Positions 1 through 64,000 of a stretch of DNA of 64,000 nucleotides are shown one piece after another. The position numbers were made by a program, and so were the translations under genes. The first letter of the stretch is position 1; the number at the start of each line of letters is the position of its first letter. The notes beneath the pieces are model-generated. The model had not been told where the DNA came from. It saw only the letters and a list, made by a program, of their open reading frames with translations, and ran no database searches. Source of the stretch: Brucella grignonensis (lineage in GTDB: Bacteria; Pseudomonadota; Alphaproteobacteria; Rhizobiales; Rhizobiaceae); assembly GCF_002252505.1 (NCBI RefSeq), contig NZ_NNRL01000159.1:186001-250000 (forward strand), in the 5' to 3' direction.

Positions 1-1254
1 GGCCTCCTGCGATGCAGCCGCCGCCCGATCGCCATCGACGGATTGGCCCGACAACATCGAAACCGTCTGCGGGTCAACTTGCATTCCGGGGCGAACCAGC
101 CCCTTGATGATGATTTTCTCGCCTGGCCTGAGGCCGTTGGAGACAACGCGTAAACCATCGATCATCGGCCCCAATTCAACCGGTCGGTACTCAGCCTTGT
201 TCTCGGCTCCGAGAGCTAGAACGTAGCGGCGTCCCTGGTCGGTACCGATTGCCTGTTCGTCAATGAGCACGGTCTGCGTCGGTTCGGCGGTAACGAGCTT
301 CACTCGTGCGAAGAGGCCAGGCGTCAGCTGGCCATCCGGGTTCTTGACAACTGCCCTGGCGCGGATCGTTCCCGTACTCCGGTCAACACGGTTGCCGAGA
401 AAGTCGAGTTCACCGGCATGTGGGAAGCCCGTATCAGTCATCAAGCCGATCCGCACCGGAAGCTTGCCGCCAACCCTACCCGAGTCTGATGCGCGTGCAC
501 GATCGACGAATCCGAGATAGGTGGCTTCGTCGATATCGAAATAGACATAGAGCGGATAGGTCGAGACGATCGTGGTGAGCAGAGTCGTAGCCCCCTGTGC
601 ATTGCCACCGGTGACGAGATTGCCTTCCGTGATAAGAACACGATCAACGCGTCCGGCAATCGGTGCCGTGACGCGCGTGAACGAGAGATCAAGTTCCGCG
701 GCCGCAACGGCAGCCTTGGCGATTTCCACCTGGGCTTGGCGCTGACGGCGTGCTGCCTGCGCGTCATCAAAAGTCTTGCGCGACACGGTCCCATTCGGAG
801 CCAGCGTCTCGGCGCGCTTGAAATCGATCTCGGCCTGGTCGAGCAGAACCTTTGCCTGCTGCAACTGGGCTTTGGCTCCGTCCAGCGCAACCTGGAATGG
901 TCTCGGATCGATCTGGAAGAGAAGATCGCCCGGTCGTACAAGGCCGCCTTCTGGAACGCTGACGGCGTCGATTGCGCCGCCGACGCGCGGACGCAGTTCA
1001 ATGGACTTGGTCGCTTCGAGATAGCCGATGAACTCTGCGGACGGCGCGACCTTGCGCGTGACGACTTCGGCGACGGGGACCTCTGGGGCAGGCATTTGAG
1101 CCGACTGCGCAGCGGCTTGTGATACGGCAGCCGACGAAACAAGCGCCATTAGATTTTCAGCGTAGGGTCTAACCTCGTTGCGATAAGCAGTGCCAAGAGT
1201 GCCACCGGCGATGACCGCTCCGACCAGGAACAGGGTGGTAGCTTTGCTACTCAT
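1..1254 (-). CDS. RND efflux periplasmic adaptor (membrane fusion protein), 3' end outside window
   Basis: Open reading frame of 418 codons on the minus strand from ATG at 1254, still open at base 1. It begins with an uncleaved-signal-like hydrophobic stretch (about residues 5-17), then a lipoyl/biotinyl-type half (VGGAIDAVSVPEGGLVRPGD), a long Gln/Ala-rich helical hairpin, the second lipoyl half (TRVTAPIAGRVDR) and a beta-barrel domain. This is the MexE/AcrA order. Adaptors of this family bridge an inner-membrane RND pump and an outer-membrane channel. AAGGAGA lies just before the ATG. A MerR-type promoter lies 60 bp upstream, pointing to metal- or drug-inducible expression. The pump gene would lie left of the window. 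Confidence 0.88.
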   Translation of the reverse strand, partial: MSSKATTLFLVGAVIAGGTLGTAYRNEVRPYAENLMALVSSAAVSQAAAQSAQMPAPEVPVAEVVTRKVAPSAEFIGYLEATKSIELRPRVGGAIDAVSVPEGGLVRPGDLLFQIDPRPFQVALDGAKAQLQQAKVLLDQAEIDFKRAETLAPNGTVSRKTFDDAQAARRQRQAQVEIAKAAVAAAELDLSFTRVTAPIAGRVDRVLITEGNLVTGGNAQGATTLLTTIVSTYPLYVYFDIDEATYLGFVDRARASDSGRVGGKLPVRIGLMTDTGFPHAGELDFLGNRVDRSTGTIRARAVVKNPDGQLTPGLFARVKLVTAEPTQTVLIDEQAIGTDQGRRYVLALGAENKAEYRPVELGPMIDGLRVVSNGLRPGEKIIIKGLVRPGMQVDPQTVSMLSGQSVDGDRAAAASQEA

Positions 1255-1314
1255 TATCATTCTCCTTCATAAGGGCACGCCACCCGACAGCGTGAGACGA
1301 CGGTGACTTTTTCG

Positions 1315-1345
1315 AAGGTACGGCTTCCAACCATGGGAAGGTCAA
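1315..1345 (-). promoter_or_regulatory. CueR/MerR-type promoter with 19-bp spacer
   Basis: Read on the minus strand: -35 TTGACC (1345-1340), 19-bp spacer, -10 TACCTT (1320-1315). Inside is the imperfect inverted repeat ACCTTCC-N7-GGAAG. The over-long 19-bp spacer and this repeat are the hallmark of CueR/HmrR-controlled copper promoters such as E. coli copA. It points at the efflux adaptor gene starting at 1254. No merR-family gene is in the window. Confidence 0.7.
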
Positions 1346-1729
1346 GACCCAAGGAATAATTTTTCAGAAGAAGCTCTTGACGCGATTCATCAAGGGTTTA
1401 ATCCTGCCATCAGCAAAGCTGATTTCTCCGATGCGCTCGGGTCGGGAGGAGTTCGGTTCAGCTTAATAAGAACAGCATGCGGAACGCCTCAACTGCCGGA
1501 AATCCGCTAAGGAAGCGTGCCCGAGGGCTTTCCCGAACCAAATAATCAATGGCTTTCGGCGGACGCTAGGGCGCGAGAAGGCAAGTCTTCGTCTCGGCGC
1601 CCCGCGGCGGAATATGTGCCCCTGAAAAGCAGGGGCCGGCGGTGCAAGGCCACAACAGAGCCATGCATCCTAATTAGCGCACCGCGATTATTTCGCGGCG
1701 GGCCTTTGTTTTATGTGCCGATCCAAAAC
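1346..1729. other. Gene-free stretch between efflux promoter and copper oxidase remnant
   Basis: No convincing gene. A short open stretch on the plus strand near 1370-1510 (…EALDAIHQGFNPAISKADF…) looks like a coding relic, but it has no start, no clear family and soon meets stops. A perfect 6-bp hairpin (CCGCGA-ttatt-TCGCGG, 1682-1698), followed on the plus strand by a T-rich run, could be a weak terminator behind the oxidase remnant. Confidence 0.4.
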
Positions 1730-2283
1730 TCAGGCTCGAACGTCAATCGTACCCATCATTCCGAGCTGTTCGTGCTCGAGGATATGGCAGTGATACATGC
1801 GCGGTCCCGGCAGATCTTAGCGCAGCAGAATCCGAACCGTCTCTCCGGCCACGATGTTCACGGTATCCTTCCATGCACGATAGGCTGGCCTGGTGACCTT
1901 TCCGTCCTTCTCGTGCTCGATTATTTGGGACTTCATCGCCATGGAGTCGGAAGACGTCGACATGTTGTTATGGTCCATACCGCCCATGGATTCCGTCAGC
2001 ACAAAACGGCGCGGGACAACCGGTTCCCCAAGAGCTTCGATGGTGCGTGGCTTTGCCGGTAACGGAGGTATTGCGCCTGCCGGCCCGTCTGATACGTGTG
2101 CCGTCAACAGGGTTATGTCGGTCTCGTCCGGCTTACCCGGACCCATCCAGCCGCACTCATATTCGAGCGTCGTGAGCATAGCCATTTCCGGCTTGTCGAA
2201 AGACACAATCAACCCAACGTGTTCGGCCGGCGTGAGCAGCAACTCATCGACGACGACAGGGCTTCGATTAGGCCGCCAGGACG
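1730..2283 (-). pseudogene. Multicopper oxidase (CopA/CueO-like) remnant
   Basis: The minus strand encodes the C-terminal third of a periplasmic multicopper oxidase: VVVDELLLTPAEHVGLIVSF, TIEALGEPVVPRRFVLTE, AYRAWKDTVNIVAGETVRI and the type 1/3 copper motif MYHCHILEHEQLGMMG. Three lesions are visible. The 5' part is missing at the IS3 junction near 2284. An internal in-frame deletion has removed the HPFHxHG copper-ligand segment expected between AMK and the AYRAWKD block. A TAA at 1817-1819 interrupts the frame just before the MYHCH block (probably CAA to TAA). The gene cannot make an active oxidase. With the CueR-like promoter it suggests an old copper/silver resistance locus. Confidence 0.85.
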
Positions 2284-2939
2284 TCACCGCACGGTGCGAC
2301 TGATGCGAGACAATTGTTTGAAAGCCCGACAGAAGACGCGTTTCAAGTGCACGACCGACAGCAATCACAGTGAGCCTGTCGCTCCCAATCTTCTGGATCA
2401 AGACTTTAGCTGTGACAGACCAGATCAGAAATGGGGTGTCGACATCAGCTACATATGGACCGCAGAAGGCTGGCTTTATCTGGCAATCGTTGTCGATCTT
2501 TACTCTCGTCGTATTATCGGCTGAGAAGCGCGGGATCGGATGAAGAAGGACTTGGCCATAACTGCTCTGAAGAAAGCCATTGCTATCCGGCAACCAAAGC
2601 CGGGGCTGATCCAACACTCCGACAGGGGCAGCCAGTATGCCAGTTATGAGTACCGCAGAATTCCCGCAGCTCACAAAATGCTTCCATCCATGAACGACAA
2701 AGGAAATTGCTATGATAATGCGATGGTGGAAACCATCTTCAAGACAATCAAGTCGGAGCTGATCTGGCGCACTGTATTCCAGACACGCAGTGATGCGATC
2801 AAAGCTATTGGCGAATATATTGATGGCTTCTATAATCCTGTACGCAGACATTCTGCCCTCGGATATAAATCACCAATCGCATTCGAGATCATGAATCGTA
2901 AATTAGTGCCAGAACCTCTCCACTAAATCAGGGGAACTC
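2284..2939 (+). mobile_element. IS3-family insertion sequence remnant with broken transposase
   Basis: The plus strand encodes the DDE half of an IS3-family OrfB: RTVRLMRDNCLKARQKTRFK, KWGVDISYIW (first Asp), HSDRGSQY (second Asp), NAMVETIFKTIK (Glu), then FYNPVRRHSALGYKSP, ending at 2926. The 5' end (OrfA and the start of OrfB) is gone. A TGA at 2522-2524 replaces the Trp expected after SRRIIG, so the element cannot move by itself. Its right end, near GGGGAACTCCA at 2930-2940, cuts a ParB-like gene. Its left end abuts the oxidase remnant. I saw no target duplication. Confidence 0.85.
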
Positions 2940-3310
2940 CAGCCGGTTGCTTCGCCTGCCTCGTTCACTTCCGGCTCCACCACACGGTTCTGGAAAAGCC
3001 CCTTGGCGGCGATGCTGGCCGCAAGGGCTTCGATATGTGGGGTCTTGCGTGCATTGCGGGGCGACTTCTTGAGTTTGTTGAGGAGGATGAAGATTTCCCT
3101 ACCGGTCACGGGTTCTGCCGCAACGCTTTCCATATCCGCGACGGTTTCGGCTTCCAACGTCATGTCGGGGTCCGGAATAGGTTCCAGCGCGGGCAATGCC
3201 CCCACCACTTCCATCGCCACATCTCCAACGCTGCGGATTTGCGCATCCGTCGCTGCATTTTCCGCCGTCGCAACAGTGACGGCCTTGGTCTTCTTCGTAG
3301 CCCTTGCCAT
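2940..3310 (-). pseudogene. ParB/Srx-like N-terminal fragment truncated by IS3
   Basis: ATG at 3310 with AAGGA before it. After a basic and acidic linker the protein reads LNKLKKSPRNARKTPHIEAL, AASIAAKGLFQNRVVEPE, the start of a ParB nuclease-like domain of the kind carried by rhizobial plasmids and ICEs. The reading frame is coherent up to GEAT-G near 2942 and then enters IS3 sequence. About 120 residues remain; the family usually runs to 500-700. Earlier in-frame ATGs up to 3400 lack a ribosome site and read through a hairpin, so I chose 3310. Such ParB genes usually sit in the same element as DUF2493 genes, one of which is at the right edge here. Confidence 0.75.
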
Positions 3311-3338
3311 TGTTCCAATCCTTCTTTCCGTAAATACC

Positions 3339-3364
3339 GAAGGCATGTCCCTCGACATGCCTTC
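3339..3364. promoter_or_regulatory. 10-bp perfect inverted repeat upstream of the ParB-like gene
   Basis: GAAGGCATGT, six bases, then ACATGCCTTC: a perfect 10-bp inverted repeat 28 bp ahead of the ParB-like start. It could be an operator, a leader hairpin or a centromere-like site. The sequence alone does not decide. Confidence 0.45.
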
Positions 3365-3786
3365 CGGAGGCGCGTAGCGCGCGGGGATGGGAGGGGACAA
3401 GTGTCGGCGAGCATGGCCGGGTTAGGCGCAAGCGGGACGGAATCCGAATGTGATGGCGGTGGGAGATGTGAGCCGTCATGAGAAGCGGGCGGCCCTGCCA
3501 TGCGCAGGCGGCGCTTGAAGGGAGAAAGGGGCAAGGCCCCTTGGTTTCCCCTTCACGATCGGCAAGGCGCCAGCCGCAGCCGATCACGACAAAGCGCGCG
3601 AAGCGCTCCTTATTTTATCGAAGCAGTTCAAGCTATCTGGCTCCCGGTTTCGGATGCAATCGCAACCGTCCTCTTTGTAGGTCAGAGTGTCCCCTTTACC
3701 GCACAGTGCAGCGTGTCCTATTTTCTTTATAGCCTGATCGAGTCTCGATGGTTCCAACAATCATTTCGATATGAGCTACGGACGCC
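3365..3786. other. Gene-free stretch between ParB fragment and small unknown gene
   Basis: No supported gene. It contains a hairpin with 7-bp arms (AAGGGGC-aag-GCCCCTT, 3526-3542) and then lower-GC sequence that probably holds the promoter of the small gene at 3787. Open frames here on both strands lack ribosome sites and family features. Confidence 0.4.
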
Positions 3787-4068
3787 ATGAAACTACAACG
3801 CGACAAGATCAGGATCGAAATCTATCCGCGATCCGACACGTCGGAACCCGAAGAAGTTCGTGTACGCATTGCCAATGAAGCAGTCCTGGCACTCGCCCGC
3901 CTGATCGGCCGACAGATGGCGCGAGAACAGTTTCAGAAGAAAATGGCGTTGGAACGCCGCTCGAATAATGCCAGAAAGCGGAGCATAGAGTCGTACGCGA
4001 TTGCTAATCGCCATCATCCGATCCCGGTACAGGCATTACCTATCGGGATATTTTCACATAAGTATTGA
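3787..4068 (+). CDS. Small hypothetical protein, 93 aa
   Basis: Starts at ATG 3787. The first 55 residues look like real protein: an alternating strand with Arg/Glu (MKLQRDKIRIEIYP) then an amphipathic helix rich in Ala/Leu/Arg (EAVLALARLIGRQMAREQFQ). The tail after about residue 60 is unlike a folded domain, so the gene may have been frameshifted. It lies just before higBA and the recombinase remnant on the same strand, as small unknown genes often do in serine-recombinase islands. No family recognised. Confidence 0.5.
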   Translation: MKLQRDKIRIEIYPRSDTSEPEEVRVRIANEAVLALARLIGRQMAREQFQKKMALERRSNNARKRSIESYAIANRHHPIPVQALPIGIFSHKY

Positions 4069-4099
4069 TCCCAAAACGGGATCGTGATAAAGCTACTTC

Positions 4100-4423
4100 A
4101 TGAGGATCATTGCCCGTCGCTCCTTGCGGGAGTTCATCGAAAGCCTCGCAGGACAGAAAGACCAGTCGGCCATCAAGACAGCGCTCGATGCCTGGTTCGA
4201 TGAAGTCAGCAAGGCGGAGTGGGCAAGTTCCGCCGATGTGAAGCGACTTTACGCTACGGCGAGCATCGTCAGCGCCGAGCGTATCGTCTTCAACATCAAG
4301 GGTAATGATTATCGCCTTGTCGTGTCGGTCGATTTCGAGAAAAGCATCGTCTGGATCAAATGGATCGGCACACACAAGGCATATGACAAGATCGACGTGA
4401 CAGAGGTGAAGCATGGCGACTGA
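4100..4423 (+). CDS. higB: HigB-type mRNA-interferase toxin
   Basis: 107 aa, of the RelE-like HigB size and pattern: MRIIARRSLREFIES at the N-terminus, YATASIVSAERIVFNIKGNDYRLVVSVDF in the middle and VWIKWIGTHKAYDKID at the end, typical of the HigB group that cleaves ribosome-bound mRNA. Its last 11 bases overlap the antitoxin gene, so the two are translationally coupled with toxin first, the usual higBA order. It likely stabilises the recombinase-bearing segment. Confidence 0.88.
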   Translation: MRIIARRSLREFIESLAGQKDQSAIKTALDAWFDEVSKAEWASSADVKRLYATASIVSAERIVFNIKGNDYRLVVSVDFEKSIVWIKWIGTHKAYDKIDVTEVKHGD

Positions 4424-4793
4424 TCTGAAGCCCATTCGCACCGAAGCGGATTATGACGCGGCACTGGCCGAAGTCGAACGCCTGTGGGGAGCCAAAAGCG
4501 GAACGCCGGATGGCGATCATCTGGATGTGCTGGCAACCTTGATCGAAGTTTATGAAGCGAAGCATTATCCGATGGACCCGCCGGACCCGATCGAAGCAAT
4601 CAAGTTCCGGATGGAACAGCAGGGTTTGAGCCGCAAAGATCTCGAACCGATTTTCGGAACCCGGAACCGCACATCGGAAATTCTTAATCGCAGGCGTGGC
4701 CTGTCTATCGAGATGATCCGGCAATTGCATGATCGTCTCGGAATATCGGCCGAGGTGCTAATCCGACCGAGCCTTCTCGAAAAGGCAGCCTGA
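4413..4793 (+). CDS. higA: HigA-type antitoxin with HTH domain
   Basis: 126 aa. The N-terminal half (IRTEADYDAALAEVERLW) is the domain found in HigA antitoxins paired with this HigB group. The C-terminal half is a Cro/XRE-like helix-turn-helix (IKFRMEQQGLSRKDLEPIFG, then LNRRRGLSIEMIRQLHDRLG). It would neutralise the HigB at 4100-4423 and repress the shared promoter upstream of 4100. Both genes look intact while the neighbouring recombinase is dead. Confidence 0.88.
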   Translation: MATDLKPIRTEADYDAALAEVERLWGAKSGTPDGDHLDVLATLIEVYEAKHYPMDPPDPIEAIKFRMEQQGLSRKDLEPIFGTRNRTSEILNRRRGLSIEMIRQLHDRLGISAEVLIRPSLLEKAA

Positions 4794-4809
4794 CGTAAAA
4801 GGACAGCCG

Positions 4810-5735
4810 ATGACCCGTGTTGCGATCTACGCCCGGTATTCCTCCGATAATCAGAACGAAGCCTCGATCGAGGATCAGTTCCGCATTTGCCGAGATCAGG
4901 TAAAACGCGAGGGTTGAAAGGTTGTCGGCTGTTACAAGGATGCGGCGATCTCCGGTTCCACCGTGATCCTGCGGCCGGATATCCAGATGATCTTGCAGGA
5001 CACGCACGGAGAAGCGATCCGGAGCGACCGGGAGATTGACGAACAATAGACCGAAGTCATCCGACGTATTCTTCGCGACTTCACCGCCGGGATCGGCTCT
5101 CGCCCAATTGCCAGAACGTTGAATGCAGAAGGTATTCCCGGCCCGGAAAACAAGCTGTGGAATGACACCACGATCCGCGGCCATGCCAGCCATGGAACCG
5201 GCATCCTCAACAACGAGCTTTATATCGGCAAGCTGATCTGGAACCGGCTTCGCTACGTCAAGAACCCTGGGACCGGCAAGCGCGTGTCGCGCCTGAACCC
5301 GGAAAGCGAATGGATCGTCACCGAGGTTCCGCACCTGCGCATTGTCGATGACGAACTCTGGCAGGCCGTTCGCGCAAGACAGGGCGAGATTGCAGAAAAG
5401 TACGTCAATGTAACGGAAGCGATACGCGAGCATCACAAGAAGAACCGGCTGAACACAACCGGGAGAGCGAAGTCACTGCTTTCCGGTCTGATCTTCTGCG
5501 GATGCTGCGGCGGCCCCTACCCGCTTCGCGGCGCTGATCGTTTCGCCTGCTCGAACCATATCAGCAACGGTTCCTGCACCAACAGCCGGACGATCCCGCG
5601 CGCAGAGCTTGAGGAAGAGTTTTGGTCGGCCTGAAGGATCGGATGATGGCCCCCGAAACCGCTTCCGAAGCGATGCGAGCCTATGCGGAATAGACAAACC
5701 GGCAGAACCGGGAACGGCGCTCTAACGGCGATATG
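4810..5735 (+). pseudogene. Large serine recombinase remnant
   Basis: Starts MTRVAIYARYSSDNQNEASI, with the catalytic-serine block of resolvase/large serine recombinases (YARYSS), then the recombinase domain (IARTLNAEGIPGPENKLW, NELYIGKLIWNRL) and a zinc-ribbon region (FCGCCGG…FACSNHISNGSC). It is dead: TGA at 4915-4917 (where a Trp is expected), TAG at 5047-5049, about 100 residues missing between ILQDTHGE and RSDREI, and a frameshift near 5625 after which LKDRMMAPETASEAMRAYAE continues in another frame and meets TAG. It was probably the integration enzyme of an earlier mobile island at this spot. Confidence 0.9.
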
Positions 5736-5923
5736 TGGCAGATAGATCTTTTTATTGCTTCCCCCGCTAATACTCTTCTCAGGAGTGAGCAACTCCACCG
5801 TAAGCCCCATGGGGAAACTCCTTCATCCATCCATGAAAAGCCCTTCGCAGATCACACAGCACGGGAAAACGTGGGGCCGAAACAGCGATTACCGTTGAGG
5901 CTTGTTTTCTTTAAAACGCAAAA

Positions 5924-5945
5924 ACCCGCCGCTGTTGCGACGGGT
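5924..5945 (-). terminator. Rho-independent terminator for the leftward defence operon
   Basis: Plus-strand ACCCGCCGC-tgtt-GCGACGGGT gives a 9-bp stem with one mismatch. On the minus strand it is followed by TTTTGCGTTTTAAAG. It lies about 270 bp beyond the stop codon of the last leftward gene (6214), so it likely ends transcription of the whole defence run. Confidence 0.7.
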
Positions 5946-5955
5946 TTGTTATATT

Positions 5956-6108
5956 TGGTTGCGGGGGCTGGATCTAATCTTCACTTGTTGCCCGAGCAAG
6001 TAAAGATGGTTGCGGGGACCGGCATCGATCACAACTTGCAATCGACGCCGGTAAAGATGGTTGCGGGAGGCTGCAACCACCATTACTTGCGACCTACTAA
6101 CAGCCATT
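5956..6108. repeat. Three degenerate 51-bp tandem repeats, tRNA-3'-end-like core
   Basis: Copies start at 5956, 6007 and 6058, exactly 51 bp apart. Each opens with TGGTTGCGGG and has ACTTG about 28 bp in; the first two end with TAAAGA. TGGTTGCGGG followed by GGCTGGAT resembles the reverse complement of a tRNA acceptor/T-arm end (CCCGCAACCA). No full tRNA can be folded. They lie next to the dead recombinase and may be relics of successive attachment sites. Confidence 0.65.
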
Positions 6109-6213
6109 TTCCTATCAACGCCAAATCCAACGCGGGGAGAATGGTTGCTAAAAATAGCAGCTTTCATTCCGTCCTATTCCGAACAGCAGCGTGAGTATCG
6201 GTTACACTACAAC

Positions 6214-8754
6214 TCAACCGCCACGTTTTCCCGGCGAAAAATCCGGCACTGCGCGCCGAACGCGGTCAGCGCAGGTTCGTTTGTCATCTATCACCTCTGA
6301 CCGACCTGGAACGGGACGCAGGACATCGCCATGCAACTGCGCCCTCAGTTCCAGCCAACGCGCCTTGAGAACCTGCCAGTTGTGATCGTCGTATGTGCCA
6401 CTGACGACAATAGGGTGAACCCGAATGCGGGGCGGGAGACCATCACCATGATCCCTCCATTTCCGCCATTCGCGAAGCCAAAGACTGTTCTTGCGATCCA
6501 CACGCCCAATCTGCTGCTCGACAATGCCGGGATTCCACTCCGCGTGCAGTAGAATCACTGTGCGACAGGCCTCATGCAGATTCAGGCCCTCACGCCCGAC
6601 GCGGGATTGCGCGAGGAGCACCATCGGCCAACTGGACGACCGGTTGAATGCAGATTGCAGCATACGCCGCGTTTGCGGTGCGGTTGCGCCTGACATCATC
6701 CTGGCGAAGTTGCCTTCGCGCCCGGAATAATCGTTCAGCCAGGCATCCAGCCGGACTTTCTGCGTATCGTTGTTCTCTGCTTCATCATCCCCGGCAAGCT
6801 CCAGGAGCAGTTTTTCGAACAGCCCGAGCATTTCCCGCCCCGTCCAGGAAGCGCCCGCAACTTCCCGCCTGCCACCAAGTGCCTCGAGCAAAGCCCCGAA
6901 TTGAAGGTCTTGTTTGCCGTACTCATGGCGCAGAATCTCTGACAGAAATGCAGCAGCTCCTCCCTCCAGCGCAAGGTCTTCCAACTCCCGATGAAGCCGT
7001 GCGAGTTCAGCCCGGCGCTCGCTCGCCCACTCCTGATAGCGGGTTTTCAACATCACATCGATTTCGTCGACCCCACCCGCCACCGCAAGTTCAGGATCCC
7101 TCATCGCCGCAATGACGGCTGCTATATTGCTTTCCCCGATCCCACTGGCAGGCCAGCGCTGTCCGTCTCGCAAACGACGCAGCATCTCACGCGCGTCCAG
7201 CAGTCTGGTCAGCACATTCATCGGCGTCAGGAACCTGCCGAAGACGAGCACTTTCTCGCCGGCCCGTGTATAGGCCTCGATTTGTCTCACAGCCGCCAGG
7301 ATCGCAGGGTGGCTATAGATGTCGTTGCTCTCAGCGGTGAAAGCTTCCGTCCAAAACCCCGCCGGACCAACGAGGTTTGCATCTGTCATGCCAGAAGGGC
7401 TGTCTTCCTCATCCTCTCCAAAGCCGAACCCATACCCCTGGGCAACGGCGAGCCTGACCCGTTTCACACGCGGATCATCCTGAGGGAGTAACGACAGCGC
7501 CTCAGCCGCACAAAAGCGGCGCAACCAGTCACGGGTAAAACCCTCTGCCTCAGGTGAGACCGGGATATCGGTGACCTCACGATAATCACCATGACTGTCT
7601 TTGAAGACGCAGAATTCGGGGTCACTGCGTTTGTCCCGGCGCAGGACGTATGGTCGCAATGCTGCGCAGAACTGCCGGGCGGAGGTCTCGAATTCCCCGG
7701 TCAGCGTCTCGTCCAGTTCTTCGGTTTGAATCCGACGAACAACATTCACATAGCCGGTGATCCATTCCGTCAGCGCTGCGAGCGCAGTAATATCCTGATC
7801 GTCATCGCGACCATTGAGCCGCTCCAGCGTGTCGATCCACTGGCTGGAGTCCAGCTCGACCGGGGTGGCGGTCATGCCCAGACGAAAAGGATCATCCGCT
7901 TTCCAGCTTACCGGGCCGAGAATGCGCGAAAGGCTTGAATCTGCGCCGCGCGCCTTGTGGGCTTCGTCAACGACTATGAGATCAAACTGACCCAGGCCAT
8001 AGCCGATCAGCGGCAGGATCCTGTTCTTGTAATCGTCCGCCGAAAGCCATTTCTGATCGCCGTTAATGGCATCGCGCGGCAGTTCGTGGTCCAGAATCGT
8101 TTGGGCAATGTTCCGCGCCGCACGGCGACTGGCATATACATAGCCCACCTCACCCGAATGGAAATTTTCGCGCATGAAGTTGCGCCGTCGGCCGTCAATC
8201 AGGCGGGCGACGTTGGGTAAGAGTTCCCGGCGCCAGCCTCCAGCGGGGCCTTCTCCACGATTGGGAAACTGCATGTTCGCGAAGGAATGAGAGATCATTA
8301 TGATCTCTTCGGCGGCCCAGCCGTTCTCCGGCAACTCACGCTGCTTGCGGCGATCCGAAAGCCACTCCTTATGGCTGTGTAACCGTCTTGCGCTCCCCTC
8401 CGCATCGGTATCGTGCAAGAAACCGGAGATGAAACCATCATAGCTGCGCAGCGGCAGCAATGTCTTGTCGTCGGCGTTGAACCGTTTCAGTTCCTGTTGC
8501 CATTGTGTCCCAAGGCCCGCGGGCAGAACAATGGCGCTGCGCCCGCCCGCCTCCCGCACCGCTGCGATCAGCGCCGCCGCAATGCGGGTCTTGCCCATAC
8601 CCACCTCATCAGCCAGCAGGGCCGAGCGTTGGCCCGCCCGGATACGGCACGCTAGTTCTGTGACACTCGCCTTCTGGCCATGATCTAGCAGGGCATCATC
8701 AGACGTCCCTGCGATACGATCCAGAATGCTCGCGACCTCGTTCCAGTCCACCAT
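6214..8754 (-). CDS. SNF2/RapA-type DEAH helicase, last gene of defence run
   Basis: 846 aa from ATG at 8754, which overlaps the TGA of the gene before it. The open frame extends 75 codons further upstream inside that gene, but those residues are not helicase-like. Motif I is DEVGMGKT (about residues 49-56), motif II VVDEAH (about 258-263), motif III GMTATP. In the C-terminal RecA fold, SRVGREGLNLHEA and EQQIGRVDRK are motifs V and VI. This is a superfamily-2 SNF2-like ATP-dependent DNA translocase. It is coupled to a Tdp1-like phosphodiesterase and a 400-aa unknown. Helicase plus PLD-fold pairs occur in several anti-phage systems; its target is unknown. Confidence 0.85.
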   Translation of the reverse strand: MVDWNEVASILDRIAGTSDDALLDHGQKASVTELACRIRAGQRSALLADEVGMGKTRIAAALIAAVREAGGRSAIVLPAGLGTQWQQELKRFNADDKTLLPLRSYDGFISGFLHDTDAEGSARRLHSHKEWLSDRRKQRELPENGWAAEEIIMISHSFANMQFPNRGEGPAGGWRRELLPNVARLIDGRRRNFMRENFHSGEVGYVYASRRAARNIAQTILDHELPRDAINGDQKWLSADDYKNRILPLIGYGLGQFDLIVVDEAHKARGADSSLSRILGPVSWKADDPFRLGMTATPVELDSSQWIDTLERLNGRDDDQDITALAALTEWITGYVNVVRRIQTEELDETLTGEFETSARQFCAALRPYVLRRDKRSDPEFCVFKDSHGDYREVTDIPVSPEAEGFTRDWLRRFCAAEALSLLPQDDPRVKRVRLAVAQGYGFGFGEDEEDSPSGMTDANLVGPAGFWTEAFTAESNDIYSHPAILAAVRQIEAYTRAGEKVLVFGRFLTPMNVLTRLLDAREMLRRLRDGQRWPASGIGESNIAAVIAAMRDPELAVAGGVDEIDVMLKTRYQEWASERRAELARLHRELEDLALEGGAAAFLSEILRHEYGKQDLQFGALLEALGGRREVAGASWTGREMLGLFEKLLLELAGDDEAENNDTQKVRLDAWLNDYSGREGNFARMMSGATAPQTRRMLQSAFNRSSSWPMVLLAQSRVGREGLNLHEACRTVILLHAEWNPGIVEQQIGRVDRKNSLWLREWRKWRDHGDGLPPRIRVHPIVVSGTYDDHNWQVLKARWLELRAQLHGDVLRPVPGRSEVIDDKRTCADRVRRAVPDFSPGKRGG

Positions 8755-10556
8755 CACGCGGCCTCCCGTTCCCAGAGCGATGGGTAAGCGCTGAGCTCCC
8801 ACGCGACGGACACTGCCAAAAGCGCATCTCTCAATAGGTCTGGCGAAACCCCTTCCGGGCGCATACGCGGATCTGCCAGAGCAGGCAGAGGATTTGCCCT
8901 GGCGTTCCGGAAGAACTCGAGCATCGCTTTTTCGCGAGACGCGATAGCGCAAAGGTTCTGTTGCAACTCCCGACACCACCTTTGCCAGTCCCGCGGGTCC
9001 AACCTTGCCTGTGTCTCACAAAGACGCACCAGAAGTTCCATCATCCTGCGAATGGGATAGGCAGCTGGCGGAGCTTCGGTGGTATCTGATGCGTCGGTGA
9101 GCGGCTCTTCGCCTTCCTCACCCTCATCTTCGCTGTCAGCATCACCTGGCTCGGGAAATGAGCCAAGGCTGGCAAGGATATCTTCGACCGACATATCGGA
9201 GGGGCGAGCGACAACAAGTGCTTCGGAAGAAATGACAGGCAGCCGCCAGCCGCCCTCCGCGAGTGTCACAATCGCTGGAGCCGGTGCAGGCCATGGACAA
9301 GGTGTCTGGGCCTGAGCCGCATCGACACCAATCACCATCACCGATTTGTCTTCGGGGGCCGAGAGCACCCCGTCTTGCCATATAAGCCACGCAACTGGCG
9401 GCTGGGTTTCTGGCTCATCGGGGCGCACAAAGCCTTCCCCTTGCTGCAGGGCCTCGGGCGTCACCACATCAGTGAACTGGATCGGCAAAACAGCGGCGAT
9501 ACCGTTCCGCGTGTCTCTGCGTCGCGGCCATTTCAGTCCTCCCGGCAGATCGACGATCACACCTGCCTCAAGGTTTCCCCCGGCGCTTGCGGCACGCTCA
9601 AACCCGTTCATGCTCAGATTGCCGGATCCAAGATAAGCCCGTCCCGAGGCCTCGGTCTCGCCTGACGCCAGCACCACAAATTTTGCATGCAGGCACCCAT
9701 CAGTTCCATGCAAGACAGAGCGCGGAGGGCGCAAATTCCAGCCTGCGTCAATCAAGGCACCGGCCCGGGCAGCAAGCCCCTGACAGGAGGACGGGTTGAG
9801 AAACAGGTCGAGAGCCGCTGTTTTCGTCAGGGATTTCTCCTGCACCAATGCGCGGCGCAGTCGCTCTGGCAGGCCAGCAGCACCATCGCCGTCGCTCTCG
9901 AAATAGCCAGACCCGAGGATGAGACGGTCGGCCTTCTTCTTGGTACCCAGGCGCTCGACCACCTGAGGAAACAGCGCCTGATTGCGGCTGTCGATGAAGC
10001 GGGGACGCGCGGATGACGTGGGCAAGGCTGTGATCGCGGCCTCCAGCAAGGCGTCTGGCCGGTGCCCGTCAAAACTGCGTTCGATCAGGGCGCAATCTGC
10101 CCGCTCGCGCAGCCAGCCAAACATCTCATGCGCGGCGCGGATATCGGCAATGTCCTGTGCGTCAGGCACAGCAGAGTCCAGATCGATCGACCAGAACAGG
10201 TCGATGCTGCGAGTAAGCGGATCCTGTGTCCAGTTCCCCGTGCTGACAGCGAGGCGAATGACATAGCCATCTCCACCGCGCTTGCGAAAACCCAGAAGCG
10301 CCACCTTGGCATGGAGAAGGTTGTAGCCGCGTCCCTCGAGGCGCATCCACATCCAGGCAAGTCCCGGAACGTCCGAGATCGCATTCACGGTTGGATGGAT
10401 GAAGGCGGCCAGCACCGGGCGCGCCATCTCGCCTGTGAATGTTCGGCGGATCTGCCCCAGGACCTGCCGCGTCGCGGTGAAGCCGCACATAAGGCCAAAG
10501 TCGCCATAACAATCTTCGGGCGGCATGAAGAGGGAGTAGAGCGTCGTGTTCTGCAT
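8754..10556 (-). CDS. Tdp1-like PLD-superfamily phosphodiesterase (HKN type)
   Basis: 600 aa with two catalytic half-sites. The first is LHAKVALLGF (His82, Lys84) followed by STGNWT (Asn108). The second is LHAKFVVLAS (His290, Lys292) followed by GSGNLS (Asn313). HxK…N without the Asp of classical HxKx4D enzymes is the signature of tyrosyl-DNA phosphodiesterase 1 and relatives, which act on DNA ends or protein-DNA adducts. The C-terminal part (about 450-500) is acidic, then helical. The stop overlaps the helicase start, so the two are probably translated together. The gene starts 11 bp after the 400-aa gene. It could be a nuclease rather than an adduct remover. Confidence 0.8.
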   Translation of the reverse strand: MQNTTLYSLFMPPEDCYGDFGLMCGFTATRQVLGQIRRTFTGEMARPVLAAFIHPTVNAISDVPGLAWMWMRLEGRGYNLLHAKVALLGFRKRGGDGYVIRLAVSTGNWTQDPLTRSIDLFWSIDLDSAVPDAQDIADIRAAHEMFGWLRERADCALIERSFDGHRPDALLEAAITALPTSSARPRFIDSRNQALFPQVVERLGTKKKADRLILGSGYFESDGDGAAGLPERLRRALVQEKSLTKTAALDLFLNPSSCQGLAARAGALIDAGWNLRPPRSVLHGTDGCLHAKFVVLASGETEASGRAYLGSGNLSMNGFERAASAGGNLEAGVIVDLPGGLKWPRRRDTRNGIAAVLPIQFTDVVTPEALQQGEGFVRPDEPETQPPVAWLIWQDGVLSAPEDKSVMVIGVDAAQAQTPCPWPAPAPAIVTLAEGGWRLPVISSEALVVARPSDMSVEDILASLGSFPEPGDADSEDEGEEGEEPLTDASDTTEAPPAAYPIRRMMELLVRLCETQARLDPRDWQRWCRELQQNLCAIASREKAMLEFFRNARANPLPALADPRMRPEGVSPDLLRDALLAVSVAWELSAYPSLWEREAA

Positions 10557-10567
10557 CAGACGGCCTC

Positions 10568-11770
10568 CTATCCCACGTCACGGCTGCCCGGGTTCACCTT
10601 TCCGGACAGCTCCGTCACCAGACAATGAAGATTGTGCAGCCGGAAAAGCTGCGGCGCGAAGGCCTCGTCCTGAGGGGGCCGATTCTCGTCCTGGGTCTCC
10701 GAGCTGCCCCGCAACTCGCCCGCAGCCGGCCCGAGAACAATGTGGCCTTCGCACTGAAAAATTACGGTAGAATCGCGCGCGGCCAGCCTCTGGATCAGCT
10801 GCTGATCGGACAGATTTCGGATTTCCGCGATAAATCTGCGGCTAGTCTCCTCATTGCCCTGATCGACAAGCGCGCCTTTTGCCGAGGCCAGATCGCGCAA
10901 TTGTTTCAGCGGCTCGGCGGCGACTTCGGCTGCCTCCGCTTCTGACAGGCGCACAGGCTGATTATCGTCGCGAAGCTTCAGCAAGTGCTGTTCCAACTGG
11001 TCCAACACCGACAACGCAGCATCGCGCAGATCCATAAAAGCCGCTCCTGCGCGCAAATCCGACCAATGATCCGGCGCCAGCCCCGCCAATGCGGTTTCCT
11101 GGTCCAAATGCGCGGAGCTGGGGCCAGTGCCGAGGCGCGCCAGGGCCCGGCGCCGGGTCGAGCCGGGATCATTTCCGTCGAGCAATCGGGCAAGGATCAG
11201 TTTACGCACCGCTTCCGGGACAGCCCCAACCGGGGAAAGCACTGTCAGGGCCTCCTTCAGGCCATGTGGCTGCCTGCCATGCGCCCAGGCACCAAGCAAA
11301 CGGCGCGGTTCTTTCATCGCATTCAGCTCTAACAGCTCTCTTCCAGCGCTATGTATGCGGAACGCGCCGTAGCGGCTGCCCTGCACGAACCCGAGTGCGA
11401 CCAGAGGCTGCACCATCGCCATGCGGATCGGCTGAACCACATAAGTTCCGCGACGCCTGAGATTGTGGAAACTGCTATCCTTCAAGCCCTGCATCTTCCT
11501 CGCCCCTCGCACACGGCGATCCTGCGGGCCCGCGATGACTTCAAGCATGACGCGCGCTTCGACCGCGTTGCCGACAGGCAGTGCCGGCACACCAAGTTCC
11601 TCGGCGATAGAGATCGCCAGAACCGACCAAAGGATGGGCATGGGAAACCACATGCCGCCGATTCCGGGGACCGCCCGATCATTGAAATGACGAACCGCCG
11701 CCGCAAGCCCGAGGTTCTGCTGGCGCCGTTGCGAAACCACGGTATCGGGCGCAAGTATTCCCCAGGGCAT
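10568..11770 (-). CDS. Unrecognised 400-aa protein in defence run
   Basis: No family recognised. The N-terminal part carries a hydrophobic helix (PILWSVLAISIAEELG) and basic stretches. Around residues 100-150 a winged-helix-like pattern is possible (FHNLRRRGTYVVQPIRMAMVQPLVALGFVQGSRYGAFRIH). The C-terminal half is helical with many Gln/Glu/Arg. The stop codon of the AddA-like gene overlaps its start and the PLD gene follows 11 bp later, so it belongs to the same transcript. By position it may be the sensor or adaptor of a three-gene unit with the phosphodiesterase and helicase. Confidence 0.7.
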   Translation of the reverse strand: MPWGILAPDTVVSQRRQQNLGLAAAVRHFNDRAVPGIGGMWFPMPILWSVLAISIAEELGVPALPVGNAVEARVMLEVIAGPQDRRVRGARKMQGLKDSSFHNLRRRGTYVVQPIRMAMVQPLVALGFVQGSRYGAFRIHSAGRELLELNAMKEPRRLLGAWAHGRQPHGLKEALTVLSPVGAVPEAVRKLILARLLDGNDPGSTRRRALARLGTGPSSAHLDQETALAGLAPDHWSDLRAGAAFMDLRDAALSVLDQLEQHLLKLRDDNQPVRLSEAEAAEVAAEPLKQLRDLASAKGALVDQGNEETSRRFIAEIRNLSDQQLIQRLAARDSTVIFQCEGHIVLGPAAGELRGSSETQDENRPPQDEAFAPQLFRLHNLHCLVTELSGKVNPGSRDVG

Positions 11771-14700
11771 CAGTTAACTCTGGCCTGTGCGAAAGCTCCC
11801 GCTGACGCGCCCTCATCTGCCAGTTCCAGCCAACCGTGATCGACCCAGAACACCGCCACGCCCTGCAGCGGATGCTGCGGGTATAGTCCGGCCAACAGTC
11901 CGGCATAGCTGGAAAGCTGTGGCCAATAGGGGCCAAACCCGTCACCGCCGCCGCCGGATTTATGGTCGATCAGCATCGCGCCTGCCGGGCCGATGGCGAG
12001 AAGGTCGAGGGCACCGGGGATCTCTGCACCCTCAGGCGTGTGGCCAAGCACCGGAATCTCGGCGCGCAGGTCCGTATAGCCCTGATCGGCAAGCCAGGCT
12101 TTAAGCGCCGTGGCGCGCTCGGCCACTAGCGCAAGAGTGGCGTCGTCAAGCCCGGTCGCGAGAGCCAAAGCCGGGGCCAGATCGGGCCGGGTCAGGTATG
12201 TGCGCAGCGCCAGATGCAGTGCTGTGCCGCGGTAGGCATCGTTCAGTGCCTTTGGCCAGGGTGCTCCGATGTTGATACGGCGGGACACGGGCGGCCCCCC
12301 CGCACTACGGGTTTGCGAGGGCTGCAGCCGCCAGGGCGTCAGCGGTGTCACGGGCAACGGCGCAGCGGCACCGAATCGCAGCGCTGAGGCTGCCGCACCG
12401 CCTGCGTACTCGGTAAATCCCGCCTCTTCAGGCAGTTGCGTGATCAGCGCCGGGCAATCCACGCCATTGATGCGCAGGCTGCCCGCCCCGATCTGCGGCG
12501 CGCAAGTATCGGACAGGATATGAAACAGGTTCGTAGCCTCGGGCGCGTCTTCTTCGCGGTCCTTCAGAAAACCCGGCCATTCCAGCACCATCCGGTCACG
12601 GGCACGGGTCAGGGCGACATAGAGAAGGTTTTTCGCATTGGTTTCAAAATCGGCGCGGCGGTCTTCGATGAAACGGCGGGTCGCCTCGGGCGCGGCAAAG
12701 CCGGGCGTGTGGATCAGGCTCGCGGCCCCCAGCCCCACCGCCATATCGTCGATGCGGTCCAGGGCATCGAAACGGGTCGCAGTGGCCCCCGCACGTTCCT
12801 CAATGCCATAGTCGAACTCGGCGACGACAGTGATCGGCCATTCCCGCCCTTTGGAGGCGTGCCAGGTGACGATCTCCACCGCCTCGGCGCTGTTGGCGGA
12901 AGGATCGGGATGACGGTCGAAATCGCGCTCGCTCCCACGGGCGTCGAGCCAGCCGAGAAAGACCTTGGCAGTCTCGCCGTGGAACCCCGAGGCGGATTTG
13001 AGATCGCGATGCGCGGCTTCGAACTCACCCGCCTCAGCCTCTAGCCGCAAAAGATCGGCACGGGATTGGGCGGCGTCAGGCTGACGTTCCGCCCAGAGGC
13101 GCAGGCCGGCGGCATCCAACACCAGATCAAGGGCCGCACCCACCGGCAGGCGGGCCAAAAGGTTCGACAGAGCGGCGAGTCGCATCGGCACCGGGTCATC
13201 CACCAACCGCCCTTCCATTTGGGCGGATAGCGCCTCCTGCAAGGGCAGCGGGTCCGGGCCAAGCGTGCGCAAGAGCAGCCCGGCATGGATATCCGCCGGA
13301 TTGGCGGCAAAGGCCAGCGCGGCGCGGGCGGCAACAATCACCGGGCTTTTCGCCCAGCCATCCTCGGCGATCCGCACCGGAACGCCGCGCGCGCGCAATT
13401 CCTCGGCATAGCGGGCGGCGGTGGTGTGGCGGCAGACCAAGAGCGCGATATCCGAAGGCCGCGCCGGTCGGGCGGCCTTCGTGTGGCGGTCGGTGATGGT
13501 CTCAGTATCAGTCAGGATACGGGCGATGATGCGCTCGGCGATGTGTTCTGGGGGCTGCGAATACTTTTGTGAGCGCCGTCCCTGCGTAGCGTTCAGAACC
13601 TCGATCGCGGGACCTGCGACCGCATCGCGGGTCGGCGCCAGCGGGTTATAGCCCTGCCCAAAGAGGCCAGCCCCCATCGCATTGACGAATTGCATGATGG
13701 CTGGGGTCGAGCGCCAGTTGCGGTCCAAAGGCTGGGTCGCATCGGGGTTTGCCGCCGCCAGCGCTGTGGATAGGCGCGGATCGGCGCCCTGAAACCCCAT
13801 GATCGACTGTTTGACATCGCCCACCAGCAGTGTACGCGGCGCGTGCTGGCCCAACTGCCACAAAAGCGCGAATTGCACAGGGTTGGTATCCTGGAATTCG
13901 TCGATGATGACGCAGTCGATCTCGTCCAGCACCGCTTACCGCACGGCGAGGTCGGTGCGGAGCAGGTGCTCAGCCCCGGTGATCATATCAGCAAAGTCGA
14001 TCAGGCCGAGCGCCTTCTTGCGGGTCTCATAGGCCGCCATCACCTCTTGCGCGCAGGCGATCAGGCAGGACAGGTGCAGCTTAGCATCGGCCAGCGGGCC
14101 GGGATGGCAGGGCAGCACATCCGCCGCCGCCATGATCGCCGTGGCAAGGTCGTCATACCCCGCAGGCGTCTTGCTGGAGCGGTTAGAGATGAACAGGCTG
14201 CGCAGATCGTTCCAGACCTGCCAATCCCGATCCAGAAGATCGGGCGCGCGATCAACACGTTTGAAAAGCGCGAGGTTTTTCTCCAGCTTCTCGACATTGG
14301 TTTTGGCGGTGATCCCGGCCATGCCTCCCTCGGGAAAGGCTGCGATCATGACCTGCACGGCCGTCTGCAACGCGGTAGTCGCGGCGATAGGGTCATCCAG
14401 AACCGGCCCGTAAACCGCATCCAGCCGCGTCAGTGCCGGAGCGATCAGGCCAGCGTCACGCCCCTTGTCCCCAAGGCCGCGCAAGAGGTCGATCATCGAT
14501 AGCACCCGGGCGCGCAAACTGTCTTCGACCGTCTCGCCCTTCACGAAGTTCGGGGCGTAACCGAACCGCTCGGGCGCGGCCTTGATCGGGTCCAGCGCCT
14601 TGGCATGTGCCAGTGCCTGACGGATCAGTAGATCCCGCTCGGCATCGCCGAGATGGCGCGGCTGCGGCGAGGCGCCAGCCGCCAGAGCATGTTCGGTCAA

Positions 14701-14979
14701 AAGCCGCAGGCCCAGTCCATGTATGGTCGAGACATAGGCGCGCTCGACCGCCATCGCCTCGGCGACCAGTCCATCGGCCAGAAGGCCGGCACGGATCCTT
14801 TCGCGCAACTCGCCAGCCGCGGCCTCGGTAAAGGTGACGGCAAGGATACGTTCGGGCCGGACAATGCCGCGTTTCACCCAATCGGACAGCTGGGTCTTGA
14901 TGCGGTGGGTCTTGCCCGCGCCGGCACCCGCGGGAACGATGACCAGACCTTGATCTGCATTGACGGGGGCCATGGTCAT
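11770..14979 (-). pseudogene. AddA/UvrD-like helicase-nuclease interrupted by one in-frame TAA
   Basis: One frame of 1070 codons, split by TAA at 13938-13936 (after residue 347). Before the stop: motif I VPAGAGAGKT, motif Ia AVTFTEAAAGELRER. After it: motif II IIDEFQDTNPVQF, GDVKQSIMGFQGADP, WRSTPAIMQFV, TWHASKGREW, LLYVALTRARDR and a C-terminal PD-(D/E)XK nuclease block (GALDLLAIGPAGAMLIDHKSGG). This is the AddA layout of a superfamily-1 helicase fused to a RecB-type nuclease. No frameshift is seen, so a single base change could explain the break. A GTG at 13932 could restart the second half, but it lacks a ribosome site and motif I. It overlaps the AddB-like gene by 4 bp. Confidence 0.85.
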
Positions 14980-17522
14980 TCCTCCTCGAGCGTGCGGATG
15001 AAGGCGGTGACCAGGGCCGAGCCATCGGTCAGCGCATATGGGGTGAAGCCGGCTTCTTTCTTGAAGAAGGCCGCATCCTCAGAGGTGTTCAGCACGACCC
15101 GTCCTGCACCAAGTTCGGCCAAGCGCTCCGCCAGCTTGGCTACCGCCCCGGCATTCACCGCATCGCCCATGTCGCGGGCGGGCGAGCCCTCGGGCAAGAC
15201 CAAACCCGAAGTCAGCAGCCCGCCATCATTCATCAGGTGATAGGCGACCGCCACCTTGCGGCCGATCAGCGGGTCCATGCCGTCACCCTCGCGCCGCATG
15301 GGCCGCGCTATCATATCGGCGTAAAGCCCTGCCTGCAGATCCCAGCCCGCCTCCATCCGCTGCCGTCGGCCCTTGGTGCCGCTTTTCTTGTGATCGATGA
15401 TCAAGAGCGCACCATCAGGCAGTTCAAGGATCGCGTCGGCCTTGCCATGCAGATTGATGCCATGCGCCTCACCGGCCAGCCAGATTTCATTGCCGATGAT
15501 CTTGGCATTGAGCGCCAGCAAATGGTCGCGCCAGCGCAGGGCCGCCGCCATGATCTCACGCTCCAAACCGTGGCGCTCCATCTCCCATGACGGGCTGCGC
15601 AGATAGCCCGCGTGACGGGTGAGCGCGCGGTCATAGGCCTCGGCGATCAGTTCTGCCAGCGCCTCGGTTTCCGGGAACGGCTGATCCTTCAGGAAGACAT
15701 GCTCAAAGACATCATGGGCGATATTGCCCCTTGCCATCACGTCGAGTTCTTCGGTCGACCAAGACATATCCTCGGCCCCAACCTCGGCCAGAAGCCAGGC
15801 GAGCGGGCTGACAAGCAGCGTCTCGAGCCGTGAGGGCGATTGCGGTTTGGCGGTGCCGTCATCGCGCCGACGAAGGGACAGAAGGTCATGCCCCGGGAAA
15901 GTAAGCTCCTCAGGCAATTCCGCGGGTTCCGGCACCGGCCTCAGATGGTGATACGCAATCGGCCATTCCGCAGGACTCTGACGCGACAGATCGGTGATCA
16001 GATCGCTGGCATCCTCAACGCCCGCCACCGCCCGTGCCACCAGCGACAACCCGGCCGAAGGTTGCAAGCGCCCGCCCGCCAGATCGCGCCATGGGATGAG
16101 GAAGGTGACGCTGCCGGAAACCGCCTGAAGCTGTTGATCAAGTAACGCGAGGCTTTGCGCCAGCCCCTCGGCCCGACCGCGAAGGTGAACGCCGGTTCCC
16201 GCGTGTATCGCAGCGATCTCGCTGTCAAGAAACAGCGGATTGGCACGCGGGCGAGTCGGGTAAAGCCCGTCGGTGAAATCGCTGACGATCAGATGGCGGC
16301 ATGGGCGCCACGGGCTTTCATGCGCGGACCAGAGACTGACGCCTTCAAGATTGCGGTCGGGGTCCGCAACCATGGGCGGCGCGACCTGAATGCCACGCAG
16401 GATTATCTCCCAATCCGGCGTGCCTTCGCCGGGGGGGACAGTCAGCCGCGCGCGGACCTGATCGCCTTTTCCGATCCGCTCGCAGATCCGGTCCAGCAGG
16501 AATCGCAGCTGCGGCAAGCTGCCGGCCGAGGCGCGGATATCGTCCCACAGTTCCTTATGTGCGGGCGTGTCCGTGAGGATGGCGCCTCGGAAATCGCCAC
16601 CCATGAGGCTTTCGGCAAGATCGCGCCCGGTCTGTGCCGCCCAGGGCATCAAGGGAGAAAGCGCGAGGCTCGCCAAGACCATAGCCGGAGTTGGCGGTCG
16701 CTTGGCCAGCGCCAGATGTAGCGCGGTCTCGCCAATGACATCTCGCTCGGGTAATTGGCCCGGAAGGCCCGAGAGCGGCACTCCCTGGGCTGAGAAAGCG
16801 CGCGCGATCTGGCGCAGATCATCGCCCGACAGCACGGCGATTTCACGGGCCGAAACGCCGGACTCAATCAGCGCCCGGGCTTCGGCGGCGGCGAAATCGG
16901 CGCAGGCGGCGGGATCGCGCAGACCATAGAACGCGAGGCTGTCATCCAGAACCCCGGCCTCGATATCCTGCGCTGAAACACCGCCCTGCAGCGCGTGCAG
17001 GCGGCTGCCGATTGCGGCCCGGGGCGTATAGGCGCTTGCGGGAACAGTGCCGAACTCGTCCCGCAACCGGGCAAAAAGCGCCTGCAGCGCCGCAGGAGCT
17101 AGAGGATCTAGCGAACCTTCAACCACCGGCAACGAGCCCAGGAACGACCCATGCGGCAGGGCCAGCACATGGGAAATCGGTGCCAGCCCCTCTGGCAGCG
17201 CATCCCCCAACCTTTGCCACAACGCGACCAGCGCCAAGAGATGCCGCTTGGCGCGGCTGTCTGGCAGGTGATCGACGTTCGGCACCTTCAGATCCGGCGT
17301 GGCCAGCACAAGATCCGTCAGCGCGGCGGTCACCGCCGAGATCGTCTCGACAGGCGCATTGGCAAGACTTTCGGCCCAGACCGGGTCAGGCGCCTCGGCA
17401 ATGGCACGCCCCGGCGCACATTCGGCAGAAATGGGGGCAAGGGACAATTCGGCAAGACCGGTATCGGTCAGGCGGTATTGCAGGCCGGAGCGCGGATCAG
17501 TGACGAGGAAGGGGTAGTGCAT
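14976..17522 (-). CDS. AddB-like PD-(D/E)XK nuclease / inactivated helicase
   Basis: 848 aa. The family is recognised from its size, its place directly before the AddA-like gene and the C-terminal RecB-type nuclease motif GINLHGKADAILELPDG-ALLIIDHKKSG (Asp and His-Lys-Lys pair at about residues 695-715). The middle has helicase-relic features (SGDDLRQIARAFSAQGVP, HLIVSDFTDGLYPTRPRANP) but no Walker A, as in AddB. AddAB enzymes resect double-strand ends; here the pair would act on foreign DNA ends or in repair after BREX action. First gene after a 124-bp gap behind brxL, in which I see no clear promoter or terminator. Confidence 0.82.
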   Translation of the reverse strand: MHYPFLVTDPRSGLQYRLTDTGLAELSLAPISAECAPGRAIAEAPDPVWAESLANAPVETISAVTAALTDLVLATPDLKVPNVDHLPDSRAKRHLLALVALWQRLGDALPEGLAPISHVLALPHGSFLGSLPVVEGSLDPLAPAALQALFARLRDEFGTVPASAYTPRAAIGSRLHALQGGVSAQDIEAGVLDDSLAFYGLRDPAACADFAAAEARALIESGVSAREIAVLSGDDLRQIARAFSAQGVPLSGLPGQLPERDVIGETALHLALAKRPPTPAMVLASLALSPLMPWAAQTGRDLAESLMGGDFRGAILTDTPAHKELWDDIRASAGSLPQLRFLLDRICERIGKGDQVRARLTVPPGEGTPDWEIILRGIQVAPPMVADPDRNLEGVSLWSAHESPWRPCRHLIVSDFTDGLYPTRPRANPLFLDSEIAAIHAGTGVHLRGRAEGLAQSLALLDQQLQAVSGSVTFLIPWRDLAGGRLQPSAGLSLVARAVAGVEDASDLITDLSRQSPAEWPIAYHHLRPVPEPAELPEELTFPGHDLLSLRRRDDGTAKPQSPSRLETLLVSPLAWLLAEVGAEDMSWSTEELDVMARGNIAHDVFEHVFLKDQPFPETEALAELIAEAYDRALTRHAGYLRSPSWEMERHGLEREIMAAALRWRDHLLALNAKIIGNEIWLAGEAHGINLHGKADAILELPDGALLIIDHKKSGTKGRRQRMEAGWDLQAGLYADMIARPMRREGDGMDPLIGRKVAVAYHLMNDGGLLTSGLVLPEGSPARDMGDAVNAGAVAKLAERLAELGAGRVVLNTSEDAAFFKKEAGFTPYALTDGSALVTAFIRTLEEE

Positions 17523-17646
17523 GAATGGCCTGCAATCTGCGGATCAGGAAAACTGTAACGAGGATGAGGGCTTGGGCATCGAGGCCGACTTCTTGCTTCC
17601 CGCCGAGCGCGCAGCCGGACCTGCACCGCCAACACGGTCGACGAAG

Positions 17647-19734
17647 CTAAAGGTTCTCGACATAAGTCACGTAGAAACCACGGACCATCCGGTGCTCCTG
17701 CATCCGTTCTCCCAGCGAGAAACCGTTCATCTTGCGAGGCGTTGGCTGGAAAATATCCAATCCGCGATCCAGAACCATCTTCCAGCCGGTATCCGTCGTG
17801 ATGTCGCGTGCATGGAGAGTGCCGCTCCCATCAAAGGCCCATGTGAAATCGACACCCGTGCCTGTGCAGGCTTCAGCAATCCCATCCAGGCACTCTCGCT
17901 GCTCCTGGATGTTCCCATCGTCCGGAGCCGTGACAAGATGCACAGCGATCTGATCTTCAGGCTGTTTGCGCCGGATTAGCATCTCGATCAGTTCCATCAC
18001 GTTGCGCGCCTGATGGAACTTCCGGATATAGGGGTCTGTGATGATAATCCGCGTCGCACCATCCGTCCAAGGACCAAAGATCTTGTCGAAACTGATGCCC
18101 TTGCGGTTTTCTGTGAAAACGACATGTCCGGGAGTTGGGGGTGAGTGCGGGGCAGCGGCAACGGCAGGTGCTGCGGAAGCAGCCACCGTTGAGACCGGCT
18201 CTGCCGGTACCAACCCAATCTCTTGTTGATTCATACCTTCACTTCCATCGTCGGTTGATCGACGGTGGTAGTACTGGGGGAACTCCTCTTCCTCCAGCGT
18301 GGCGACGGCGCGCTTTGCGCCATCCGATGCGATGTAATGGAAATCTGCTGCCTCAAAGGTGCTGTCGATCCGCAGGAGCTGATCCTTCACCCGCTTTCGG
18401 CATTCAATCGCAAAGCGCAGCAGTTCTTCAACTTCGGCTTCTGTCTCGCCTCCATTCGGGAAGATCAGCTTCAGCAGACCTGACATGGTCTTGTTGATCG
18501 CCGCACGGTCCCGGATATGGGTCTGAACCGGAATAGTGAAATAGCGATCTGGCCGGTGTGAGAAATCCTCAGCACGCAGATGGCGCAGGATTTCGGCGAG
18601 ATAGTCGACAATGAACCCATAGCCAGATGTGAACATCTCACCCCGGATGATGTCGACCTCCCATCCAGGCAGATAGGCGTGCAATCGATCGATAAAGGCG
18701 CTGTCGTGGAACTGCGGCGGCAAAGCTTCGAAGAGGTCGGTATTTTTCAGCATCCAAGGCACGTTATGGTCCGTGTTGCCGACAAAGGCGAAGCTGGCCT
18801 CGGCGCCCATCGGATTTACACCACGAGAAAACTGCTTGTTCGCCATGTAGTTCTTCATGATATCGACAAGCGCCTTGTTGGCCGTCTTCTCGCGGCCGGC
18901 AAATTCGTCAAAGGCCACGACATCCCAAAAGCCGACCAATCCGATCCGGCCATTGGAATTGTTCACGAAAAGCTTGGGAACCGTGATTTCACCGCCCGAG
19001 ATCAGCTGACCATGTGGTGAAAACTCGGAATAGATATGAGATTTTCCCGTCCCCTTGGGACCAAGCTCGATGAGGTTGTAGTTACGCTCAACAAATGGCA
19101 CCAGGCGCAACAGTTGCAAAAGCTTTGACCTGCGTCCGAACAGTGACGGATCAAAGCCGATGCTCTGCATCAGCAGATCGATCCATTCCTCGGTGGTGAA
19201 CTTGTCCCGCGTCTCGCGATAGCCGTCATAGTCCACACGGGCGATCTGGATCGGCTTCAACGTGTCGATGATCCAGGGGGAGATCCGGCTGTCTTCCGAA
19301 AATTCGTACTGCACATCGGCGATGCACCAAATACCCGTAACCAGCAGTTTCGGGTGCGCCTTTACCGTGGCGCTGTCGATGGCAACCCGCTTGATACCGA
19401 GGTTTTCAAAGACCGCCTCATAGGCATCGGTCTTTTCATTCAGCGCCACGCTAACCTGATCGATGACCTTGTAGCGGCCACGCTCCTTGATCGTTGATTG
19501 TACCAACCCCGCTTCGGAACGATGGACGTAGTGCTTGCGCAGGATGTCCTTGACCGTTTCAATGCCTGTCGCAATCGAGGCTTCGTCATCGGTCGCGCAA
19601 TACTGGCCGAGAAGGTATTCGAGCACATAAGTGGGGACAATGGCGTTCCCCTTCACGGCCTTCACCAGGTCCTTACGGACCACGAAACCGGCAAAATGCT
19701 CATTGATCTTGTCATCAAGGGTCGACATCGGCAC
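17647..19734 (-). CDS. brxL: BrxL, Lon-like AAA+ protein of type I BREX
   Basis: 695 aa. Walker A ELGPKGTGKSH (about 224-234), Walker B VVAFDEFAG (about 270), then SFAFVGNTDHNVPW. This is the BrxL ATPase, which forms DNA-binding ring assemblies and acts as effector in type I BREX. A Pro/Ala-rich linker (about 505-545) leads to a C-terminal domain ending GTLHARDITTDTGWKMVLDRG, LDIFQ, which resembles the MIT-C phospholipase D-like fold rather than a classical Lon protease; I cannot point to a Ser-Lys dyad. It starts 1 bp after the pglZ stop. The last canonical BREX gene here. Confidence 0.93.
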   Translation of the reverse strand: MPMSTLDDKINEHFAGFVVRKDLVKAVKGNAIVPTYVLEYLLGQYCATDDEASIATGIETVKDILRKHYVHRSEAGLVQSTIKERGRYKVIDQVSVALNEKTDAYEAVFENLGIKRVAIDSATVKAHPKLLVTGIWCIADVQYEFSEDSRISPWIIDTLKPIQIARVDYDGYRETRDKFTTEEWIDLLMQSIGFDPSLFGRRSKLLQLLRLVPFVERNYNLIELGPKGTGKSHIYSEFSPHGQLISGGEITVPKLFVNNSNGRIGLVGFWDVVAFDEFAGREKTANKALVDIMKNYMANKQFSRGVNPMGAEASFAFVGNTDHNVPWMLKNTDLFEALPPQFHDSAFIDRLHAYLPGWEVDIIRGEMFTSGYGFIVDYLAEILRHLRAEDFSHRPDRYFTIPVQTHIRDRAAINKTMSGLLKLIFPNGGETEAEVEELLRFAIECRKRVKDQLLRIDSTFEAADFHYIASDGAKRAVATLEEEEFPQYYHRRSTDDGSEGMNQQEIGLVPAEPVSTVAASAAPAVAAAPHSPPTPGHVVFTENRKGISFDKIFGPWTDGATRIIITDPYIRKFHQARNVMELIEMLIRRKQPEDQIAVHLVTAPDDGNIQEQRECLDGIAEACTGTGVDFTWAFDGSGTLHARDITTDTGWKMVLDRGLDIFQPTPRKMNGFSLGERMQEHRMVRGFYVTYVENL

Positions 19735-19735
19735 C

Positions 19736-22243
19736 TCAGAAATCGAAATCTGTACTGATCCCGCGTTTCAGCAGCAGCGGCTGCGAAGCGTGATCTTCGA
19801 AATGGCTGGTCTTGCCGATGCGCGTTCGCAGCTTCAGGAAGACTGTCTGATTGTTATAGGCGTCTGCCGCCTTGGACAGCAGGAAGCTCCGCGACAGCTC
19901 ACGCTCGCGCGGGTTCTCGGACGCGAAATCGAATTCCAACTCGGCTTCGTCAGAGATGAGTGTTCCATCGTCAGCAAAGATGGCTGTATGCACCTGCCGG
20001 GGCTGTTGCTTGTCGGTCACTGGCTCCGCCTGATAGAAGGTGACCTGGATCTGGCCCGTGGTGATCTGAGCGCGGGGTGGCGGAATGATCTGCACCGACA
20101 CCTGCCCGACATCCTCCTTGCGCTGCTTGCCGACACGCAGAACCGGCAGGACAATCTCCTGCAGGCTCGCCCCGCCATGGACAAAGCGGCTGCCTGATCC
20201 TTTAACCCGCAGGCGGTTGATCGAGTTCGGGATCAGAATGTCCTGCTCACCTTCCAGCCCAAGCTGTGCGGCAGAGAACTTCTTCATGCCGCCACTGCTG
20301 TTAAGGCCCCGGCCGATCACGAAGCGCCGGTTTCGTGTAACAATCTCGCCTTCCGGCTCGCTCAGCGCGAAGCCGCTCTCTTCCAGAGCCTTGTGCTGCC
20401 ACAGGAATCCGTGATCGGCGGTGATCAAGATGTTCGAGAAATTGGCCGAGGTCAGCTTCCGCACCAGCTTCACCAGATCCTCGATGGTAGTCTCTGCCGC
20501 GGCGGGGACATTTTCCTCCGTGGCGAGCTTGTCGCCAATTGCGTCGATCTGGTTGTGATACAGATAGAGGACATCATGATCCCGGAAGAGGTCTTTACCC
20601 TCCGATGATCCCAGATTCATGAAATCCTTCGCCGCGAGAACCTTTACCCGGTCTCCAGCCCGGCCCGCAGCCAGCGCCTTTTCACGAGCGGCGGCCCCCA
20701 TGGTGCTTTCACCATCCAGCAGCACCAGATCATTGTCATCGCGAATCCCCAGTTGTCGGTGCGGTAAGAGTGCCGCCATGCCGAGCTGGGTGTAGCTCGG
20801 CAAAACCCCGATCATCGGCTTCAGTTCAGCATCGAACCGATTGAGCTTGCGGATCTCGCGCAGCGCCTCTTCGGCCACCTCATAGCGCAGCGCATCCGAG
20901 ATGATGACAACGACCTTTTGATCCTTGCGCCGGTATTCAGCAGCCTGCCCCCGGTAGAAATCCACCTGACGTGGAAAGCCCGGGACCGCCCAGTCCGTGA
21001 GGCGAGCCACCTGATCCTGCCAGGCATCGTTCAACTTGAGCACGAAATTCGTGGTGTAGCGGTTCTCAACCGCCTCATAGAGCGCGGACAGCAGCCCCGA
21101 CTGACCGCTTTTCTGCATGTGATAGATGAACTTGCGATAGAGCTGGTCCAGTCGAAACCAGCTTGCGGAATAGCGCTTCACACCATCGGACAGGCTGTTC
21201 ATCGTCAGATCAGCCTCGGCTAGCGCCTGCTGAAACTCGGTCGCATAGCCAATGGCCTGATAGACATCCGCGTAACGGCTATACCAATGGCTCTGGCGGC
21301 GATCGCGTACCCATTTCAGCACATCTGTCGCCGACAGGCTCTGCCGGGCAAGCCCCTCAACGATGGCGACAACGATCCTCCGGTCCACTTCCTCGAAGTG
21401 ATCATGCGGCATGAGGGTGCGAAAATCGCGGGAGGCCAGATCATCCCTGATCTTCAGCACATCCTGATAGTCGCCCGACAGCTTCTCGAACGCCTCACCC
21501 CACCGGCGCGAAGCACTCCAGCGGCGGAACATCAGCGCGGCATCGGTATTCAGGGGCGCAGTCTCCCCCATGGCCCGCGCCCAGGCGCTGGAAAACAGTG
21601 TGATGGCGAAATCCTGAAAATCCGGGGTATCCGGCGCATAGCCGTAGCGCGCCGAAACTTCTTTCCAGAAGAACTCCGCCAGTCCGACCCTATCGATGAG
21701 CTTCAGTGCATCATCCTGTCCATCAGCCAGCTCGGCCAGCAACGCCTCGATCACCGTATCGAGATCGCCATCCGCACCAGCGCAGACCGCCAGCATCTTG
21801 CGGCGGACATCGTTGGCGCTTTGCGAGGGCCGCTCGCGCTCGATGGCGCGCAGCGCTTCCAGCCTTTTGACTGAACGATAAAATTCGGCGTGATCACGGA
21901 CGGCGGCTTCATACTTCGCCGGAATGCCGAGATCAGCCACCCAGATCGCCGCTTGATCGGCGCGGAACACAGCGCTGGCCAGTTGCACATCCAGCAGCCA
22001 GTTCTCAGGCATTGGCGGCTCAGCGCCGTCCTTATAGAGCAGGAACCGCGCCTTCGGCTCCTGCCTCAGCATGCGGTATTTCAGGCCGAATTCGTTGTTG
22101 GCGATCTCCAGTTTGGTGACGCCGGGCAAGTCCACCGCATCGAACGCCCCGCGGAGATCACGGGCGGCGTCATACCAGAAGACGATGCGGTGCCCCTGAT
22201 CCTCATAAAGGCGCATCAGGCCGGCGGTGATGCGGTCAGTCAT
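19736..22243 (-). CDS. pglZ: PglZ, alkaline-phosphatase-fold protein of BREX
   Basis: 835 aa. The PglZ domain is in the second half: KVVVIISDALRYEVAEEAL (about 440-458), then YLYHNQIDAIGDK and ILITADHGFLWQHKALEESG (about 600-620), the metal-binding positions of the alkaline phosphatase superfamily. PglZ is a core subunit of every BREX type and partners PglX in methylation. It overlaps the end of pglX by 8 bp and abuts brxL. The length is normal for type I. Confidence 0.95.
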   Translation of the reverse strand: MTDRITAGLMRLYEDQGHRIVFWYDAARDLRGAFDAVDLPGVTKLEIANNEFGLKYRMLRQEPKARFLLYKDGAEPPMPENWLLDVQLASAVFRADQAAIWVADLGIPAKYEAAVRDHAEFYRSVKRLEALRAIERERPSQSANDVRRKMLAVCAGADGDLDTVIEALLAELADGQDDALKLIDRVGLAEFFWKEVSARYGYAPDTPDFQDFAITLFSSAWARAMGETAPLNTDAALMFRRWSASRRWGEAFEKLSGDYQDVLKIRDDLASRDFRTLMPHDHFEEVDRRIVVAIVEGLARQSLSATDVLKWVRDRRQSHWYSRYADVYQAIGYATEFQQALAEADLTMNSLSDGVKRYSASWFRLDQLYRKFIYHMQKSGQSGLLSALYEAVENRYTTNFVLKLNDAWQDQVARLTDWAVPGFPRQVDFYRGQAAEYRRKDQKVVVIISDALRYEVAEEALREIRKLNRFDAELKPMIGVLPSYTQLGMAALLPHRQLGIRDDNDLVLLDGESTMGAAAREKALAAGRAGDRVKVLAAKDFMNLGSSEGKDLFRDHDVLYLYHNQIDAIGDKLATEENVPAAAETTIEDLVKLVRKLTSANFSNILITADHGFLWQHKALEESGFALSEPEGEIVTRNRRFVIGRGLNSSGGMKKFSAAQLGLEGEQDILIPNSINRLRVKGSGSRFVHGGASLQEIVLPVLRVGKQRKEDVGQVSVQIIPPPRAQITTGQIQVTFYQAEPVTDKQQPRQVHTAIFADDGTLISDEAELEFDFASENPRERELSRSFLLSKAADAYNNQTVFLKLRTRIGKTSHFEDHASQPLLLKRGISTDFDF

Positions 22244-25200
22244 CCGCAGCCTCCAGCCCCTTGATCGGCTTCAGAGCACCGGCGAACAGCGGATAGTTGC
22301 GCTTCACCCCGTCATCGAGATCGATGGCGATCTTCTGCTGCGCCATAGGATAGACGACTTCGCGCTCCCATTCGGTCAGTTCGGCGATCTGCTTGATGAC
22401 CGTGGCTGTTTCCTTCTGCGCCTTTGTTTGCTGGGCGGGCGTGGCGGCAGGATCGACGGCCAGCTTTTCCAGCCGGGTGCGCTCCACCTCCAGCTTATGG
22501 ATGAATTCGCGCACATATTGGTTCAGCACCACCGAGACGGTGTCGGGCCGGTAGCGGTGCATATAGATCAGCGCGTTGAAGCTGCCCTTGGGGCTGGAGA
22601 ACATCCAGTAGATCGGGCGCTTCTTATAGCGGCGCACGTGGTAGTCAAAGAAATCCTTGGTGAACCAGCGGCGCAGATCCTTGCCCAGCGCGGTTTCCAC
22701 GAAGGCGAGGTTTTCGCGGAACCGCGTCTCGCCGAAGGTCACGCGCAGGAAATCGCGGGCGCGGGCGACGATGTCATCGGCGAACCAATCGGCATCCAGC
22801 ACCGGGATGACGTTATCACGGTCGGGGGCAAACGTCGGATCCGGCACGCGCGCCAGATATTCCTCAATCCCTTCGCCCTGATTGGCGAGGATCAGGCCCG
22901 GCGCATCAAGGCTGTAGCGGCCGAACATGCAGCCGACGGCATAGTGGAGGAATTCGGCCATCGTATCCTCACGCAGCCGCGCCTCGCGATCCTCTTCCGA
23001 ACCCTTCACGCCATAGCGATAGGCCGGGTTGCACGTGAGGGTGATTTCCTCAATCGGCACCTCGGGGGTCAGCTCGTCCTGCAGACCATAGGCGTCGATG
23101 AAGATGCGGTTGTTCTCCTCCTCCAGCCGCTGCATCTCATCGGTCATGCCTTGCCAATGGGCGCGAAGCCGGGCGAAAGAGCCGGCCAGCGTCTGATCCC
23201 GATGCTCGGGCGAGAGGAGCGGCAGAGTGGTGAAATCCCAAGAGGTGTCGTAGGCATCCCAGTCGGATTTACTAAGATCGATGCAGGCTTCGGTGACACT
23301 CTTAAGCGCATCACCGTTAGCCTTTATCTTGGCTGGCAATATCGGGAGCGACTTAAGGTTCCCGACTTGAAAGTTGAGGGTCGGATTGAGTGCTCGCAAA
23401 ATATTGTAGCAGAGATTGCTACAAAGAAATCCGGTAACCAATTTGGGCGTATCTACAAACAGTGAAGAGCCGCTTACATCAAAAACAAATCCGGGATACG
23501 TGTAACGCGCTGCAAAGCTCGAACTCGAAATGAAGGTCCAAGTAACGCCTTCAAGAAAATAATGACTTTTCCCGTCATGGCGATGGCCCGAGAAAGTGGC
23601 CATCAGACTGTTGCCGAATTCGTCATATCTCAGGACATACTCACAATTGCCGAACCACTTTCGAAATTCTCCACCTTTGTTATACGGAAACCATTTATCT
23701 CCGCTCGCAAGTGCGGCGTCTCTGGACTGGTGACGCGGCCCAAATTCTTGAGCGTTGACTTCCGACCAAAGACGCACAACTTCTTCATTCTTTCCAGTTG
23801 ACAGGCCGTGTTTGACCTCAGCGCTCTCCTTAAGGGTTTCCGCCTCTTCGAAGATCTTAAAATATCTTTCGCTTAGCCAATATGCGATTGGGCTACCCGG
23901 TATTTTCTCGAAATCTTCCGCCGAGGCGCGGTGAAACCAGCCGCAGTTCGGATTTTGAATTGCTTCTTTAAGCTGCGCTTCTTTTTCAGCCTCGGAACTT
24001 CCATCTACAAGGCGGATGAATGTGCCTTCGTGATCCAAGCTATGAGCATTCTCGATCACGAATGCAGTGGTGGAAACCACCGCTCCACCGATGCTGTCAA
24101 AAGCCCGCTCTCCCAAATGTGCCATGGACAAGATCATGGCATCCGACAGCAACTTCACGCGTAGTTTTTCATAGGACGACAGGAACATCCAAGACTGCAT
24201 GTTTATCATCGCCATCAGGCCGCGCTTAGCGCAAAGCCCAAGCGCTCGCTCCATGAACACAGCGAAAAGATCGGACTTGCTTTCTGGATAGCTGGCCTTA
24301 ACGAAATCGCCCAGTTTTCCGTTCATACCTTTGCCGCCCATATAGGGTGGGTTGGCGACGGCGACGTGATACTTCGGCCCCAGCGCCTCGGCCATGCGCA
24401 GCACGGCCACAACGCGTTTCTGCACCTCCTTCAGCAGCAAATCGGCCCCGAAATCACGCGCCTCCACCACGCGCAGCGCCTCGGCCGGATCGCGCAGCTT
24501 AGGCACGATCAGAGAGCCAAAGTTCTTGGCCCGCTCGAACTGCCCCAGCGTCTCGCGCAATTCATCGGTGAACAGATCCTTGCCCACCACGGCGGCCACG
24601 TCTTGCATCTCGGCAGGCGTGAAGCGCACATCCTGCAACACGACGATGTCGGGCTTTTCCTCCATCCGCAGGAATCGCCGCCGCCCCAGCCTTGCCGCCG
24701 CCTTCATCGACATGGCAAAGGCTGCCAGCGCGCCGGCGCGGTCGTCAATCTCGATTCCGGTCAGGTTATGCTTCAGGATCAGGCCGGGAATCTCGGCCGC
24801 GTCATGGCCTTCCTCGGCATAGATTTCATAGAGCAGGTCGAAGGCATAGGTCAGCATATGGCCCGAGCCACAGGCCGGATCGCAGATGCGGATATCCTCG
24901 GGCCGGGTGATGCGCAGGAAATCCGTCTCCGGCTCTTCCGGCGCGATGTAATAATCCATCTTCGCCGCCAGCTTCGATTGCGGGCGGTTCAGCAGCCACA
25001 GCCGCCCCAGCGAGTTTTCCACCAGGTAGCGGACAATCCAGTGCGGGGTGAACAGCTGTGTTGCGGCGGGGATATTCTCCGCAGTGATCTTCTGGTTCTT
25101 CTTCAGGCCAGCAAAGACCTGATCCTTCTTTTCGCTGATGTAGAACTGGTAAAGCCAGCCGATGATCTCGACATCCTGGCAGGCATCTTCGGTCATCACC

Positions 25201-25751
25201 TCCCGCAGGCGGGCAAGGATGCTGTCCGGCGACAGAAGATCGTCGGGCATCAGCAGTTCGGTATAATCCTCGGCCCGGTCGAGCATGTCGGCACGCTCGA
25301 ACATATAGGGCATGGCGCCATGCCATTCGTTGCAGGCATGGATCAGCAGCAGCCGATAGGCCTCGGCCTGCCCATCATGGGCGGGGCGTGTACCGTTCAG
25401 ATATTCGGCAATCTCAGGCCGGGCGCGATCCGGCAGGTTGCCTGCCATCGCCTCGGCCAGAATCTCGGGCCGGGTAGCACCATCGGCAGGCGATACGACG
25501 CGCGGGTTGGTCAGGCCCGTCACATCCATGAAGCGCAGCGCGATGAAGCGGTTGAACCATGTATAGGCGGCCTGTTCGATCACTTGGGCGCGGTTGCTGT
25601 TGGCGGCCGCTTCCAGCCTGGCAATCGCCTTGGGATGTTCGCGGCGAGCTGCCGCGCCCTCGGCCAGCACCATGTCCAGCCGGGCAGTGACCTGATCGAT
25701 CAGCAGGTTGCGCGCACTTTGCGCAAATTTCTTCAGGGCGTTGGTATCCAT
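22236..25751 (-). CDS. pglX: PglX, adenine-specific DNA methyltransferase of BREX
   Basis: 1171 aa. The AdoMet-binding motif DPACGSGHMLTYAFDLLYEI lies near residue 290 and the catalytic NPPY (followed by MGGKGM) at 467-470, marking an N6-adenine methyltransferase. The C-terminal half carries target recognition and a long region ending in coiled helices. It methylates one strand of a non-palindromic host site, so BREX can tell self from phage DNA. The start codon overlaps the end of brxC. A lower-GC stretch at about 23270-24100, the putative specificity region, suggests exchange of that part. Confidence 0.96.
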   Translation of the reverse strand: MDTNALKKFAQSARNLLIDQVTARLDMVLAEGAAARREHPKAIARLEAAANSNRAQVIEQAAYTWFNRFIALRFMDVTGLTNPRVVSPADGATRPEILAEAMAGNLPDRARPEIAEYLNGTRPAHDGQAEAYRLLLIHACNEWHGAMPYMFERADMLDRAEDYTELLMPDDLLSPDSILARLREVMTEDACQDVEIIGWLYQFYISEKKDQVFAGLKKNQKITAENIPAATQLFTPHWIVRYLVENSLGRLWLLNRPQSKLAAKMDYYIAPEEPETDFLRITRPEDIRICDPACGSGHMLTYAFDLLYEIYAEEGHDAAEIPGLILKHNLTGIEIDDRAGALAAFAMSMKAAARLGRRRFLRMEEKPDIVVLQDVRFTPAEMQDVAAVVGKDLFTDELRETLGQFERAKNFGSLIVPKLRDPAEALRVVEARDFGADLLLKEVQKRVVAVLRMAEALGPKYHVAVANPPYMGGKGMNGKLGDFVKASYPESKSDLFAVFMERALGLCAKRGLMAMINMQSWMFLSSYEKLRVKLLSDAMILSMAHLGERAFDSIGGAVVSTTAFVIENAHSLDHEGTFIRLVDGSSEAEKEAQLKEAIQNPNCGWFHRASAEDFEKIPGSPIAYWLSERYFKIFEEAETLKESAEVKHGLSTGKNEEVVRLWSEVNAQEFGPRHQSRDAALASGDKWFPYNKGGEFRKWFGNCEYVLRYDEFGNSLMATFSGHRHDGKSHYFLEGVTWTFISSSSFAARYTYPGFVFDVSGSSLFVDTPKLVTGFLCSNLCYNILRALNPTLNFQVGNLKSLPILPAKIKANGDALKSVTEACIDLSKSDWDAYDTSWDFTTLPLLSPEHRDQTLAGSFARLRAHWQGMTDEMQRLEEENNRIFIDAYGLQDELTPEVPIEEITLTCNPAYRYGVKGSEEDREARLREDTMAEFLHYAVGCMFGRYSLDAPGLILANQGEGIEEYLARVPDPTFAPDRDNVIPVLDADWFADDIVARARDFLRVTFGETRFRENLAFVETALGKDLRRWFTKDFFDYHVRRYKKRPIYWMFSSPKGSFNALIYMHRYRPDTVSVVLNQYVREFIHKLEVERTRLEKLAVDPAATPAQQTKAQKETATVIKQIAELTEWEREVVYPMAQQKIAIDLDDGVKRNYPLFAGALKPIKGLEAADD

Positions 25752-28700
25752 CAGACAATCACTTTCTTGCCCGCGCCGATCTCGGCCAGCAGGGTCTTTT
25801 TCATCTCATCGAGGTAGCGGGTCACATCGTCCTCATCTTCGAGATAGGTTTTCGCGAAGGGGACGGTGATCGACTGCGCCTTGATATATTGCGGCTTTGC
25901 CGGTGTCGGCGGTACGTACGGCGCTGGCTGAGCTTCGGCCACGCCGCCAGCAGGCTGGGGCTGCGGTGCGGGTGTTTGCGCTGGTGCTGGCGTGAGTTCC
26001 CCAATGCGCGTCAGCGTGTCTGCCAGAAGGTTGGAACGCACCTCCGTCGCCAGGTTGCGCAAGGCCGGGATCAGGCTCTGTGCGGCAAGGCCTGTTTTCC
26101 GATCTGCAAGCTCTTTGCGGATGCGCGCCTGCTGTTCGGGCGGCAGTGCGCCAAATTCCGAAGTCTGGGCGACTTTTTCGGTCACCTCGTCAATCGCCGT
26201 GATGACAGCGTTGCGCTCAGCCAGAACGGTTTGCTCGATACGCTCTTTCAGGGCGTAAAAATCCGCCTTCAGTTCCTGAATTGCGGCGCCCTTGTAGCAC
26301 CGCGGATCGTCCAGAACGTGACGCAGCTTGTCGGCTGCGGTATCTGCGGCATAGCTGAGATTCTGATCCTGCATGGCCAGGAAAGAGCGCACTTCATCAT
26401 AGATGCCTTTTTGCGCCCCACGCATGAAGCTGCGGACCTTGTCGAAGACATCCTCTTTTGCATCAAGCAGTTGCTCCTCCTGCCCGGTAGGGCCGGTGAT
26501 GAACCAGGTGGCAGATTGATCGCGCATCCCATCCAGCATGCTGCGCAAGGGATCGAGGGCCATGGCAAAGGGATAGGCTGCAATGGCACGGCTCTCGTGC
26601 TCGACATCACCAAGCAGCTTGCGCAGTTGCGTCTGCCACTCCGCACCCAGACTGCGCGCGTCATTCCCCGAGGCGGGAAGATCGAACAGCTCCTGAAACA
26701 GTTCGCGCGATTTGCGGATCTGGGCGGCAGTGAACTCGATTTGCGGGGAAAGCAGAATGTTGCCAAGGGCATGGCTGTTGCGCAGCCCCTGTATCAGCGC
26801 ATCGCCCTCCAGGAGAGCGCTGTCGGCCCGCGCTTCGAGCTTGCCGCGCGCAACAAGGCTCGCGGTCAGGCAGAGAACCGCGATGGCGGGCCAGCCATAA
26901 GGTTTTGCTCCGAACTTCTCGACCAAAGCCTTGACCGAGACCCGCGTCCCAAGGCGCATCTGAGCCTGAGCATGATTCAGCACGTCCTGCTCGGCTTCAG
27001 TCAGACCGCTGCCTTCGCCTCCGAAAAGCCCGCCATCGACGCGTCCGGCTCGCCCAAGATCTGCTTCGGTGTAAGTGGCACCGCGCAGGACAGGCAGGCT
27101 GGTATAGACCTTGTCGACCAGGACCTGGAAACCTTTGACCAGCCGATCCTGCGGATCTTCGCCGCCGATCTCCAGCTCGGCACCGCGCACGAAAAGGCGA
27201 GCATCCGCGATCAGGCCGCGCAGCCGCTGCACCAGTTCCTTTTCACGCCGTGTATTCTGGTCACGCTTTTCCGCAATGATACGATCACGACCGGGTTGGG
27301 CATCCCCGCTGGTGACCTGACGCGCAAATTTCACGGTCTGGAGCCAGAGGACGAGATCGCGCGTGAAGCGCACATCACGTCCCAGCAGGACAACCATCTC
27401 ATCGCTTGCCATGCTGTTCGAGCGAACCACATCCGGCGCGTCGGAATCGTCGCTGAAGGGTGAGATGATGTTCACCGACAGCTCATGCTCCCGGTTCAGG
27501 CTGTGCCCGTCGAGCTTGCGGGTAAAAGCATAGTCCACACCCGTGCCAGCATGCTTGATCTTGCTGTGACGGAGGATCGCTCCAAACGCCAGTTCATCGA
27601 GCTGCCGTTCTATCTCGGCGGGATCGACGGCAATCGCCTTGATCTCTGCCTCGACGTCCTTTTCTTCATTGGTGAGGAATTCATAGACCTCGCCGTTGCG
27701 CTGGATCAGCGTCTGACGCTCCAGAAGCGACAGAGCCTCCTCGATATTGCGCCGCTGCTCGGTCTGGTCCGCCTCGAACCGGGACAACAGGAGGATCGAT
27801 ATGTTGCGGGCAGTCGGTTTGAATTCCTTGACGTATTTGACAAGGAACAACACCTTCAGCACCCGCACGGCAAAATCATCGCCAAGGTTCTTTTCAGCCA
27901 GTTGAATTGACTGCTGAACCGAGGATTTCAGGGCGGTACGGATCCCCTCAAACATCAGGTCAAAGGTCGCCAGCCCCCCAACCGGCGTGTCGGCCAGCTT
28001 TTTGGCCACCTCCTGAAACACCCCCAGCATAGAGCGTTCGCCGACCGAGCTGTGCTTGCCCTCAAACGCGTTATGTTGCGAGAGGCCCATGATCGCGCGC
28101 TGGAACAGGTCATACTGGTAGTTCGGGAACGGGTAGCTCGCGACGAACTGGTCTTTTCCGGAGAAGTTCCTGAACTTGAAGGAATTATCGCCGAAATCGA
28201 ACAGGGTGCGCAGGTTGTTCTCCTCAGCATCGTAAAGATTGCCAAGGGTGATATGACCGGCCTCGGTCTTAGCCAGAAGGCGGCGCTGGATGACTTCGGC
28301 CACATCCTGGGAATTCAGAGGCATCCGGTTGGCGAAGCGTGCCTGGATTTTCGAGAAGTCATTCTCCTGCTGCGCCGTCAGATCCCCGATGACCGAACCC
28401 ATGTCCTGCTGGGCGGTGACAACAATCCAGGCCTGCCCCTTGCATTTCGTGTTCAGGCTTTCGGCAATGGTCTGCAGGTTCGTCATCAGTTTGACGTTGT
28501 CGGCGATATACTGCCCCACCTCATCGACGAAGAAATTCAGCCGGAACTTCGGCCCCTGCGCATCGATCCACGACTTCACCATATTGGCGAAATCTTCGAT
28601 CGAGACCTTCGTGTCCTTGCGATACTGGCCAAGAATATCCTTGACCTCATCGCCCGTGACCTCCGCAAAGGCGGCCGCAATATGCCTGCCTTCCATCAGA

Positions 28701-29290
28701 GCCTGTTCGCGCCCGCGCTCCCAGGGCTTACCGGAAGACTGCGCAAACGCCGCCTTGAAGGCATCAAGTTTGCCACGGCTATCCAGATCACGCTCGAACT
28801 GCGCGATATGCGGGAGCTTGCCGTAATAGCCGCACATCTCGTCAAAGACCTTTTGGAAGACGGCCAGAAGCGCATCAACATCCGTCTTCGAGATCACATC
28901 CGCCTTCTGGTCGATATTGAACAAGACCGACCGGGATGGAATCGACACTGCCTTTCGCAAAGCCCCCGCCAGCATCGGGTTGTCCGCGAGCTTTCGCTCA
29001 AAGATTTCGACGGCGCGCTGGCCCTCAACCTCGTCGTTCTCCAGCAGAAGGGCGAGCATCTTCAGCAGGTGAGACTTACCTGACCCGAAGAAGCCCGAAA
29101 TCCAGACGCCGTTCGCGGTATCGTAATTGTTGTAGGCGTCGAGGAACTGCTCCAGCCGGGCGCCGATCTCGTTGGTAATGACATATTCATCGAGCTCGGT
29201 CAGGAGGCTGGCCTTGTCGTCAGCCTTGATCACCCCATCGATTGAACGGTCGACTTTTTTGGCAAAGATATCACGTAGAAGAGTAGCCAT
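25751..29290 (-). CDS. brxC: BrxC, large P-loop ATPase of BREX
   Basis: 1179 aa. Walker A GFFGSGKSH (67-75) and a Walker-B-like FFVDEVGQYI near residue 255, both typical of BrxC/PglY, the DUF6079-like ATPase of BREX. The C-terminal region has long helices and a Pro/Ala/Gln-rich linker (about 1100-1150) before a conserved tail (YLEDEDDVTRYLDEMKKTLL). It likely assembles with BrxB, PglZ and PglX. It starts 3 bp after the brxB stop and shares bases with the pglX start. Confidence 0.96.
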   Translation of the reverse strand: MATLLRDIFAKKVDRSIDGVIKADDKASLLTELDEYVITNEIGARLEQFLDAYNNYDTANGVWISGFFGSGKSHLLKMLALLLENDEVEGQRAVEIFERKLADNPMLAGALRKAVSIPSRSVLFNIDQKADVISKTDVDALLAVFQKVFDEMCGYYGKLPHIAQFERDLDSRGKLDAFKAAFAQSSGKPWERGREQALMEGRHIAAAFAEVTGDEVKDILGQYRKDTKVSIEDFANMVKSWIDAQGPKFRLNFFVDEVGQYIADNVKLMTNLQTIAESLNTKCKGQAWIVVTAQQDMGSVIGDLTAQQENDFSKIQARFANRMPLNSQDVAEVIQRRLLAKTEAGHITLGNLYDAEENNLRTLFDFGDNSFKFRNFSGKDQFVASYPFPNYQYDLFQRAIMGLSQHNAFEGKHSSVGERSMLGVFQEVAKKLADTPVGGLATFDLMFEGIRTALKSSVQQSIQLAEKNLGDDFAVRVLKVLFLVKYVKEFKPTARNISILLLSRFEADQTEQRRNIEEALSLLERQTLIQRNGEVYEFLTNEEKDVEAEIKAIAVDPAEIERQLDELAFGAILRHSKIKHAGTGVDYAFTRKLDGHSLNREHELSVNIISPFSDDSDAPDVVRSNSMASDEMVVLLGRDVRFTRDLVLWLQTVKFARQVTSGDAQPGRDRIIAEKRDQNTRREKELVQRLRGLIADARLFVRGAELEIGGEDPQDRLVKGFQVLVDKVYTSLPVLRGATYTEADLGRAGRVDGGLFGGEGSGLTEAEQDVLNHAQAQMRLGTRVSVKALVEKFGAKPYGWPAIAVLCLTASLVARGKLEARADSALLEGDALIQGLRNSHALGNILLSPQIEFTAAQIRKSRELFQELFDLPASGNDARSLGAEWQTQLRKLLGDVEHESRAIAAYPFAMALDPLRSMLDGMRDQSATWFITGPTGQEEQLLDAKEDVFDKVRSFMRGAQKGIYDEVRSFLAMQDQNLSYAADTAADKLRHVLDDPRCYKGAAIQELKADFYALKERIEQTVLAERNAVITAIDEVTEKVAQTSEFGALPPEQQARIRKELADRKTGLAAQSLIPALRNLATEVRSNLLADTLTRIGELTPAPAQTPAPQPQPAGGVAEAQPAPYVPPTPAKPQYIKAQSITVPFAKTYLEDEDDVTRYLDEMKKTLLAEIGAGKKVIV

Positions 29291-29293
29291 CGG

Positions 29294-29896
29294 TCAGACC
29301 TCGTAATTCATGATATTGAACGCGCGGTAGTATTTGTCGTCATGCAGCAAGCCGAACAGTTCCAGCGATGCTCCTGTCGCCAACGCGTGCGTGTATTTTC
29401 CCGGAAAGAACATGACCGTCGGGCGGTCTTTCGCGGTGCTTTGCAGGTTGTTGAGTACGTTGTGCGACCGCAGGTAGGGGTAAACCTCGCCTACGCCTGA
29501 CAGGAAGATCACCTCGTGCGGGACCTCTTCGATGCGCCGCGCAATCTCTGGAATGAGGTGCGCCTGCGGGTCCAGAACGCCCTGCAACAGTTCCTTGAGT
29601 TCCGCTTTTTCCGTTTCGGCTTCCACCTCAAGGATCTGCTCGAAGATTCCGCGGTCTTCGAGGATTCTGAGTGAAAGGTCGTAGAGATCGATATCGAGGA
29701 CGCGCACACCGGCGTGGCTCAGCCGGGCGATCAGATCCTCGCGATCCTCGCCCAGGCTCAGTCCGTCTTCGGCATCAAAAGCGCAGATGAAAAAGGGAAC
29801 CTCGTTTCCCAGCCCTTGCTTTTGCAAGAACCGATCACTGGAAACTACCCTGAACAGGTGCTCGGCGCGGGCGCGCCGATCAGTTTTCGTGTCCAC
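29294..29896 (-). CDS. brxB: BrxB, DUF1788 protein of BREX
   Basis: 200 aa, the usual size. Typical stretches are HLFRVVSSDRFLQKQGLGNE at the start, VRVLDIDLYDLSLRIL in the middle and VIFLSGVGEVYPYLRSHNVL, VMFFPGKY near the end, which identify DUF1788. BrxB is a small core subunit that bridges other BREX proteins; its own activity is unknown. It lies 2 bp after brxA and 3 bp before brxC, clearly cotranscribed. Confidence 0.94.
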   Translation of the reverse strand: MDTKTDRRARAEHLFRVVSSDRFLQKQGLGNEVPFFICAFDAEDGLSLGEDREDLIARLSHAGVRVLDIDLYDLSLRILEDRGIFEQILEVEAETEKAELKELLQGVLDPQAHLIPEIARRIEEVPHEVIFLSGVGEVYPYLRSHNVLNNLQSTAKDRPTVMFFPGKYTHALATGASLELFGLLHDDKYYRAFNIMNYEV

Positions 29897-29898
29897 AA

Positions 29899-30501
29899 TT
29901 ACCCCCCATTTCCGGGAAAGACCCGCAAGTCCGCCGGATTACTCCCCTCAATCAGCCGCTTCATGCGCCCCGACAACCAAATCGGCTGAATTCTGCCCTC
30001 GACACTTCTCAAGCCAGCTTCACGCAATATCCGAAACAGGACCTGACGCAATTTCGCACAGGTTGAAGCTGAAAGCTCAGCGAGGCCAGGATCACTCTCG
30101 GCCTTCTCCGCGAGAAAGCGGTCAAAAACCTCATGACCCAGGTCAAGCCGCCATGATTGGTAGCGTTCGCTGATCACCTCGACTGCGAATTCGTATATAA
30201 AGCGATAGGTCCGGCAGACCGCCAGCCACACCATTGCTTGCTGCTCTGCGCGGTCAGCCTCTGCCGACAGGTACTGGCGCTCGGCATCCGAGAGATGGCC
30301 TATCCGGTCATACACTTCACGAAGCGTGCGGGTTTGCGAGGCCAGTTTGGGTAAGGATGACGCGCCCTGTGCCAGCAAGCGCTCTCGAGCAGACGCCCAG
30401 CTCTCACCGGGTTGATAGCTTTGCACAATCGCGAGGCTCTCATTGAGCATGAGCCCGCCCACACCAAAAGACATCCGGTATTTCGGTACGGCAGACATCA
30501 T
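29899..30501 (-). CDS. brxA: BrxA, DUF1819 protein of BREX
   Basis: 200 aa. It reads YRMSFGVGGLMLNESLAIVQ, then LSDAERQYLSAEADRAEQQA, VWLAVCRTYRFIYEFAVEVI, ending FRILREAGLRS, IQPIWLSGRM, the DUF1819/BrxA family, a winged-helix DNA-binding core subunit. It overlaps the end of the regulator gene by 4 bp and is followed by brxB after 2 bp. Confidence 0.94.
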   Translation of the reverse strand: MMSAVPKYRMSFGVGGLMLNESLAIVQSYQPGESWASARERLLAQGASSLPKLASQTRTLREVYDRIGHLSDAERQYLSAEADRAEQQAMVWLAVCRTYRFIYEFAVEVISERYQSWRLDLGHEVFDRFLAEKAESDPGLAELSASTCAKLRQVLFRILREAGLRSVEGRIQPIWLSGRMKRLIEGSNPADLRVFPGNGG

Positions 30502-31421
30502 CGGGGCGTGACTCCGCTTGCCATGTCAGCGTCATCGAACTCGTGCTGCGCCCGCTCAAGTGCGGCGGCAACCTCCTGTTCGTCAGCCGCAACGATATGC
30601 TGGGTCCGGGGATCACGCAGCCTGGCCTCTTCAAGAAGCCCTAGCCGCTTAAGCACATAGAACAACATGGCGTAGCGAACTGTCAGCACAGCGCGCCCAT
30701 CCACCATGTTGTAGTCCTTTGCGACCACCGCCTGCTGACCGGCGGACAGCTCGGGATGCGGCACAATGATGATGTCGAATGATTCTTGCCACAGCCTGTC
30801 CTGAGCCGCACCGGCACCCGGCTCACCGAACTCGCCGTGTCCAAGGACGCGCGAAAGCAGGAAATCCTTAAACCGAGCCGTTTCATGGCACCAGGCCCGA
30901 ACATGCCAGCGCAGACCATCAAAGCCAAAGGCATGGGGGGTGATCCGCCGCCATGCCGGATCGGGTCGATCGCGGTTCATGGATTGATAGTAAAGCTTGA
31001 GCGACCTTTCATCTCGCACTGCCGACAGAACTGAACGCAGAACTTCGGTATCGATCTTACGGCGCAAAGAAAGTGCGATATCCATATCAGGCGGGGTGGA
31101 AAGCCAGTTCGAGCCTGGCTCGGCGAAACCTTCCGCCATCGAGCGCAGCCGCATGAGATAGGCATCCGGATCCGGATCAAGGAACACCGGCCGAAATTCC
31201 GGCCCGGCTACGTAGCGGCGAGCGCTTTTGTCATAGACCGCGTTCAGCGGGGCCCGTTCCTGATAATGGGTCAAATCCTTTGATGCCTGCGGAACCGAAA
31301 CGCCAAACGTATCGATCAGGTCAGAGCGATTGACACCCCCCTCCCAGAACAGGCGGAATTCGATGAACTCCAGCCGCCTCTCGACACCCCATTTCAACAT
31401 TGTTCGTCCCGTCGCGCTCAC
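30498..31421 (-). CDS. brxR: BrxR-like WYL-domain transcriptional regulator
   Basis: Up to 307 aa from a GTG at 31421; an ATG at 31400 (300 aa) is the alternative, and neither has a strong ribosome site. N-terminal winged helix (ERRLEFIEFRLFWEGGVNRS, DTFGVSVPQASKDLTHY), then a WYL domain (ERSLKLYYQSMNR, ITPHAFGFDGLRWHVRAWC) and a WCX-like tail. This is the BrxR/CapW order of regulators that sit first in BREX loci, repress them and may sense a ligand during infection. The gene is head-to-head with sbcD over an 88-bp region, so it could control both directions. Confidence 0.88.
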   Translation of the reverse strand: MSATGRTMLKWGVERRLEFIEFRLFWEGGVNRSDLIDTFGVSVPQASKDLTHYQERAPLNAVYDKSARRYVAGPEFRPVFLDPDPDAYLMRLRSMAEGFAEPGSNWLSTPPDMDIALSLRRKIDTEVLRSVLSAVRDERSLKLYYQSMNRDRPDPAWRRITPHAFGFDGLRWHVRAWCHETARFKDFLLSRVLGHGEFGEPGAGAAQDRLWQESFDIIIVPHPELSAGQQAVVAKDYNMVDGRAVLTVRYAMLFYVLKRLGLLEEARLRDPRTQHIVAADEQEVAAALERAQHEFDDADMASGVTPR

Positions 31422-31509
31422 AAGGATATAAAATATATGGACAACTTTGCGATGCCCGTATACTTTTTATTCTGACATGCATCCAACTGTCAAGTCTGGG
31501 GGAGACCTG
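31422..31509. promoter_or_regulatory. Divergent brxR/sbcD promoter region
   Basis: AT-rich in a GC-rich surrounding. Rightward, TGGACA (31438-31443) and TATACT (31459-31464) with a short 15-bp spacer are a plausible promoter, and GGGGGAGA precedes the sbcD ATG. A small inverted repeat ATATA-aaa-TATAT lies near 31425-31438. It is the likely site for BrxR binding. Confidence 0.5.
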
Positions 31510-32730
31510 ATGCGAATTCTGCACACTGCTGACTGGCACATCGGTCAAACCCTGAATGGCTGGTCGCGCGAGTATGAACATCAGGTCTTTTGTGACGCTC
31601 TGCGCGATGTGATTGTCACAGAGGGCGTCGACGCGCTCCTGATTGCCGGCGACGTGTTCGATGGCATCAACCCGTCAGGTGAAGCGCAGCGTTTGCTTTA
31701 TGCCGCGATCGCCGGGTTCTTGCGTGCAAATCCCCGGCTGCAAATCGTGATAACGGCAGGCAACCATGATCCGGCGCAGCGGCTTGAGGCGCCCGAGGCC
31801 GTCCTGAACGAGCTTGGCGTACATGTACTCGGCACGTTGCGGCGCGATGCTGCGGATGTAGATTTACAGCGCCATCTTATTCCCTTGTGTGACAACACCG
31901 GAACGGTCCACGCGCACGTGCTGGCTGTGCCCTTCCTCAGACAGGCTGATCTGCCGGGGCTGCAACTCGGGGCGACCGGTGGCGCCGAGTCCGCCGTTAC
32001 CGCCGCGGTTCGCGCATTACATCTTGCGATGTCGGATGCCGCAGAGACGCAAGCGGGCGGACTACCAATCATTGCCATGGGGCATCTTACCTGTTCGGGT
32101 GGCCTCGAATCCGAAGGAGCAGAACGACGCATTCTCATCGGCGGCGAGCATGCGGTACCGCCTGACATCTTCCCGCCAGCCCTGTCGTATGTTGCCCTTG
32201 GCCATTTGCACCGGCCGCAATCGCTTGACGGCGGCAGGGTGCGCTATTCCGGTTCTCCCTTCCCAATGTCCGCCGCCGAAATCGGTTATGATCATGGTGT
32301 CACGCTGCTCGATCTCGACGATGGGTTCGCGCCCCGACACATCCCTCTGCCTCGGCCCGTCCCAATGCACCGCCTGCCAGCCACGGGCGTCGCGCCGCTG
32401 GCGGAAGTTGCCTCAGCCCTGAATGCTTTAGACCTGCAATCCGAGACGCCGCGCGACGCGCAACCGTTTATCTATCTGTCCCTCATTGCAGACAGGCCGG
32501 TAACTCAGATCGCAGCTGAGGCCGAAGCGCTGATCGAGGCACTTCCGGTTCGGCTTGCTGGCCTGACGATTGCCCGGTCTGAGGCCGAAGGCACGCCCGA
32601 AACACCGCCGCCGAACCTGGCAGACACCTCGCCGGAGGATTTATTCTTGATGGCATTCAACCAATCCCACGGTGTCAATCCGGACACCGCGCATCTTGCC
32701 GCCTTCCGCGATGCCTTGTCCGAAATCTGA
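31510..32730 (+). CDS. sbcD: SbcD-like exonuclease subunit (metallophosphoesterase)
   Basis: 406 aa from ATG 31510, chosen for its GGGGGAGA ribosome site and because MRILHTADWHIG is the family's N-terminus; the frame runs 21 codons further up without support. Metal-binding motifs are DWH (Asp8, His10), IAGDVFDG, TAGNHDPAQ, MGHL and ALGHLHRPQ. With SbcC it forms the Mre11-Rad50-type nuclease that opens hairpins and processes blocked DNA ends. It is followed 17 bp later by sbcC. Divergent from the BREX operon, so it may be defence-associated rather than housekeeping. Confidence 0.93.
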   Translation: MRILHTADWHIGQTLNGWSREYEHQVFCDALRDVIVTEGVDALLIAGDVFDGINPSGEAQRLLYAAIAGFLRANPRLQIVITAGNHDPAQRLEAPEAVLNELGVHVLGTLRRDAADVDLQRHLIPLCDNTGTVHAHVLAVPFLRQADLPGLQLGATGGAESAVTAAVRALHLAMSDAAETQAGGLPIIAMGHLTCSGGLESEGAERRILIGGEHAVPPDIFPPALSYVALGHLHRPQSLDGGRVRYSGSPFPMSAAEIGYDHGVTLLDLDDGFAPRHIPLPRPVPMHRLPATGVAPLAEVASALNALDLQSETPRDAQPFIYLSLIADRPVTQIAAEAEALIEALPVRLAGLTIARSEAEGTPETPPPNLADTSPEDLFLMAFNQSHGVNPDTAHLAAFRDALSEI

Positions 32731-32747
32731 AGCTGAGTTCTGATCCC

Positions 32748-35700
32748 ATGCGCATCCTCTCCATTTCGGGCCAGAACATCGCAAGCCTTGCCCAGCCATT
32801 CGCTATCGACTTCACCGCAGCACCATTGGCGGGCGCTGGTCTCTTCGTCATCACCGGTGAGACAGGGGCGGGCAAATCCTCAATCCTAGACGCCATGTGC
32901 CTGGCGCTTTATGGCGATGCCCCGCGCCTGGCAGGATCCGCGGGCGACGAAGTCCCCGATCCTTCCGGAAAGGCGATCAAGGCGCGCGATTCCCGTGCCA
33001 TCTTGCGTCGGGGCGCCGCCCAGGGTTGGGCCGAGGTTCGTTTCACCGCTCGCGACGGACAGGATTATGTCGCGCGCTGGCAGGCGCGCCGCGCCCGCGA
33101 TAAGGTCGACGGGCAATTACAGAACGTCTCGCGCTCACTGGCCCGGGTCTCTGACGGGCAGGTACTAGCCAGCCAGATCACAATCGTCAGCGACCAAATC
33201 ACCGCGCTGACCGGCTTTTCCTACGACGAGTTTCGCCGCACTGTCTTGCTCGCTCAAGGCGACTTCGATGCCTTTCTTCGCGCCGACACCAATGATCGCG
33301 CGGGCCTGTTGGAGAAAGTGACGGGCACTGGGCTGTACCGAGCGGTATCATCGCGAATCTATGAACGGACCGAGGCCGCCCGTCAGACGCATGGGGCGCT
33401 GGTCCAGCGGCGCGAGGGCCATCAGATATTGACGGATGAGGACCGTGCGGCACTGGAGGCCGAACGGCTTGTCATAACCGAAGCCAATCAGGCAGCAGGC
33501 GCAGAGGCCAAGACCCTCAAGGATGCCTTGGCACGCCATACCCGATATGCTGAAACGTCCCGGCAAGTCGGACTCGCTGAGGCCGCGCTCGAACAGGCTT
33601 TGACAAGTCAGGGCGATGCCAGTGTTGATCGCGCTCAACTTGCCCGTATTGACCAGGCAATCCCACTGCGCGCTCAATGGCAAACCCTGCGAGATGCCAA
33701 GGATCGAGTAGGCAATGCTACCAGCTCGGTAGCGGCAACCACCGAATTTTCCAACGACACTGCCGCGAAAGCCAATGCGCTTCAGGAAGTGACCCGGCAG
33801 GCGGAGGCCGAACACACATCCCGCGAGAATGAGTTCAAGATATTTGGCCCGCTCTGGGATCAGGCCGCCGCGCTCGACAGCCGTATCACTTCTGCCACGA
33901 CTGAGCTGGAAACTTCCCGCTCGCAAGCTGAGGCATTGGAACAAGAAGCCGAGCAGGCCCGGATTGCATTTCAGGCCTTGCAGCAAGATAATTCCAAAGC
34001 CCGCGAAAATTTGCAGGCGACTGAAGCGGAACTCGCCGAACGTTCCTCTGATTGTGCATTGGCCGATAACTGGTTGCAAATCCGCCAGCATATTGTGGCG
34101 CATGACGAAGCGCAGTCCGCCCTGACACGGGCAAGGAGCGACAGCGACACTCATCGGGCTGAGATCGAGCGATTGACCGTCGCATTGGCCGAACTCGCCA
34201 ACCGGACCGAGACCGACGCGACAGATGAAGTCAGGCTGACCAACGAAGCCGCCAATCTGGCAGACCGCCTCCGCACACTCGAGACTACTCATCCGCCGGA
34301 AAGAGGAAGTGAACTTCAGACGTTTGCCACTGCCCTTGCAGATATGCGCCGCGCCGAGCAGGAGCACGGTTCTGCTCGATCAGATTTTGCGGCGGCAGAA
34401 AAAACCGCCGAAGCTGCAAAAGAGGCCCTAGCCACTGCCAAAGCCCAAGCAGGCGCTGCTGCCGAGGCCATGACAACTGCGAACGCGCAGGTCACGGCCC
34501 TAATCGCCCCCACCGAACGCGCTGACATGGCGGCGTCAGATGCCGCGCGAGAACTGCGCTTGCGGCTCGAGCCGGGAGAGCCATGCCCGGTTTGCGGATC
34601 CCCCGAACATCAAACGCATGCCGATAACGCACTGGCCGAGCTGGCCGCAGGGCTACGCGCCGACCTGGCTGCGGCACGCGCAGCCGTCGAGAATGCTCGC
34701 AATGAACAGGCCGCGGCACTGCGCGCTCAGGATCGTGCACAGGGAGAGTTGGAACACGCCGGAAGGAATGCGCAGACAGCCGAAGCGATGATAGCCACCA
34801 CATGGGCTCATTGGCAGGATGCATACAACCGGGCCTTGGCCGTACCAAATTGCCCCGCTCTGCCTAAGGAACCCGGCGAAGATCGCGCATATCTCGCCAC
34901 TTTGCTGGATACGACAGAAACCGCTCGGCAAGCCGAAGCTGCAGCTCAAGTGGAACTTTCCAGACTGCGGAACTCACTGGCCAGAACGACCAGCCAGCGC
35001 GAAGGTTTGCGCAAGATCATTGCCGGTCATACCTCCGCGCGCGAAACTTGGAACGGCGAGCTTGCCAATGCGACCAGCCTTCAAATGCTGGACCTGCGTG
35101 CAGCCGAAACCGCTGAAGCGGAGAGTCTTCGTCATGCTACCGCGATTTCTCCGATTCTGGAGCAGGTAGGAGAAAACCTGGCCATTCCCGGTCTGTCGGG
35201 TCGGTTGGAAAGCCGGGTCGCGGAAGTCACCCAGCTACGCAAGGTTCGTGATAGCAACTCGGCCACACTTGTCGCGTTGGCGCCCCAGCTTGCAAAGGCG
35301 GAAAGCCGGTCTGAAAACGCCGCAAAACAGTTTGGCGAAGCGAATGAAGCTGTCACGGCTCGATTGAATACGCTGCAGACCCTCCAGGACGAACGTGCAC
35401 CTCTTTTAGGCGGCGAAGTTACTGCCACGCATCGTACCCGTCACAACGAAGCACGCAAAGGCGCTGCTGCCGCACTGGATGCGGCCCGAAATGCTCTGGC
35501 GGAAGCTACGGCTGCCTGGGCCGCTGCTCGCGCCAAGGCCGAGGCCGCTGCTACTGAAATGACGGGCGCAAATCAGGCGCAGGAAATCGCACAGTCGGCG
35601 CTTGCCGAGGCATTGGCCAGCACGGATCTGGCCCCGGCTGATCTGGACACTCTTTTTGGTCTCCCGGCAACGGACGTCGCCAACTTGCGTCAACGGCTTC

Positions 35701-36458
35701 GTGCACTCGACGATTCCGTCACTTCGGCTCGCGCCACTTTGGACTCTCGGCGCAAAGATCACGCCGACGCTGAAGCTGCTGGCCTGCCCGAAGATCCACC
35801 CGAGGCTCTGGCAGAGGCACTTTCGGTGCTGGATGCCGCCAACCAGACGCGCGCTGAAAGGATCGGGGCAATCGACGGGGAACTCCAACGCGATATTGCA
35901 GCGCGGACCGCGCTTGCCGGGCTGGAGGTGGAAATTGCCCAAGCTCGCTCCGAACTGGATATCTGGGAGGCTGTAAACCACGCAGCGGGTTCTCGCAGTG
36001 GGGACAAATTTGCCAGGGTCGCGCAATCCATCACGCTGGACGTGTTGGTCGATCACGCCAACCACCATCTGTCGGACCTCAATCCGCGTTACCGTCTGCG
36101 CCGCGCGGCTGATCTCGCACTGCAGGTCGAAGATTGCGACATGGGCGGCGAGGCCCGTGCCACGCGTAGCCTTTCAGGCGGCGAGCGCTTCCTGGTGTCG
36201 CTCGCCCTTGCGCTCGCCCTTTCGCGAATGGGCGGCAAAGGTGGTCTCGCGGCGACATTATTCATCGACGAGGGGTTCGGATCACTCGACGCAGGCAGCC
36301 TGGACCTGGCTATTGATGCACTGGAAAGCCTGCAATCCCAGGGCCGTCAGGTCGGTGTCATTAGCCATGTCGAGGCCATGAAGGAGCGCATCCCCACCCG
36401 AATCGCCGTGCACAAACAGGGGGGCGGGAAAAGCGCCATCGAGGTCTGCCAGGGTTGA
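32748..36458 (+). CDS. sbcC: SbcC-like SMC/Rad50 ATPase
   Basis: 1236 aa. Walker A GETGAGKSS at 37-45; long Ala/Glu/Arg-rich coiled coils; zinc hook CPVCG at 613-617; second coiled coil; ABC signature LSGGERFLVSLALALALS and Walker B LFIDEGFGSLD near the C-terminus. This is the standard SbcC plan and normal in length. It drives the SbcD nuclease. The coding sequence ends 38 bp before the convergent LysR gene. Confidence 0.94.
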   Translation: MRILSISGQNIASLAQPFAIDFTAAPLAGAGLFVITGETGAGKSSILDAMCLALYGDAPRLAGSAGDEVPDPSGKAIKARDSRAILRRGAAQGWAEVRFTARDGQDYVARWQARRARDKVDGQLQNVSRSLARVSDGQVLASQITIVSDQITALTGFSYDEFRRTVLLAQGDFDAFLRADTNDRAGLLEKVTGTGLYRAVSSRIYERTEAARQTHGALVQRREGHQILTDEDRAALEAERLVITEANQAAGAEAKTLKDALARHTRYAETSRQVGLAEAALEQALTSQGDASVDRAQLARIDQAIPLRAQWQTLRDAKDRVGNATSSVAATTEFSNDTAAKANALQEVTRQAEAEHTSRENEFKIFGPLWDQAAALDSRITSATTELETSRSQAEALEQEAEQARIAFQALQQDNSKARENLQATEAELAERSSDCALADNWLQIRQHIVAHDEAQSALTRARSDSDTHRAEIERLTVALAELANRTETDATDEVRLTNEAANLADRLRTLETTHPPERGSELQTFATALADMRRAEQEHGSARSDFAAAEKTAEAAKEALATAKAQAGAAAEAMTTANAQVTALIAPTERADMAASDAARELRLRLEPGEPCPVCGSPEHQTHADNALAELAAGLRADLAAARAAVENARNEQAAALRAQDRAQGELEHAGRNAQTAEAMIATTWAHWQDAYNRALAVPNCPALPKEPGEDRAYLATLLDTTETARQAEAAAQVELSRLRNSLARTTSQREGLRKIIAGHTSARETWNGELANATSLQMLDLRAAETAEAESLRHATAISPILEQVGENLAIPGLSGRLESRVAEVTQLRKVRDSNSATLVALAPQLAKAESRSENAAKQFGEANEAVTARLNTLQTLQDERAPLLGGEVTATHRTRHNEARKGAAAALDAARNALAEATAAWAAARAKAEAAATEMTGANQAQEIAQSALAEALASTDLAPADLDTLFGLPATDVANLRQRLRALDDSVTSARATLDSRRKDHADAEAAGLPEDPPEALAEALSVLDAANQTRAERIGAIDGELQRDIAARTALAGLEVEIAQARSELDIWEAVNHAAGSRSGDKFARVAQSITLDVLVDHANHHLSDLNPRYRLRRAADLALQVEDCDMGGEARATRSLSGGERFLVSLALALALSRMGGKGGLAATLFIDEGFGSLDAGSLDLAIDALESLQSQGRQVGVISHVEAMKERIPTRIAVHKQGGGKSAIEVCQG

Positions 36459-36496
36459 GGTGAGCAGCGGCCCGGCGCCTCCGACCGAACAGGCCC

Positions 36497-37474
36497 TTAA
36501 ACCCTATTTCCTCCCGGAAAACCTGTCATCGAGCGAGCCAAGCTCATCAACCGTCGACATGCCGGATTATCGTTTTGGGCAGACCAGACCATGCTGAACG
36601 GCAGGATCTCACCCGCAAGTTCCCGATAGGTGACCCCCGGAAACTGCGCGACGGTCGTCGCTTCGCTCGTCAGAGTGAGGCCTCGACCGAGAGCGACAAG
36701 CGATAGAATATTGTCGCGGCCGACCTGCTGCGATTGAATGTCGAGACCGCGTCCGAGGCCGGCAAGATGGGCCACCAAATAGTCATGGATCTCCTGTCCC
36801 GGCGCAACATCGCTCACGATGAACCGCTCGGATGCCAAATCGGCCCATCCAAGTTCGGGTTTGTTCGCCAACGGGTGATCATCGGGCAGCACCACGAAAA
36901 CCTTTTCGCACCACATATGCTCGGCCTCACAGTCATCCCAGGCCGCCGTTCCGGTGATGAACGCGACATCCAGGCAAAGTTTGCGCACTGCAGCGACGTG
37001 TTCAGGTGGATTGCCATCAATGATGTCTACATGCACCTTCGGGTGACGCTCCCCAAAATCACGCAGCAGATCGAACAGAAATCCTGACGCGAGAGATGAA
37101 AATATCCCTACCTTGATAAGGCCTTGTTCTGCCCGGCCAACCGCTGCCACCTTGGTCACCCCGATGTCGATCTGACGAAGCGCATGGCGGGCGTTGCGCA
37201 GGAATTCCCGCCCGGCAACGGTCAACCGCACCCCACCAGCATGACGCATGAAAAGCGACGCCCCGAGTTCATCTTCGAGATCACGGATTCGTCGGCTGAT
37301 GGAGGATTCCTGCACAGAAAGCGCGGCAGCAGCCTTGCGAAAACTCCCATAATCAACGGCGGCAACAAAATATCGCAACTGGTTCAGCCGGACCGCAGAT
37401 GTGCCGGGTTTCCCCTCAACGACCTTTGTGAGGCTATCATCAGGCGAGGTCTGATTGTTTCCGATCACAGCCAT
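36497..37474 (-). CDS. LysR-family transcriptional regulator
   Basis: 325 aa. A 30-residue extension precedes the helix-turn-helix (LNQLRYFVAAVDYGSFRKAA, then QESSISRRIRDLEDELGASL). The rest is the substrate-binding domain (GLIKVGIFSSLASGFLFDLL, GLTLTSEATTVAQFPGV). The start at 37474 may be too early; an ATG-like start nearer the VRLNQLRYF block is possible. Divergent from a TetR gene. No obvious target gene lies beside it, so its inducer and role are unknown. Confidence 0.88.
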   Translation of the reverse strand: MAVIGNNQTSPDDSLTKVVEGKPGTSAVRLNQLRYFVAAVDYGSFRKAAAALSVQESSISRRIRDLEDELGASLFMRHAGGVRLTVAGREFLRNARHALRQIDIGVTKVAAVGRAEQGLIKVGIFSSLASGFLFDLLRDFGERHPKVHVDIIDGNPPEHVAAVRKLCLDVAFITGTAAWDDCEAEHMWCEKVFVVLPDDHPLANKPELGWADLASERFIVSDVAPGQEIHDYLVAHLAGLGRGLDIQSQQVGRDNILSLVALGRGLTLTSEATTVAQFPGVTYRELAGEILPFSMVWSAQNDNPACRRLMSLARSMTGFPGGNRV

Positions 37475-37574
37475 GGTGCATCATCCGAAACAGCGTTCGG
37501 TTTCTGACGGGCACCCCGCCATCATCAGCGCGAAAATCGATCTGTGTGCGTTCATCGGCTCTCCGCACATCCTC

Positions 37575-37661
37575 AAACTAAACGACGTTCAGTTACAGAA
37601 TGCTGCTTCTTGACATCCAAGCCGTCAACGAAAAAAGTAAATGTCGTTTAGTTTTTACGAC
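37575..37661. promoter_or_regulatory. TetR-type operators between lysR and tetR genes
   Basis: The 19-bp AACTAAACGACGTTCAGTT (37576-37594) is a palindrome with one mismatched pair. A second element, GTCGT-N9-ACGAC, spans 37643-37661. The 12-bp AAACTAAACGAC (37575-37586) recurs inverted at 37643-37654. TTGACA at 37610-37615 may be a -35 box. This is the expected layout for an autorepressing TetR protein. Confidence 0.6.
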
Positions 37662-37681
37662 AAGTTGCAACAGGCATCGGA

Positions 37682-38311
37682 ATGGCCCGTCCCCGGAAAG
37701 AGCAAGAACTTGATATTGCTCGTCGTGCGATCGACGAAACGATCCGGCTGCTGTCAGAGCGTGGCGACCTCGACGTACCGCTGACTGCGGTCGCGCATGC
37801 CATCGGTTGCACAGCACCAGCGCTTTACGGCCATTTCCGCAACAAGAGCGCCTTGCTGCGCGCCGTTCGGGAAGAAGGGTTCAACCGGCTCTACAGAGAA
37901 AAGCTGGCCGTCTTCGAACAGATGCGCGGCAATCCATTCGGCTATTTGCGTGATGGCAGCTATGCCTATGTCCGCTTTGCACTGGAAAGCCCCACGCTGT
38001 ACCGGCTGATGTTCACACCGCCGCCACGACTCGGAGGCAGCGATGATCCATGGTCGGGCGCAGCTGGAAGACAGATACTAAATCTATTGCTGACGGGACT
38101 TCGCTGCTCTCAGGACCAAGGTTTTTTGCCCGGCATGGATCTGAGCCGCTACAGCTTCATGTTCTGGTCAACGGTACATGGCGCGGTGAGCCTCACCCTT
38201 CAGAACCGGGAAATGGACCAGTCCGTTAAATGGAACGCGGCGCGCGAGGCCGTCGACACGCTCATGGAAATCATCGCCGCGACGCGCCATGAATCGCGCA
38301 GCACCTCATGA
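37682..38311 (+). CDS. TetR/AcrR-family transcriptional regulator
   Basis: 209 aa. N-terminal TetR helix-turn-helix: LDVPLTAVAHAIGCTAPALY, GHFRNKSALLRAV. The C-terminal ligand domain is helical (YRLMFTPPPRLGG…MFWSTVHGAVSLTL), of the TetR_C_13-like group. It probably represses itself and perhaps the divergent LysR gene through the palindromes upstream. Its last bases overlap tail-to-tail with the DUF2274 gene, which marks the join between the regulator pair and the conjugation cluster. Confidence 0.9.
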   Translation: MARPRKEQELDIARRAIDETIRLLSERGDLDVPLTAVAHAIGCTAPALYGHFRNKSALLRAVREEGFNRLYREKLAVFEQMRGNPFGYLRDGSYAYVRFALESPTLYRLMFTPPPRLGGSDDPWSGAAGRQILNLLLTGLRCSQDQGFLPGMDLSRYSFMFWSTVHGAVSLTLQNREMDQSVKWNAAREAVDTLMEIIAATRHESRSTS

Positions 38312-38527
38312 GCGCGATCTTCGGGCACTGGCAAAACCCCGATCCGTGGCGATGAACCGTTCCAACATCGGCACAATCAGCCTGACAGGATCGGCAGCGG
38401 GCTGGCCGGTTTCGCGAGCCAGCACTTCGGCATAGGCGACAAGATCGCGATGCAGCGGCCCCGGCAGTTCCACGGTCACCTTCACGGGCTTGTCTTCGAT
38501 GAGGGGGCCGAGTTTCAGCTTCGTCAT
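38306..38527 (-). CDS. DUF2274 protein, end of trb cluster
   Basis: 73 aa from ATG 38527, just behind trbI. MTKLKLGPLIEDKPVKVTVE, LPGPLHRDLVAYAEVLARET is the DUF2274 family, a small ribbon-helix-helix-like protein nearly always found next to trbI in alphaproteobacterial trb clusters. Function unknown; a regulatory role is plausible. The longer upstream frame runs inside trbI and is not used. Confidence 0.85.
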   Translation of the reverse strand: MTKLKLGPLIEDKPVKVTVELPGPLHRDLVAYAEVLARETGQPAADPVRLIVPMLERFIATDRGFASARRSRS

Positions 38528-38529
38528 GG

Positions 38530-39663
38530 TCAGTTCCTGTAAGGTTCGAGTACGAGATCGCGGGTAACGATGACCCTGACCGGGTAGCCCGGCCGGATCG
38601 TCAGGGTCGGCGCGACCTGCAACTGGCGCTGGACGATCTGTTGCCCGGCCTGATTGATGGTATCCTGCGCTCCGTCGCGGATAGCGCGAATCAGACGATC
38701 CTCGTCGTCGGTCGCCAGTTCCGTGCCGATGCCGAGCAGCGTGGACAGCCCCGCCGCCTTCATCAGATCCCACCAGTGGTAATCAACGCCATCTTCCAGC
38801 CCGGCATAGCCGGAAGCGTCCGCACCGGGCTGGCGCTCCAGCACGATGGAGCGGCCATTGGGCAGGATCAGGCGGTTCCAGACCAGCAGCACGCGGCGCT
38901 GACCGAATTGCACCCCGGCGTCATACTGACCGATGATGCGCGTTCCCTGCGGGATCAGGAGCAGGCTGCCGGTCGGGCTGTCATAGACATTTTCCGTGAC
39001 CTGCGCGGTGATCTGGCCGGGAAGGTCCGAGCGGATGCCGGTAATCATCGCCGCCGGGATTACGGCCCCTGCCTGAAGGATGTAGGGCGAGGCTGGCGCC
39101 ATGATCCGATCCATGGCAACGGTCTGCCGTTCCACCGGCCCATTCAGAAATGCCGTGTGGCGGTCCTGTGTTGCGGGCTGGCCACCAAGGTCAAGGCCAG
39201 CAAGGCCCGGCATATTGGAGCCAGGCGTCGTCGCTGATCTCTGCCCCGACTGGAAGAACACGGTGCTAAGACGTGCGGCTTCTTCCTCGGCAAGACGTCG
39301 CTCCTCGGCAGGATCACGGGTTGGTGTTGCTATAGTGGGCGGCGTAACGGGTTGCCCCCTGTTCTGGGCGTCGAGGATCGGGCCACCGAGATCGCCCGGC
39401 AATGCCGGCCCCAAGACCGGCCCGGTATAATCCTTCGGCAGCCCCGCCAGTCCATCTGCCGTGGCGCGGTTCTCGGTCGAATAGAGTTCTTCACCGTTTC
39501 CGCTCATGTCGCGCGTCTGGAGCGCATAGATCAGCGCCCCGCCGATGCCGAGGAGCGCAACAGCCCCGGCACCGGCCAGCATCTTGCGCGACAGGCGCGT
39601 GACGCGCGGCGGCTCGGCACGCAGACGCATCGGCGTTGGGTTGGTAGTAGCCTCTTCACTCAT
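38530..39663 (-). CDS. trbI: TrbI/VirB10, type IV secretion core channel protein
   Basis: 377 aa. A short cytoplasmic N-terminus is followed by a membrane segment (GAGAVALLGIGGALIYAL, about 31-48), a Pro-rich periplasmic linker and the conserved VirB10 C-terminal barrel (YILQAGAVIPAAMITGIRSD, LLIPQGTRIIGQYDAG, LTIRPGYPVRVIVTRDLVLE). It spans both membranes and forms the outer core with TrbG. Overlaps trbG by 4 bp. Confidence 0.95.
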   Translation of the reverse strand: MSEEATTNPTPMRLRAEPPRVTRLSRKMLAGAGAVALLGIGGALIYALQTRDMSGNGEELYSTENRATADGLAGLPKDYTGPVLGPALPGDLGGPILDAQNRGQPVTPPTIATPTRDPAEERRLAEEEAARLSTVFFQSGQRSATTPGSNMPGLAGLDLGGQPATQDRHTAFLNGPVERQTVAMDRIMAPASPYILQAGAVIPAAMITGIRSDLPGQITAQVTENVYDSPTGSLLLIPQGTRIIGQYDAGVQFGQRRVLLVWNRLILPNGRSIVLERQPGADASGYAGLEDGVDYHWWDLMKAAGLSTLLGIGTELATDDEDRLIRAIRDGAQDTINQAGQQIVQRQLQVAPTLTIRPGYPVRVIVTRDLVLEPYRN

Positions 39664-40673
39664 GACGGTTGCTCCCCGGTTTTAGCGGGCTGGGCAGCTT
39701 GCCTTTGCTCGATGCGAACGATCCTGACCGTCTGCTGCTGTTTGCCGCTACCAAGACGCAGCTCAGCCGCTCCGAACAGCCGATCGACGATCAAGACGTT
39801 CTGGTGAACACGGGAATTGACGATCTGGGTCTCGCCCTCGGAGCCGATGATGAAAATCGGTGGCATCTCTCCCTGCACGATGCCGCGCGGGAAAACGACA
39901 TAGACACGGCGGCCATCGTCGAAGACGGAAATCGGCCGCCATGGCGGCGTATCTCCGGTCAGGCCGTAACGATAGTTGCGTGCCGCCTCGACCGGGATGA
40001 TGGGTGCTGCGGGAACGGTTTGGCGCTGACCGGCAGGCAGCGCCGGATAAGACCAGGATACGGACGGCATGTAGAGCGCCTCACGGGCGCGCAGCTCGAT
40101 CATGTAGGTGCGCCGATCGGTCGTCACCACGAGATTGGTTGAGATGTCGGATCGGGATGGTTTGACGAGAATATGGACTCGGCGCGACGTACCGCTCCCG
40201 CTCTCGGTATCGCCAATGATCCAGCGGGCGGTGTCTCCCGCCGCGATCGGTCCCGCGCCGGTCAGGCTTTCGCCCGGCTCCAGCGCAATATTGGTGATCT
40301 GGCCCGGTGCGACATAAACCTGATAGAGCGCGCCTTCCGACCAGGGATAGATCTGGATGGCGTTATAGTAACCCTCGCGGCGCGGCTCGACGCGGGCGGC
40401 GGCATTGGCGTTCTCTACCCGGCCTGCCGGTGTTCCGGCAGCGGTTCCGCCGCGTGCGACCGTCCAGGCCGGCGGCGTGTGAAGCGGCCGAGGCCGGTCA
40501 TCGGTGACAGCGGTCGGCACGACGGGCAACGCCGGCACATCGGCATCATAGCTGAACTGCGGCGTCTTGTTGGTGGCGCAGCCTGCCAGCATGGTGACCG
40601 AAAGCAACAAAGCTGCAAAGGCGGGTTTACGGAAAACCGGCAAGGCGGAATTGCGGGAAGACGCGATGGTCAT
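39660..40673 (-). CDS. trbG: TrbG/VirB9, type IV secretion outer-membrane core
   Basis: 337 aa from ATG 40673, which overlaps the trbF stop; the frame starting 21 bp upstream is less likely. A lipoprotein-like signal (ALLLSVTMLAGC) suggests Cys-lipidation. The VirB9 domain is visible (IQIYPWSEGALYQVYVAPGQ, NLVVTTDRRTYMIELRA, FDDGRRVYVVFP). Partners TrbI in the core complex. Confidence 0.94.
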   Translation of the reverse strand: MTIASSRNSALPVFRKPAFAALLLSVTMLAGCATNKTPQFSYDADVPALPVVPTAVTDDRPRPLHTPPAWTVARGGTAAGTPAGRVENANAAARVEPRREGYYNAIQIYPWSEGALYQVYVAPGQITNIALEPGESLTGAGPIAAGDTARWIIGDTESGSGTSRRVHILVKPSRSDISTNLVVTTDRRTYMIELRAREALYMPSVSWSYPALPAGQRQTVPAAPIIPVEAARNYRYGLTGDTPPWRPISVFDDGRRVYVVFPRGIVQGEMPPIFIIGSEGETQIVNSRVHQNVLIVDRLFGAAELRLGSGKQQQTVRIVRIEQRQAAQPAKTGEQPS

Positions 40674-41359
40674 TGGCTCATCTCCCGTGACCATGAGATT
40701 GCATTGATATAGATGCCGAGTGGATTGGCACGCAGACGCTCGGCATCACGCGGCGTCTGGATCACGATGGTCAGAATCGCTGTCCAGCGCTCTGTCGTGG
40801 ACAGCTGCCCATTCTCGTAGTGCCGCTCGGTCCAGGCGACGCGGAAGCTGTCGTTCGAGGCGCGGATGACGCTGGAAACCTCGACTGCGATCTGCTGACG
40901 CCCGACACGGGTGAACGGATCATTGGCGCGGGCATAGTCGTTGAGCGCGGCCGCTCCCCTGTCCGTGGTGAACTCATAGGCGCGCAGCCAGTTCTGGCGC
41001 ACGATGATGGCATCCGCTGGGATCGAGCGCGTCTGCTCGATGAAGCGGCCCAGATGAAAGGCGATCTGCGGATCGGTCGGGCGGTAATCGGCCGTGGCTG
41101 CGGCGACGGTCTGGGCCTGGCCGAGATTATCGACCTGCACCACCCAGGGCACGACGGTCCCTCGCGCCGATTGCAGCACAAGCGCGGCAGCGAAGCCCGC
41201 CGAGAGGATCAGCGAGCCGAAGGCCATATAGCGCCAGTTCTTGGCCTGCACGCGAGCCGAGCCGATGCGCTCGTCCCAGACTTGCGCGGCTTTCTGGTAA
41301 GGCGTCTCGGGTTCGGGCGATTTGCCGTAATGGGTCGCTGGACGTCTGAAGATGTTCAT
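40670..41359 (-). CDS. trbF: TrbF/VirB8, inner-membrane assembly protein
   Basis: 229 aa: one transmembrane helix (AFGSLILSAGFAAALVLQSA, about 45-65) and a periplasmic VirB8 domain (VVQVDNLGQAQTVAAATADY, FIEQTRSIPADAIIVRQNWL). VirB8 proteins nucleate the secretion complex. Overlaps both neighbours by 4 bp. Confidence 0.95.
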   Translation of the reverse strand: MNIFRRPATHYGKSPEPETPYQKAAQVWDERIGSARVQAKNWRYMAFGSLILSAGFAAALVLQSARGTVVPWVVQVDNLGQAQTVAAATADYRPTDPQIAFHLGRFIEQTRSIPADAIIVRQNWLRAYEFTTDRGAAALNDYARANDPFTRVGRQQIAVEVSSVIRASNDSFRVAWTERHYENGQLSTTERWTAILTIVIQTPRDAERLRANPLGIYINAISWSREMSQ

Positions 41360-42732
41360 GAGCGGTCACTTTCGGAAATGTTGACGGAAGAGCCGCCGCC
41401 GTGGCTGTCACCGGAGCGGACGGCATGGGCGGCCATGGTCGTGCCGTGATTGAGCGCGTGATTGAGCGCCTGGCGGCGGTGCATCTGCTGCGCCCATGCA
41501 GGTGGGCCGCCCGCCGGTACGGAGGCGGGTGCGGCAGCGCCGGCCACGCTCGTACCGCCAATGGTTCCCTGCGAGGACGATCCACCGGTGACGCCGAGCC
41601 CGGCGCGCGCGCCATCGGAGAAGCTGGATTTGACGTTTTCCGCTGCTTTCGAGGCCGTCCGTTTCAGGGGTGATGCGGCGGCGGAGGCTGCCGCGCGGGC
41701 AACACCGCCGAGGCCGGAGGCAACACCGGCAGCGCCGGACTGGCCAAGCGAACCGACACTGTAGGCGGCGCTCGCCGCACCTGCGGCGGCAGCACCGCCA
41801 CGGACAGCCGCAGTTCCACCCGACAGCGCCACTGCCCCTCCCTTCGTGGCCATGCCTGCGGCAGCGCCGCCGGCAAGCATCATGCCGCCAGCGGCGAGAC
41901 CGGTTCCAACTGCTGCACCTGCGCCAAGCTGCGGGCCGCCAGAAACAAGACCGGAAGCGATGCCGGGACCGAAGATGCCGAGGCCGAGAAGGGAAAGTGC
42001 GGCCAGCACGATCGCCATGGCGTCGTCGATGGTCGGCGTCACGCCGCCAAAACCGGCCGTAAACTGCGAGAACAATGTCGAGCCGATGCCGATGATGACG
42101 GCCAGCACCAGCACCTTGATGCCGGAGGAGACGACATTGCCAAGAACGCGCTCGGCCATGAAGGCGGTCTTGCCGAAGAGGCCGAAGGGGATGAGGACAA
42201 AGCCCGCCAGCGTGGTCAGCTTGAACTCGATCAGCGTGACGAAGAGCTGCACGGCGAGAATGAAGAAGGCCAGCAGTACCAGCGCCCAGGCGAACATCAG
42301 GCAGGCGATCTGGATGAAGTTCTCGAAAAACGACCAATAACCCATCATGTCCGAGATGGATTCGAGCAGCGGGCGACCGGCATCGAGGCCAGTCTGCGCC
42401 ACCTTGCCGGGCCGCAGCAGATCGGCGGCGGAAAAGCTGGTGCCCGAACCTTTCAGGCCAAGACCGGCGAAGCTGTCGAAGATGATCTGGGCGAGATTGT
42501 TCCAGTTGCCGATCAGGTATGCGAAGACCCCGACGAAGAGCGTCTTCTTGACCAGCCGGGCGATGATGTCGTCATCCGCACCCCAGGACCAGAACAGTGC
42601 CGCGAGCGTCACGTCGATGACGATCAGGGTGGTGGCGATGAAGGCGACCTCGCCGCCAAGCAGGCCGAAGCCGCTGTCGATGTAACTGGTGAAAACACCC
42701 AGAAAGTTGTCGATGACGCCGGTGCCGCCCAT
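41356..42732 (-). CDS. trbL: TrbL/VirB6, polytopic inner-membrane channel protein
   Basis: 458 aa with about six to seven hydrophobic helices in the first 300 residues (VAFIATTLIVIDVTLAALFW, FAWALVLLAFFILAVQLFVT and others), then an Ala/Gly/Ser-rich, low-complexity C-terminal tail, typical of TrbL. It forms the inner-membrane channel of the mating pore. Starts 3 bp after the trbK-like gene. Confidence 0.94.
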   Translation of the reverse strand: MGGTGVIDNFLGVFTSYIDSGFGLLGGEVAFIATTLIVIDVTLAALFWSWGADDDIIARLVKKTLFVGVFAYLIGNWNNLAQIIFDSFAGLGLKGSGTSFSAADLLRPGKVAQTGLDAGRPLLESISDMMGYWSFFENFIQIACLMFAWALVLLAFFILAVQLFVTLIEFKLTTLAGFVLIPFGLFGKTAFMAERVLGNVVSSGIKVLVLAVIIGIGSTLFSQFTAGFGGVTPTIDDAMAIVLAALSLLGLGIFGPGIASGLVSGGPQLGAGAAVGTGLAAGGMMLAGGAAAGMATKGGAVALSGGTAAVRGGAAAAGAASAAYSVGSLGQSGAAGVASGLGGVARAAASAAASPLKRTASKAAENVKSSFSDGARAGLGVTGGSSSQGTIGGTSVAGAAAPASVPAGGPPAWAQQMHRRQALNHALNHGTTMAAHAVRSGDSHGGGSSVNISESDRS

Positions 42733-42735
42733 GGT

Positions 42736-43023
42736 TCACTGTCCCCCGTTCTGATGCGGAGCGGCGGGCACCGGCGTCCGGCCGAGGAACCGGTCGCGGT
42801 TCTCGGCCCAGGTGGCGAGGCAGCCGGGATCGTTCACGGCGGCCTCGCCTAACTGCTGGCAGTGGCGCAGGCTCTGGCGCAGCGGATCGGCAGGCGCCTG
42901 AAGCGCCGGCGCCGGACGGGGCTGGGCTGGTTCGTCCTCGCGTGTCATTTCGATCACCGTCGCGGTGATGGCAATGGCCACGAATATGATCGCGCCCAGC
43001 CGCGCCAGCATCTTGCCGTCCAT
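42736..43023 (-). CDS. trbK: TrbK-alt, putative entry-exclusion protein
   Basis: 95 aa. An N-terminal membrane anchor (RLGAIIFVAIAITATVIEMT) is followed by a Pro/Ala linker and a short Cys-containing domain (LRQSLRHCQQLGEAAVNDPGC, LATWAENRDRFL with both Cys conserved). This is the TrbK-alt family found between trbJ and trbL. Thought to block redundant transfer into cells that already carry the element. Confidence 0.85.
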   Translation of the reverse strand: MDGKMLARLGAIIFVAIAITATVIEMTREDEPAQPRPAPALQAPADPLRQSLRHCQQLGEAAVNDPGCLATWAENRDRFLGRTPVPAAPHQNGGQ

Positions 43024-43043
43024 GTCGTGCCCCTCCTGTCCGA

Positions 43044-43826
43044 TCAGTTGTTGCCGTTGCCGAACATCCGGGCATTGCCAGGCTGATAGCCCGATCCCGG
43101 CGTCAGAAAGCGCTCGCGCTGGATGCGGCCCTGTTCGGCGGCGGTGGCACGCTCGGCCTCGATCAGGGCTTCGGAGCGACCATTGGCGGACATCAGCGCG
43201 ATAAGGTCGGAAAGCTGCTGCGACTGGAGCGCGAGAAGCTGATTGCCCGCCTGTGTCGCCTGCAACGCGCCGGTCGCGTTCTGGCTCTGCCCTACAAGGG
43301 CGGACATTTCAGCGCGGTTGGTGTCAATATTTCCGACGACACCGGCCTGCACGCGCATGGCGTCCTGCAAGCCGCCGACCGTATTCTGCCAGCGGGACCG
43401 CGCATCGGCGACGAGCTGGGCGTCGGTCGCGGACAGCAAAACCTTGCCGTATTTCTGCTGGAACATCTGATCGACGTTCTGCACGTCGAAGGCAATGTTC
43501 TGCGCCTGGGCCAGAAGCTGCTGCGTGCGCTGGACGTTCTGCTGCAAAGTCTGGAGCGAGGAATATGGCAGACTGGCGAGATTCTTCGCCTGATTGATCA
43601 GCATCTGCGCTTCATTCTGAAGAGAGGTGATCTGGTGGTTGATCTGCTCCAGCGTGCGGGCGGCGGTCAGAAGGTTCTGCGCATAATTGGTCGGATCGTA
43701 GACGATGCGACCGAAGCCAAAAGCGTGAGCGGGGCTTGTCAGCATGGGCGACAGGGCAACAGGCATGGCGAGCGCCAGTGCCAGCACGGATGCACTGACA
43801 TATCGGGAAACGGGGATACGGATCAT
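43044..43826 (-). CDS. trbJ: TrbJ/VirB5, minor pilus protein
   Basis: 260 aa with a cleavable signal peptide (ASVLALALAMPVALSPMLTS, PAHA) and then the TrbJ start IVYDPTNYAQNLLTAARTLE. The rest is a long Gln/Asn-rich coiled coil. VirB5-like proteins sit at the pilus tip and may contact recipients. Overlaps trbE by 4 bp. Confidence 0.93.
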   Translation of the reverse strand: MIRIPVSRYVSASVLALALAMPVALSPMLTSPAHAFGFGRIVYDPTNYAQNLLTAARTLEQINHQITSLQNEAQMLINQAKNLASLPYSSLQTLQQNVQRTQQLLAQAQNIAFDVQNVDQMFQQKYGKVLLSATDAQLVADARSRWQNTVGGLQDAMRVQAGVVGNIDTNRAEMSALVGQSQNATGALQATQAGNQLLALQSQQLSDLIALMSANGRSEALIEAERATAAEQGRIQRERFLTPGSGYQPGNARMFGNGNN

Positions 43827-46330
43827 GGCAGGGTCTCCTTTTCTTGGCTGTCATCTGGATGGATTTGATCTGGCGCGACCGGCACAGCGGGCTCAGTCCG
43901 TTCGACAAGATTGGTGAGGTTCGGGATCAGATCGACGGCCCATTCGACGCCTCGATCGCGCAGCCAGGCCGCGAGAAAGCCGTCCTGCCCATGCTCGGCG
44001 ACGAGTTCGGCGATACGGGTCTGATCGGATTTGGATGATGCGGCGCAGAGCGCGAGACCAACTTCGCTGAGGCCAAGCTCGAAAAGGCGATTGCCGCGCC
44101 GCGACTGGCAGTAGTAGTCCCGCTTGGGCGTGGCCCGCGCGAGGATCTCGATTTGCCGGTCATTAAGGCCGAAGCGGCGGTAGATTGCCGTGATCTGCGG
44201 CTCGATGGCGCGTTCGTTCGGCAGCAGCAGCCGCGTCGGGCAACTTTCGATGATGGCAGACGCGATATTGCTGCCATCGATGTCGGAAAGTGACTGCGTG
44301 GCGAAAATGACGGAAGCGTTCTTCTTCCTGAGCGTCTTCAGCCATTCGCGGAGCTGATTGGCGAAACCTTCGTCATCCAGCGCCAGCCAGCCTTCGTCGA
44401 TGATCAGCAGCGTTGGCCGCCCGTCGAGTCGGTCGCCAATGCGGTGAAACAGATAGGACAGGACGGCAGGCGCAGCCCCTGTGCCGACCAGCCCCTCGAT
44501 CTCGAAGGCCTGTACATCGGCTGATCCGAGATGTTCGGCCTCCGCATCGAGCAACCGGCCATAGGCGCCGCCAATGCAGTAAGGGCGCAGTGCTTGTTTC
44601 AGATCGTTGGATTGCAGCAGCACGGCGAGGCCGGTGATGGTCCGTTCCCCCGCCGGGGCGGATGCCAGCGAAGTCAGCGCCGTCCAGATGTGTTCCTTCA
44701 CCTCCGGCGTGATGGTCACGCCCTCGCGCATCAAGATTGCGGCGATCCAGTCGGCGGCCCAGGACCGCTCATAGGCGTCATCGATCCGCGCCAGCGGTTG
44801 CAGGGAAACGGACGCCTCGTCCCCTTCGGTCAGCCCACCGCCCAGATCATGCCAGTCGCCGCCCATGGCGAGCGCAGATGCCCTGATCGAGCCACCGAAA
44901 TCGAAAGCGAAGATCTGGCTGCGATCATAGCGACGAAACTGCAGCGCCATCAGCGCCAGCAGCACGGACTTGCCCGCGCCGGTCGGGCCGACGACAAGCG
45001 TATGGCCGACATCGCCGACATGAAGGGAAAGCCGGAACGGTGTCGAACCCTCGGTCTTGCCGTAAAGCAAGGGGGGCGCTCCGAGATGTTCGTTCCGTTC
45101 CGGCCCCGCCCACACGGCCGATAGCGGGATCATGTGGGCAAGGTTGAGCGTCGAGACCGGCGGCTGCCGGACGTTCGCGTAGGCGTGTCCGGGCAAGGAG
45201 CCGAGCCAGGCATCGACAGCATTGACGGTTTCCGGCATGGCCGTGAAATCGCGGCCCTGGATGATCTTCTCGACCAGCCGCAGTTTCTCGTCAGCGATGC
45301 GCGGGTTGGCATCCCAAACGGTGACGGTTGCGGTGACATAGGCCATGCCGGCCATGTCGGCGCCAAGTTCCTGCAGGGCCATGTCGGCGTCGAGCGCCTT
45401 GTTCGACGCATCCGTGTCCACCAACGCGGATTGCTCGTTGGTCATCACCTCTCTCAGGATCGCGGCGATGGACTTACGCTTGGCGAACCACTGGCGACGG
45501 ATCTTGGTCAGCAGCTTCGTGGCGTCCGTCTTGTCCATCAGGATCGCGCGGGTCGACCAGCGGTAGGGAAAGGCTAGCCGGTTCATATCGTCGAGAAGGC
45601 CGGGCGTCGTCGCGGTCGGGAAGCCTGTAATAGTCAGGATACGTAGATGCTGATCGCCAAGACGCGGCTCTAGCCCGCCGGTCAGCGGCTGATCGGCTAG
45701 CAGCGCGTCGAGATGCATCGGCACTTCCGGCACGCGCACGCGGTGGCGGTTGGTGGAAATCGTAGAGTGGAGATAGGTCAGCGTCGCGGCGTCATTGATC
45801 CAGTGGCATTCGGGCATGAAGCCATCGAGCAGGGCCAGCACGCGGTCGGTGCGGTCGATGAAGCCGCGCATCAGCTCCCATGGATTGACGCCGGATTGCT
45901 CACGGCCCTCATAGAGCCAGGTCTCGGCGCGAGCCGCATCTTCGGCGGGTGGCAGCCAGAGGAAGGTCAGGAAGTAGCCTGACACGAAATGCGTGCCCGC
46001 TTCCTCGAAGGCAGCTTTGCGCTCGGCATCGACCAGAGCGGAGGCCGGATCAGGAAATTGGCTGCCGGGATAGGTCGCGGCTTCGCTTCGTTGTGCCTCA
46101 ACAAAGATCGACCAGCCGGAGCCGAGGCGGCGCACGGCGTTGTTGATACGCCCGGCGACCGCGACTAGTTCGGCGGCAACAGCGGAATCCAGATCCGGCC
46201 CGCGAAACTTCGCAGTCCTCTGGAAACTGCCGTCCTTGTTCAGCACGACGCCCGAGCCAACCAGCGCGGCCCAGGGCAGGAAATCCGCGAGGTGGGTAGC
46301 GGTACGGCGATATTCGGTGAGGTTCATCAT
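43823..46330 (-). CDS. trbE: TrbE/VirB4, secretion ATPase
   Basis: 835 aa from ATG 46330 (MMNLTEYRRTATHLADFLPW), 10 bp after the trbD stop. A further 63 codons upstream lie inside trbD and are not used. Walker A VVGPTGAGKSVLLALMALQF, Walker B LLIIDEGWLAL, then FATQSLSDI. Drives pilus assembly and substrate transfer together with TrbB and TraG. Confidence 0.95.
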   Translation of the reverse strand: MMNLTEYRRTATHLADFLPWAALVGSGVVLNKDGSFQRTAKFRGPDLDSAVAAELVAVAGRINNAVRRLGSGWSIFVEAQRSEAATYPGSQFPDPASALVDAERKAAFEEAGTHFVSGYFLTFLWLPPAEDAARAETWLYEGREQSGVNPWELMRGFIDRTDRVLALLDGFMPECHWINDAATLTYLHSTISTNRHRVRVPEVPMHLDALLADQPLTGGLEPRLGDQHLRILTITGFPTATTPGLLDDMNRLAFPYRWSTRAILMDKTDATKLLTKIRRQWFAKRKSIAAILREVMTNEQSALVDTDASNKALDADMALQELGADMAGMAYVTATVTVWDANPRIADEKLRLVEKIIQGRDFTAMPETVNAVDAWLGSLPGHAYANVRQPPVSTLNLAHMIPLSAVWAGPERNEHLGAPPLLYGKTEGSTPFRLSLHVGDVGHTLVVGPTGAGKSVLLALMALQFRRYDRSQIFAFDFGGSIRASALAMGGDWHDLGGGLTEGDEASVSLQPLARIDDAYERSWAADWIAAILMREGVTITPEVKEHIWTALTSLASAPAGERTITGLAVLLQSNDLKQALRPYCIGGAYGRLLDAEAEHLGSADVQAFEIEGLVGTGAAPAVLSYLFHRIGDRLDGRPTLLIIDEGWLALDDEGFANQLREWLKTLRKKNASVIFATQSLSDIDGSNIASAIIESCPTRLLLPNERAIEPQITAIYRRFGLNDRQIEILARATPKRDYYCQSRRGNRLFELGLSEVGLALCAASSKSDQTRIAELVAEHGQDGFLAAWLRDRGVEWAVDLIPNLTNLVERTEPAVPVAPDQIHPDDSQEKETLP

Positions 46331-46340
46331 GGCTGCGCCC

Positions 46341-46622
46341 TCACACCGACAGATGACCGGGTATGCGCAGATGCCTACGGCCCACCTCGACAAAAAGCGG
46401 ATCGCGTTTGGCAGCCCATACCGCGAGGAAATGACCGACCGCCCAGATGGCGATGCCAACCAGCCAGAGACGAAGGCCGAGGCCGACGGCGCCGGCCAGT
46501 GTGCCGTTGACGATGGCAATCGAACGCGGTGCGCCGCCGAGCAGGATATGCTCGGTCAGCGCCCGGTGAACCGGGATGGAGAAGCCCGGCACCGCATCGA
46601 GCTGTTCAAACCCGCCCGCCAT
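46341..46622 (-). CDS. trbD: TrbD/VirB3, inner-membrane protein
   Basis: 93 aa from ATG 46622, overlapping the trbC stop. It begins GFSIPVHRALTEHILLGGAP, the VirB3/TrbD signature, and has one long or two short membrane helices (LAGAVGLGLRLWLVGIAIWA). The frame continues upstream through trbC but only this part is a gene. Works with TrbE. Confidence 0.93.
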   Translation of the reverse strand: MAGGFEQLDAVPGFSIPVHRALTEHILLGGAPRSIAIVNGTLAGAVGLGLRLWLVGIAIWAVGHFLAVWAAKRDPLFVEVGRRHLRIPGHLSV

Positions 46623-46954
46623 CAGATGAGCGCCCCGCCGCCGAACGAGAAGAACGACAGGAAGAAGCTCGACGCGGCGAAGGCGATGGACAGGCCGAAG
46701 ACGATCTGGATCAGGCGGCGGAAGCCGCCGGAGGTATCGCCGAAGGCCAGCGCCAGGCCGGTGGCGATGATGACGATGACGGCGATGATCTTGGCGACAG
46801 GACCCTCGATCGACTGGAGGATCGACTGAAGCGGGGCCTCCCAGGGCATGGAGGAGCCGGAGGCGTGTGCGGCAGGCGCCAGCATCAGACTGATGGAAAC
46901 AGTGGCAGCGGCGGTTGCCATGATGCGGCAGCCGCGTGAAATCGAGCGGATCAT
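46622..46954 (-). CDS. trbC: TrbC/VirB2, major pilin
   Basis: 110 aa. A long signal peptide (AAATVSISLMLAPAAHA) is followed by a small pilin with two hydrophobic helices (AKIIAVIVIIATGLALAFGD and LIQIVFGLSIAFAASSFFLS) around a Gly-rich turn, the VirB2 layout. Overlaps trbB by 4 bp. Confidence 0.94.
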   Translation of the reverse strand: MIRSISRGCRIMATAAATVSISLMLAPAAHASGSSMPWEAPLQSILQSIEGPVAKIIAVIVIIATGLALAFGDTSGGFRRLIQIVFGLSIAFAASSFFLSFFSFGGGALI

Positions 46955-47958
46955 GAAGGGTTTCCTTTCGGGGTGGTTGCCAAAGTACTGGGATGCGTGA
47001 TGGCGTAGTCACCGTCCGGACCCAGCCCATCGACGCGGGCGAGTTCGACCAGGCGGCGGGACGATCCACGTCCGGCAAGAACAGCGACAAGGTCGATGGT
47101 TTCGGCGATCAGGGCGCGCGGGACGGTGATGACGGCTTCCTGGATGAGCTGTTCGAGGCGTCGCAGCGCGCCAATGCCGGAACCGGCATGGATGGTGCCG
47201 ATTCCGCCCGGATGGCCGGTACCCCATGCTTTGAGCAGATCGAGGGCTTCGGACCCGCGCACCTCCCCGACCGGGATGCGATCAGGACGCAGGCGCAGCG
47301 AGGAGCGCACCAGATCGGAGAGCGTCGCCACGCCATCCTTGGTGCGCATGGCGACGAGATTAGGCGCGGCGCATTGCAGTTCGCGCGTGTCTTCAATGAT
47401 CACGACGCGATCCGAAGTCTTGGCGACTTCTGCCAGCAGCGCGTTGGTCAGCGTGGTCTTGCCAGTGGAGGTGCCGCCCGCGACGAGGATATTGGCCCGC
47501 GTGGCGACGTTCAGGCGCAACACCTCGGCCTGAGGGCTGGTCATGATCCCGGCGTTTACATAGTCGTCGAGCGTGAACACCGCGACGGCGGGCTTGCGGA
47601 TGGCAAAGGTCGGCGCCGTGACAACAGGCGGCAGCAACCCTTCGAAGCGCTCTCCGGTCTCAGGCAGTTCGGCCGATACACGCGGACTTCGGGTATGAAC
47701 TTCGACGCCAACATGATGGGCGACCAACCGGACGATCCGCTCGCCATCAGCCGCAGACAGCCTCTCCCCCGTATTGGCCAGACCTTCGGAGAGCCGATCC
47801 ACCCAGATGCGGCCATCGGGGTTCAGCATCACCTCGACGACAGCCGGATCTTCCAGAAACCGGGCAATCGATGCCCCGAGTGCGGTGCGCAGCATCCGCG
47901 CACCACGCGCAATCGTCTCGGGTTTCTGATGTGATGCGGTCATGGCGGCCCCGTTCAT
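46951..47958 (-). CDS. trbB: TrbB/VirB11, hexameric traffic ATPase
   Basis: 335 aa. Walker [19 protein letters not shown], Asp box IEDTRELQ, Walker [18 protein letters not shown] and the His box [12 protein letters not shown], all VirB11 marks. First gene of the trb operon; a weak tra-box-like palindrome and a hairpin lie upstream. An ATG five codons downstream (MTASHQ) is an equally good start. Confidence 0.95.
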
Positions 47959-47978
47959 GGCGGGACGCGCAAAAGACG

Positions 47979-48051
47979 GACCCCGGATTGGGGTCGATTA
48001 AAAGAACCTGATTTAGGGCCGTTTCAACAGATGTTTGTGCGCATGCGGGCA
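47979..48051 (-). promoter_or_regulatory. Upstream region of trb operon with palindromes
   Basis: Two structures. TGTGCGCATGCGGGCA at 48036-48051 has half-sites matching 6 of 8 and resembles the TraR box core (TGTGCAGATCTGCACA). The perfect hairpin GACCCC-ggatt-GGGGTC spans 47979-47994 and could attenuate. In related ICEs trb operons are under TraR quorum control, but no traR is in this window. Confidence 0.35.
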
Positions 48052-48089
48052 TCGGCGGCTGACGGCGGCAAATCGGATGGATCGAACGT

Positions 48090-48551
48090 TCAGGGCTGGT
48101 TTCCATCGGCTTCAGCCTGGCGTTGCGCCGAATGATCGTGGGGCGTATCCACATCCCGTGATAGTTCTTTCAGGAACCTGTCGCCAGTTGCAAGACGCCT
48201 GCCCAGCGTCTGCATGAAGCCTTCGAAGCGCTCGTTGCCCTTGATGCGTGCCGACTGTTTCGCGCTGTCTGACAGCGGCGGCGTCATGGTGAGCCAGAAT
48301 TGTACGAACAGCGAAAGCGTCTCGCCGAGGATGGCGACATCTTCGTCCAGCATGTCGAACTGGCGGCCAAGCTTGTCCAGGCGTCGCGACATTGCGGCTT
48401 CCAGCCGTTCGGTCGTGTCACCGGACAGGAAGGATGCGACCGCCGCCTCGATCACTGCGGATTTGGAAACATTGCGGCGCAGCGCCAGGCCTTCGACCTG
48501 CTTCAGCAGATCCGGGGAGAAGTAGACGTTCATGCGGGTGCGGCTCGTCAT
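48090..48551 (-). CDS. CopG/ribbon-helix-helix protein between traG and trbB
   Basis: 153 aa from ATG 48551, chosen because GAAGGAAGA precedes it; a start 18 bp earlier would overlap traG. The N-terminus is a ribbon-helix-helix (RMNVYFSPDLLKQVEGLALR, RNVSKSAVIEAAVASFL), followed by a helical region. Proteins of this type sit between traG and trbB in many alphaproteobacterial ICEs and may regulate transfer or help the relaxosome. Confidence 0.85.
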   Translation of the reverse strand: MTSRTRMNVYFSPDLLKQVEGLALRRNVSKSAVIEAAVASFLSGDTTERLEAAMSRRLDKLGRQFDMLDEDVAILGETLSLFVQFWLTMTPPLSDSAKQSARIKGNERFEGFMQTLGRRLATGDRFLKELSRDVDTPHDHSAQRQAEADGNQP

Positions 48552-48565
48552 GCCTGTCTTCCTTC

Positions 48566-50554
48566 TCAAAGGTCGATGCCGTCATTGGGGTCGAGAGATG
48601 CCTGCCGCGCGACCATGCGCATCCGCTGACGCATGGCGCGGGCCTTGGCGGCATCGACGTCGGGCTCATCATCGAGAAAGTCGAACTCCTGCGATGGCGG
48701 CGGTGGTGCCGGGATGATTTCCTCATGCTCGGGAAGCTCCGGCTCACGACGGATACCGGCATTGGCAGGATCGCCGTCGGACGTGTTCGACGCGGGTCCG
48801 TGGCCAACCGTGGGCGTAACAACACGGCTCGTCCAGTCGTCTGGTGCCGATGTTTCCATCTTCACCGACTGCTTGCGTAGATCGGGCGGCGGCAGCACCC
48901 GTTCCTGAAGCCGCGCATCGGCATAGTAGCGCGCCTTGGCGGCGCGGATGGGCGGCACACCCGCTACCATGACGATCTCGTCGGTTGGCGGAAGCTGCAT
49001 GATTTCGCCCGGTGTCAGGAGTGGCCGCGCCGTTTCCTGCCGCGACACCATAAGGTGCCCCAGCCATGGCGCGAGGCGATGGCCCGCATAGTTGGTGGAA
49101 TCGCGCATTTCCGTGGCCGTGCCGAGCGCGTCACTGATCCGTTTGGCGGTGCGTTCATCGTTGGCAGCAAAGGCGACACGCACATGGCAGTTGTCGAGAA
49201 TGGCGTTGTTCTGCCCATAGGCGCGCTCGATCTGGTTGAGCGACTGCGCGATCAGGAACGCTTTGAGGCCGTAGCCGGCCATGAAGGCGAGCGCCGATTC
49301 AAAGAAATCAAGCCGCCCGAGCGCGGGGAACTCGTCCAGCATCAACAGGAGACGATGGCGTTTTCCGGTGGTTTCCAGTTCCTCGGTCAGCCGCCGCCCG
49401 ACCTGATTGAGGATCAGACGGATCAGCGGCTTGGTCCGGTTGATGTCCGAGGGCGGTACGACGAGGTAGAGGCTGACCGGTTCTTTTGCTCCGACCAGAT
49501 CAGCAATGCGCCAGTCGCAGCGGGCCGTCACGCGGGCCACGACCGGATCTCGGTAGAGACCGAGAAAGGACATCGCCGTGGACAGCACGCCGGAGCGTTC
49601 GTTCTCGGACTTGTTAAGCAGTTCGCGTGCCGATGAGGCGATGACGGGATGCACACCGGCTTCGCCCAGATGCGGCGTGTCCATCATGGCGCGCAAGGTC
49701 GCCTCGACCGGACGGCGCGGATCGGACAGAAAGCTCGCGACCCCCGCCAGCGTCTTGTCCTTCTCGGCATAGAGAACATGCAGGATGGCGCCGACCAGTA
49801 GCGAATGGCTGGTCTTTTCCCAATGGTTGCGCTTGTCGAGACTGCCCTCGGGATCGACCAGAATATCCGCGATGTTCTGGACATCGCGGACTTCCCACTC
49901 CCCCTGACGGACTTCCAGCAGCGGGTTGTAAGCTGCGGAATGCACATTGGTCGGATCGAACAGCAGGACGCGGCCGTGATGGGACCGGAAGCCGGCCGTC
50001 AGATTCCAGTTCTCCCCCTTGATGTCGTGCACGATGCAACTTCCCGGCCAGGTCAGCAGCGTCGGCACAACGAGACCGACGCCTTTGCCTGATCGGGTGG
50101 GCGCGAAACAAAGGACATGCTCGGGGCCGTCGTGCCGGAGATAGTCCTTGCTGTGCCTGCCAAGGACCACGTCATCGGGACCGAGCAGTCCGGCAGCATG
50201 GATTTCCTTGTCCTCGGCCCATCGCGCAGAACCGTAGGTGGCGACGTTGCGCGCCTCGCGCGCCCGGATGATCGACATGAAAAAAGCGGCGGCGATAGCG
50301 AACAACGCCCCGGACGTGGCGATGAACGCGCCCTCGGTGAAAATACCGGGCGCATAGGCGTCATAGGAAAACCACCACCAGAAGAAGGCCGGAGGATAAT
50401 AGACCGGCCATCCCGCAACATCGAACCATGGATTGCCGAGCTGGGGCTGAAAGCCAAGGCGGAAGGCCACCCATTGTGTCGAAGTCCAGACCATCACCAG
50501 GACAATGGTGAATACGACAATGATCTGGCCCCAGAGTATTCGGCCACCACGCAT
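48566..50554 (-). CDS. traG: TraG/VirD4, type IV coupling protein
   Basis: 662 aa from ATG 50554; a start six codons earlier (50572) is possible. Two membrane helices (IIVVFTIVLVMVWTSTQWVA; GALFAIAAAFFMSI), then Walker A APTRSGKGVGLVVPTLL, Walker B LLLMLDEFPALGRL and the conserved FLIAQSLNQIERAYG. Links the relaxase-DNA complex to the Trb channel. The acidic, Pro-rich C-terminus is variable. Confidence 0.95.
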   Translation of the reverse strand: MRGGRILWGQIIVVFTIVLVMVWTSTQWVAFRLGFQPQLGNPWFDVAGWPVYYPPAFFWWWFSYDAYAPGIFTEGAFIATSGALFAIAAAFFMSIIRAREARNVATYGSARWAEDKEIHAAGLLGPDDVVLGRHSKDYLRHDGPEHVLCFAPTRSGKGVGLVVPTLLTWPGSCIVHDIKGENWNLTAGFRSHHGRVLLFDPTNVHSAAYNPLLEVRQGEWEVRDVQNIADILVDPEGSLDKRNHWEKTSHSLLVGAILHVLYAEKDKTLAGVASFLSDPRRPVEATLRAMMDTPHLGEAGVHPVIASSARELLNKSENERSGVLSTAMSFLGLYRDPVVARVTARCDWRIADLVGAKEPVSLYLVVPPSDINRTKPLIRLILNQVGRRLTEELETTGKRHRLLLMLDEFPALGRLDFFESALAFMAGYGLKAFLIAQSLNQIERAYGQNNAILDNCHVRVAFAANDERTAKRISDALGTATEMRDSTNYAGHRLAPWLGHLMVSRQETARPLLTPGEIMQLPPTDEIVMVAGVPPIRAAKARYYADARLQERVLPPPDLRKQSVKMETSAPDDWTSRVVTPTVGHGPASNTSDGDPANAGIRREPELPEHEEIIPAPPPPSQEFDFLDDEPDVDAAKARAMRQRMRMVARQASLDPNDGIDL

Positions 50555-50729
50555 ACAGGCTCCAATCGGCAAGAGAGTCGGAGCCGATCAAAGAATAGAC
50601 GTTTTCGAAAGCGGCAACAGGAAAAGCAGGGATGCCGTGTTGCCGGATACTATCGGCGGCACATCGGACAGGCCCTTTCAGATGCCGATGTCGACAGAAC
50701 AATTTGCGAGGTGCCAGATCGGCAAAGGC

Positions 50730-52802
50730 TCAAATCCCGAGCCCTCGTGTTCGCCCCATTTGCCACGATACCGATCCACCCTGCACGATGCCCGCAACCT
50801 CGCGGCCGAGCTGGCGGTCGATCACTGGCCGCCATGGGACAAGAGTGAACTCGTGGCTCTTTTCGACAATGGCGAACTTGCCGCTCGATAGATGTGCGAT
50901 CCCGGTGAACTTGCCGCTGATATTTTCGCCATCGGCAGCCGCCCGGAACGGCAAGCCTTTGCTGCTGGCCATTTCCGCACCGACGCGGGCCACTTCCCTT
51001 TCTCGCAGATTGGCGAGCAGGTTGCGCCGATAGAGGATGCGTCCATTCTGCTGCCGCGTGGCATCGCCCTGTGCGATATGGTGTTCACGCCGCTGGTCCA
51101 TAGCCTCGCGCACCTGCTGGCCGAACCCTGCCGGGGTAAGGTCCGAGGCGTCCGGTGTGACCAATCGCCGGTCCAGCCAGGTCGCGCCATCGGCGCCGAT
51201 CTGTTTTTCCAGATCGAAGGTCGAGACGACACGGATGCTGGCCTGCCGGTTGCGACCGGCATCATAGGCGGTGGCGCGGCTCTCGAAGTCTTCGGGGATG
51301 CGCCACTGGTCGGCGTCGATCCGCTCGGCAATCCCGGCCCGGCGTAGCGACTCCAATCGCCGGACATGGGCATCGACATAGCCCTCATAATCGCCACCCG
51401 GCACACGTCCCTCGAACTTCGCCTGTTCGAGGTGGCGGCTCGGTCGGTAGATACCATTTTCCGAGATCGCAGCGATGGTGCGATCAGAGGGACGTTGTGC
51501 TGTATCGGCGGGACCGACTTCCACGATGCTGCCGATCCGGGCATCTTCGACGCGGGCCGGATCAATGCCGGGAAGATGGTGTGTTCGCCCGTCGATGCCG
51601 TCCACCACGAGCGTCAGGTTCTCGCCCATCTCGTCGGCGAGATATTTGTCCACGACGCGGCCGGTGATGGGCGCCGCGGGTGCGGCATCGTGAAGCTGGA
51701 AGGTCATCGGATCACGTTCCTGCCCATCGACCTTCAGCGCCTCTTGCAAGTTACGGATGATGTCGCCGCGCTCGCCGAGTTCACGCAGCGCCGGTTCCAT
51801 CTTCGCGCCAAGCTCCCAGACGCCGGGTGCATGTTCCGTAGCCAGCCCCATCTTTTCCAGCTTGGCGAGACGGCGCAGGCGAAGTGTGCGGTTGAACTGG
51901 CGGCGTGCATCTGCCGGTTCGTGGCGCAGATCGAGGAACCTTTCGTCGGCTTCCTCGGTCATGGCGCGATCGATGCGCGTGAAGCGGTCCTGATCGATTT
52001 CGGCAGACAGCTTGCGGCTCTGCTCGATCTCGGTCACGGGGCCGAGTTCCAGCGTGGTCAGTTCGCTCGCCCGCTCACGAATACCATTGGCGAGATAGTC
52101 GCCATTGATAACCAGGTTCTCGCCCAGATCGTCCTTCCCCCGAACAATGACATGGACATGGGGATGGCCGGTATTGTGGTGATTGACCGCCACCCAATCG
52201 AGTTTCGTGCCAAGGTCGGCCTCGATGCGGCTCATCAGATCGCGGGTGTGTTCGGTGAGGTCGGAAAGATCGGCGGCATCTTCTGGCGAAACGATAAAGC
52301 GGAACTGGTGGCGATCGTCCTTGCCGCGATCAAGGAAGGCATCTCCATCGGCGCGGTCCTCCGTGGCGGAATAGAGCTGGCCACGTTCGCCATCGCGCGA
52401 GGTGCCGTCGCGCTGGATGTAGCGCAGATGGGCGGTCCCTTTGCCGCTCTTCCCCGCGCTCTGGACGTACCGGGTTTTGACGACGACGCGGCGCACTCCG
52501 GCTGCGCTGTGACGCCACCCGCCCGACAGGGTTCGGGCGCGGACATAGGCCGCGCCACGGCCACGCTTGACGCCCGGACCTTTGCTCGCCCGCGATGCCT
52601 TCCCGCTCTTTCCGGCCGAACCAGATGAAGACGACGAGGAAGTCCGTGATGCGAATGATGATGATCGACCGGGACCGTTGCTATGCTGACGCGCCAGCTT
52701 TTTTGCCTGCGTCAGAAAGCTCTTGGCTTTGCCCGCTTTCGGCACGTCGAATTTGATCCGGCCCGGCCTGGGGCGAAAGCGGTTCTCGTCGTCGGCGCTC
52801 AT
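50730..52802 (-). CDS. rlxS: DUF3363 relaxase/mobilisation nuclease (RlxS-like)
   Basis: 690 aa. Basic N-terminus rich in Ser/Arg/Lys, then the nuclease domain with DWVAVNHHNTGHPHVHVIVRG (the HxH metal site near 205-215) and INGDYLANGIRERASELTT, LELGP. The C-terminal half is DUF3363 (FEGRVPGGDYEGYVDAHVRR…GATWLDRRLVT). Homologous RlxS is the conjugative relaxase of ICEMlSym. A non-coding GC-rich stretch directly upstream is the natural place for oriT. Confidence 0.92.
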   Translation of the reverse strand: MSADDENRFRPRPGRIKFDVPKAGKAKSFLTQAKKLARQHSNGPGRSSSFASRTSSSSSSGSAGKSGKASRASKGPGVKRGRGAAYVRARTLSGGWRHSAAGVRRVVVKTRYVQSAGKSGKGTAHLRYIQRDGTSRDGERGQLYSATEDRADGDAFLDRGKDDRHQFRFIVSPEDAADLSDLTEHTRDLMSRIEADLGTKLDWVAVNHHNTGHPHVHVIVRGKDDLGENLVINGDYLANGIRERASELTTLELGPVTEIEQSRKLSAEIDQDRFTRIDRAMTEEADERFLDLRHEPADARRQFNRTLRLRRLAKLEKMGLATEHAPGVWELGAKMEPALRELGERGDIIRNLQEALKVDGQERDPMTFQLHDAAPAAPITGRVVDKYLADEMGENLTLVVDGIDGRTHHLPGIDPARVEDARIGSIVEVGPADTAQRPSDRTIAAISENGIYRPSRHLEQAKFEGRVPGGDYEGYVDAHVRRLESLRRAGIAERIDADQWRIPEDFESRATAYDAGRNRQASIRVVSTFDLEKQIGADGATWLDRRLVTPDASDLTPAGFGQQVREAMDQRREHHIAQGDATRQQNGRILYRRNLLANLREREVARVGAEMASSKGLPFRAAADGENISGKFTGIAHLSSGKFAIVEKSHEFTLVPWRPVIDRQLGREVAGIVQGGSVSWQMGRTRGLGI

Positions 52803-53115
52803 GAGCGCATCCCATGCCGTTCAGGCACGCAAACGGCTAATCTTCGGCTATAGTGCCGGTCAAAACCCAGTAAAGCCAAGGCTTTGCGCCATATCGCGGC
52901 ACGCGAGGCCCAAAAGCAGGGTGCCGTGCGCCGCGCCCCAAAGCAGTGTGCAGACAAGGGCTTGCCCAGAAACAAGCCCGACAGGGTGCCTGTTTCCTTT
53001 ATCTTGCCCTCCGCCTTTCTTCCCCTTTTTGCCCTTCCTGCCGGGAATGCAGCCAGGCGACCCCTTGCCTGACTGCACACCGGAAGCGGACCGAAAGTGC
53101 GTGGAGACACCATGC
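52803..53115. other. Non-coding GC-rich region, oriT candidate
   Basis: 313 bp without a supported gene between rlxS and the transglycosylase. It has several repeats: an imperfect inverted repeat CGCGGCACG (52895-52903) / CGTGCGCCGCG (52925-52935), direct repeats AAAGCAGGGTGC (52913-52924) and AAAGCAGTGTGC (52940-52951), and a small GGGC-tt-GCCC hairpin near 52959-52968. Repeats next to a relaxase gene are what an oriT looks like. I could not place a nic site. Confidence 0.45.
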
Positions 53116-53814
53116 TCATGGCTCGTCTCCATTGCCCGCACGGGCCACGAATATGCCGCCGTCCTGCGGCTCCTGATCGACGGAAACGCGCATAGGAACG
53201 GTTGCGCGGACGTCGTTCGACGGTTGATTGGCCGTCGCCGAATGGCCGCTGGATTGCACAACGAAGAGCGGAGCTTCGCGCCAATCCGGCGGTGGCGGCG
53301 GCACATCAGGCGCAGTCGCCCTGCCAAGAACAGGTGCGAGCGTGGCGACATAGGCGCGCGTTTCAGCGGGCAAAGTGCGGCCCGTCGCCAGATGCTCGTC
53401 ATAGCGACCGGGACCAGCATTGTAGGCGGCAAGCATGGCCGCAACATTGCCATAGCGGTCCCACATCTCGCGCAGATACGCCGTGCCTGCGAAGATGTTA
53501 TCGCGCGGATCGTAAGGGTCGCGCCCGAGACCATGGCGGCGGCGCAGGCCCGCCCAGGTATCGGGCATGACCTGCATCAGTCCCATCGCGCCCGCCGATG
53601 AAATTGCGCGCACATCGCCCGCGCTTTCCACGCGCAGCACGGCTCGAATCCAGTGCTCTGGAATGCCGAAACGCTGTGACGCCTCGGCAATGAACGCAGC
53701 ATGGGGATGCGCGGTGACAGGCGCAGGTTGCAGCGTGACCTGCGCCATGGCCGGCATCGAGCCGCTGCCAGCCGACAGCAGGGCCGTGAAGAGAAGAAAG
53801 GTGCGGGATCGCAT
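53116..53814 (-). CDS. Lytic transglycosylase (VirB1-like)
   Basis: 232 aa from ATG 53814; a longer frame upstream runs inside the DUF736 gene. Signal peptide (FLLFTALLSAGSGSMPAMAQ), then the SLT domain: catalytic Glu in VLRVESAGDVRAISSAGAMG, then LMQVMPDTW, AAYNAGPGRYDE. Opens peptidoglycan locally so the Trb channel can pass. The C-terminal tail is Pro-rich. Confidence 0.93.
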   Translation of the reverse strand: MRSRTFLLFTALLSAGSGSMPAMAQVTLQPAPVTAHPHAAFIAEASQRFGIPEHWIRAVLRVESAGDVRAISSAGAMGLMQVMPDTWAGLRRRHGLGRDPYDPRDNIFAGTAYLREMWDRYGNVAAMLAAYNAGPGRYDEHLATGRTLPAETRAYVATLAPVLGRATAPDVPPPPPDWREAPLFVVQSSGHSATANQPSNDVRATVPMRVSVDQEPQDGGIFVARAGNGDEP

Positions 53815-53818
53815 GATC

Positions 53819-54154
53819 TCAGTCGCGATCTTCGCGGGGCCGCGGGCGGCTCCAGTGCAGCGACCATGACGAGCCTGCATCGTCGTCGCGGAACAGGTTG
53901 GCGCGGATCGGGTGCGGTAAGGCCGGATCGTCGAGCAGCACCGAGAGATATTCGCCAGCCTTTTCGCCGGTGCGTTTCCATGCAGCACCGACCTCGGGAC
54001 CGTCATGCTCAATGTAATGGACGCGATAGTCCGGCGCATTCTCCGCATCGGAATGTTCAGCGGGCACGATGACGAGATCGCGCTTCATGGTGAGCGTGAC
54101 GAGCTGACCGGCGAAGCCGGATGCGTCACGCGCAAATTGACCGATCTGTGGCAT
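53819..54154 (-). CDS. DUF736 protein (first of two)
   Basis: 111 aa from ATG 54154. MPQIGQFARDASGFAGQLVT, then EVGAAWKRTGEKAGEYLSVL and PIRANLFRDDDAGSSWSLHW are the DUF736 landmarks. Small beta-rich proteins of this family are a constant of rhizobial conjugative elements, but their role is unknown. A paralogue lies at 61181-61507. 4 bp from the transglycosylase gene. Confidence 0.92.
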   Translation of the reverse strand: MPQIGQFARDASGFAGQLVTLTMKRDLVIVPAEHSDAENAPDYRVHYIEHDGPEVGAAWKRTGEKAGEYLSVLLDDPALPHPIRANLFRDDDAGSSWSLHWSRPRPREDRD

Positions 54155-54189
54155 GGTATGTCTCCTGTGTTGGTGGGTTTGGCGTGGGT

Positions 54190-54735
54190 TCAATGCGTGA
54201 CCGCCCGCCATTCGTAGCGGCCATCGCCTTCCTCATCGGTCCAGAGCGGAAGCGCCCGGCCGATGACGGAACTGGCGGGAACAGGTCCGAAGTAACGGCC
54301 GTCGAGGCTGTCCCGGATTTCCCAATTCATGAGGAAGAGTTCGCCGTCGCGGATGATGCGGCAGCCCTGCCAGACCGGCAGATCGCGTCCCATCCGGTCG
54401 CGCTCCAGTGCATCGCCCATCTCGACGTTATCGACGGTGATCGTCGCACCGCTGCGACAGACGCGCTGTCCCGGCAAGCCGAGGACGCGTTTCAGCAGCG
54501 GCACGCCCCGCCCGATATAGCCGCGCTCGACCATGAACCGCTCCAGCGGTTCGGGCGGCGCGATGACGACGAGTTCAGGAACTTCGACCACATCGGCAGG
54601 AACAACTGTGTAGAAGCCGATGGGCGCGCTGGCGGTCGCATTCCAGATCAGCCTGGTTGGCGGATCGGCAACGGCCGTGGCGACAAGCGTACCGACGGCC
54701 AACATGGACACGGCGAGGATATGACGGCGGCTCAT
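54190..54735 (-). CDS. traF: TraF, S26-family signal peptidase
   Basis: 181 aa from ATG 54735. N-terminal membrane helix (AVSMLAVGTLVATAVA), catalytic Ser in ATASAPIGFYTV and catalytic Lys in PLLKRVLGLPGQRVC. TraF enzymes cyclise or mature the TrbC pilin in RP4-type systems. Overlaps the DUF2840 gene by 4 bp. Confidence 0.93.
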   Translation of the reverse strand: MSRRHILAVSMLAVGTLVATAVADPPTRLIWNATASAPIGFYTVVPADVVEVPELVVIAPPEPLERFMVERGYIGRGVPLLKRVLGLPGQRVCRSGATITVDNVEMGDALERDRMGRDLPVWQGCRIIRDGELFLMNWEIRDSLDGRYFGPVPASSVIGRALPLWTDEEGDGRYEWRAVTH

Positions 54736-55250
54736 GGTGCGATCCTCCGGCGGCTGACCCATGCGGCATGGCGTTCCGGCGTGTAGGGGTTGGGGTCCTG
54801 ACCGGCGATCATGCGGTTGTGGACGTGCCGCCAATGGTCCGGCGCAGCATCCGCAGGATCGACGCCAAGCGCGTCCACGGCGTCGATGGCGGCCAGCGCT
54901 TGCTGCACCTTTGGCCAGCCATCAATACGCAGCAGGATCTCGCCGCCGGGGCGAACGAAGGGCACGGTCTGGAACGGCTCGCCACGCCCGACAGCGCGCA
55001 GTATGTCGAGCCGCGAGACGATGGTGCCGTAGTCGTTGGAGGCCCAGCGGACGAAGGCGAAGATGCTTTCGGGTGCGAAGCCGACGAGACTGCGGCGGCG
55101 GTCGATGATCTGCTCAAAGCTCTTGTGGCCGAAGCGTATCCAGTGCTCAACCTTCCGCTTCTGGAAGGCCAGTTCGACAAGTGTGGTGAAGGGCGCTGGA
55201 CCGTCCGCCAGCGGATGTTCATGCGCACCACGCCCGGTTTTGCCGGTCAT
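54732..55250 (-). CDS. DUF2840 protein
   Basis: 172 aa. TTLVELAFQKRKVEHWIRFG, FAFVRWASNDYGTIVSRLDI, LRAV, PFVRPGGEILLRIDGWPKVQ is the DUF2840 family, found only between traF and parA in elements like this. Function unknown; its place in an overlapping chain suggests a structural or maturation role in transfer. Overlaps both neighbours. Confidence 0.9.
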   Translation of the reverse strand: MTGKTGRGAHEHPLADGPAPFTTLVELAFQKRKVEHWIRFGHKSFEQIIDRRRSLVGFAPESIFAFVRWASNDYGTIVSRLDILRAVGRGEPFQTVPFVRPGGEILLRIDGWPKVQQALAAIDAVDALGVDPADAAPDHWRHVHNRMIAGQDPNPYTPERHAAWVSRRRIAP

Positions 55251-55501
55251 GGCCGGTCTCCTTCGGTGGGTGGAAACTCGCGGCCCAGCAGCTCGCGCAG
55301 CATCACGGCGACGGTGACGCCGCGCCGGAAAGCGGCCACCTTGATGCGCCCGCGCAGTTCGGGTGTGATGTCGATGGTCAGGCGGGCGGTAAACGCCTCG
55401 GCAGCCATCTTTCCGGTTGCCGGCGCATCGGCGGCCCTGACCCAGCTATCGGGATTACCCGGACGCGATGCGAAGCCGGATTTGGCGGGTGGACGTGTCA
55501 T
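55247..55501 (-). CDS. Ribbon-helix-helix protein, likely ParA partner
   Basis: 84 aa. The C-terminal 50 residues read FTARLTIDITPELRGRIKVA, AFRRGVTVAVMLRELLGREF, a ribbon-helix-helix DNA-binding fold; the N-terminus is disordered. It overlaps the parA stop by 4 bp, so it is probably the centromere-binding partner or autorepressor of ParA (ParG/ParB-like role). Confidence 0.85.
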   Translation of the reverse strand: MTRPPAKSGFASRPGNPDSWVRAADAPATGKMAAEAFTARLTIDITPELRGRIKVAAFRRGVTVAVMLRELLGREFPPTEGDRP

Positions 55502-56151
55502 CGCACAATCCTCCCGATCCCGAGGCTATCGATCTCGGCCACCAGCGCTGTGACCTCCTGTGCAGCCCGTTCGCCGCCATCGGTCTCTGAGACCAGTCGC
55601 CCAGTTTGTGCGGCTTCAGCAAAGGCGACGCGCTGGCCGATGGTCGTGGCCAGCAACGGCGGATCTTGGTCCGCCAGTGTCTCAGCCGTTTCGCGGGCGA
55701 TGACGGTGCGCGCAGCGCATCGGTTCAGCAGAAAACGGGCGGCCAGTTCAGGACGATAGATGCGTGCTTCGTTCAGAAGCGCCAGCATCTCGGCGGAGGC
55801 CCAGCCGTCGAAAGGAGATGGCTGCACCGGGACCAGCACCAGATCGGCTGCAAGCAGCGCTGAGCGCATCAGACCAGCGACACGGGGCGGACCATCGATG
55901 ACGACATGGTCGGCGTCACGCGCCAGCTCCGGCGCTTCCCGGTGCAGCGTATCGCGGGCCAGGCCGATGACACTGAACAGCCTTGGCAGCCCTTCATGGC
56001 CACGCCGCTGCGACCAGTCGAGTGCGGAGCCTTGCGGATCGGCGTCGATCAGGATGACGCGTTTGCCTTCCGCAGCCCACGCACCGGCGAGATGCAGCGC
56101 CAACGTGGTTTTTCCGACACCGCCTTTCTGATTGAGGAGAGCGACGATCAT
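55498..56151 (-). CDS. parA: ParA-family partition ATPase
   Basis: 217 aa. Deviant Walker A LNQKGGVGKTTLALHLAGAW, then VILIDADPQGSALDWSQRR and VVIDGPPRVAGLM. A small ParA, as on plasmids and ICEs. Overlaps repA by 4 bp and the ribbon-helix-helix gene by 4 bp. Helps keep the excised, replicating form in daughter cells. Confidence 0.95.
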   Translation of the reverse strand: MIVALLNQKGGVGKTTLALHLAGAWAAEGKRVILIDADPQGSALDWSQRRGHEGLPRLFSVIGLARDTLHREAPELARDADHVVIDGPPRVAGLMRSALLAADLVLVPVQPSPFDGWASAEMLALLNEARIYRPELAARFLLNRCAARTVIARETAETLADQDPPLLATTIGQRVAFAEAAQTGRLVSETDGGERAAQEVTALVAEIDSLGIGRIVR

Positions 56152-57293
56152 CGCTGTCCTCCCGGCTTGCCGAGAGGAAGTTCAGGCGTGCTTGTTGACG
56201 CGGGCGATCCTTGCTTTGGGGGTGTCAGCTTGCCTTTATGGGCACCCGATCTGAGGGCCGCACCAGCCTTCGCGATGAGCTTTTCCACATCGCGCCGCCG
56301 CTCTTCAAAGTTAGATTCTGTGTTAGACTTTAAGTTAAGGGCGCGATTTTCGCTTTTGTTACCGAAGGATAGGAGGTGTTTGGGTTCCCGATAGCACGAG
56401 CCTCCGGTTCCTGATGGCACGATAGTCCGGGTTCCCGATAGCACGAGACTATCCACAGGTTTTCCACAGGCCGGGACAGGCTCGAAAGCGAGCAGCATCC
56501 GGCCGCCGGTTTCGACCTCGGCGAACAGGGTGTAGCCGGGCAGTGGCTGGCGGCGGATAATGTCGCGCAGCTCGAAGGCGAAGCGCTTGAACGGCGACAG
56601 ACTGCCCGATTTCTGGTGCAGGTGACGGAAGTCGAACCGCCAACCGTTTTTCTGTCGCCCACCATGCTTGCGCACCAGGCGATAGAGCCAGCGATCCAAC
56701 CCGCCGGTCAGATTGAAATAGGCCCGGTCGATGGTGAGGATCAGGGCGTCATCCAGAACCGCACTGTAGAACCAGTCGGGCACGATCATCTCGATGCCGT
56801 CCGGACGGCCATTGGCATCGGTCCGCTCGTGCCATTCGTTGATCCACGAAAAACGATGTCGCCGTCCATTCGCGCGCTGGCGGATCGAGGTTGCAACCGT
56901 GGTCGATTGCAGCCGGTCCAGCGCCGCCTTCAGGCGCTGATAGTCCCTCAGGGAGGTTCCGCGCCCTGTGAATGTCAGGATTTCATAAGGCGTTGCCGCC
57001 ATCAGGCGCGACGTGCGCAGACCGGCGTCCCGCGCTTCCACGATCTGGCTGGCCGCCCAGATCAGTATATCGGCGTCCCAGATCGTCGCCATACCGTGAT
57101 CGGGAACAGCTTCGACACGGATCGAGACGTTGCCCAAGGCAAAGTCAATCGGGCGGCTACGGTGCGATTTGGAAAGGGAAAAGAAAGGATAGGCCATGAG
57201 ATCCTGCGCGTCTCGTGGTGCGAATTCCCCGGGAAGCGCCCGAAACAGATCGAGTTGCCCGCGTTCCGAGGCGGATGGGTGCTGCGCTGCCAT
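56148..57293 (-). CDS. repA: RepA-type replication initiator
   Basis: 381 aa from ATG 57293, chosen because it lies just after the rdfS stop; 53 upstream codons lie inside rdfS. Typical stretches are YPFFSLSKSHRSRPIDFALG, VSIRVEAVPDHGMATIWDAD, YFNLTGGLDRWLYRLVRKHG and KSGSLSPFKRFAFELRDIIR, which mark the replication initiator protein A family with two winged-helix domains. The last fifth is variable and contains three repeats (LVLSGTRT, IVPSGTG, SCYREP) encoded by iteron-like DNA. It would allow autonomous replication of the excised ICE. Confidence 0.92.
   Translation of the reverse strand: MAAQHPSASERGQLDLFRALPGEFAPRDAQDLMAYPFFSLSKSHRSRPIDFALGNVSIRVEAVPDHGMATIWDADILIWAASQIVEARDAGLRTSRLMAATPYEILTFTGRGTSLRDYQRLKAALDRLQSTTVATSIRQRANGRRHRFSWINEWHERTDANGRPDGIEMIVPDWFYSAVLDDALILTIDRAYFNLTGGLDRWLYRLVRKHGGRQKNGWRFDFRHLHQKSGSLSPFKRFAFELRDIIRRQPLPGYTLFAEVETGGRMLLAFEPVPACGKPVDSLVLSGTRTIVPSGTGGSCYREPKHLLSFGNKSENRALNLKSNTESNFEERRRDVEKLIAKAGAALRSGAHKGKLTPPKQGSPASTSTPELPLGKPGGQR
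56382..56468. repeat. Three iterons plus two DnaA-box-like sites inside repA
   Basis: GGGTTCCCGATAGCACGAG occurs at 56382-56400 and identically at 56429-56447, with a close variant (CGGTTCCTGATGGCACGAT) at 56405-56423. Spacing is 23 and 24 bp, about two helix turns. Directly beside them lie CTATCCACA (56449-56457) and TTTTCCACA (56460-56468), each 8 of 9 bases to the DnaA box TTATCCACA. This is a candidate replication origin within the initiator gene. Confidence 0.65.
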
Positions 57294-57312
57294 CAGGGGC
57301 CGACCGCCGTGT

Positions 57313-57594
57313 TCAGCGCGTGATGCGCTTGGGCGAGGTGAATGCGGTCGGCGGCATAGGTTTCGCCGGGAGAACTTGTCCGCGTGGGTCCGACGTGGAG
57401 GTAACCGATCCGCGCGCAACCCAGGCTGCGAGATCCTCGACCGAATAGACAACGCGGCCGCCGAGCTTGTGATAGGCAGGTCCCGTTCCGTAGGTTCTGT
57501 GCTTTTCCAGCGTGCGCGCGGACAGGCTGAGGAAATCGGCGGCTTCCTTGGTGCGCAGGTAGCGTGGCGGCAAGGCGGCGAGATCAGGTCGCAT
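57313..57594 (-). CDS. rdfS: RdfS-like excisionase (MerR/AlpA-type HTH)
   Basis: 93 aa from ATG 57594 with GGAGG at good spacing. LRTKEAADFLSLSARTLEKH, RTYGTGPAYHKLGGRVVYS, VEDLAAWVARG is the AlpA/HTH_17 winged helix of recombination directionality factors. In ICEMlSym, RdfS steers the integrase to excision, lies directly before the rep/parA/transfer genes and is activated by FseA. The same order is seen here. Confidence 0.85.
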   Translation of the reverse strand: MRPDLAALPPRYLRTKEAADFLSLSARTLEKHRTYGTGPAYHKLGGRVVYSVEDLAAWVARGSVTSTSDPRGQVLPAKPMPPTAFTSPKRITR

Positions 57595-57619
57595 GGGGTG
57601 GCCTCCGTGGTTGTGCAGG

Positions 57620-57642
57620 ATGCCGCTGACGATCAGCGGCAT
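57620..57642. promoter_or_regulatory. Perfect 10+3+10 palindrome upstream of rdfS
   Basis: ATGCCGCTGA-CGA-TCAGCGGCAT, 26 bp before the rdfS ATG, between fseA and rdfS. The position fits an operator bound by FseA, RdfS or another control protein. It could also form a leader hairpin over the ribosome site. Confidence 0.6.
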
Positions 57643-57730
57643 GACATGCGCACGGTGGCGAAGGCGCGGCGGCATAGGGGATGAGGAAGATCGAAGGGGT
57701 AGAATCCTCACCCTCGATCAGACGTCAGTG

Positions 57731-58496
57731 TCAGGGTTTGCGACGATGGCGCAAAAGGTCCTGATAACCGCCGTCGATCACCGCGGCGGCAGATCGGACA
57801 AGGGCGATGACAGAGGCGCGCAAAGCCGATGTCTTCCACGGTTCGGCCCGAACGCGCGCCTCTCCGTAGATGGCGATGGCAATCTCACGATAAGTCGCGT
57901 GGTTGGCGTTTCCGTCGGCGGCTTGCATCATCAGGCGGAACCGCCGGCGCTGATACGGCGTCATCCTGGGGTCGCGGCGCGCGGGTTTCCCGGCCAGCAT
58001 GTGCCAGAGCCTGAGAATGGCTTCGAGCCGATCCGGCAGATTTTGGTCAAGTGGCAGGATGATCGCCGGCTGCGAATTGGCATCGGTGTCGGCGAGGATC
58101 AGATATTGAACGCCGTCGCTGACGTCACAGACACCATATGTCCCCTCTGGTCCGCAGATGGCATCAGCAAAATCGACCGATAAGGCGGACGGAGAAGGCG
58201 GAAGAAAATCGGGCGCTGCCCCGAGCATCAGCATGTCCGGATTGGCAACAGGCGACCAGATGACCGGTTGGTCGAGCGCGGAAAAGCCGGGGTCTGCCGG
58301 GAAATCGCAACCCCCAGCGATTTTGGACGTCATCCGCAAGGGGAAGATGCCCGGCGCCTTGCGCTACAAGGTCATCGAAACAGGCCTGATAGGACGCGTT
58401 ACGGCGCAGGCATTCCCAGGCGACACCCTCAACGGGCAGCGCATCGTAGAATTCATACTGGTCCTGGTCTCGCCAGCGGGATGTATCCGGCTTCAT
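57731..58496 (-). CDS. fseA: FseA-like excision activator made by +1 frameshift (DUF6499 + DUF2285)
   Basis: Two frames overlap. Frame 1 starts at ATG 58496 (AGGAG upstream) with MKPDTSRWRDQDQYEFYDAL…WECLRRNASYQACFDDLV, a DUF6499 domain, and reaches LRF at residue 65. Frame 2 then continues PADPGFSALDQPVIWSPVAN and the DUF2285 domain (PYQRRRFRLMMQAADG…YGEARVRAE…IDGGYQDLLRHRR) to the stop at 57731. The join falls exactly on the Phe codon in TTTC, giving a 254-aa protein. Without slippage frame 1 yields 110 aa ending at 58164. FseA of ICEMlSym is made this way and switches on rdfS. Confidence 0.85.
58301..58304 (-). promoter_or_regulatory. Slip site UUUC of programmed +1 frameshift
   Basis: In the mRNA the zero frame reads CGA-UUU-CCC-GGC. 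If tRNA-Phe slips one base from UUU to UUC, reading continues CCG-GCA-GAC and enters the DUF2285 frame. Phe is codon 65 of the first frame and codon 13 of the second. The same UUU-to-UUC slip was shown for msi172-msi171 of ICEMlSym R7A. Confidence 0.8.
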
Positions 58497-58624
58497 TGCT
58501 CCGCTCCTGGTTGAAACTGCACAGGTGGAGCGTGAAAGAATTGCGGCGCTTCTACCGGGATGGAAGCCGGGACAAAGACATGGGGTGATGCTCTGAGGGC
58601 ATCACTGGTGTGACGGCGCCGAGG

Positions 58625-58900
58625 TCAGGTCCGATCTGTCCGACGGCGGAGCAGCTGGCGATAGCCGCTCTGTGTCATCCAGCGCGCGCGGGCAAGATGG
58701 CTGTCATGGACCTGCCGGGCGCGCACTGGTTCCAGGGCGGGGTCGATACCGAACAGAATGTTGACGGCTTCGGTCCATTCCGCACCATCGGCGTCAGCAT
58801 CAAGCAGCCGCATGTAGAGTTTGACGTGCGCGCGATCATATTCGGTCAGCTCGTCGCCGACAGGCGCGATGTCGTCAAAGGGGACGACTGCGAATGTCAT
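58625..58900 (-). CDS. qseM: QseM-like antiactivator, short DUF2285 protein
   Basis: 91 aa. It aligns with the C-terminal part of the neighbouring FseA: YDRAHVKLYMRLLDAD with YQRRRFRLMMQAADGN, EAVNILFGID with EIAIAIYGEA, and ARWMTQSGYRQLLRRR with AAAVIDGGYQDLLRHRR. A lone DUF2285 domain of this size next to fseA and an XRE gene is the QseM pattern. QseM binds and blocks FseA and TraR. It could instead be another DUF2285 regulator of the same family. Confidence 0.7.
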   Translation of the reverse strand: MTFAVVPFDDIAPVGDELTEYDRAHVKLYMRLLDADADGAEWTEAVNILFGIDPALEPVRARQVHDSHLARARWMTQSGYRQLLRRRTDRT

Positions 58901-58960
58901 GTCGAGGGCCGCCGCAGGGCGCAGGCCGCCGCAGCGGATTGATGATGTCGCCGGCGCCGG

Positions 58961-59227
58961 TCAGGCGTCACGGATCTGTCGGTATCTCTTCTCGTCTTGG
59001 TCATGAACCAGCAATACTCCTTGCCCGCGATCCGTGGACAGGAGAACAATCCCTGCTGCTTCAAGCGCCCGGCGCACCTGATCCCGCGTTGTCTCATACA
59101 CCTCGAGCCGGTTCTCGGACTCAAGGCGTTTCAGGGCAGTCAGCGATATTCGGGCCTTGTCAGCGAGCGTCTCCTGCGTCCAACCCAGCAACGCGCGTGC
59201 GGCCCGCGACTGTCGAGCGGTGATCAT
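58961..59227 (-). CDS. XRE/C-protein-like regulator (QseC-like)
   Basis: 88 aa. Helix-turn-helix QSRAARALLGWTQETLADKA, RISLTALKRLESENR, then a small dimerisation tail (VRRALEAAGIVLLSTDRGQG). Size and position fit QseC, the controller-protein-like repressor that sets the level of qseM in ICEMlSym. There qseC and qseM are divergent; here they are in line, 60 bp apart. The ribosome site and start codon lie in a perfect palindrome, suggesting autoregulation. XRE proteins are common, so the role is inferred from context. Confidence 0.75.
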   Translation of the reverse strand: MITARQSRAARALLGWTQETLADKARISLTALKRLESENRLEVYETTRDQVRRALEAAGIVLLSTDRGQGVLLVHDQDEKRYRQIRDA

Positions 59228-59238
59228 GCATGATCACC
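59219..59238. promoter_or_regulatory. Perfect 20-bp palindrome over the ribosome site and start of the XRE gene
   Basis: GGTGATCATG joined to its exact inverse complement CATGATCACC. On the minus strand GGAGGTGATC is an almost ideal Shine-Dalgarno sequence and the ATG of the XRE gene is inside the palindrome (59227-59225). A bound dimer or an RNA hairpin here would block expression. Confidence 0.65.
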
Positions 59239-59546
59239 TCCCATCGCGACCGGCGCGCATTCCAGAACTACGGCTATTTTAGTCGTCTTCGCCCGATACG
59301 CCATACGAAATCGTCGAATCTGGCCAAGGCGTTATTTGCACGGCTGAGCACGCAGTCCGACTGATTCGCCTGTATGCCGCAATTGCAGCACTTGTGCTGG
59401 CGGTAGCGCCGACCATCGCAAGATGATCCCCAAACGCTCCATGGAAAATGATAATGATATGTTTGGAGATCATTTTTGTTGCATCCCACACCTGATATGA
59501 TACCTATCCAGATCAATGCAGCAGAAATGATCCGTAAAGGCATCAC
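59239..59546. other. Gene-free stretch between XRE regulator and hipB
   Basis: No supported gene. A plus-strand frame (59283-59425) is open and ends in a hydrophobic helix (LIRLYAAIAALVLAVAPTIA) but has no start codon or ribosome site; it may be a relic. The AT-rich part at 59440-59540 probably holds divergent promoters for the XRE gene and hipB. Confidence 0.4.
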
Positions 59547-59867
59547 ATGAAGGCGGAAGAAGAAACACTGAGGCTGATCGGCGACCATTTTCGCCGCGCG
59601 CGTCTTGCAGCGGGGTTGACCCAGGAGCAGGTGGCCGATCTTGCGGGCATTTCGCGCCCGCGCTACCGCGACATCGAGACGGGGGCAGCAGCCGCGCGCA
59701 CCACGACTTTGATCAACATTGCCAGGGCGCTTGGGCTGGAAATGATACTGGTCCCGCAGGCAATGGTGCCCGCCATCGAGACGCTTTTGCGCCCCGATGC
59801 CGAGGATGATCATCCGGCCTTCAGCCCGCAACCGGAGAGCGACGATGACAGCCGTCCGCACCGCTGA
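59547..59867 (+). CDS. hipB: HipB-type antitoxin/repressor
   Basis: 106 aa. XRE helix-turn-helix IGDHFRRARLAAGLTQEQVA, DLAGISRPRYRDIETGAAAA, then TLINIARALGLEMILVPQ, the HipB pattern, followed by an acidic tail. It overlaps hipA by 23 bp, so the two are translated together. HipB binds HipA and represses the operon. Confidence 0.85.
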   Translation: MKAEEETLRLIGDHFRRARLAAGLTQEQVADLAGISRPRYRDIETGAAAARTTTLINIARALGLEMILVPQAMVPAIETLLRPDAEDDHPAFSPQPESDDDSRPHR

Positions 59868-61086
59868 GACCATTACCGCGCTGGACGTGTTCCTGAACAG
59901 TGCGAAGGTTGGCACGATCGTCAGGACGCCGGGTGATTTCAACGCCTTCAGCCTTGATCCGGCCTATCGCGCAACCGGCGGCATTCCGGTTCTGAGCCTG
60001 TCGCTGCGCGCGGCATCAGGGGGCCTGCGCAAGGATCCGCGACCTGTCGCAGGCAGCCTGCCGCCCTTCTTTGCCAACCTGCTGCCCGAAGACCGGCTGC
60101 GCGAGGCGATGGAAAAACACCATGCGGGTAATGTGCGGCCGGGGAATGATTTCGATCTCCTGGCCACCCTTGGTGCGGATTTGCCGGGGGCTGTTCGGGT
60201 GCTGCCCAGTGACGGTCAACCCGGCATCGGGGCGGCGCCAACCCAAGGACGGCCCAAGGCCCGCTTCTCGCTGGCAGGCGTGCAGATGAAGCTCTCGGTG
60301 ATGAAGAACACCGGCAAGGGCGGCGGGCTGACCTTGCCGCTCGGGGATGATGAGGGCCAATATATTGCGAAATTCCCCTCGACCGCCTTTCCGGGCGTGT
60401 CGGAGAACGAGTTCGCGAACCTCGCGCTTGCCGAAGCCATCGGCATGAATGTGCCCGAGCGGGAACTGGTCAGCCGAGACCAGTTCGAGGGCATTCCCGA
60501 AGAGTTTGAAACACTTGCCGAGGGGCTGGTCCTGCTCGTGCGGCGTTTTGATCGCGGGGCAGACGGGCAGCGCATCCATATCGAGGATTTCGCGCAGGTT
60601 TTCGGCCTGTACCCGGCGCGCAAATATGATGGCGCCGCCTCCCACGATATCGCCTCTGTGCTGAATGTTGCGATCTCGCCGTTCGCCGCGCTGGAGTTTG
60701 TCCGGCGGCTGACCTTCTCGGTGGTCATGGGCAATGGCGACATGCACCTCAAGAACTGGTCGCTGATCTATCCGGGCGACGGCGACACGCCCGTTCTTGC
60801 ACCGATCTACGACATGCTTTCGACCGTGCCCTATATTCCGGCAGATGGGCTGGCGCTGTCTCTGGGCGGCGAGCGGGCCTTCAAGGGCTTGGCCCCGGCC
60901 CGCTGGAAGACGTTAGCCAGCCGGGCAAGGCTTCCTGAGCCCGCTGTCCTCAAGACCGTCGCCGAAACGGTGCGGCGGATCGATGCGCGATGGTGGACAC
61001 TGCCGGAGCGCGAAGTGGTCCCCCCGGCCGTGCTGGAACGGATCGACGCCCATGTAAAAACCATGATCCCGATCCTGACCGGCTGA
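59845..61086 (+). CDS. hipA: HipA-type Ser/Thr kinase toxin
   Basis: 413 aa from ATG 59845; 16 earlier codons lie inside hipB. The N-terminal HipA domain (LSLRAASGGLRKDPRPVAGS, LPPFFANLLPEDRLREAM) is followed by the kinase lobe with QMKLSVMKN, the catalytic loop VVMGNGDMHLKNWSLIY and the DFG-like IYDMLST. HipA toxins phosphorylate glutamyl-tRNA synthetase or other synthetases and cause growth arrest. Here it may stabilise the ICE or act in defence. Confidence 0.9.
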   Translation: MTAVRTAETITALDVFLNSAKVGTIVRTPGDFNAFSLDPAYRATGGIPVLSLSLRAASGGLRKDPRPVAGSLPPFFANLLPEDRLREAMEKHHAGNVRPGNDFDLLATLGADLPGAVRVLPSDGQPGIGAAPTQGRPKARFSLAGVQMKLSVMKNTGKGGGLTLPLGDDEGQYIAKFPSTAFPGVSENEFANLALAEAIGMNVPERELVSRDQFEGIPEEFETLAEGLVLLVRRFDRGADGQRIHIEDFAQVFGLYPARKYDGAASHDIASVLNVAISPFAALEFVRRLTFSVVMGNGDMHLKNWSLIYPGDGDTPVLAPIYDMLSTVPYIPADGLALSLGGERAFKGLAPARWKTLASRARLPEPAVLKTVAETVRRIDARWWTLPEREVVPPAVLERIDAHVKTMIPILTG

Positions 61087-61140
61087 GCAGTTCCAGCCCG
61101 GACAGGTCACCGGGCCTGACGGCTTTCCCGCAGGCACGGG

Positions 61141-61170
61141 AAAGGCCCCGACCTTGCGGTCGGAGCCTTT
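61141..61170. terminator. Bidirectional terminator between hipA and DUF736
   Basis: AAAGGCCCCGACC-ttgc-GGTCGGAGCCTTT: a 13-bp stem with one mismatch, AT-rich at both feet. It lies 54 bp after the hipA stop and 10 bp after the convergent DUF736 stop, so it can serve both. Confidence 0.75.
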
Positions 61171-61180
61171 GTTCCGCGCC

Positions 61181-61507
61181 TCAGTCGCCGCGGCGACCGT
61201 TGGGGCGGGACCAGATGAGGGAAAAGCTGTCGCCTTCTTCGTCATCGAAGAGGTTGGCGTAGATCGGAGCGTTGAAGCTCGGATCGTCCAGCTTGAGGCC
61301 CAGATAGTCGCGGCCCTCGTTGGAGCGCTTGGACCAGGCGGCGCCGATTTCGGCGCGGCCGACCAGAACGCGGTGGCTGGGGGCGTTCTCGCCGGTGGCG
61401 CGCAGGTCGGGGACGATGCGCACGCCCTTGGCCTGGACGCTGAGGGTGACGATTTCGCCGGTGAATTCGTTCGAGCCGGTCTTCTTGAAGGTGCCGATGG
61501 TTGCCAT
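61181..61507 (-). CDS. DUF736 protein (second copy)
   Basis: 108 aa. MATIGTFKKTGSNEFTGEIV, then AEIGAAWSKRSNEGRDYLGL, PIYANLFDDEEGDSFSLIWS. Same family as the protein at 53819-54154, clearly diverged from it; this one matches the commoner rhizobial type. Transcribed on its own, with a convergent terminator. Function unknown. Confidence 0.93.
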   Translation of the reverse strand: MATIGTFKKTGSNEFTGEIVTLSVQAKGVRIVPDLRATGENAPSHRVLVGRAEIGAAWSKRSNEGRDYLGLKLDDPSFNAPIYANLFDDEEGDSFSLIWSRPNGRRGD

Positions 61508-62075
61508 TTTAAGTCTCCGATTTCCGTTTCCGAGCCCGCACCATTGCGGCCTCTATGGCGATCGTCCGGCCGGAGACGAACGCTGGCGCACCCCAAAGGG
61601 GCTGGACAGCACAGGAGAAACTTTCTTGTTCCGCGCGGAATGTCGGCTTTGCCGGCAGGGGAAGAAAGTTGTGACGACGCTGTTGCGCTAGGGCGGTCGA
61701 AGCGCATCGCGCTGGTCTTCGGCCAGATCAGGCCATTGAAGAGGCCGTTTGGAGCGGTCGAGACACGGGGGCTGAACGGAGATGTGGCAACCTTGAGGCT
61801 CCATCAGGATGACCTGACCGGCAACACCGGCCTTTCCTGTCACCATGCGTCTCAGATCATGCGCATCTCTGCTTCCGGCCTGTTCCACCGGCATGCCACC
61901 ACCCGCGGGTTCCCGTCAGTCTGCACGCGCTGGTGCCGACCGTCCTGCGCTCCTATGGGCCGCGTCTGTGCCCCAGGTTGATCCGGTGATTGGCCGCTGT
62001 CTGTCACCATTTTCCTGACGAAGACGGAAAACGATCAGCATCCGCGTCTGGTCGCCATCAACGGATCATTGCGAT
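61508..62075. other. 568-bp gene-free stretch with nested inverted repeat
   Basis: No supported gene; the open frames here lack starts and family features. AACTTTCTT (61619-61627) and AAGAAAGTT (61662-61670) form a perfect 9-bp inverted repeat that encloses a perfect palindrome TTCCGCGCGGAA (61629-61640). It probably holds the promoter of the DUF736 gene. I see no tRNA or attachment site. Confidence 0.45.
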
Positions 62076-62516
62076 TCAGGTTCGTGCAAAGCCGCCGTCC
62101 GCGTGGTCGGTTGCCGCCATGCCCGTAACGCGCAGGAACGCCGTCACGCCCACCGCAACCGCTCCGATCACCGAGAAGATGAGTTGCCATATCTCCGAGG
62201 GCATCATGTGCTTGACAATACCGAGCGTGGCGTAAAATCCGGCCATTCCCGCCGGAGCGACGAAGGCCAGAGCAATCAGCAGACGCGCCCACATCGGGCG
62301 GATCAGCATGAGCAGGCCCTGACCAACAGCCAGCGTTAGACCGGCGGCGAGAAGACCAACGACGATGCCGCCGAGCCAACCAGCCCCAGTATCATAGGCC
62401 AAGGTGCCTGCATTCAGGCCAATAAAGAACGGCAAAGCGAATACGGCGAGATTGAACAGCAGCCAGCACATGGTGCCGATGGCTGCGATGGAAACGAGGA
62501 TTCCGAGAACGATCAT
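62076..62516 (-). CDS. Small polytopic membrane protein
   Basis: 146 aa from ATG 62516 (GGAGA upstream). Four to five hydrophobic helices: VLGILVSIAAIGTMCWLLFN, GWLGGIVVGLLAAGLTLAVG, LLIALAFVAPAGMAGFYATL, IFSVIGAVAVGVTAFLRVT. Family not recognised by name, though such proteins are frequent next to DUF736 genes in conjugative elements. Function unknown; exclusion or envelope roles are possible. Confidence 0.75.
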   Translation of the reverse strand: MIVLGILVSIAAIGTMCWLLFNLAVFALPFFIGLNAGTLAYDTGAGWLGGIVVGLLAAGLTLAVGQGLLMLIRPMWARLLIALAFVAPAGMAGFYATLGIVKHMMPSEIWQLIFSVIGAVAVGVTAFLRVTGMAATDHADGGFART

Positions 62517-62748
62517 GGTGGTGTCTCCGTGCAAAAGGTTGGACGGTTGCGCCTTCCACCACCACCACGGCGCAGCCACAGAATAGCAGCATTCCTCTCA
62601 CCGGGCGAGATGAGATAGTTTGTAAGGTCAAGCCTCTCTGTAAACTTGCCGCTTGAACAAGAAAGCTGATGCGTCTGGTAGACCAGTATCGGCTCTACCT
62701 CTACGGTGGTTATATTGTTGGGTGGTGGAAGGCTGCGGGTTAAAGTCT

Positions 62749-63249
62749 ATGGCAGAAATCGATTGGTCAGATCGAGCATTTTACGACGATGGCGAATGGG
62801 TAAGCTGGTCAGACATCGATGAGCAGCTTCGTCACAAGGAGTGGGGAGCGAAGTATCCAAACGCCATCCGATCAATGATCCCATATTTTGAGGACCTGAT
62901 CTCACTCGCTGAGAGCTACCATCTGGAGACTGGCCTGCATTTGTCCGTGTATGGCGACATCGGCGAATTGTTCGGGGCCATCACCTACGGCATCAAGTTG
63001 AACAAGACCTACGCGCAGGGTTCGGACGGCAGGCTCGAAAACGATCATGTCGAAATCAAAACCATCACACCTTTCAAGACCAAGGACGTAGTGATGGTGG
63101 ATACATCGAGGCATTTCAACAAGTTGCTCGTGGTCAAAATAAATGCGGAGTTCCAGGTCTCCGGGCGAATGGTCAGCCGCAAGCAATTGCCAAAGCGCTC
63201 AGGCCGTTATCTCCGGATTCGCTGGGAGGACCTGGCGCTCTTGCAGTAG
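62749..63249 (+). CDS. Unknown 166-aa protein with possible PD-(D/E)XK fold
   Basis: Starts at ATG 62749 (MAEIDWSDRAFYDDGEWVSW); 32 upstream codons look non-coding. The core reads GDIGELFGAITYGIKLNKTY, then GSDGRLENDHVEIKTITPFK: a Glu, an Asp and ExK spaced as in restriction-endonuclease-like folds. The end is basic (RKQLPKRSGRYLRIRWEDL). AT content is higher than in its neighbours, and it faces against them, so it may be a recently acquired cargo nuclease. No family named; the fold is my inference. Confidence 0.7.
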   Translation: MAEIDWSDRAFYDDGEWVSWSDIDEQLRHKEWGAKYPNAIRSMIPYFEDLISLAESYHLETGLHLSVYGDIGELFGAITYGIKLNKTYAQGSDGRLENDHVEIKTITPFKTKDVVMVDTSRHFNKLLVVKINAEFQVSGRMVSRKQLPKRSGRYLRIRWEDLALLQ

Positions 63250-63281
63250 TGCGCAATGGCGTTATGCCGAACCGGCAGCGC

Positions 63282-64000
63282 TCACGCGCTGCCGGTTCCG
63301 AAGCGATAAACTGGGATGCCCATCTTGCGAGCCTTGTCGGCCAGGTTGTCCTGAATACCCGTGCCGGGGAAGATGATGACCCCGATCGGCATGATGCCGA
63401 GCATCTGGTCGTTGCGCTTGAACGGTGCTGCCTTGGCATGTTTTGCCCAGTCGGGTTTGAAGGCGACCTGTGCGACCTTGCGGTTATTGGCCCAGGTGGC
63501 CGCGATGCGTTCCGCGCCCTTGGGCGATCCGCCGTGCATCAGCACCATGTCCGGGTGCTTGGCGTGGACCTGATCGAGCTTGGCCCAGATCGTCCGGTGA
63601 TCGGTGGTGTCGCCACCCGAGAAGGCGATCTTCGGTCCTGCGGGCAGCAGCACCTCGTTGTCGGCACGGCGCTTTGCGGCGATGAAGTCGCGGCTGTCGA
63701 TCATGGCCGAGGTCATCTGGCGATGGTTGACCCGTGAGCCGGAGCGTTGCGACCAGGGCGTGCCGGTAGTGCGCAGATAGATGTCGGCGGCGGTTTCACG
63801 GAAGGTCTCCATGCCGTCGCGGCGTTCGATCAGGCTTTGGCCTGCACCGATCAGGGTTTCGAGCTGGACGGATTTAACCTCGCTGCCGTCCTGTTCGCGT
63901 TGAAGGCGTTTCTGCGCCTGCTCGTTATCGTCGAGTTTGTGCTCGATCCGCTCGACAGCGCGGTGGAAGGTGTTGACGGTGGACCAGAGGATTTCGTCGA
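63282..64000 (-). CDS. DUF2493 (SLOG-like) protein, 5' end outside window
   Basis: The frame is open from base 64000 to the stop at 63282. The N-terminal part seen is a charged coiled coil (TFHRAVERIEHKLDDNEQAQ). From about 63650: GPKIAFSGGDTTDHRTIWAK, MVLMHGGSPKGAERIAATWA, MPIGVIIFPGTGIQDNLADK, the DUF2493 fold, a nucleotide-binding SLOG relative. Common in rhizobial ICEs and plasmids beside DUF736, ArdC and ParB genes. Role unknown. An internal ATG at 63812 is not the likely start. Confidence 0.88.
   Translation of the reverse strand, partial: DEILWSTVNTFHRAVERIEHKLDDNEQAQKRLQREQDGSEVKSVQLETLIGAGQSLIERRDGMETFRETAADIYLRTTGTPWSQRSGSRVNHRQMTSAMIDSRDFIAAKRRADNEVLLPAGPKIAFSGGDTTDHRTIWAKLDQVHAKHPDMVLMHGGSPKGAERIAATWANNRKVAQVAFKPDWAKHAKAAPFKRNDQMLGIMPIGVIIFPGTGIQDNLADKARKMGIPVYRFGTGSA

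What the first reader, a model, noticed from the sequence alone, without database searches (positions are those of the whole stretch)
57731..58496. FseA-type excision activator encoded across a programmed +1 frameshift
The two frames are each intact, overlap, and meet exactly at a Phe codon in the context UUU-C (Phe65 of frame 1 = Phe13 of frame 2). The fused product reads LRF-PADPGFSALDQPVIW. ICEMlSym R7A makes FseA by the same UUU-to-UUC slip. With rdfS, a QseM-like and an XRE gene beside it, the complete excision switch appears conserved in an ICE that carries phage defence instead of symbiosis genes.
Basis: partly seen in the sequence, partly recalled or inferred. Interest (0 to 1): 0.88.

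Follow-up and report, generated by a model that had tools for sequence, protein, structure and literature searches.

The report
Conjugation switch gene using ribosomal frameshift
This is a regulator gene of a conjugative DNA element that ribosomes must read by slipping one base forward at a UUU-C site; it is a clear new example of an already described family (FseA), and its slip site is conserved almost letter by letter in distant relatives.

Summary
Frame 1 (58496-58164, minus) carries PF20109 (DUF6499) up to Phe65; frame 2 (58363-57731, minus) carries PF10074 (DUF2285); they meet at TTTC, giving 254 aa. All 23 close relatives found are split at the same place, and substitutions change phase there. 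Of 178 family loci, 172 have both halves: 134 in the +1 frame, 36 fused, 2 other. In 130 motif-bearing +1 loci the Phe codon is always TTT, followed by C (116) or T (14). Neighbours match the R7A module: QseM homologue (7uqt, 1e-19), RdfS homologue (8dgl, 2e-7), RlxS-type relaxase, trb genes, and an inverted repeat like the FseA box before rdfS. Jowsey 2023 already counts 4709 homologues, about 61% with this +1 site: a new member of a known kind. What I add: flanking codons are selected at the nucleotide level (TGG GGG TTG CGA TTT Y); CGA is 80 of 86 Arg codons there, 272 of 2963 elsewhere. Not shown: integrase, att sites, TraR input, or frameshifting itself. The module also sits on plasmids, so 'ICE' is unproved.

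The parts
58302..58496 (-). FseA N-terminal half, DUF6499 / PF20109, frame 1 up to the slip Phe (frame 1 runs on to its stop at 58164)
58301..58316 (-). slip cassette TGG GGG TTG CGA TTT C: SD-like UGGGGG (58316-58311), UUG (58310-58308), CGA (58307-58305), slippery UUU-C (58304-58301)
57731..58303 (-). FseA middle and C-terminal part, DUF2285 / PF10074, +1 frame, from the TTC of the slip site to the stop (frame open back to 58363)
57682..57710 (-). candidate FseA box: TGAGGA (57710-57705), 17 bases, TCCTCA (57687-57682), between fseA and rdfS
   Evidence: covariation of the inner bases in the 20 of 61 loci that fit the pattern
57313..57594 (-). RdfS-like HTH protein, 93 aa (ATG 57594)
   Evidence: PDB 8dgl RdfS, E 1.6e-7; PF12728
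58625..58900 (-). QseM-like antiactivator, lone DUF2285, 91 aa
   Evidence: PDB 7uqt QseM, E 1.3e-19; PF10074 28.1 bits (cut-off 26.4)
58961..59227 (-). XRE-type HTH protein, 88 aa, QseC-like by position only
   Evidence: PF01381 24.9 bits (cut-off 23)
56148..57293 (-). replication initiator protein A, starting 19 bases after rdfS, same strand
55498..56151 (-). ParA-type ATPase
54190..54834 (-). TraF-type S26 peptidase
50730..52802 (-). RlxS-type relaxase (DUF3363)
   Evidence: 665.5 bits, below NCBI's own cut-off of 850
38530..50572 (-). TrbI, TrbG/CagX, TrbL, TrbE, TrbB and TraG type genes of the conjugation apparatus
   Evidence: 6 of the ORFs here were scanned

Best explanation
The two frames encode one protein of the FseA family. 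A ribosome reading frame 1 reaches UUU in its P site; tRNA-Phe (anticodon GAA) re-pairs one base forward on UUC, and translation goes on in the DUF2285 frame, giving a 254-aa two-domain activator; ribosomes that do not slip end 45 codons later with a DUF6499 peptide, presumably inactive. The joined protein then binds the inverted repeat before rdfS and switches on rdfS and the genes behind it (repA, parA, traF, relaxase by position), while the QseM-like protein holds it back by imitating its DUF2285 domain. Shown here: the two halves, the join, its conservation, the neighbours, the inverted repeat. Inferred from the R7A work: slipping itself, DNA binding, QseM antagonism, excision or transfer as the outcome. 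The bases around the slip site (SD-like UGGGGG, UUG, CGA) most likely raise the slip rate (inference from codon selection).
For: Pfam halves end and begin at the join. 134 of 172 two-domain loci have DUF2285 in the +1 frame, 36 fused, 2 other. TTT in 130 of 130 motif-bearing +1 loci, against 155 of 530 Phe codons elsewhere in the same genes; next base C 116, T 14, never A or G. GGG 95 of 130 (elsewhere 170 of 1187 Gly codons; 5 of 26 fused genes with WG); TTG 81 of 130 (elsewhere 250 of 2133 Leu codons); CGA 80 of 86 Arg (elsewhere 272 of 2963); after thinning at 70% identity 37 of 42, against 6 of 131 for the Arg pair of the AWExLRR motif in the same genes. Phase change at the slip. QseM and RdfS homologues. 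XRE, QseM-like and both FseA frames in 23 of 23 close relatives; RdfS, RPA and HipA in 22, ParA in 21, the gaps being in two short contigs, L007 and L022.
Against: No protein or reporter data. The 36 fused genes score lower in the profile than nearly all split ones, so fused-versus-split is confounded with ancestry. 46 of 91 thinned loci do without CGA and 27 of 91 without GGG. I had no R7A FseA sequence to align. The published logo puts the near hexamer 62-67 bases before the rdfS start with a 15-16 base spacer; here 88-93 and 17. Without a pattern, the best repeat in the window's stretch is another one (GATCGAGG/CTTCGATC) and is reached by 18 of 100 shuffles.
Confidence: 0.9

Rival explanations
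1. Same gene and product, but the frame is chosen one codon earlier: with CGA (weak inosine-adenine pair, recalled) in the P site, 3 nt after the SD-like UGGGGG, an incoming tRNA-Phe reads UUC in the +1 frame directly, as discussed for yeast Ty3, without slipping on UUU. This would leave the rest of the best explanation standing, so its odds overlap with it.
For: UGGGGG-UUG-CGA has the spacing that AGGGGG-3 nt-CTTT has in prfB (PMC12421855, passages); CGA strongly selected; CGA is among the few codons that can replace the P-site codon of Ty3 (PMC5009743, passages).
Against: The skipped first U is invariant in 130 of 130, also in the 46 of 91 thinned loci without CGA, which only the UUU slip needs. 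The R7A abstract (recalled, not read) reports slippage of tRNA-Phe from UUU to UUC.
Confidence: 0.07
2. The slip is made by tRNA-Pro on CCC to CCG right after the Phe; for this window the protein would be identical.
For: TTT CCC G in the window; 35 of 91 thinned loci have CC after TTT.
Against: 56 of 91 have other bases there, with TTT still invariant.
Confidence: 0.02
3. Two separate proteins: frame 2 is started internally and makes a lone DUF2285 protein.
For: TTG 58339 and ATG 58333 exist in frame 2.
Against: 36 of 91 thinned loci have no ATG, GTG or TTG in the +1 frame upstream of the slip, and no one start codon at one distance is shared by more than 6; the phase change and slip codons would be unexplained.
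Confidence: 0.02
4. Sequencing error or a decayed gene.
For: None found.
Against: 23 of 23 close relatives and 3 of 3 plasmid records read share the split; codon-phase selection on both sides.
Confidence: 0.005

Closest known systems
FseA (Msi172-Msi171) of ICEMlSym R7A, Mesorhizobium japonicum
   Same: DUF6499 + DUF2285 in two overlapping frames, a +1 programmed frameshift, rdfS target with inverted repeat, QseM homologue beside it (PMC10359603 passages and section 18; PMC5882170 and PMC11963761 passages). The UUU-to-UUC detail is recalled from the 2015 abstract
   Different: Here the order is XRE, qseM-like, fseA, rdfS, repA, parA on one strand and no LuxR-type gene was found on the contig; in R7A traR, traI2, msi172-171 and qseM-qseC lie together and rdfS heads traF, msi107, rlxS (passages)
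FseA homologues surveyed by Jowsey 2023 (4709, about 61% split)
   Same: same family and site, including the SD-like UGGGGG over WGL
   Different: no difference in kind; selection on the CGA and TTG codons is not in the passages I read
prfB (release factor 2) +1 frameshift
   Same: SD-like GGGGG, +1 slip of a P-site tRNA on a pyrimidine run (PMC12421855, passages)
   Different: prfB slips at CUU-U before a stop, 3 nt after the SD-like run; here UUU-Y lies 6 nt after it and no stop follows

Membership tests
FseA | N-terminal DUF6499 (PF20109) with AWEFLRRN-like helix | tested here: met
   67.8 bits; the window reads AWECLRRN, Cys being the commonest residue at that place in +1 loci (39 of 134)
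FseA | C-terminal DUF2285 (PF10074) | tested here: met
   117.6 bits over the full model
FseA | conserved +1 site UUU-C after a WGL motif over UGGGGG | tested here: met
FseA | inverted repeat (FseA box) before rdfS | tested here: met
   38 of 40 inner positions complementary in the 20 of 61 loci that fit a strict pattern, 16.0 expected on shuffling; the other 41 do not fit it; position and spacer differ from the published logo
FseA | frameshift product made and activating rdfS | not testable with these tools
   needs bench work
QseM | lone DUF2285 homologous to QseM, no DUF6499 | tested here: met
   E 1.3e-19 to 7uqt
QseM | binds FseA and blocks it | not testable with these tools
   needs bench work
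RdfS | small winged-HTH RDF homologous to RdfS | tested here: met
   E 1.6e-7 to 8dgl
ICE | own integrase and att sites | tested here: inconclusive
   on this contig tyrosine-integrase matches only at 271163 (reads by eye as IntI1) and 7566; serine integrases not searched; around 270.0-274.5 kb only repeats of 16 and 15 bases; contig ends at 286632
ICEMlSym-type quorum control | TraR and TraI on the element | tested here: inconclusive
   3 LuxR-type genes in the genome, none on this contig; no LuxI found but its controls were silent too; element ends unknown

The most novel reading that the evidence does not exclude
The fseA slip site is a three-part +1 signal in bacteria: an SD-like UGGGGG placed, as in prfB, 3 nt before a codon chosen to be CGA, followed by slippery UUU-Y; the weak CGA pair (P site, then E site) is an active stimulator and could even set the frame as in Ty3. 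On elements like this one, with no TraR found on the contig and with repA and parA right behind rdfS, the slip would gate replication and transfer, not only excision.
Probability: 0.35. Interest if true: 0.5.

Novelty: new member of a known kind. Interest (0 to 1): 0.34.

Why it matters
It shows one transfer switch, slip site included, moving with little change (81-96% protein identity in the best segment) among alphaproteobacteria of several orders, here with BREX cargo. The codon-level selection gives a directly testable claim about what makes a bacterial +1 site other than prfB work.

Tried and rejected
Unconstrained search for the inverted repeat in single sequences had no power: nearly all best scores were matched by shuffles, the window's too (another repeat, 18 of 100 shuffles). 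A loose pattern gave 28 of 46 paired inner positions against 14.1 expected (0 of 5000 shuffles as high) and misplaced the window's right arm; I replaced it by a strict spacer, which fits only 20 of 61 loci, so 41 loci are not covered by that test; the 61 are a thinned set of the 87 of 134 +1 loci with an rdfS-like motif, the window being kept beside its near copy L003. Promoter scan found nothing (0 sites, shuffles 0.8; sigma-70 type only); inverted repeats upstream gave two pairs of unclear meaning. Att search, tRNAs and a 16S primer pattern gave nothing useful. PDB search with frame 2 alone gave no hit at 0.01. NCBIfam had no match for the fseA frames, qseM-like or rdfS-like genes. The 2015 PNAS paper on FseA is not held; what I say of its abstract is recalled. 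That CGA selection may be undescribed rests only on passages of PMC10359603 and on searches, so it may well be in the 2015 paper.

Sampling: 178 loci = window + 23 + those and regions. Five listed places were not taken: two in G052 with the same score and open length as one taken, and three weak ones (G532, G519:C10, G494:C2:991935). Loci of the window's own genome (L001, L002, L068) were dropped as duplicates. 4 of 134 +1 loci lacked the WGxxF pattern and are not in the codon counts.

Full report
Observation. On the minus strand, frame 1 runs from ATG 58496 to a stop at 58164 and frame 2 is open from 58363 to a stop at 57731. TTT 58304-58302 of frame 1 overlaps TTC 58303-58301 of frame 2. Frame 1 matches PF20109 over model positions 1-59 of 60, ending on that Phe; frame 2 matches PF10074 over its whole length. 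In the window's genome PF10074 has two matches, this gene and the QseM-like gene beside it.

Is it real? A scan of 84,980 species genomes with six peptide patterns gave 23 close relatives (81-96% identity in the best segment), from Haematobacter, Sphingomonas, Gemmobacter, Kaistia, Roseibium, Pannonibacter, Salipiger, Rhizobium, Sphingobium, Pseudochrobactrum, Mesorhizobium, Thioclava, Nitratireductor, Rhodopseudomonas, Paracoccus, Amaricoccus and several MAGs. All 23 are split at the same place: TTTC in 21, TTTT in 2 (L018, L020). Among 22 unique sequences (window included) the variable columns sit mostly at frame-0 third positions before the slip (34 of 60, against 19 and 11) and at +1-frame third positions after it (28 of 49, against 14 and 13). 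So selection acts on one protein that changes frame at this site.

Wider family. Further loci were found by protein profile, not by DNA pattern: 45 of 151 genomes drawn from the host's family, 43 of 398 from its phylum and 25 of 385 from its class have PF20109. Of 178 loci, 172 have DUF2285 behind it: 134 in the +1 frame, 36 in frame, 2 in the third frame (L060, L143); in 6 it was not found. In 130 of the 134 a WGxxF motif marks the slip. Its Phe codon is TTT in 130 of 130 although TTC prevails elsewhere in these genes (375 of 530), and the following base is C (116) or T (14), so tRNA-Phe can re-pair in every case. In two of the 14 (L054, L120) a TTTC follows one codon later, so their slip codon is uncertain.

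Codons around the slip. Gly is GGG in 95 of 130 (elsewhere 170 of 1187), Leu TTG in 81 of 130 (elsewhere 250 of 2133 Leu codons), and where the residue before Phe is Arg (86 of 130) the codon is CGA in 80 (elsewhere 272 of 2963). After thinning to 91 loci below 85% identity CGA is 45 of 51 Arg codons, and to 76 loci below 70% it is 37 of 42, while the two Arg codons of the nearby AWExLRR motif in the same 76 genes are CGA in 6 of 131. In fused genes with WG (26 of 36) GGG is found in 5. This argues for selection on the RNA and not shared descent alone; but the fused genes are distant, and 46 of 91 thinned loci do without CGA. The SD-like run was noted by Jowsey 2023 (PMC10359603, passages); I have not seen the CGA and TTG bias described, but the 2015 paper could not be read.

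Mechanism. The UUU slip fits all of this best. A Ty3-like out-of-frame reading with CGA in the P site has the right prfB-like spacing (PMC12421855, passages; PMC5009743, passages) but does not explain why the skipped U never varies. A Pro slip on CCC is possible in only part of the loci (35 of 91). Internal starts are not conserved.

Module. QseM-like 58900-58625 matches the solved QseM, RdfS-like 57594-57313 the solved RdfS, the relaxase the RlxS model, below its cut-off. The XRE gene 59227-58961 is only QseC-like by position. Between fseA and rdfS lies TGAGGA-N17-TCCTCA; in the 20 of 61 thinned loci that fit the strict pattern the inner two bases co-vary (AG/CT 6, TC/GA 6, GG/CC 5, GC/GC 1, and GC/AC 2, half paired), 38 of 40 complementary against 16.0 expected, 0 of 10000 shuffles as high. 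Single-sequence searches without a pattern could not show it. The Jowsey logo (section read) places the near hexamer 62-67 bases before rdfS with a 15-16 base spacer; here it is 88-93 and 17, which may reflect how arms and starts are drawn. Gene order is kept in the close relatives. repA starts 19 bases after rdfS, so the box may drive replication and partition genes too (inference).

Element. trb and TraG type genes and a BREX set, BrxA, BrxB, BrxC, PglX, PglZ, BrxL at 17.6-30.5 kb, share the window. The module also lies on circular plasmids: Sphingopyxis indica pMC4 (96.1%), Haematobacter massiliensis pOT1-2 (94.0%), and in diverged form Sphingobium indicum pCHQ1, where the DUF6499 half is not in the listed annotation. 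No tyrosine integrase that looks like its own was found on the contig, and the narrow att search gave nothing, so whether this copy is integrated is open. No LuxR-type gene was found on the contig, so what switches fseA on here is unknown; the XRE gene is the nearest candidate (inference).

Host. A 559-aa RpoB piece is 95% identical to that of the Pseudochrobactrum genome and 88% to the next of 9 named genomes searched (a tenth was not held). The genus was not determined.

Verdict. A sound, well-read finding, and an ordinary member of a described family. The part worth pursuing is the codon-level make-up of the slip site.

Noticed in passing
window 17647-30501: Type I BREX-like set (BrxL, PglZ, PglX, BrxC, BrxB, BrxA) with a WYL-domain gene at 30498-31421, on the conjugative element.
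   Followed up: partly
window 11770-14979: A UvrD-type helicase seems spread over two adjacent ORFs: PF00580 positions 8-202 in one (13936-14979) and 213-262 at the start of the next (11770-13932); beside a PD-(D/E)XK nuclease (14976-17522). Described only, not joined.
   Followed up: no
window 31447-36458: SbcD-like phosphoesterase and SMC/SbcC-like ATPase pair next to BREX, with a weak LmuB match.
   Followed up: no
window 59547-61086: HipB/HipA-like pair divergent from the switch; HipA kept next to it in 22 of 23 close relatives.
   Followed up: partly
L182:12714-14625: DUF6088/AbiEi-like antitoxin followed by one ORF holding both an AbiEii and a TnsA-like N-terminal domain, perhaps a fusion of two genes.
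   Followed up: no
L183:2332-9767: Reads by eye as a class 1 integron integrase (PF00589 match) next to tni-type transposition genes, about 27 kb from fseA.
   Followed up: no
L060, L143: Two family loci with DUF2285 in neither the same nor the +1 frame; decay, assembly error or a second shift.
   Followed up: no
L018, L020, L041, L043, L047, L048, L054, L064, L073, L098, L112, L119, L120, L134: TTTT instead of TTTC at the motif (14 of 130), where tRNA-Phe would slip UUU to UUU; in L054 and L120 a TTTC follows one codon later.
   Followed up: partly
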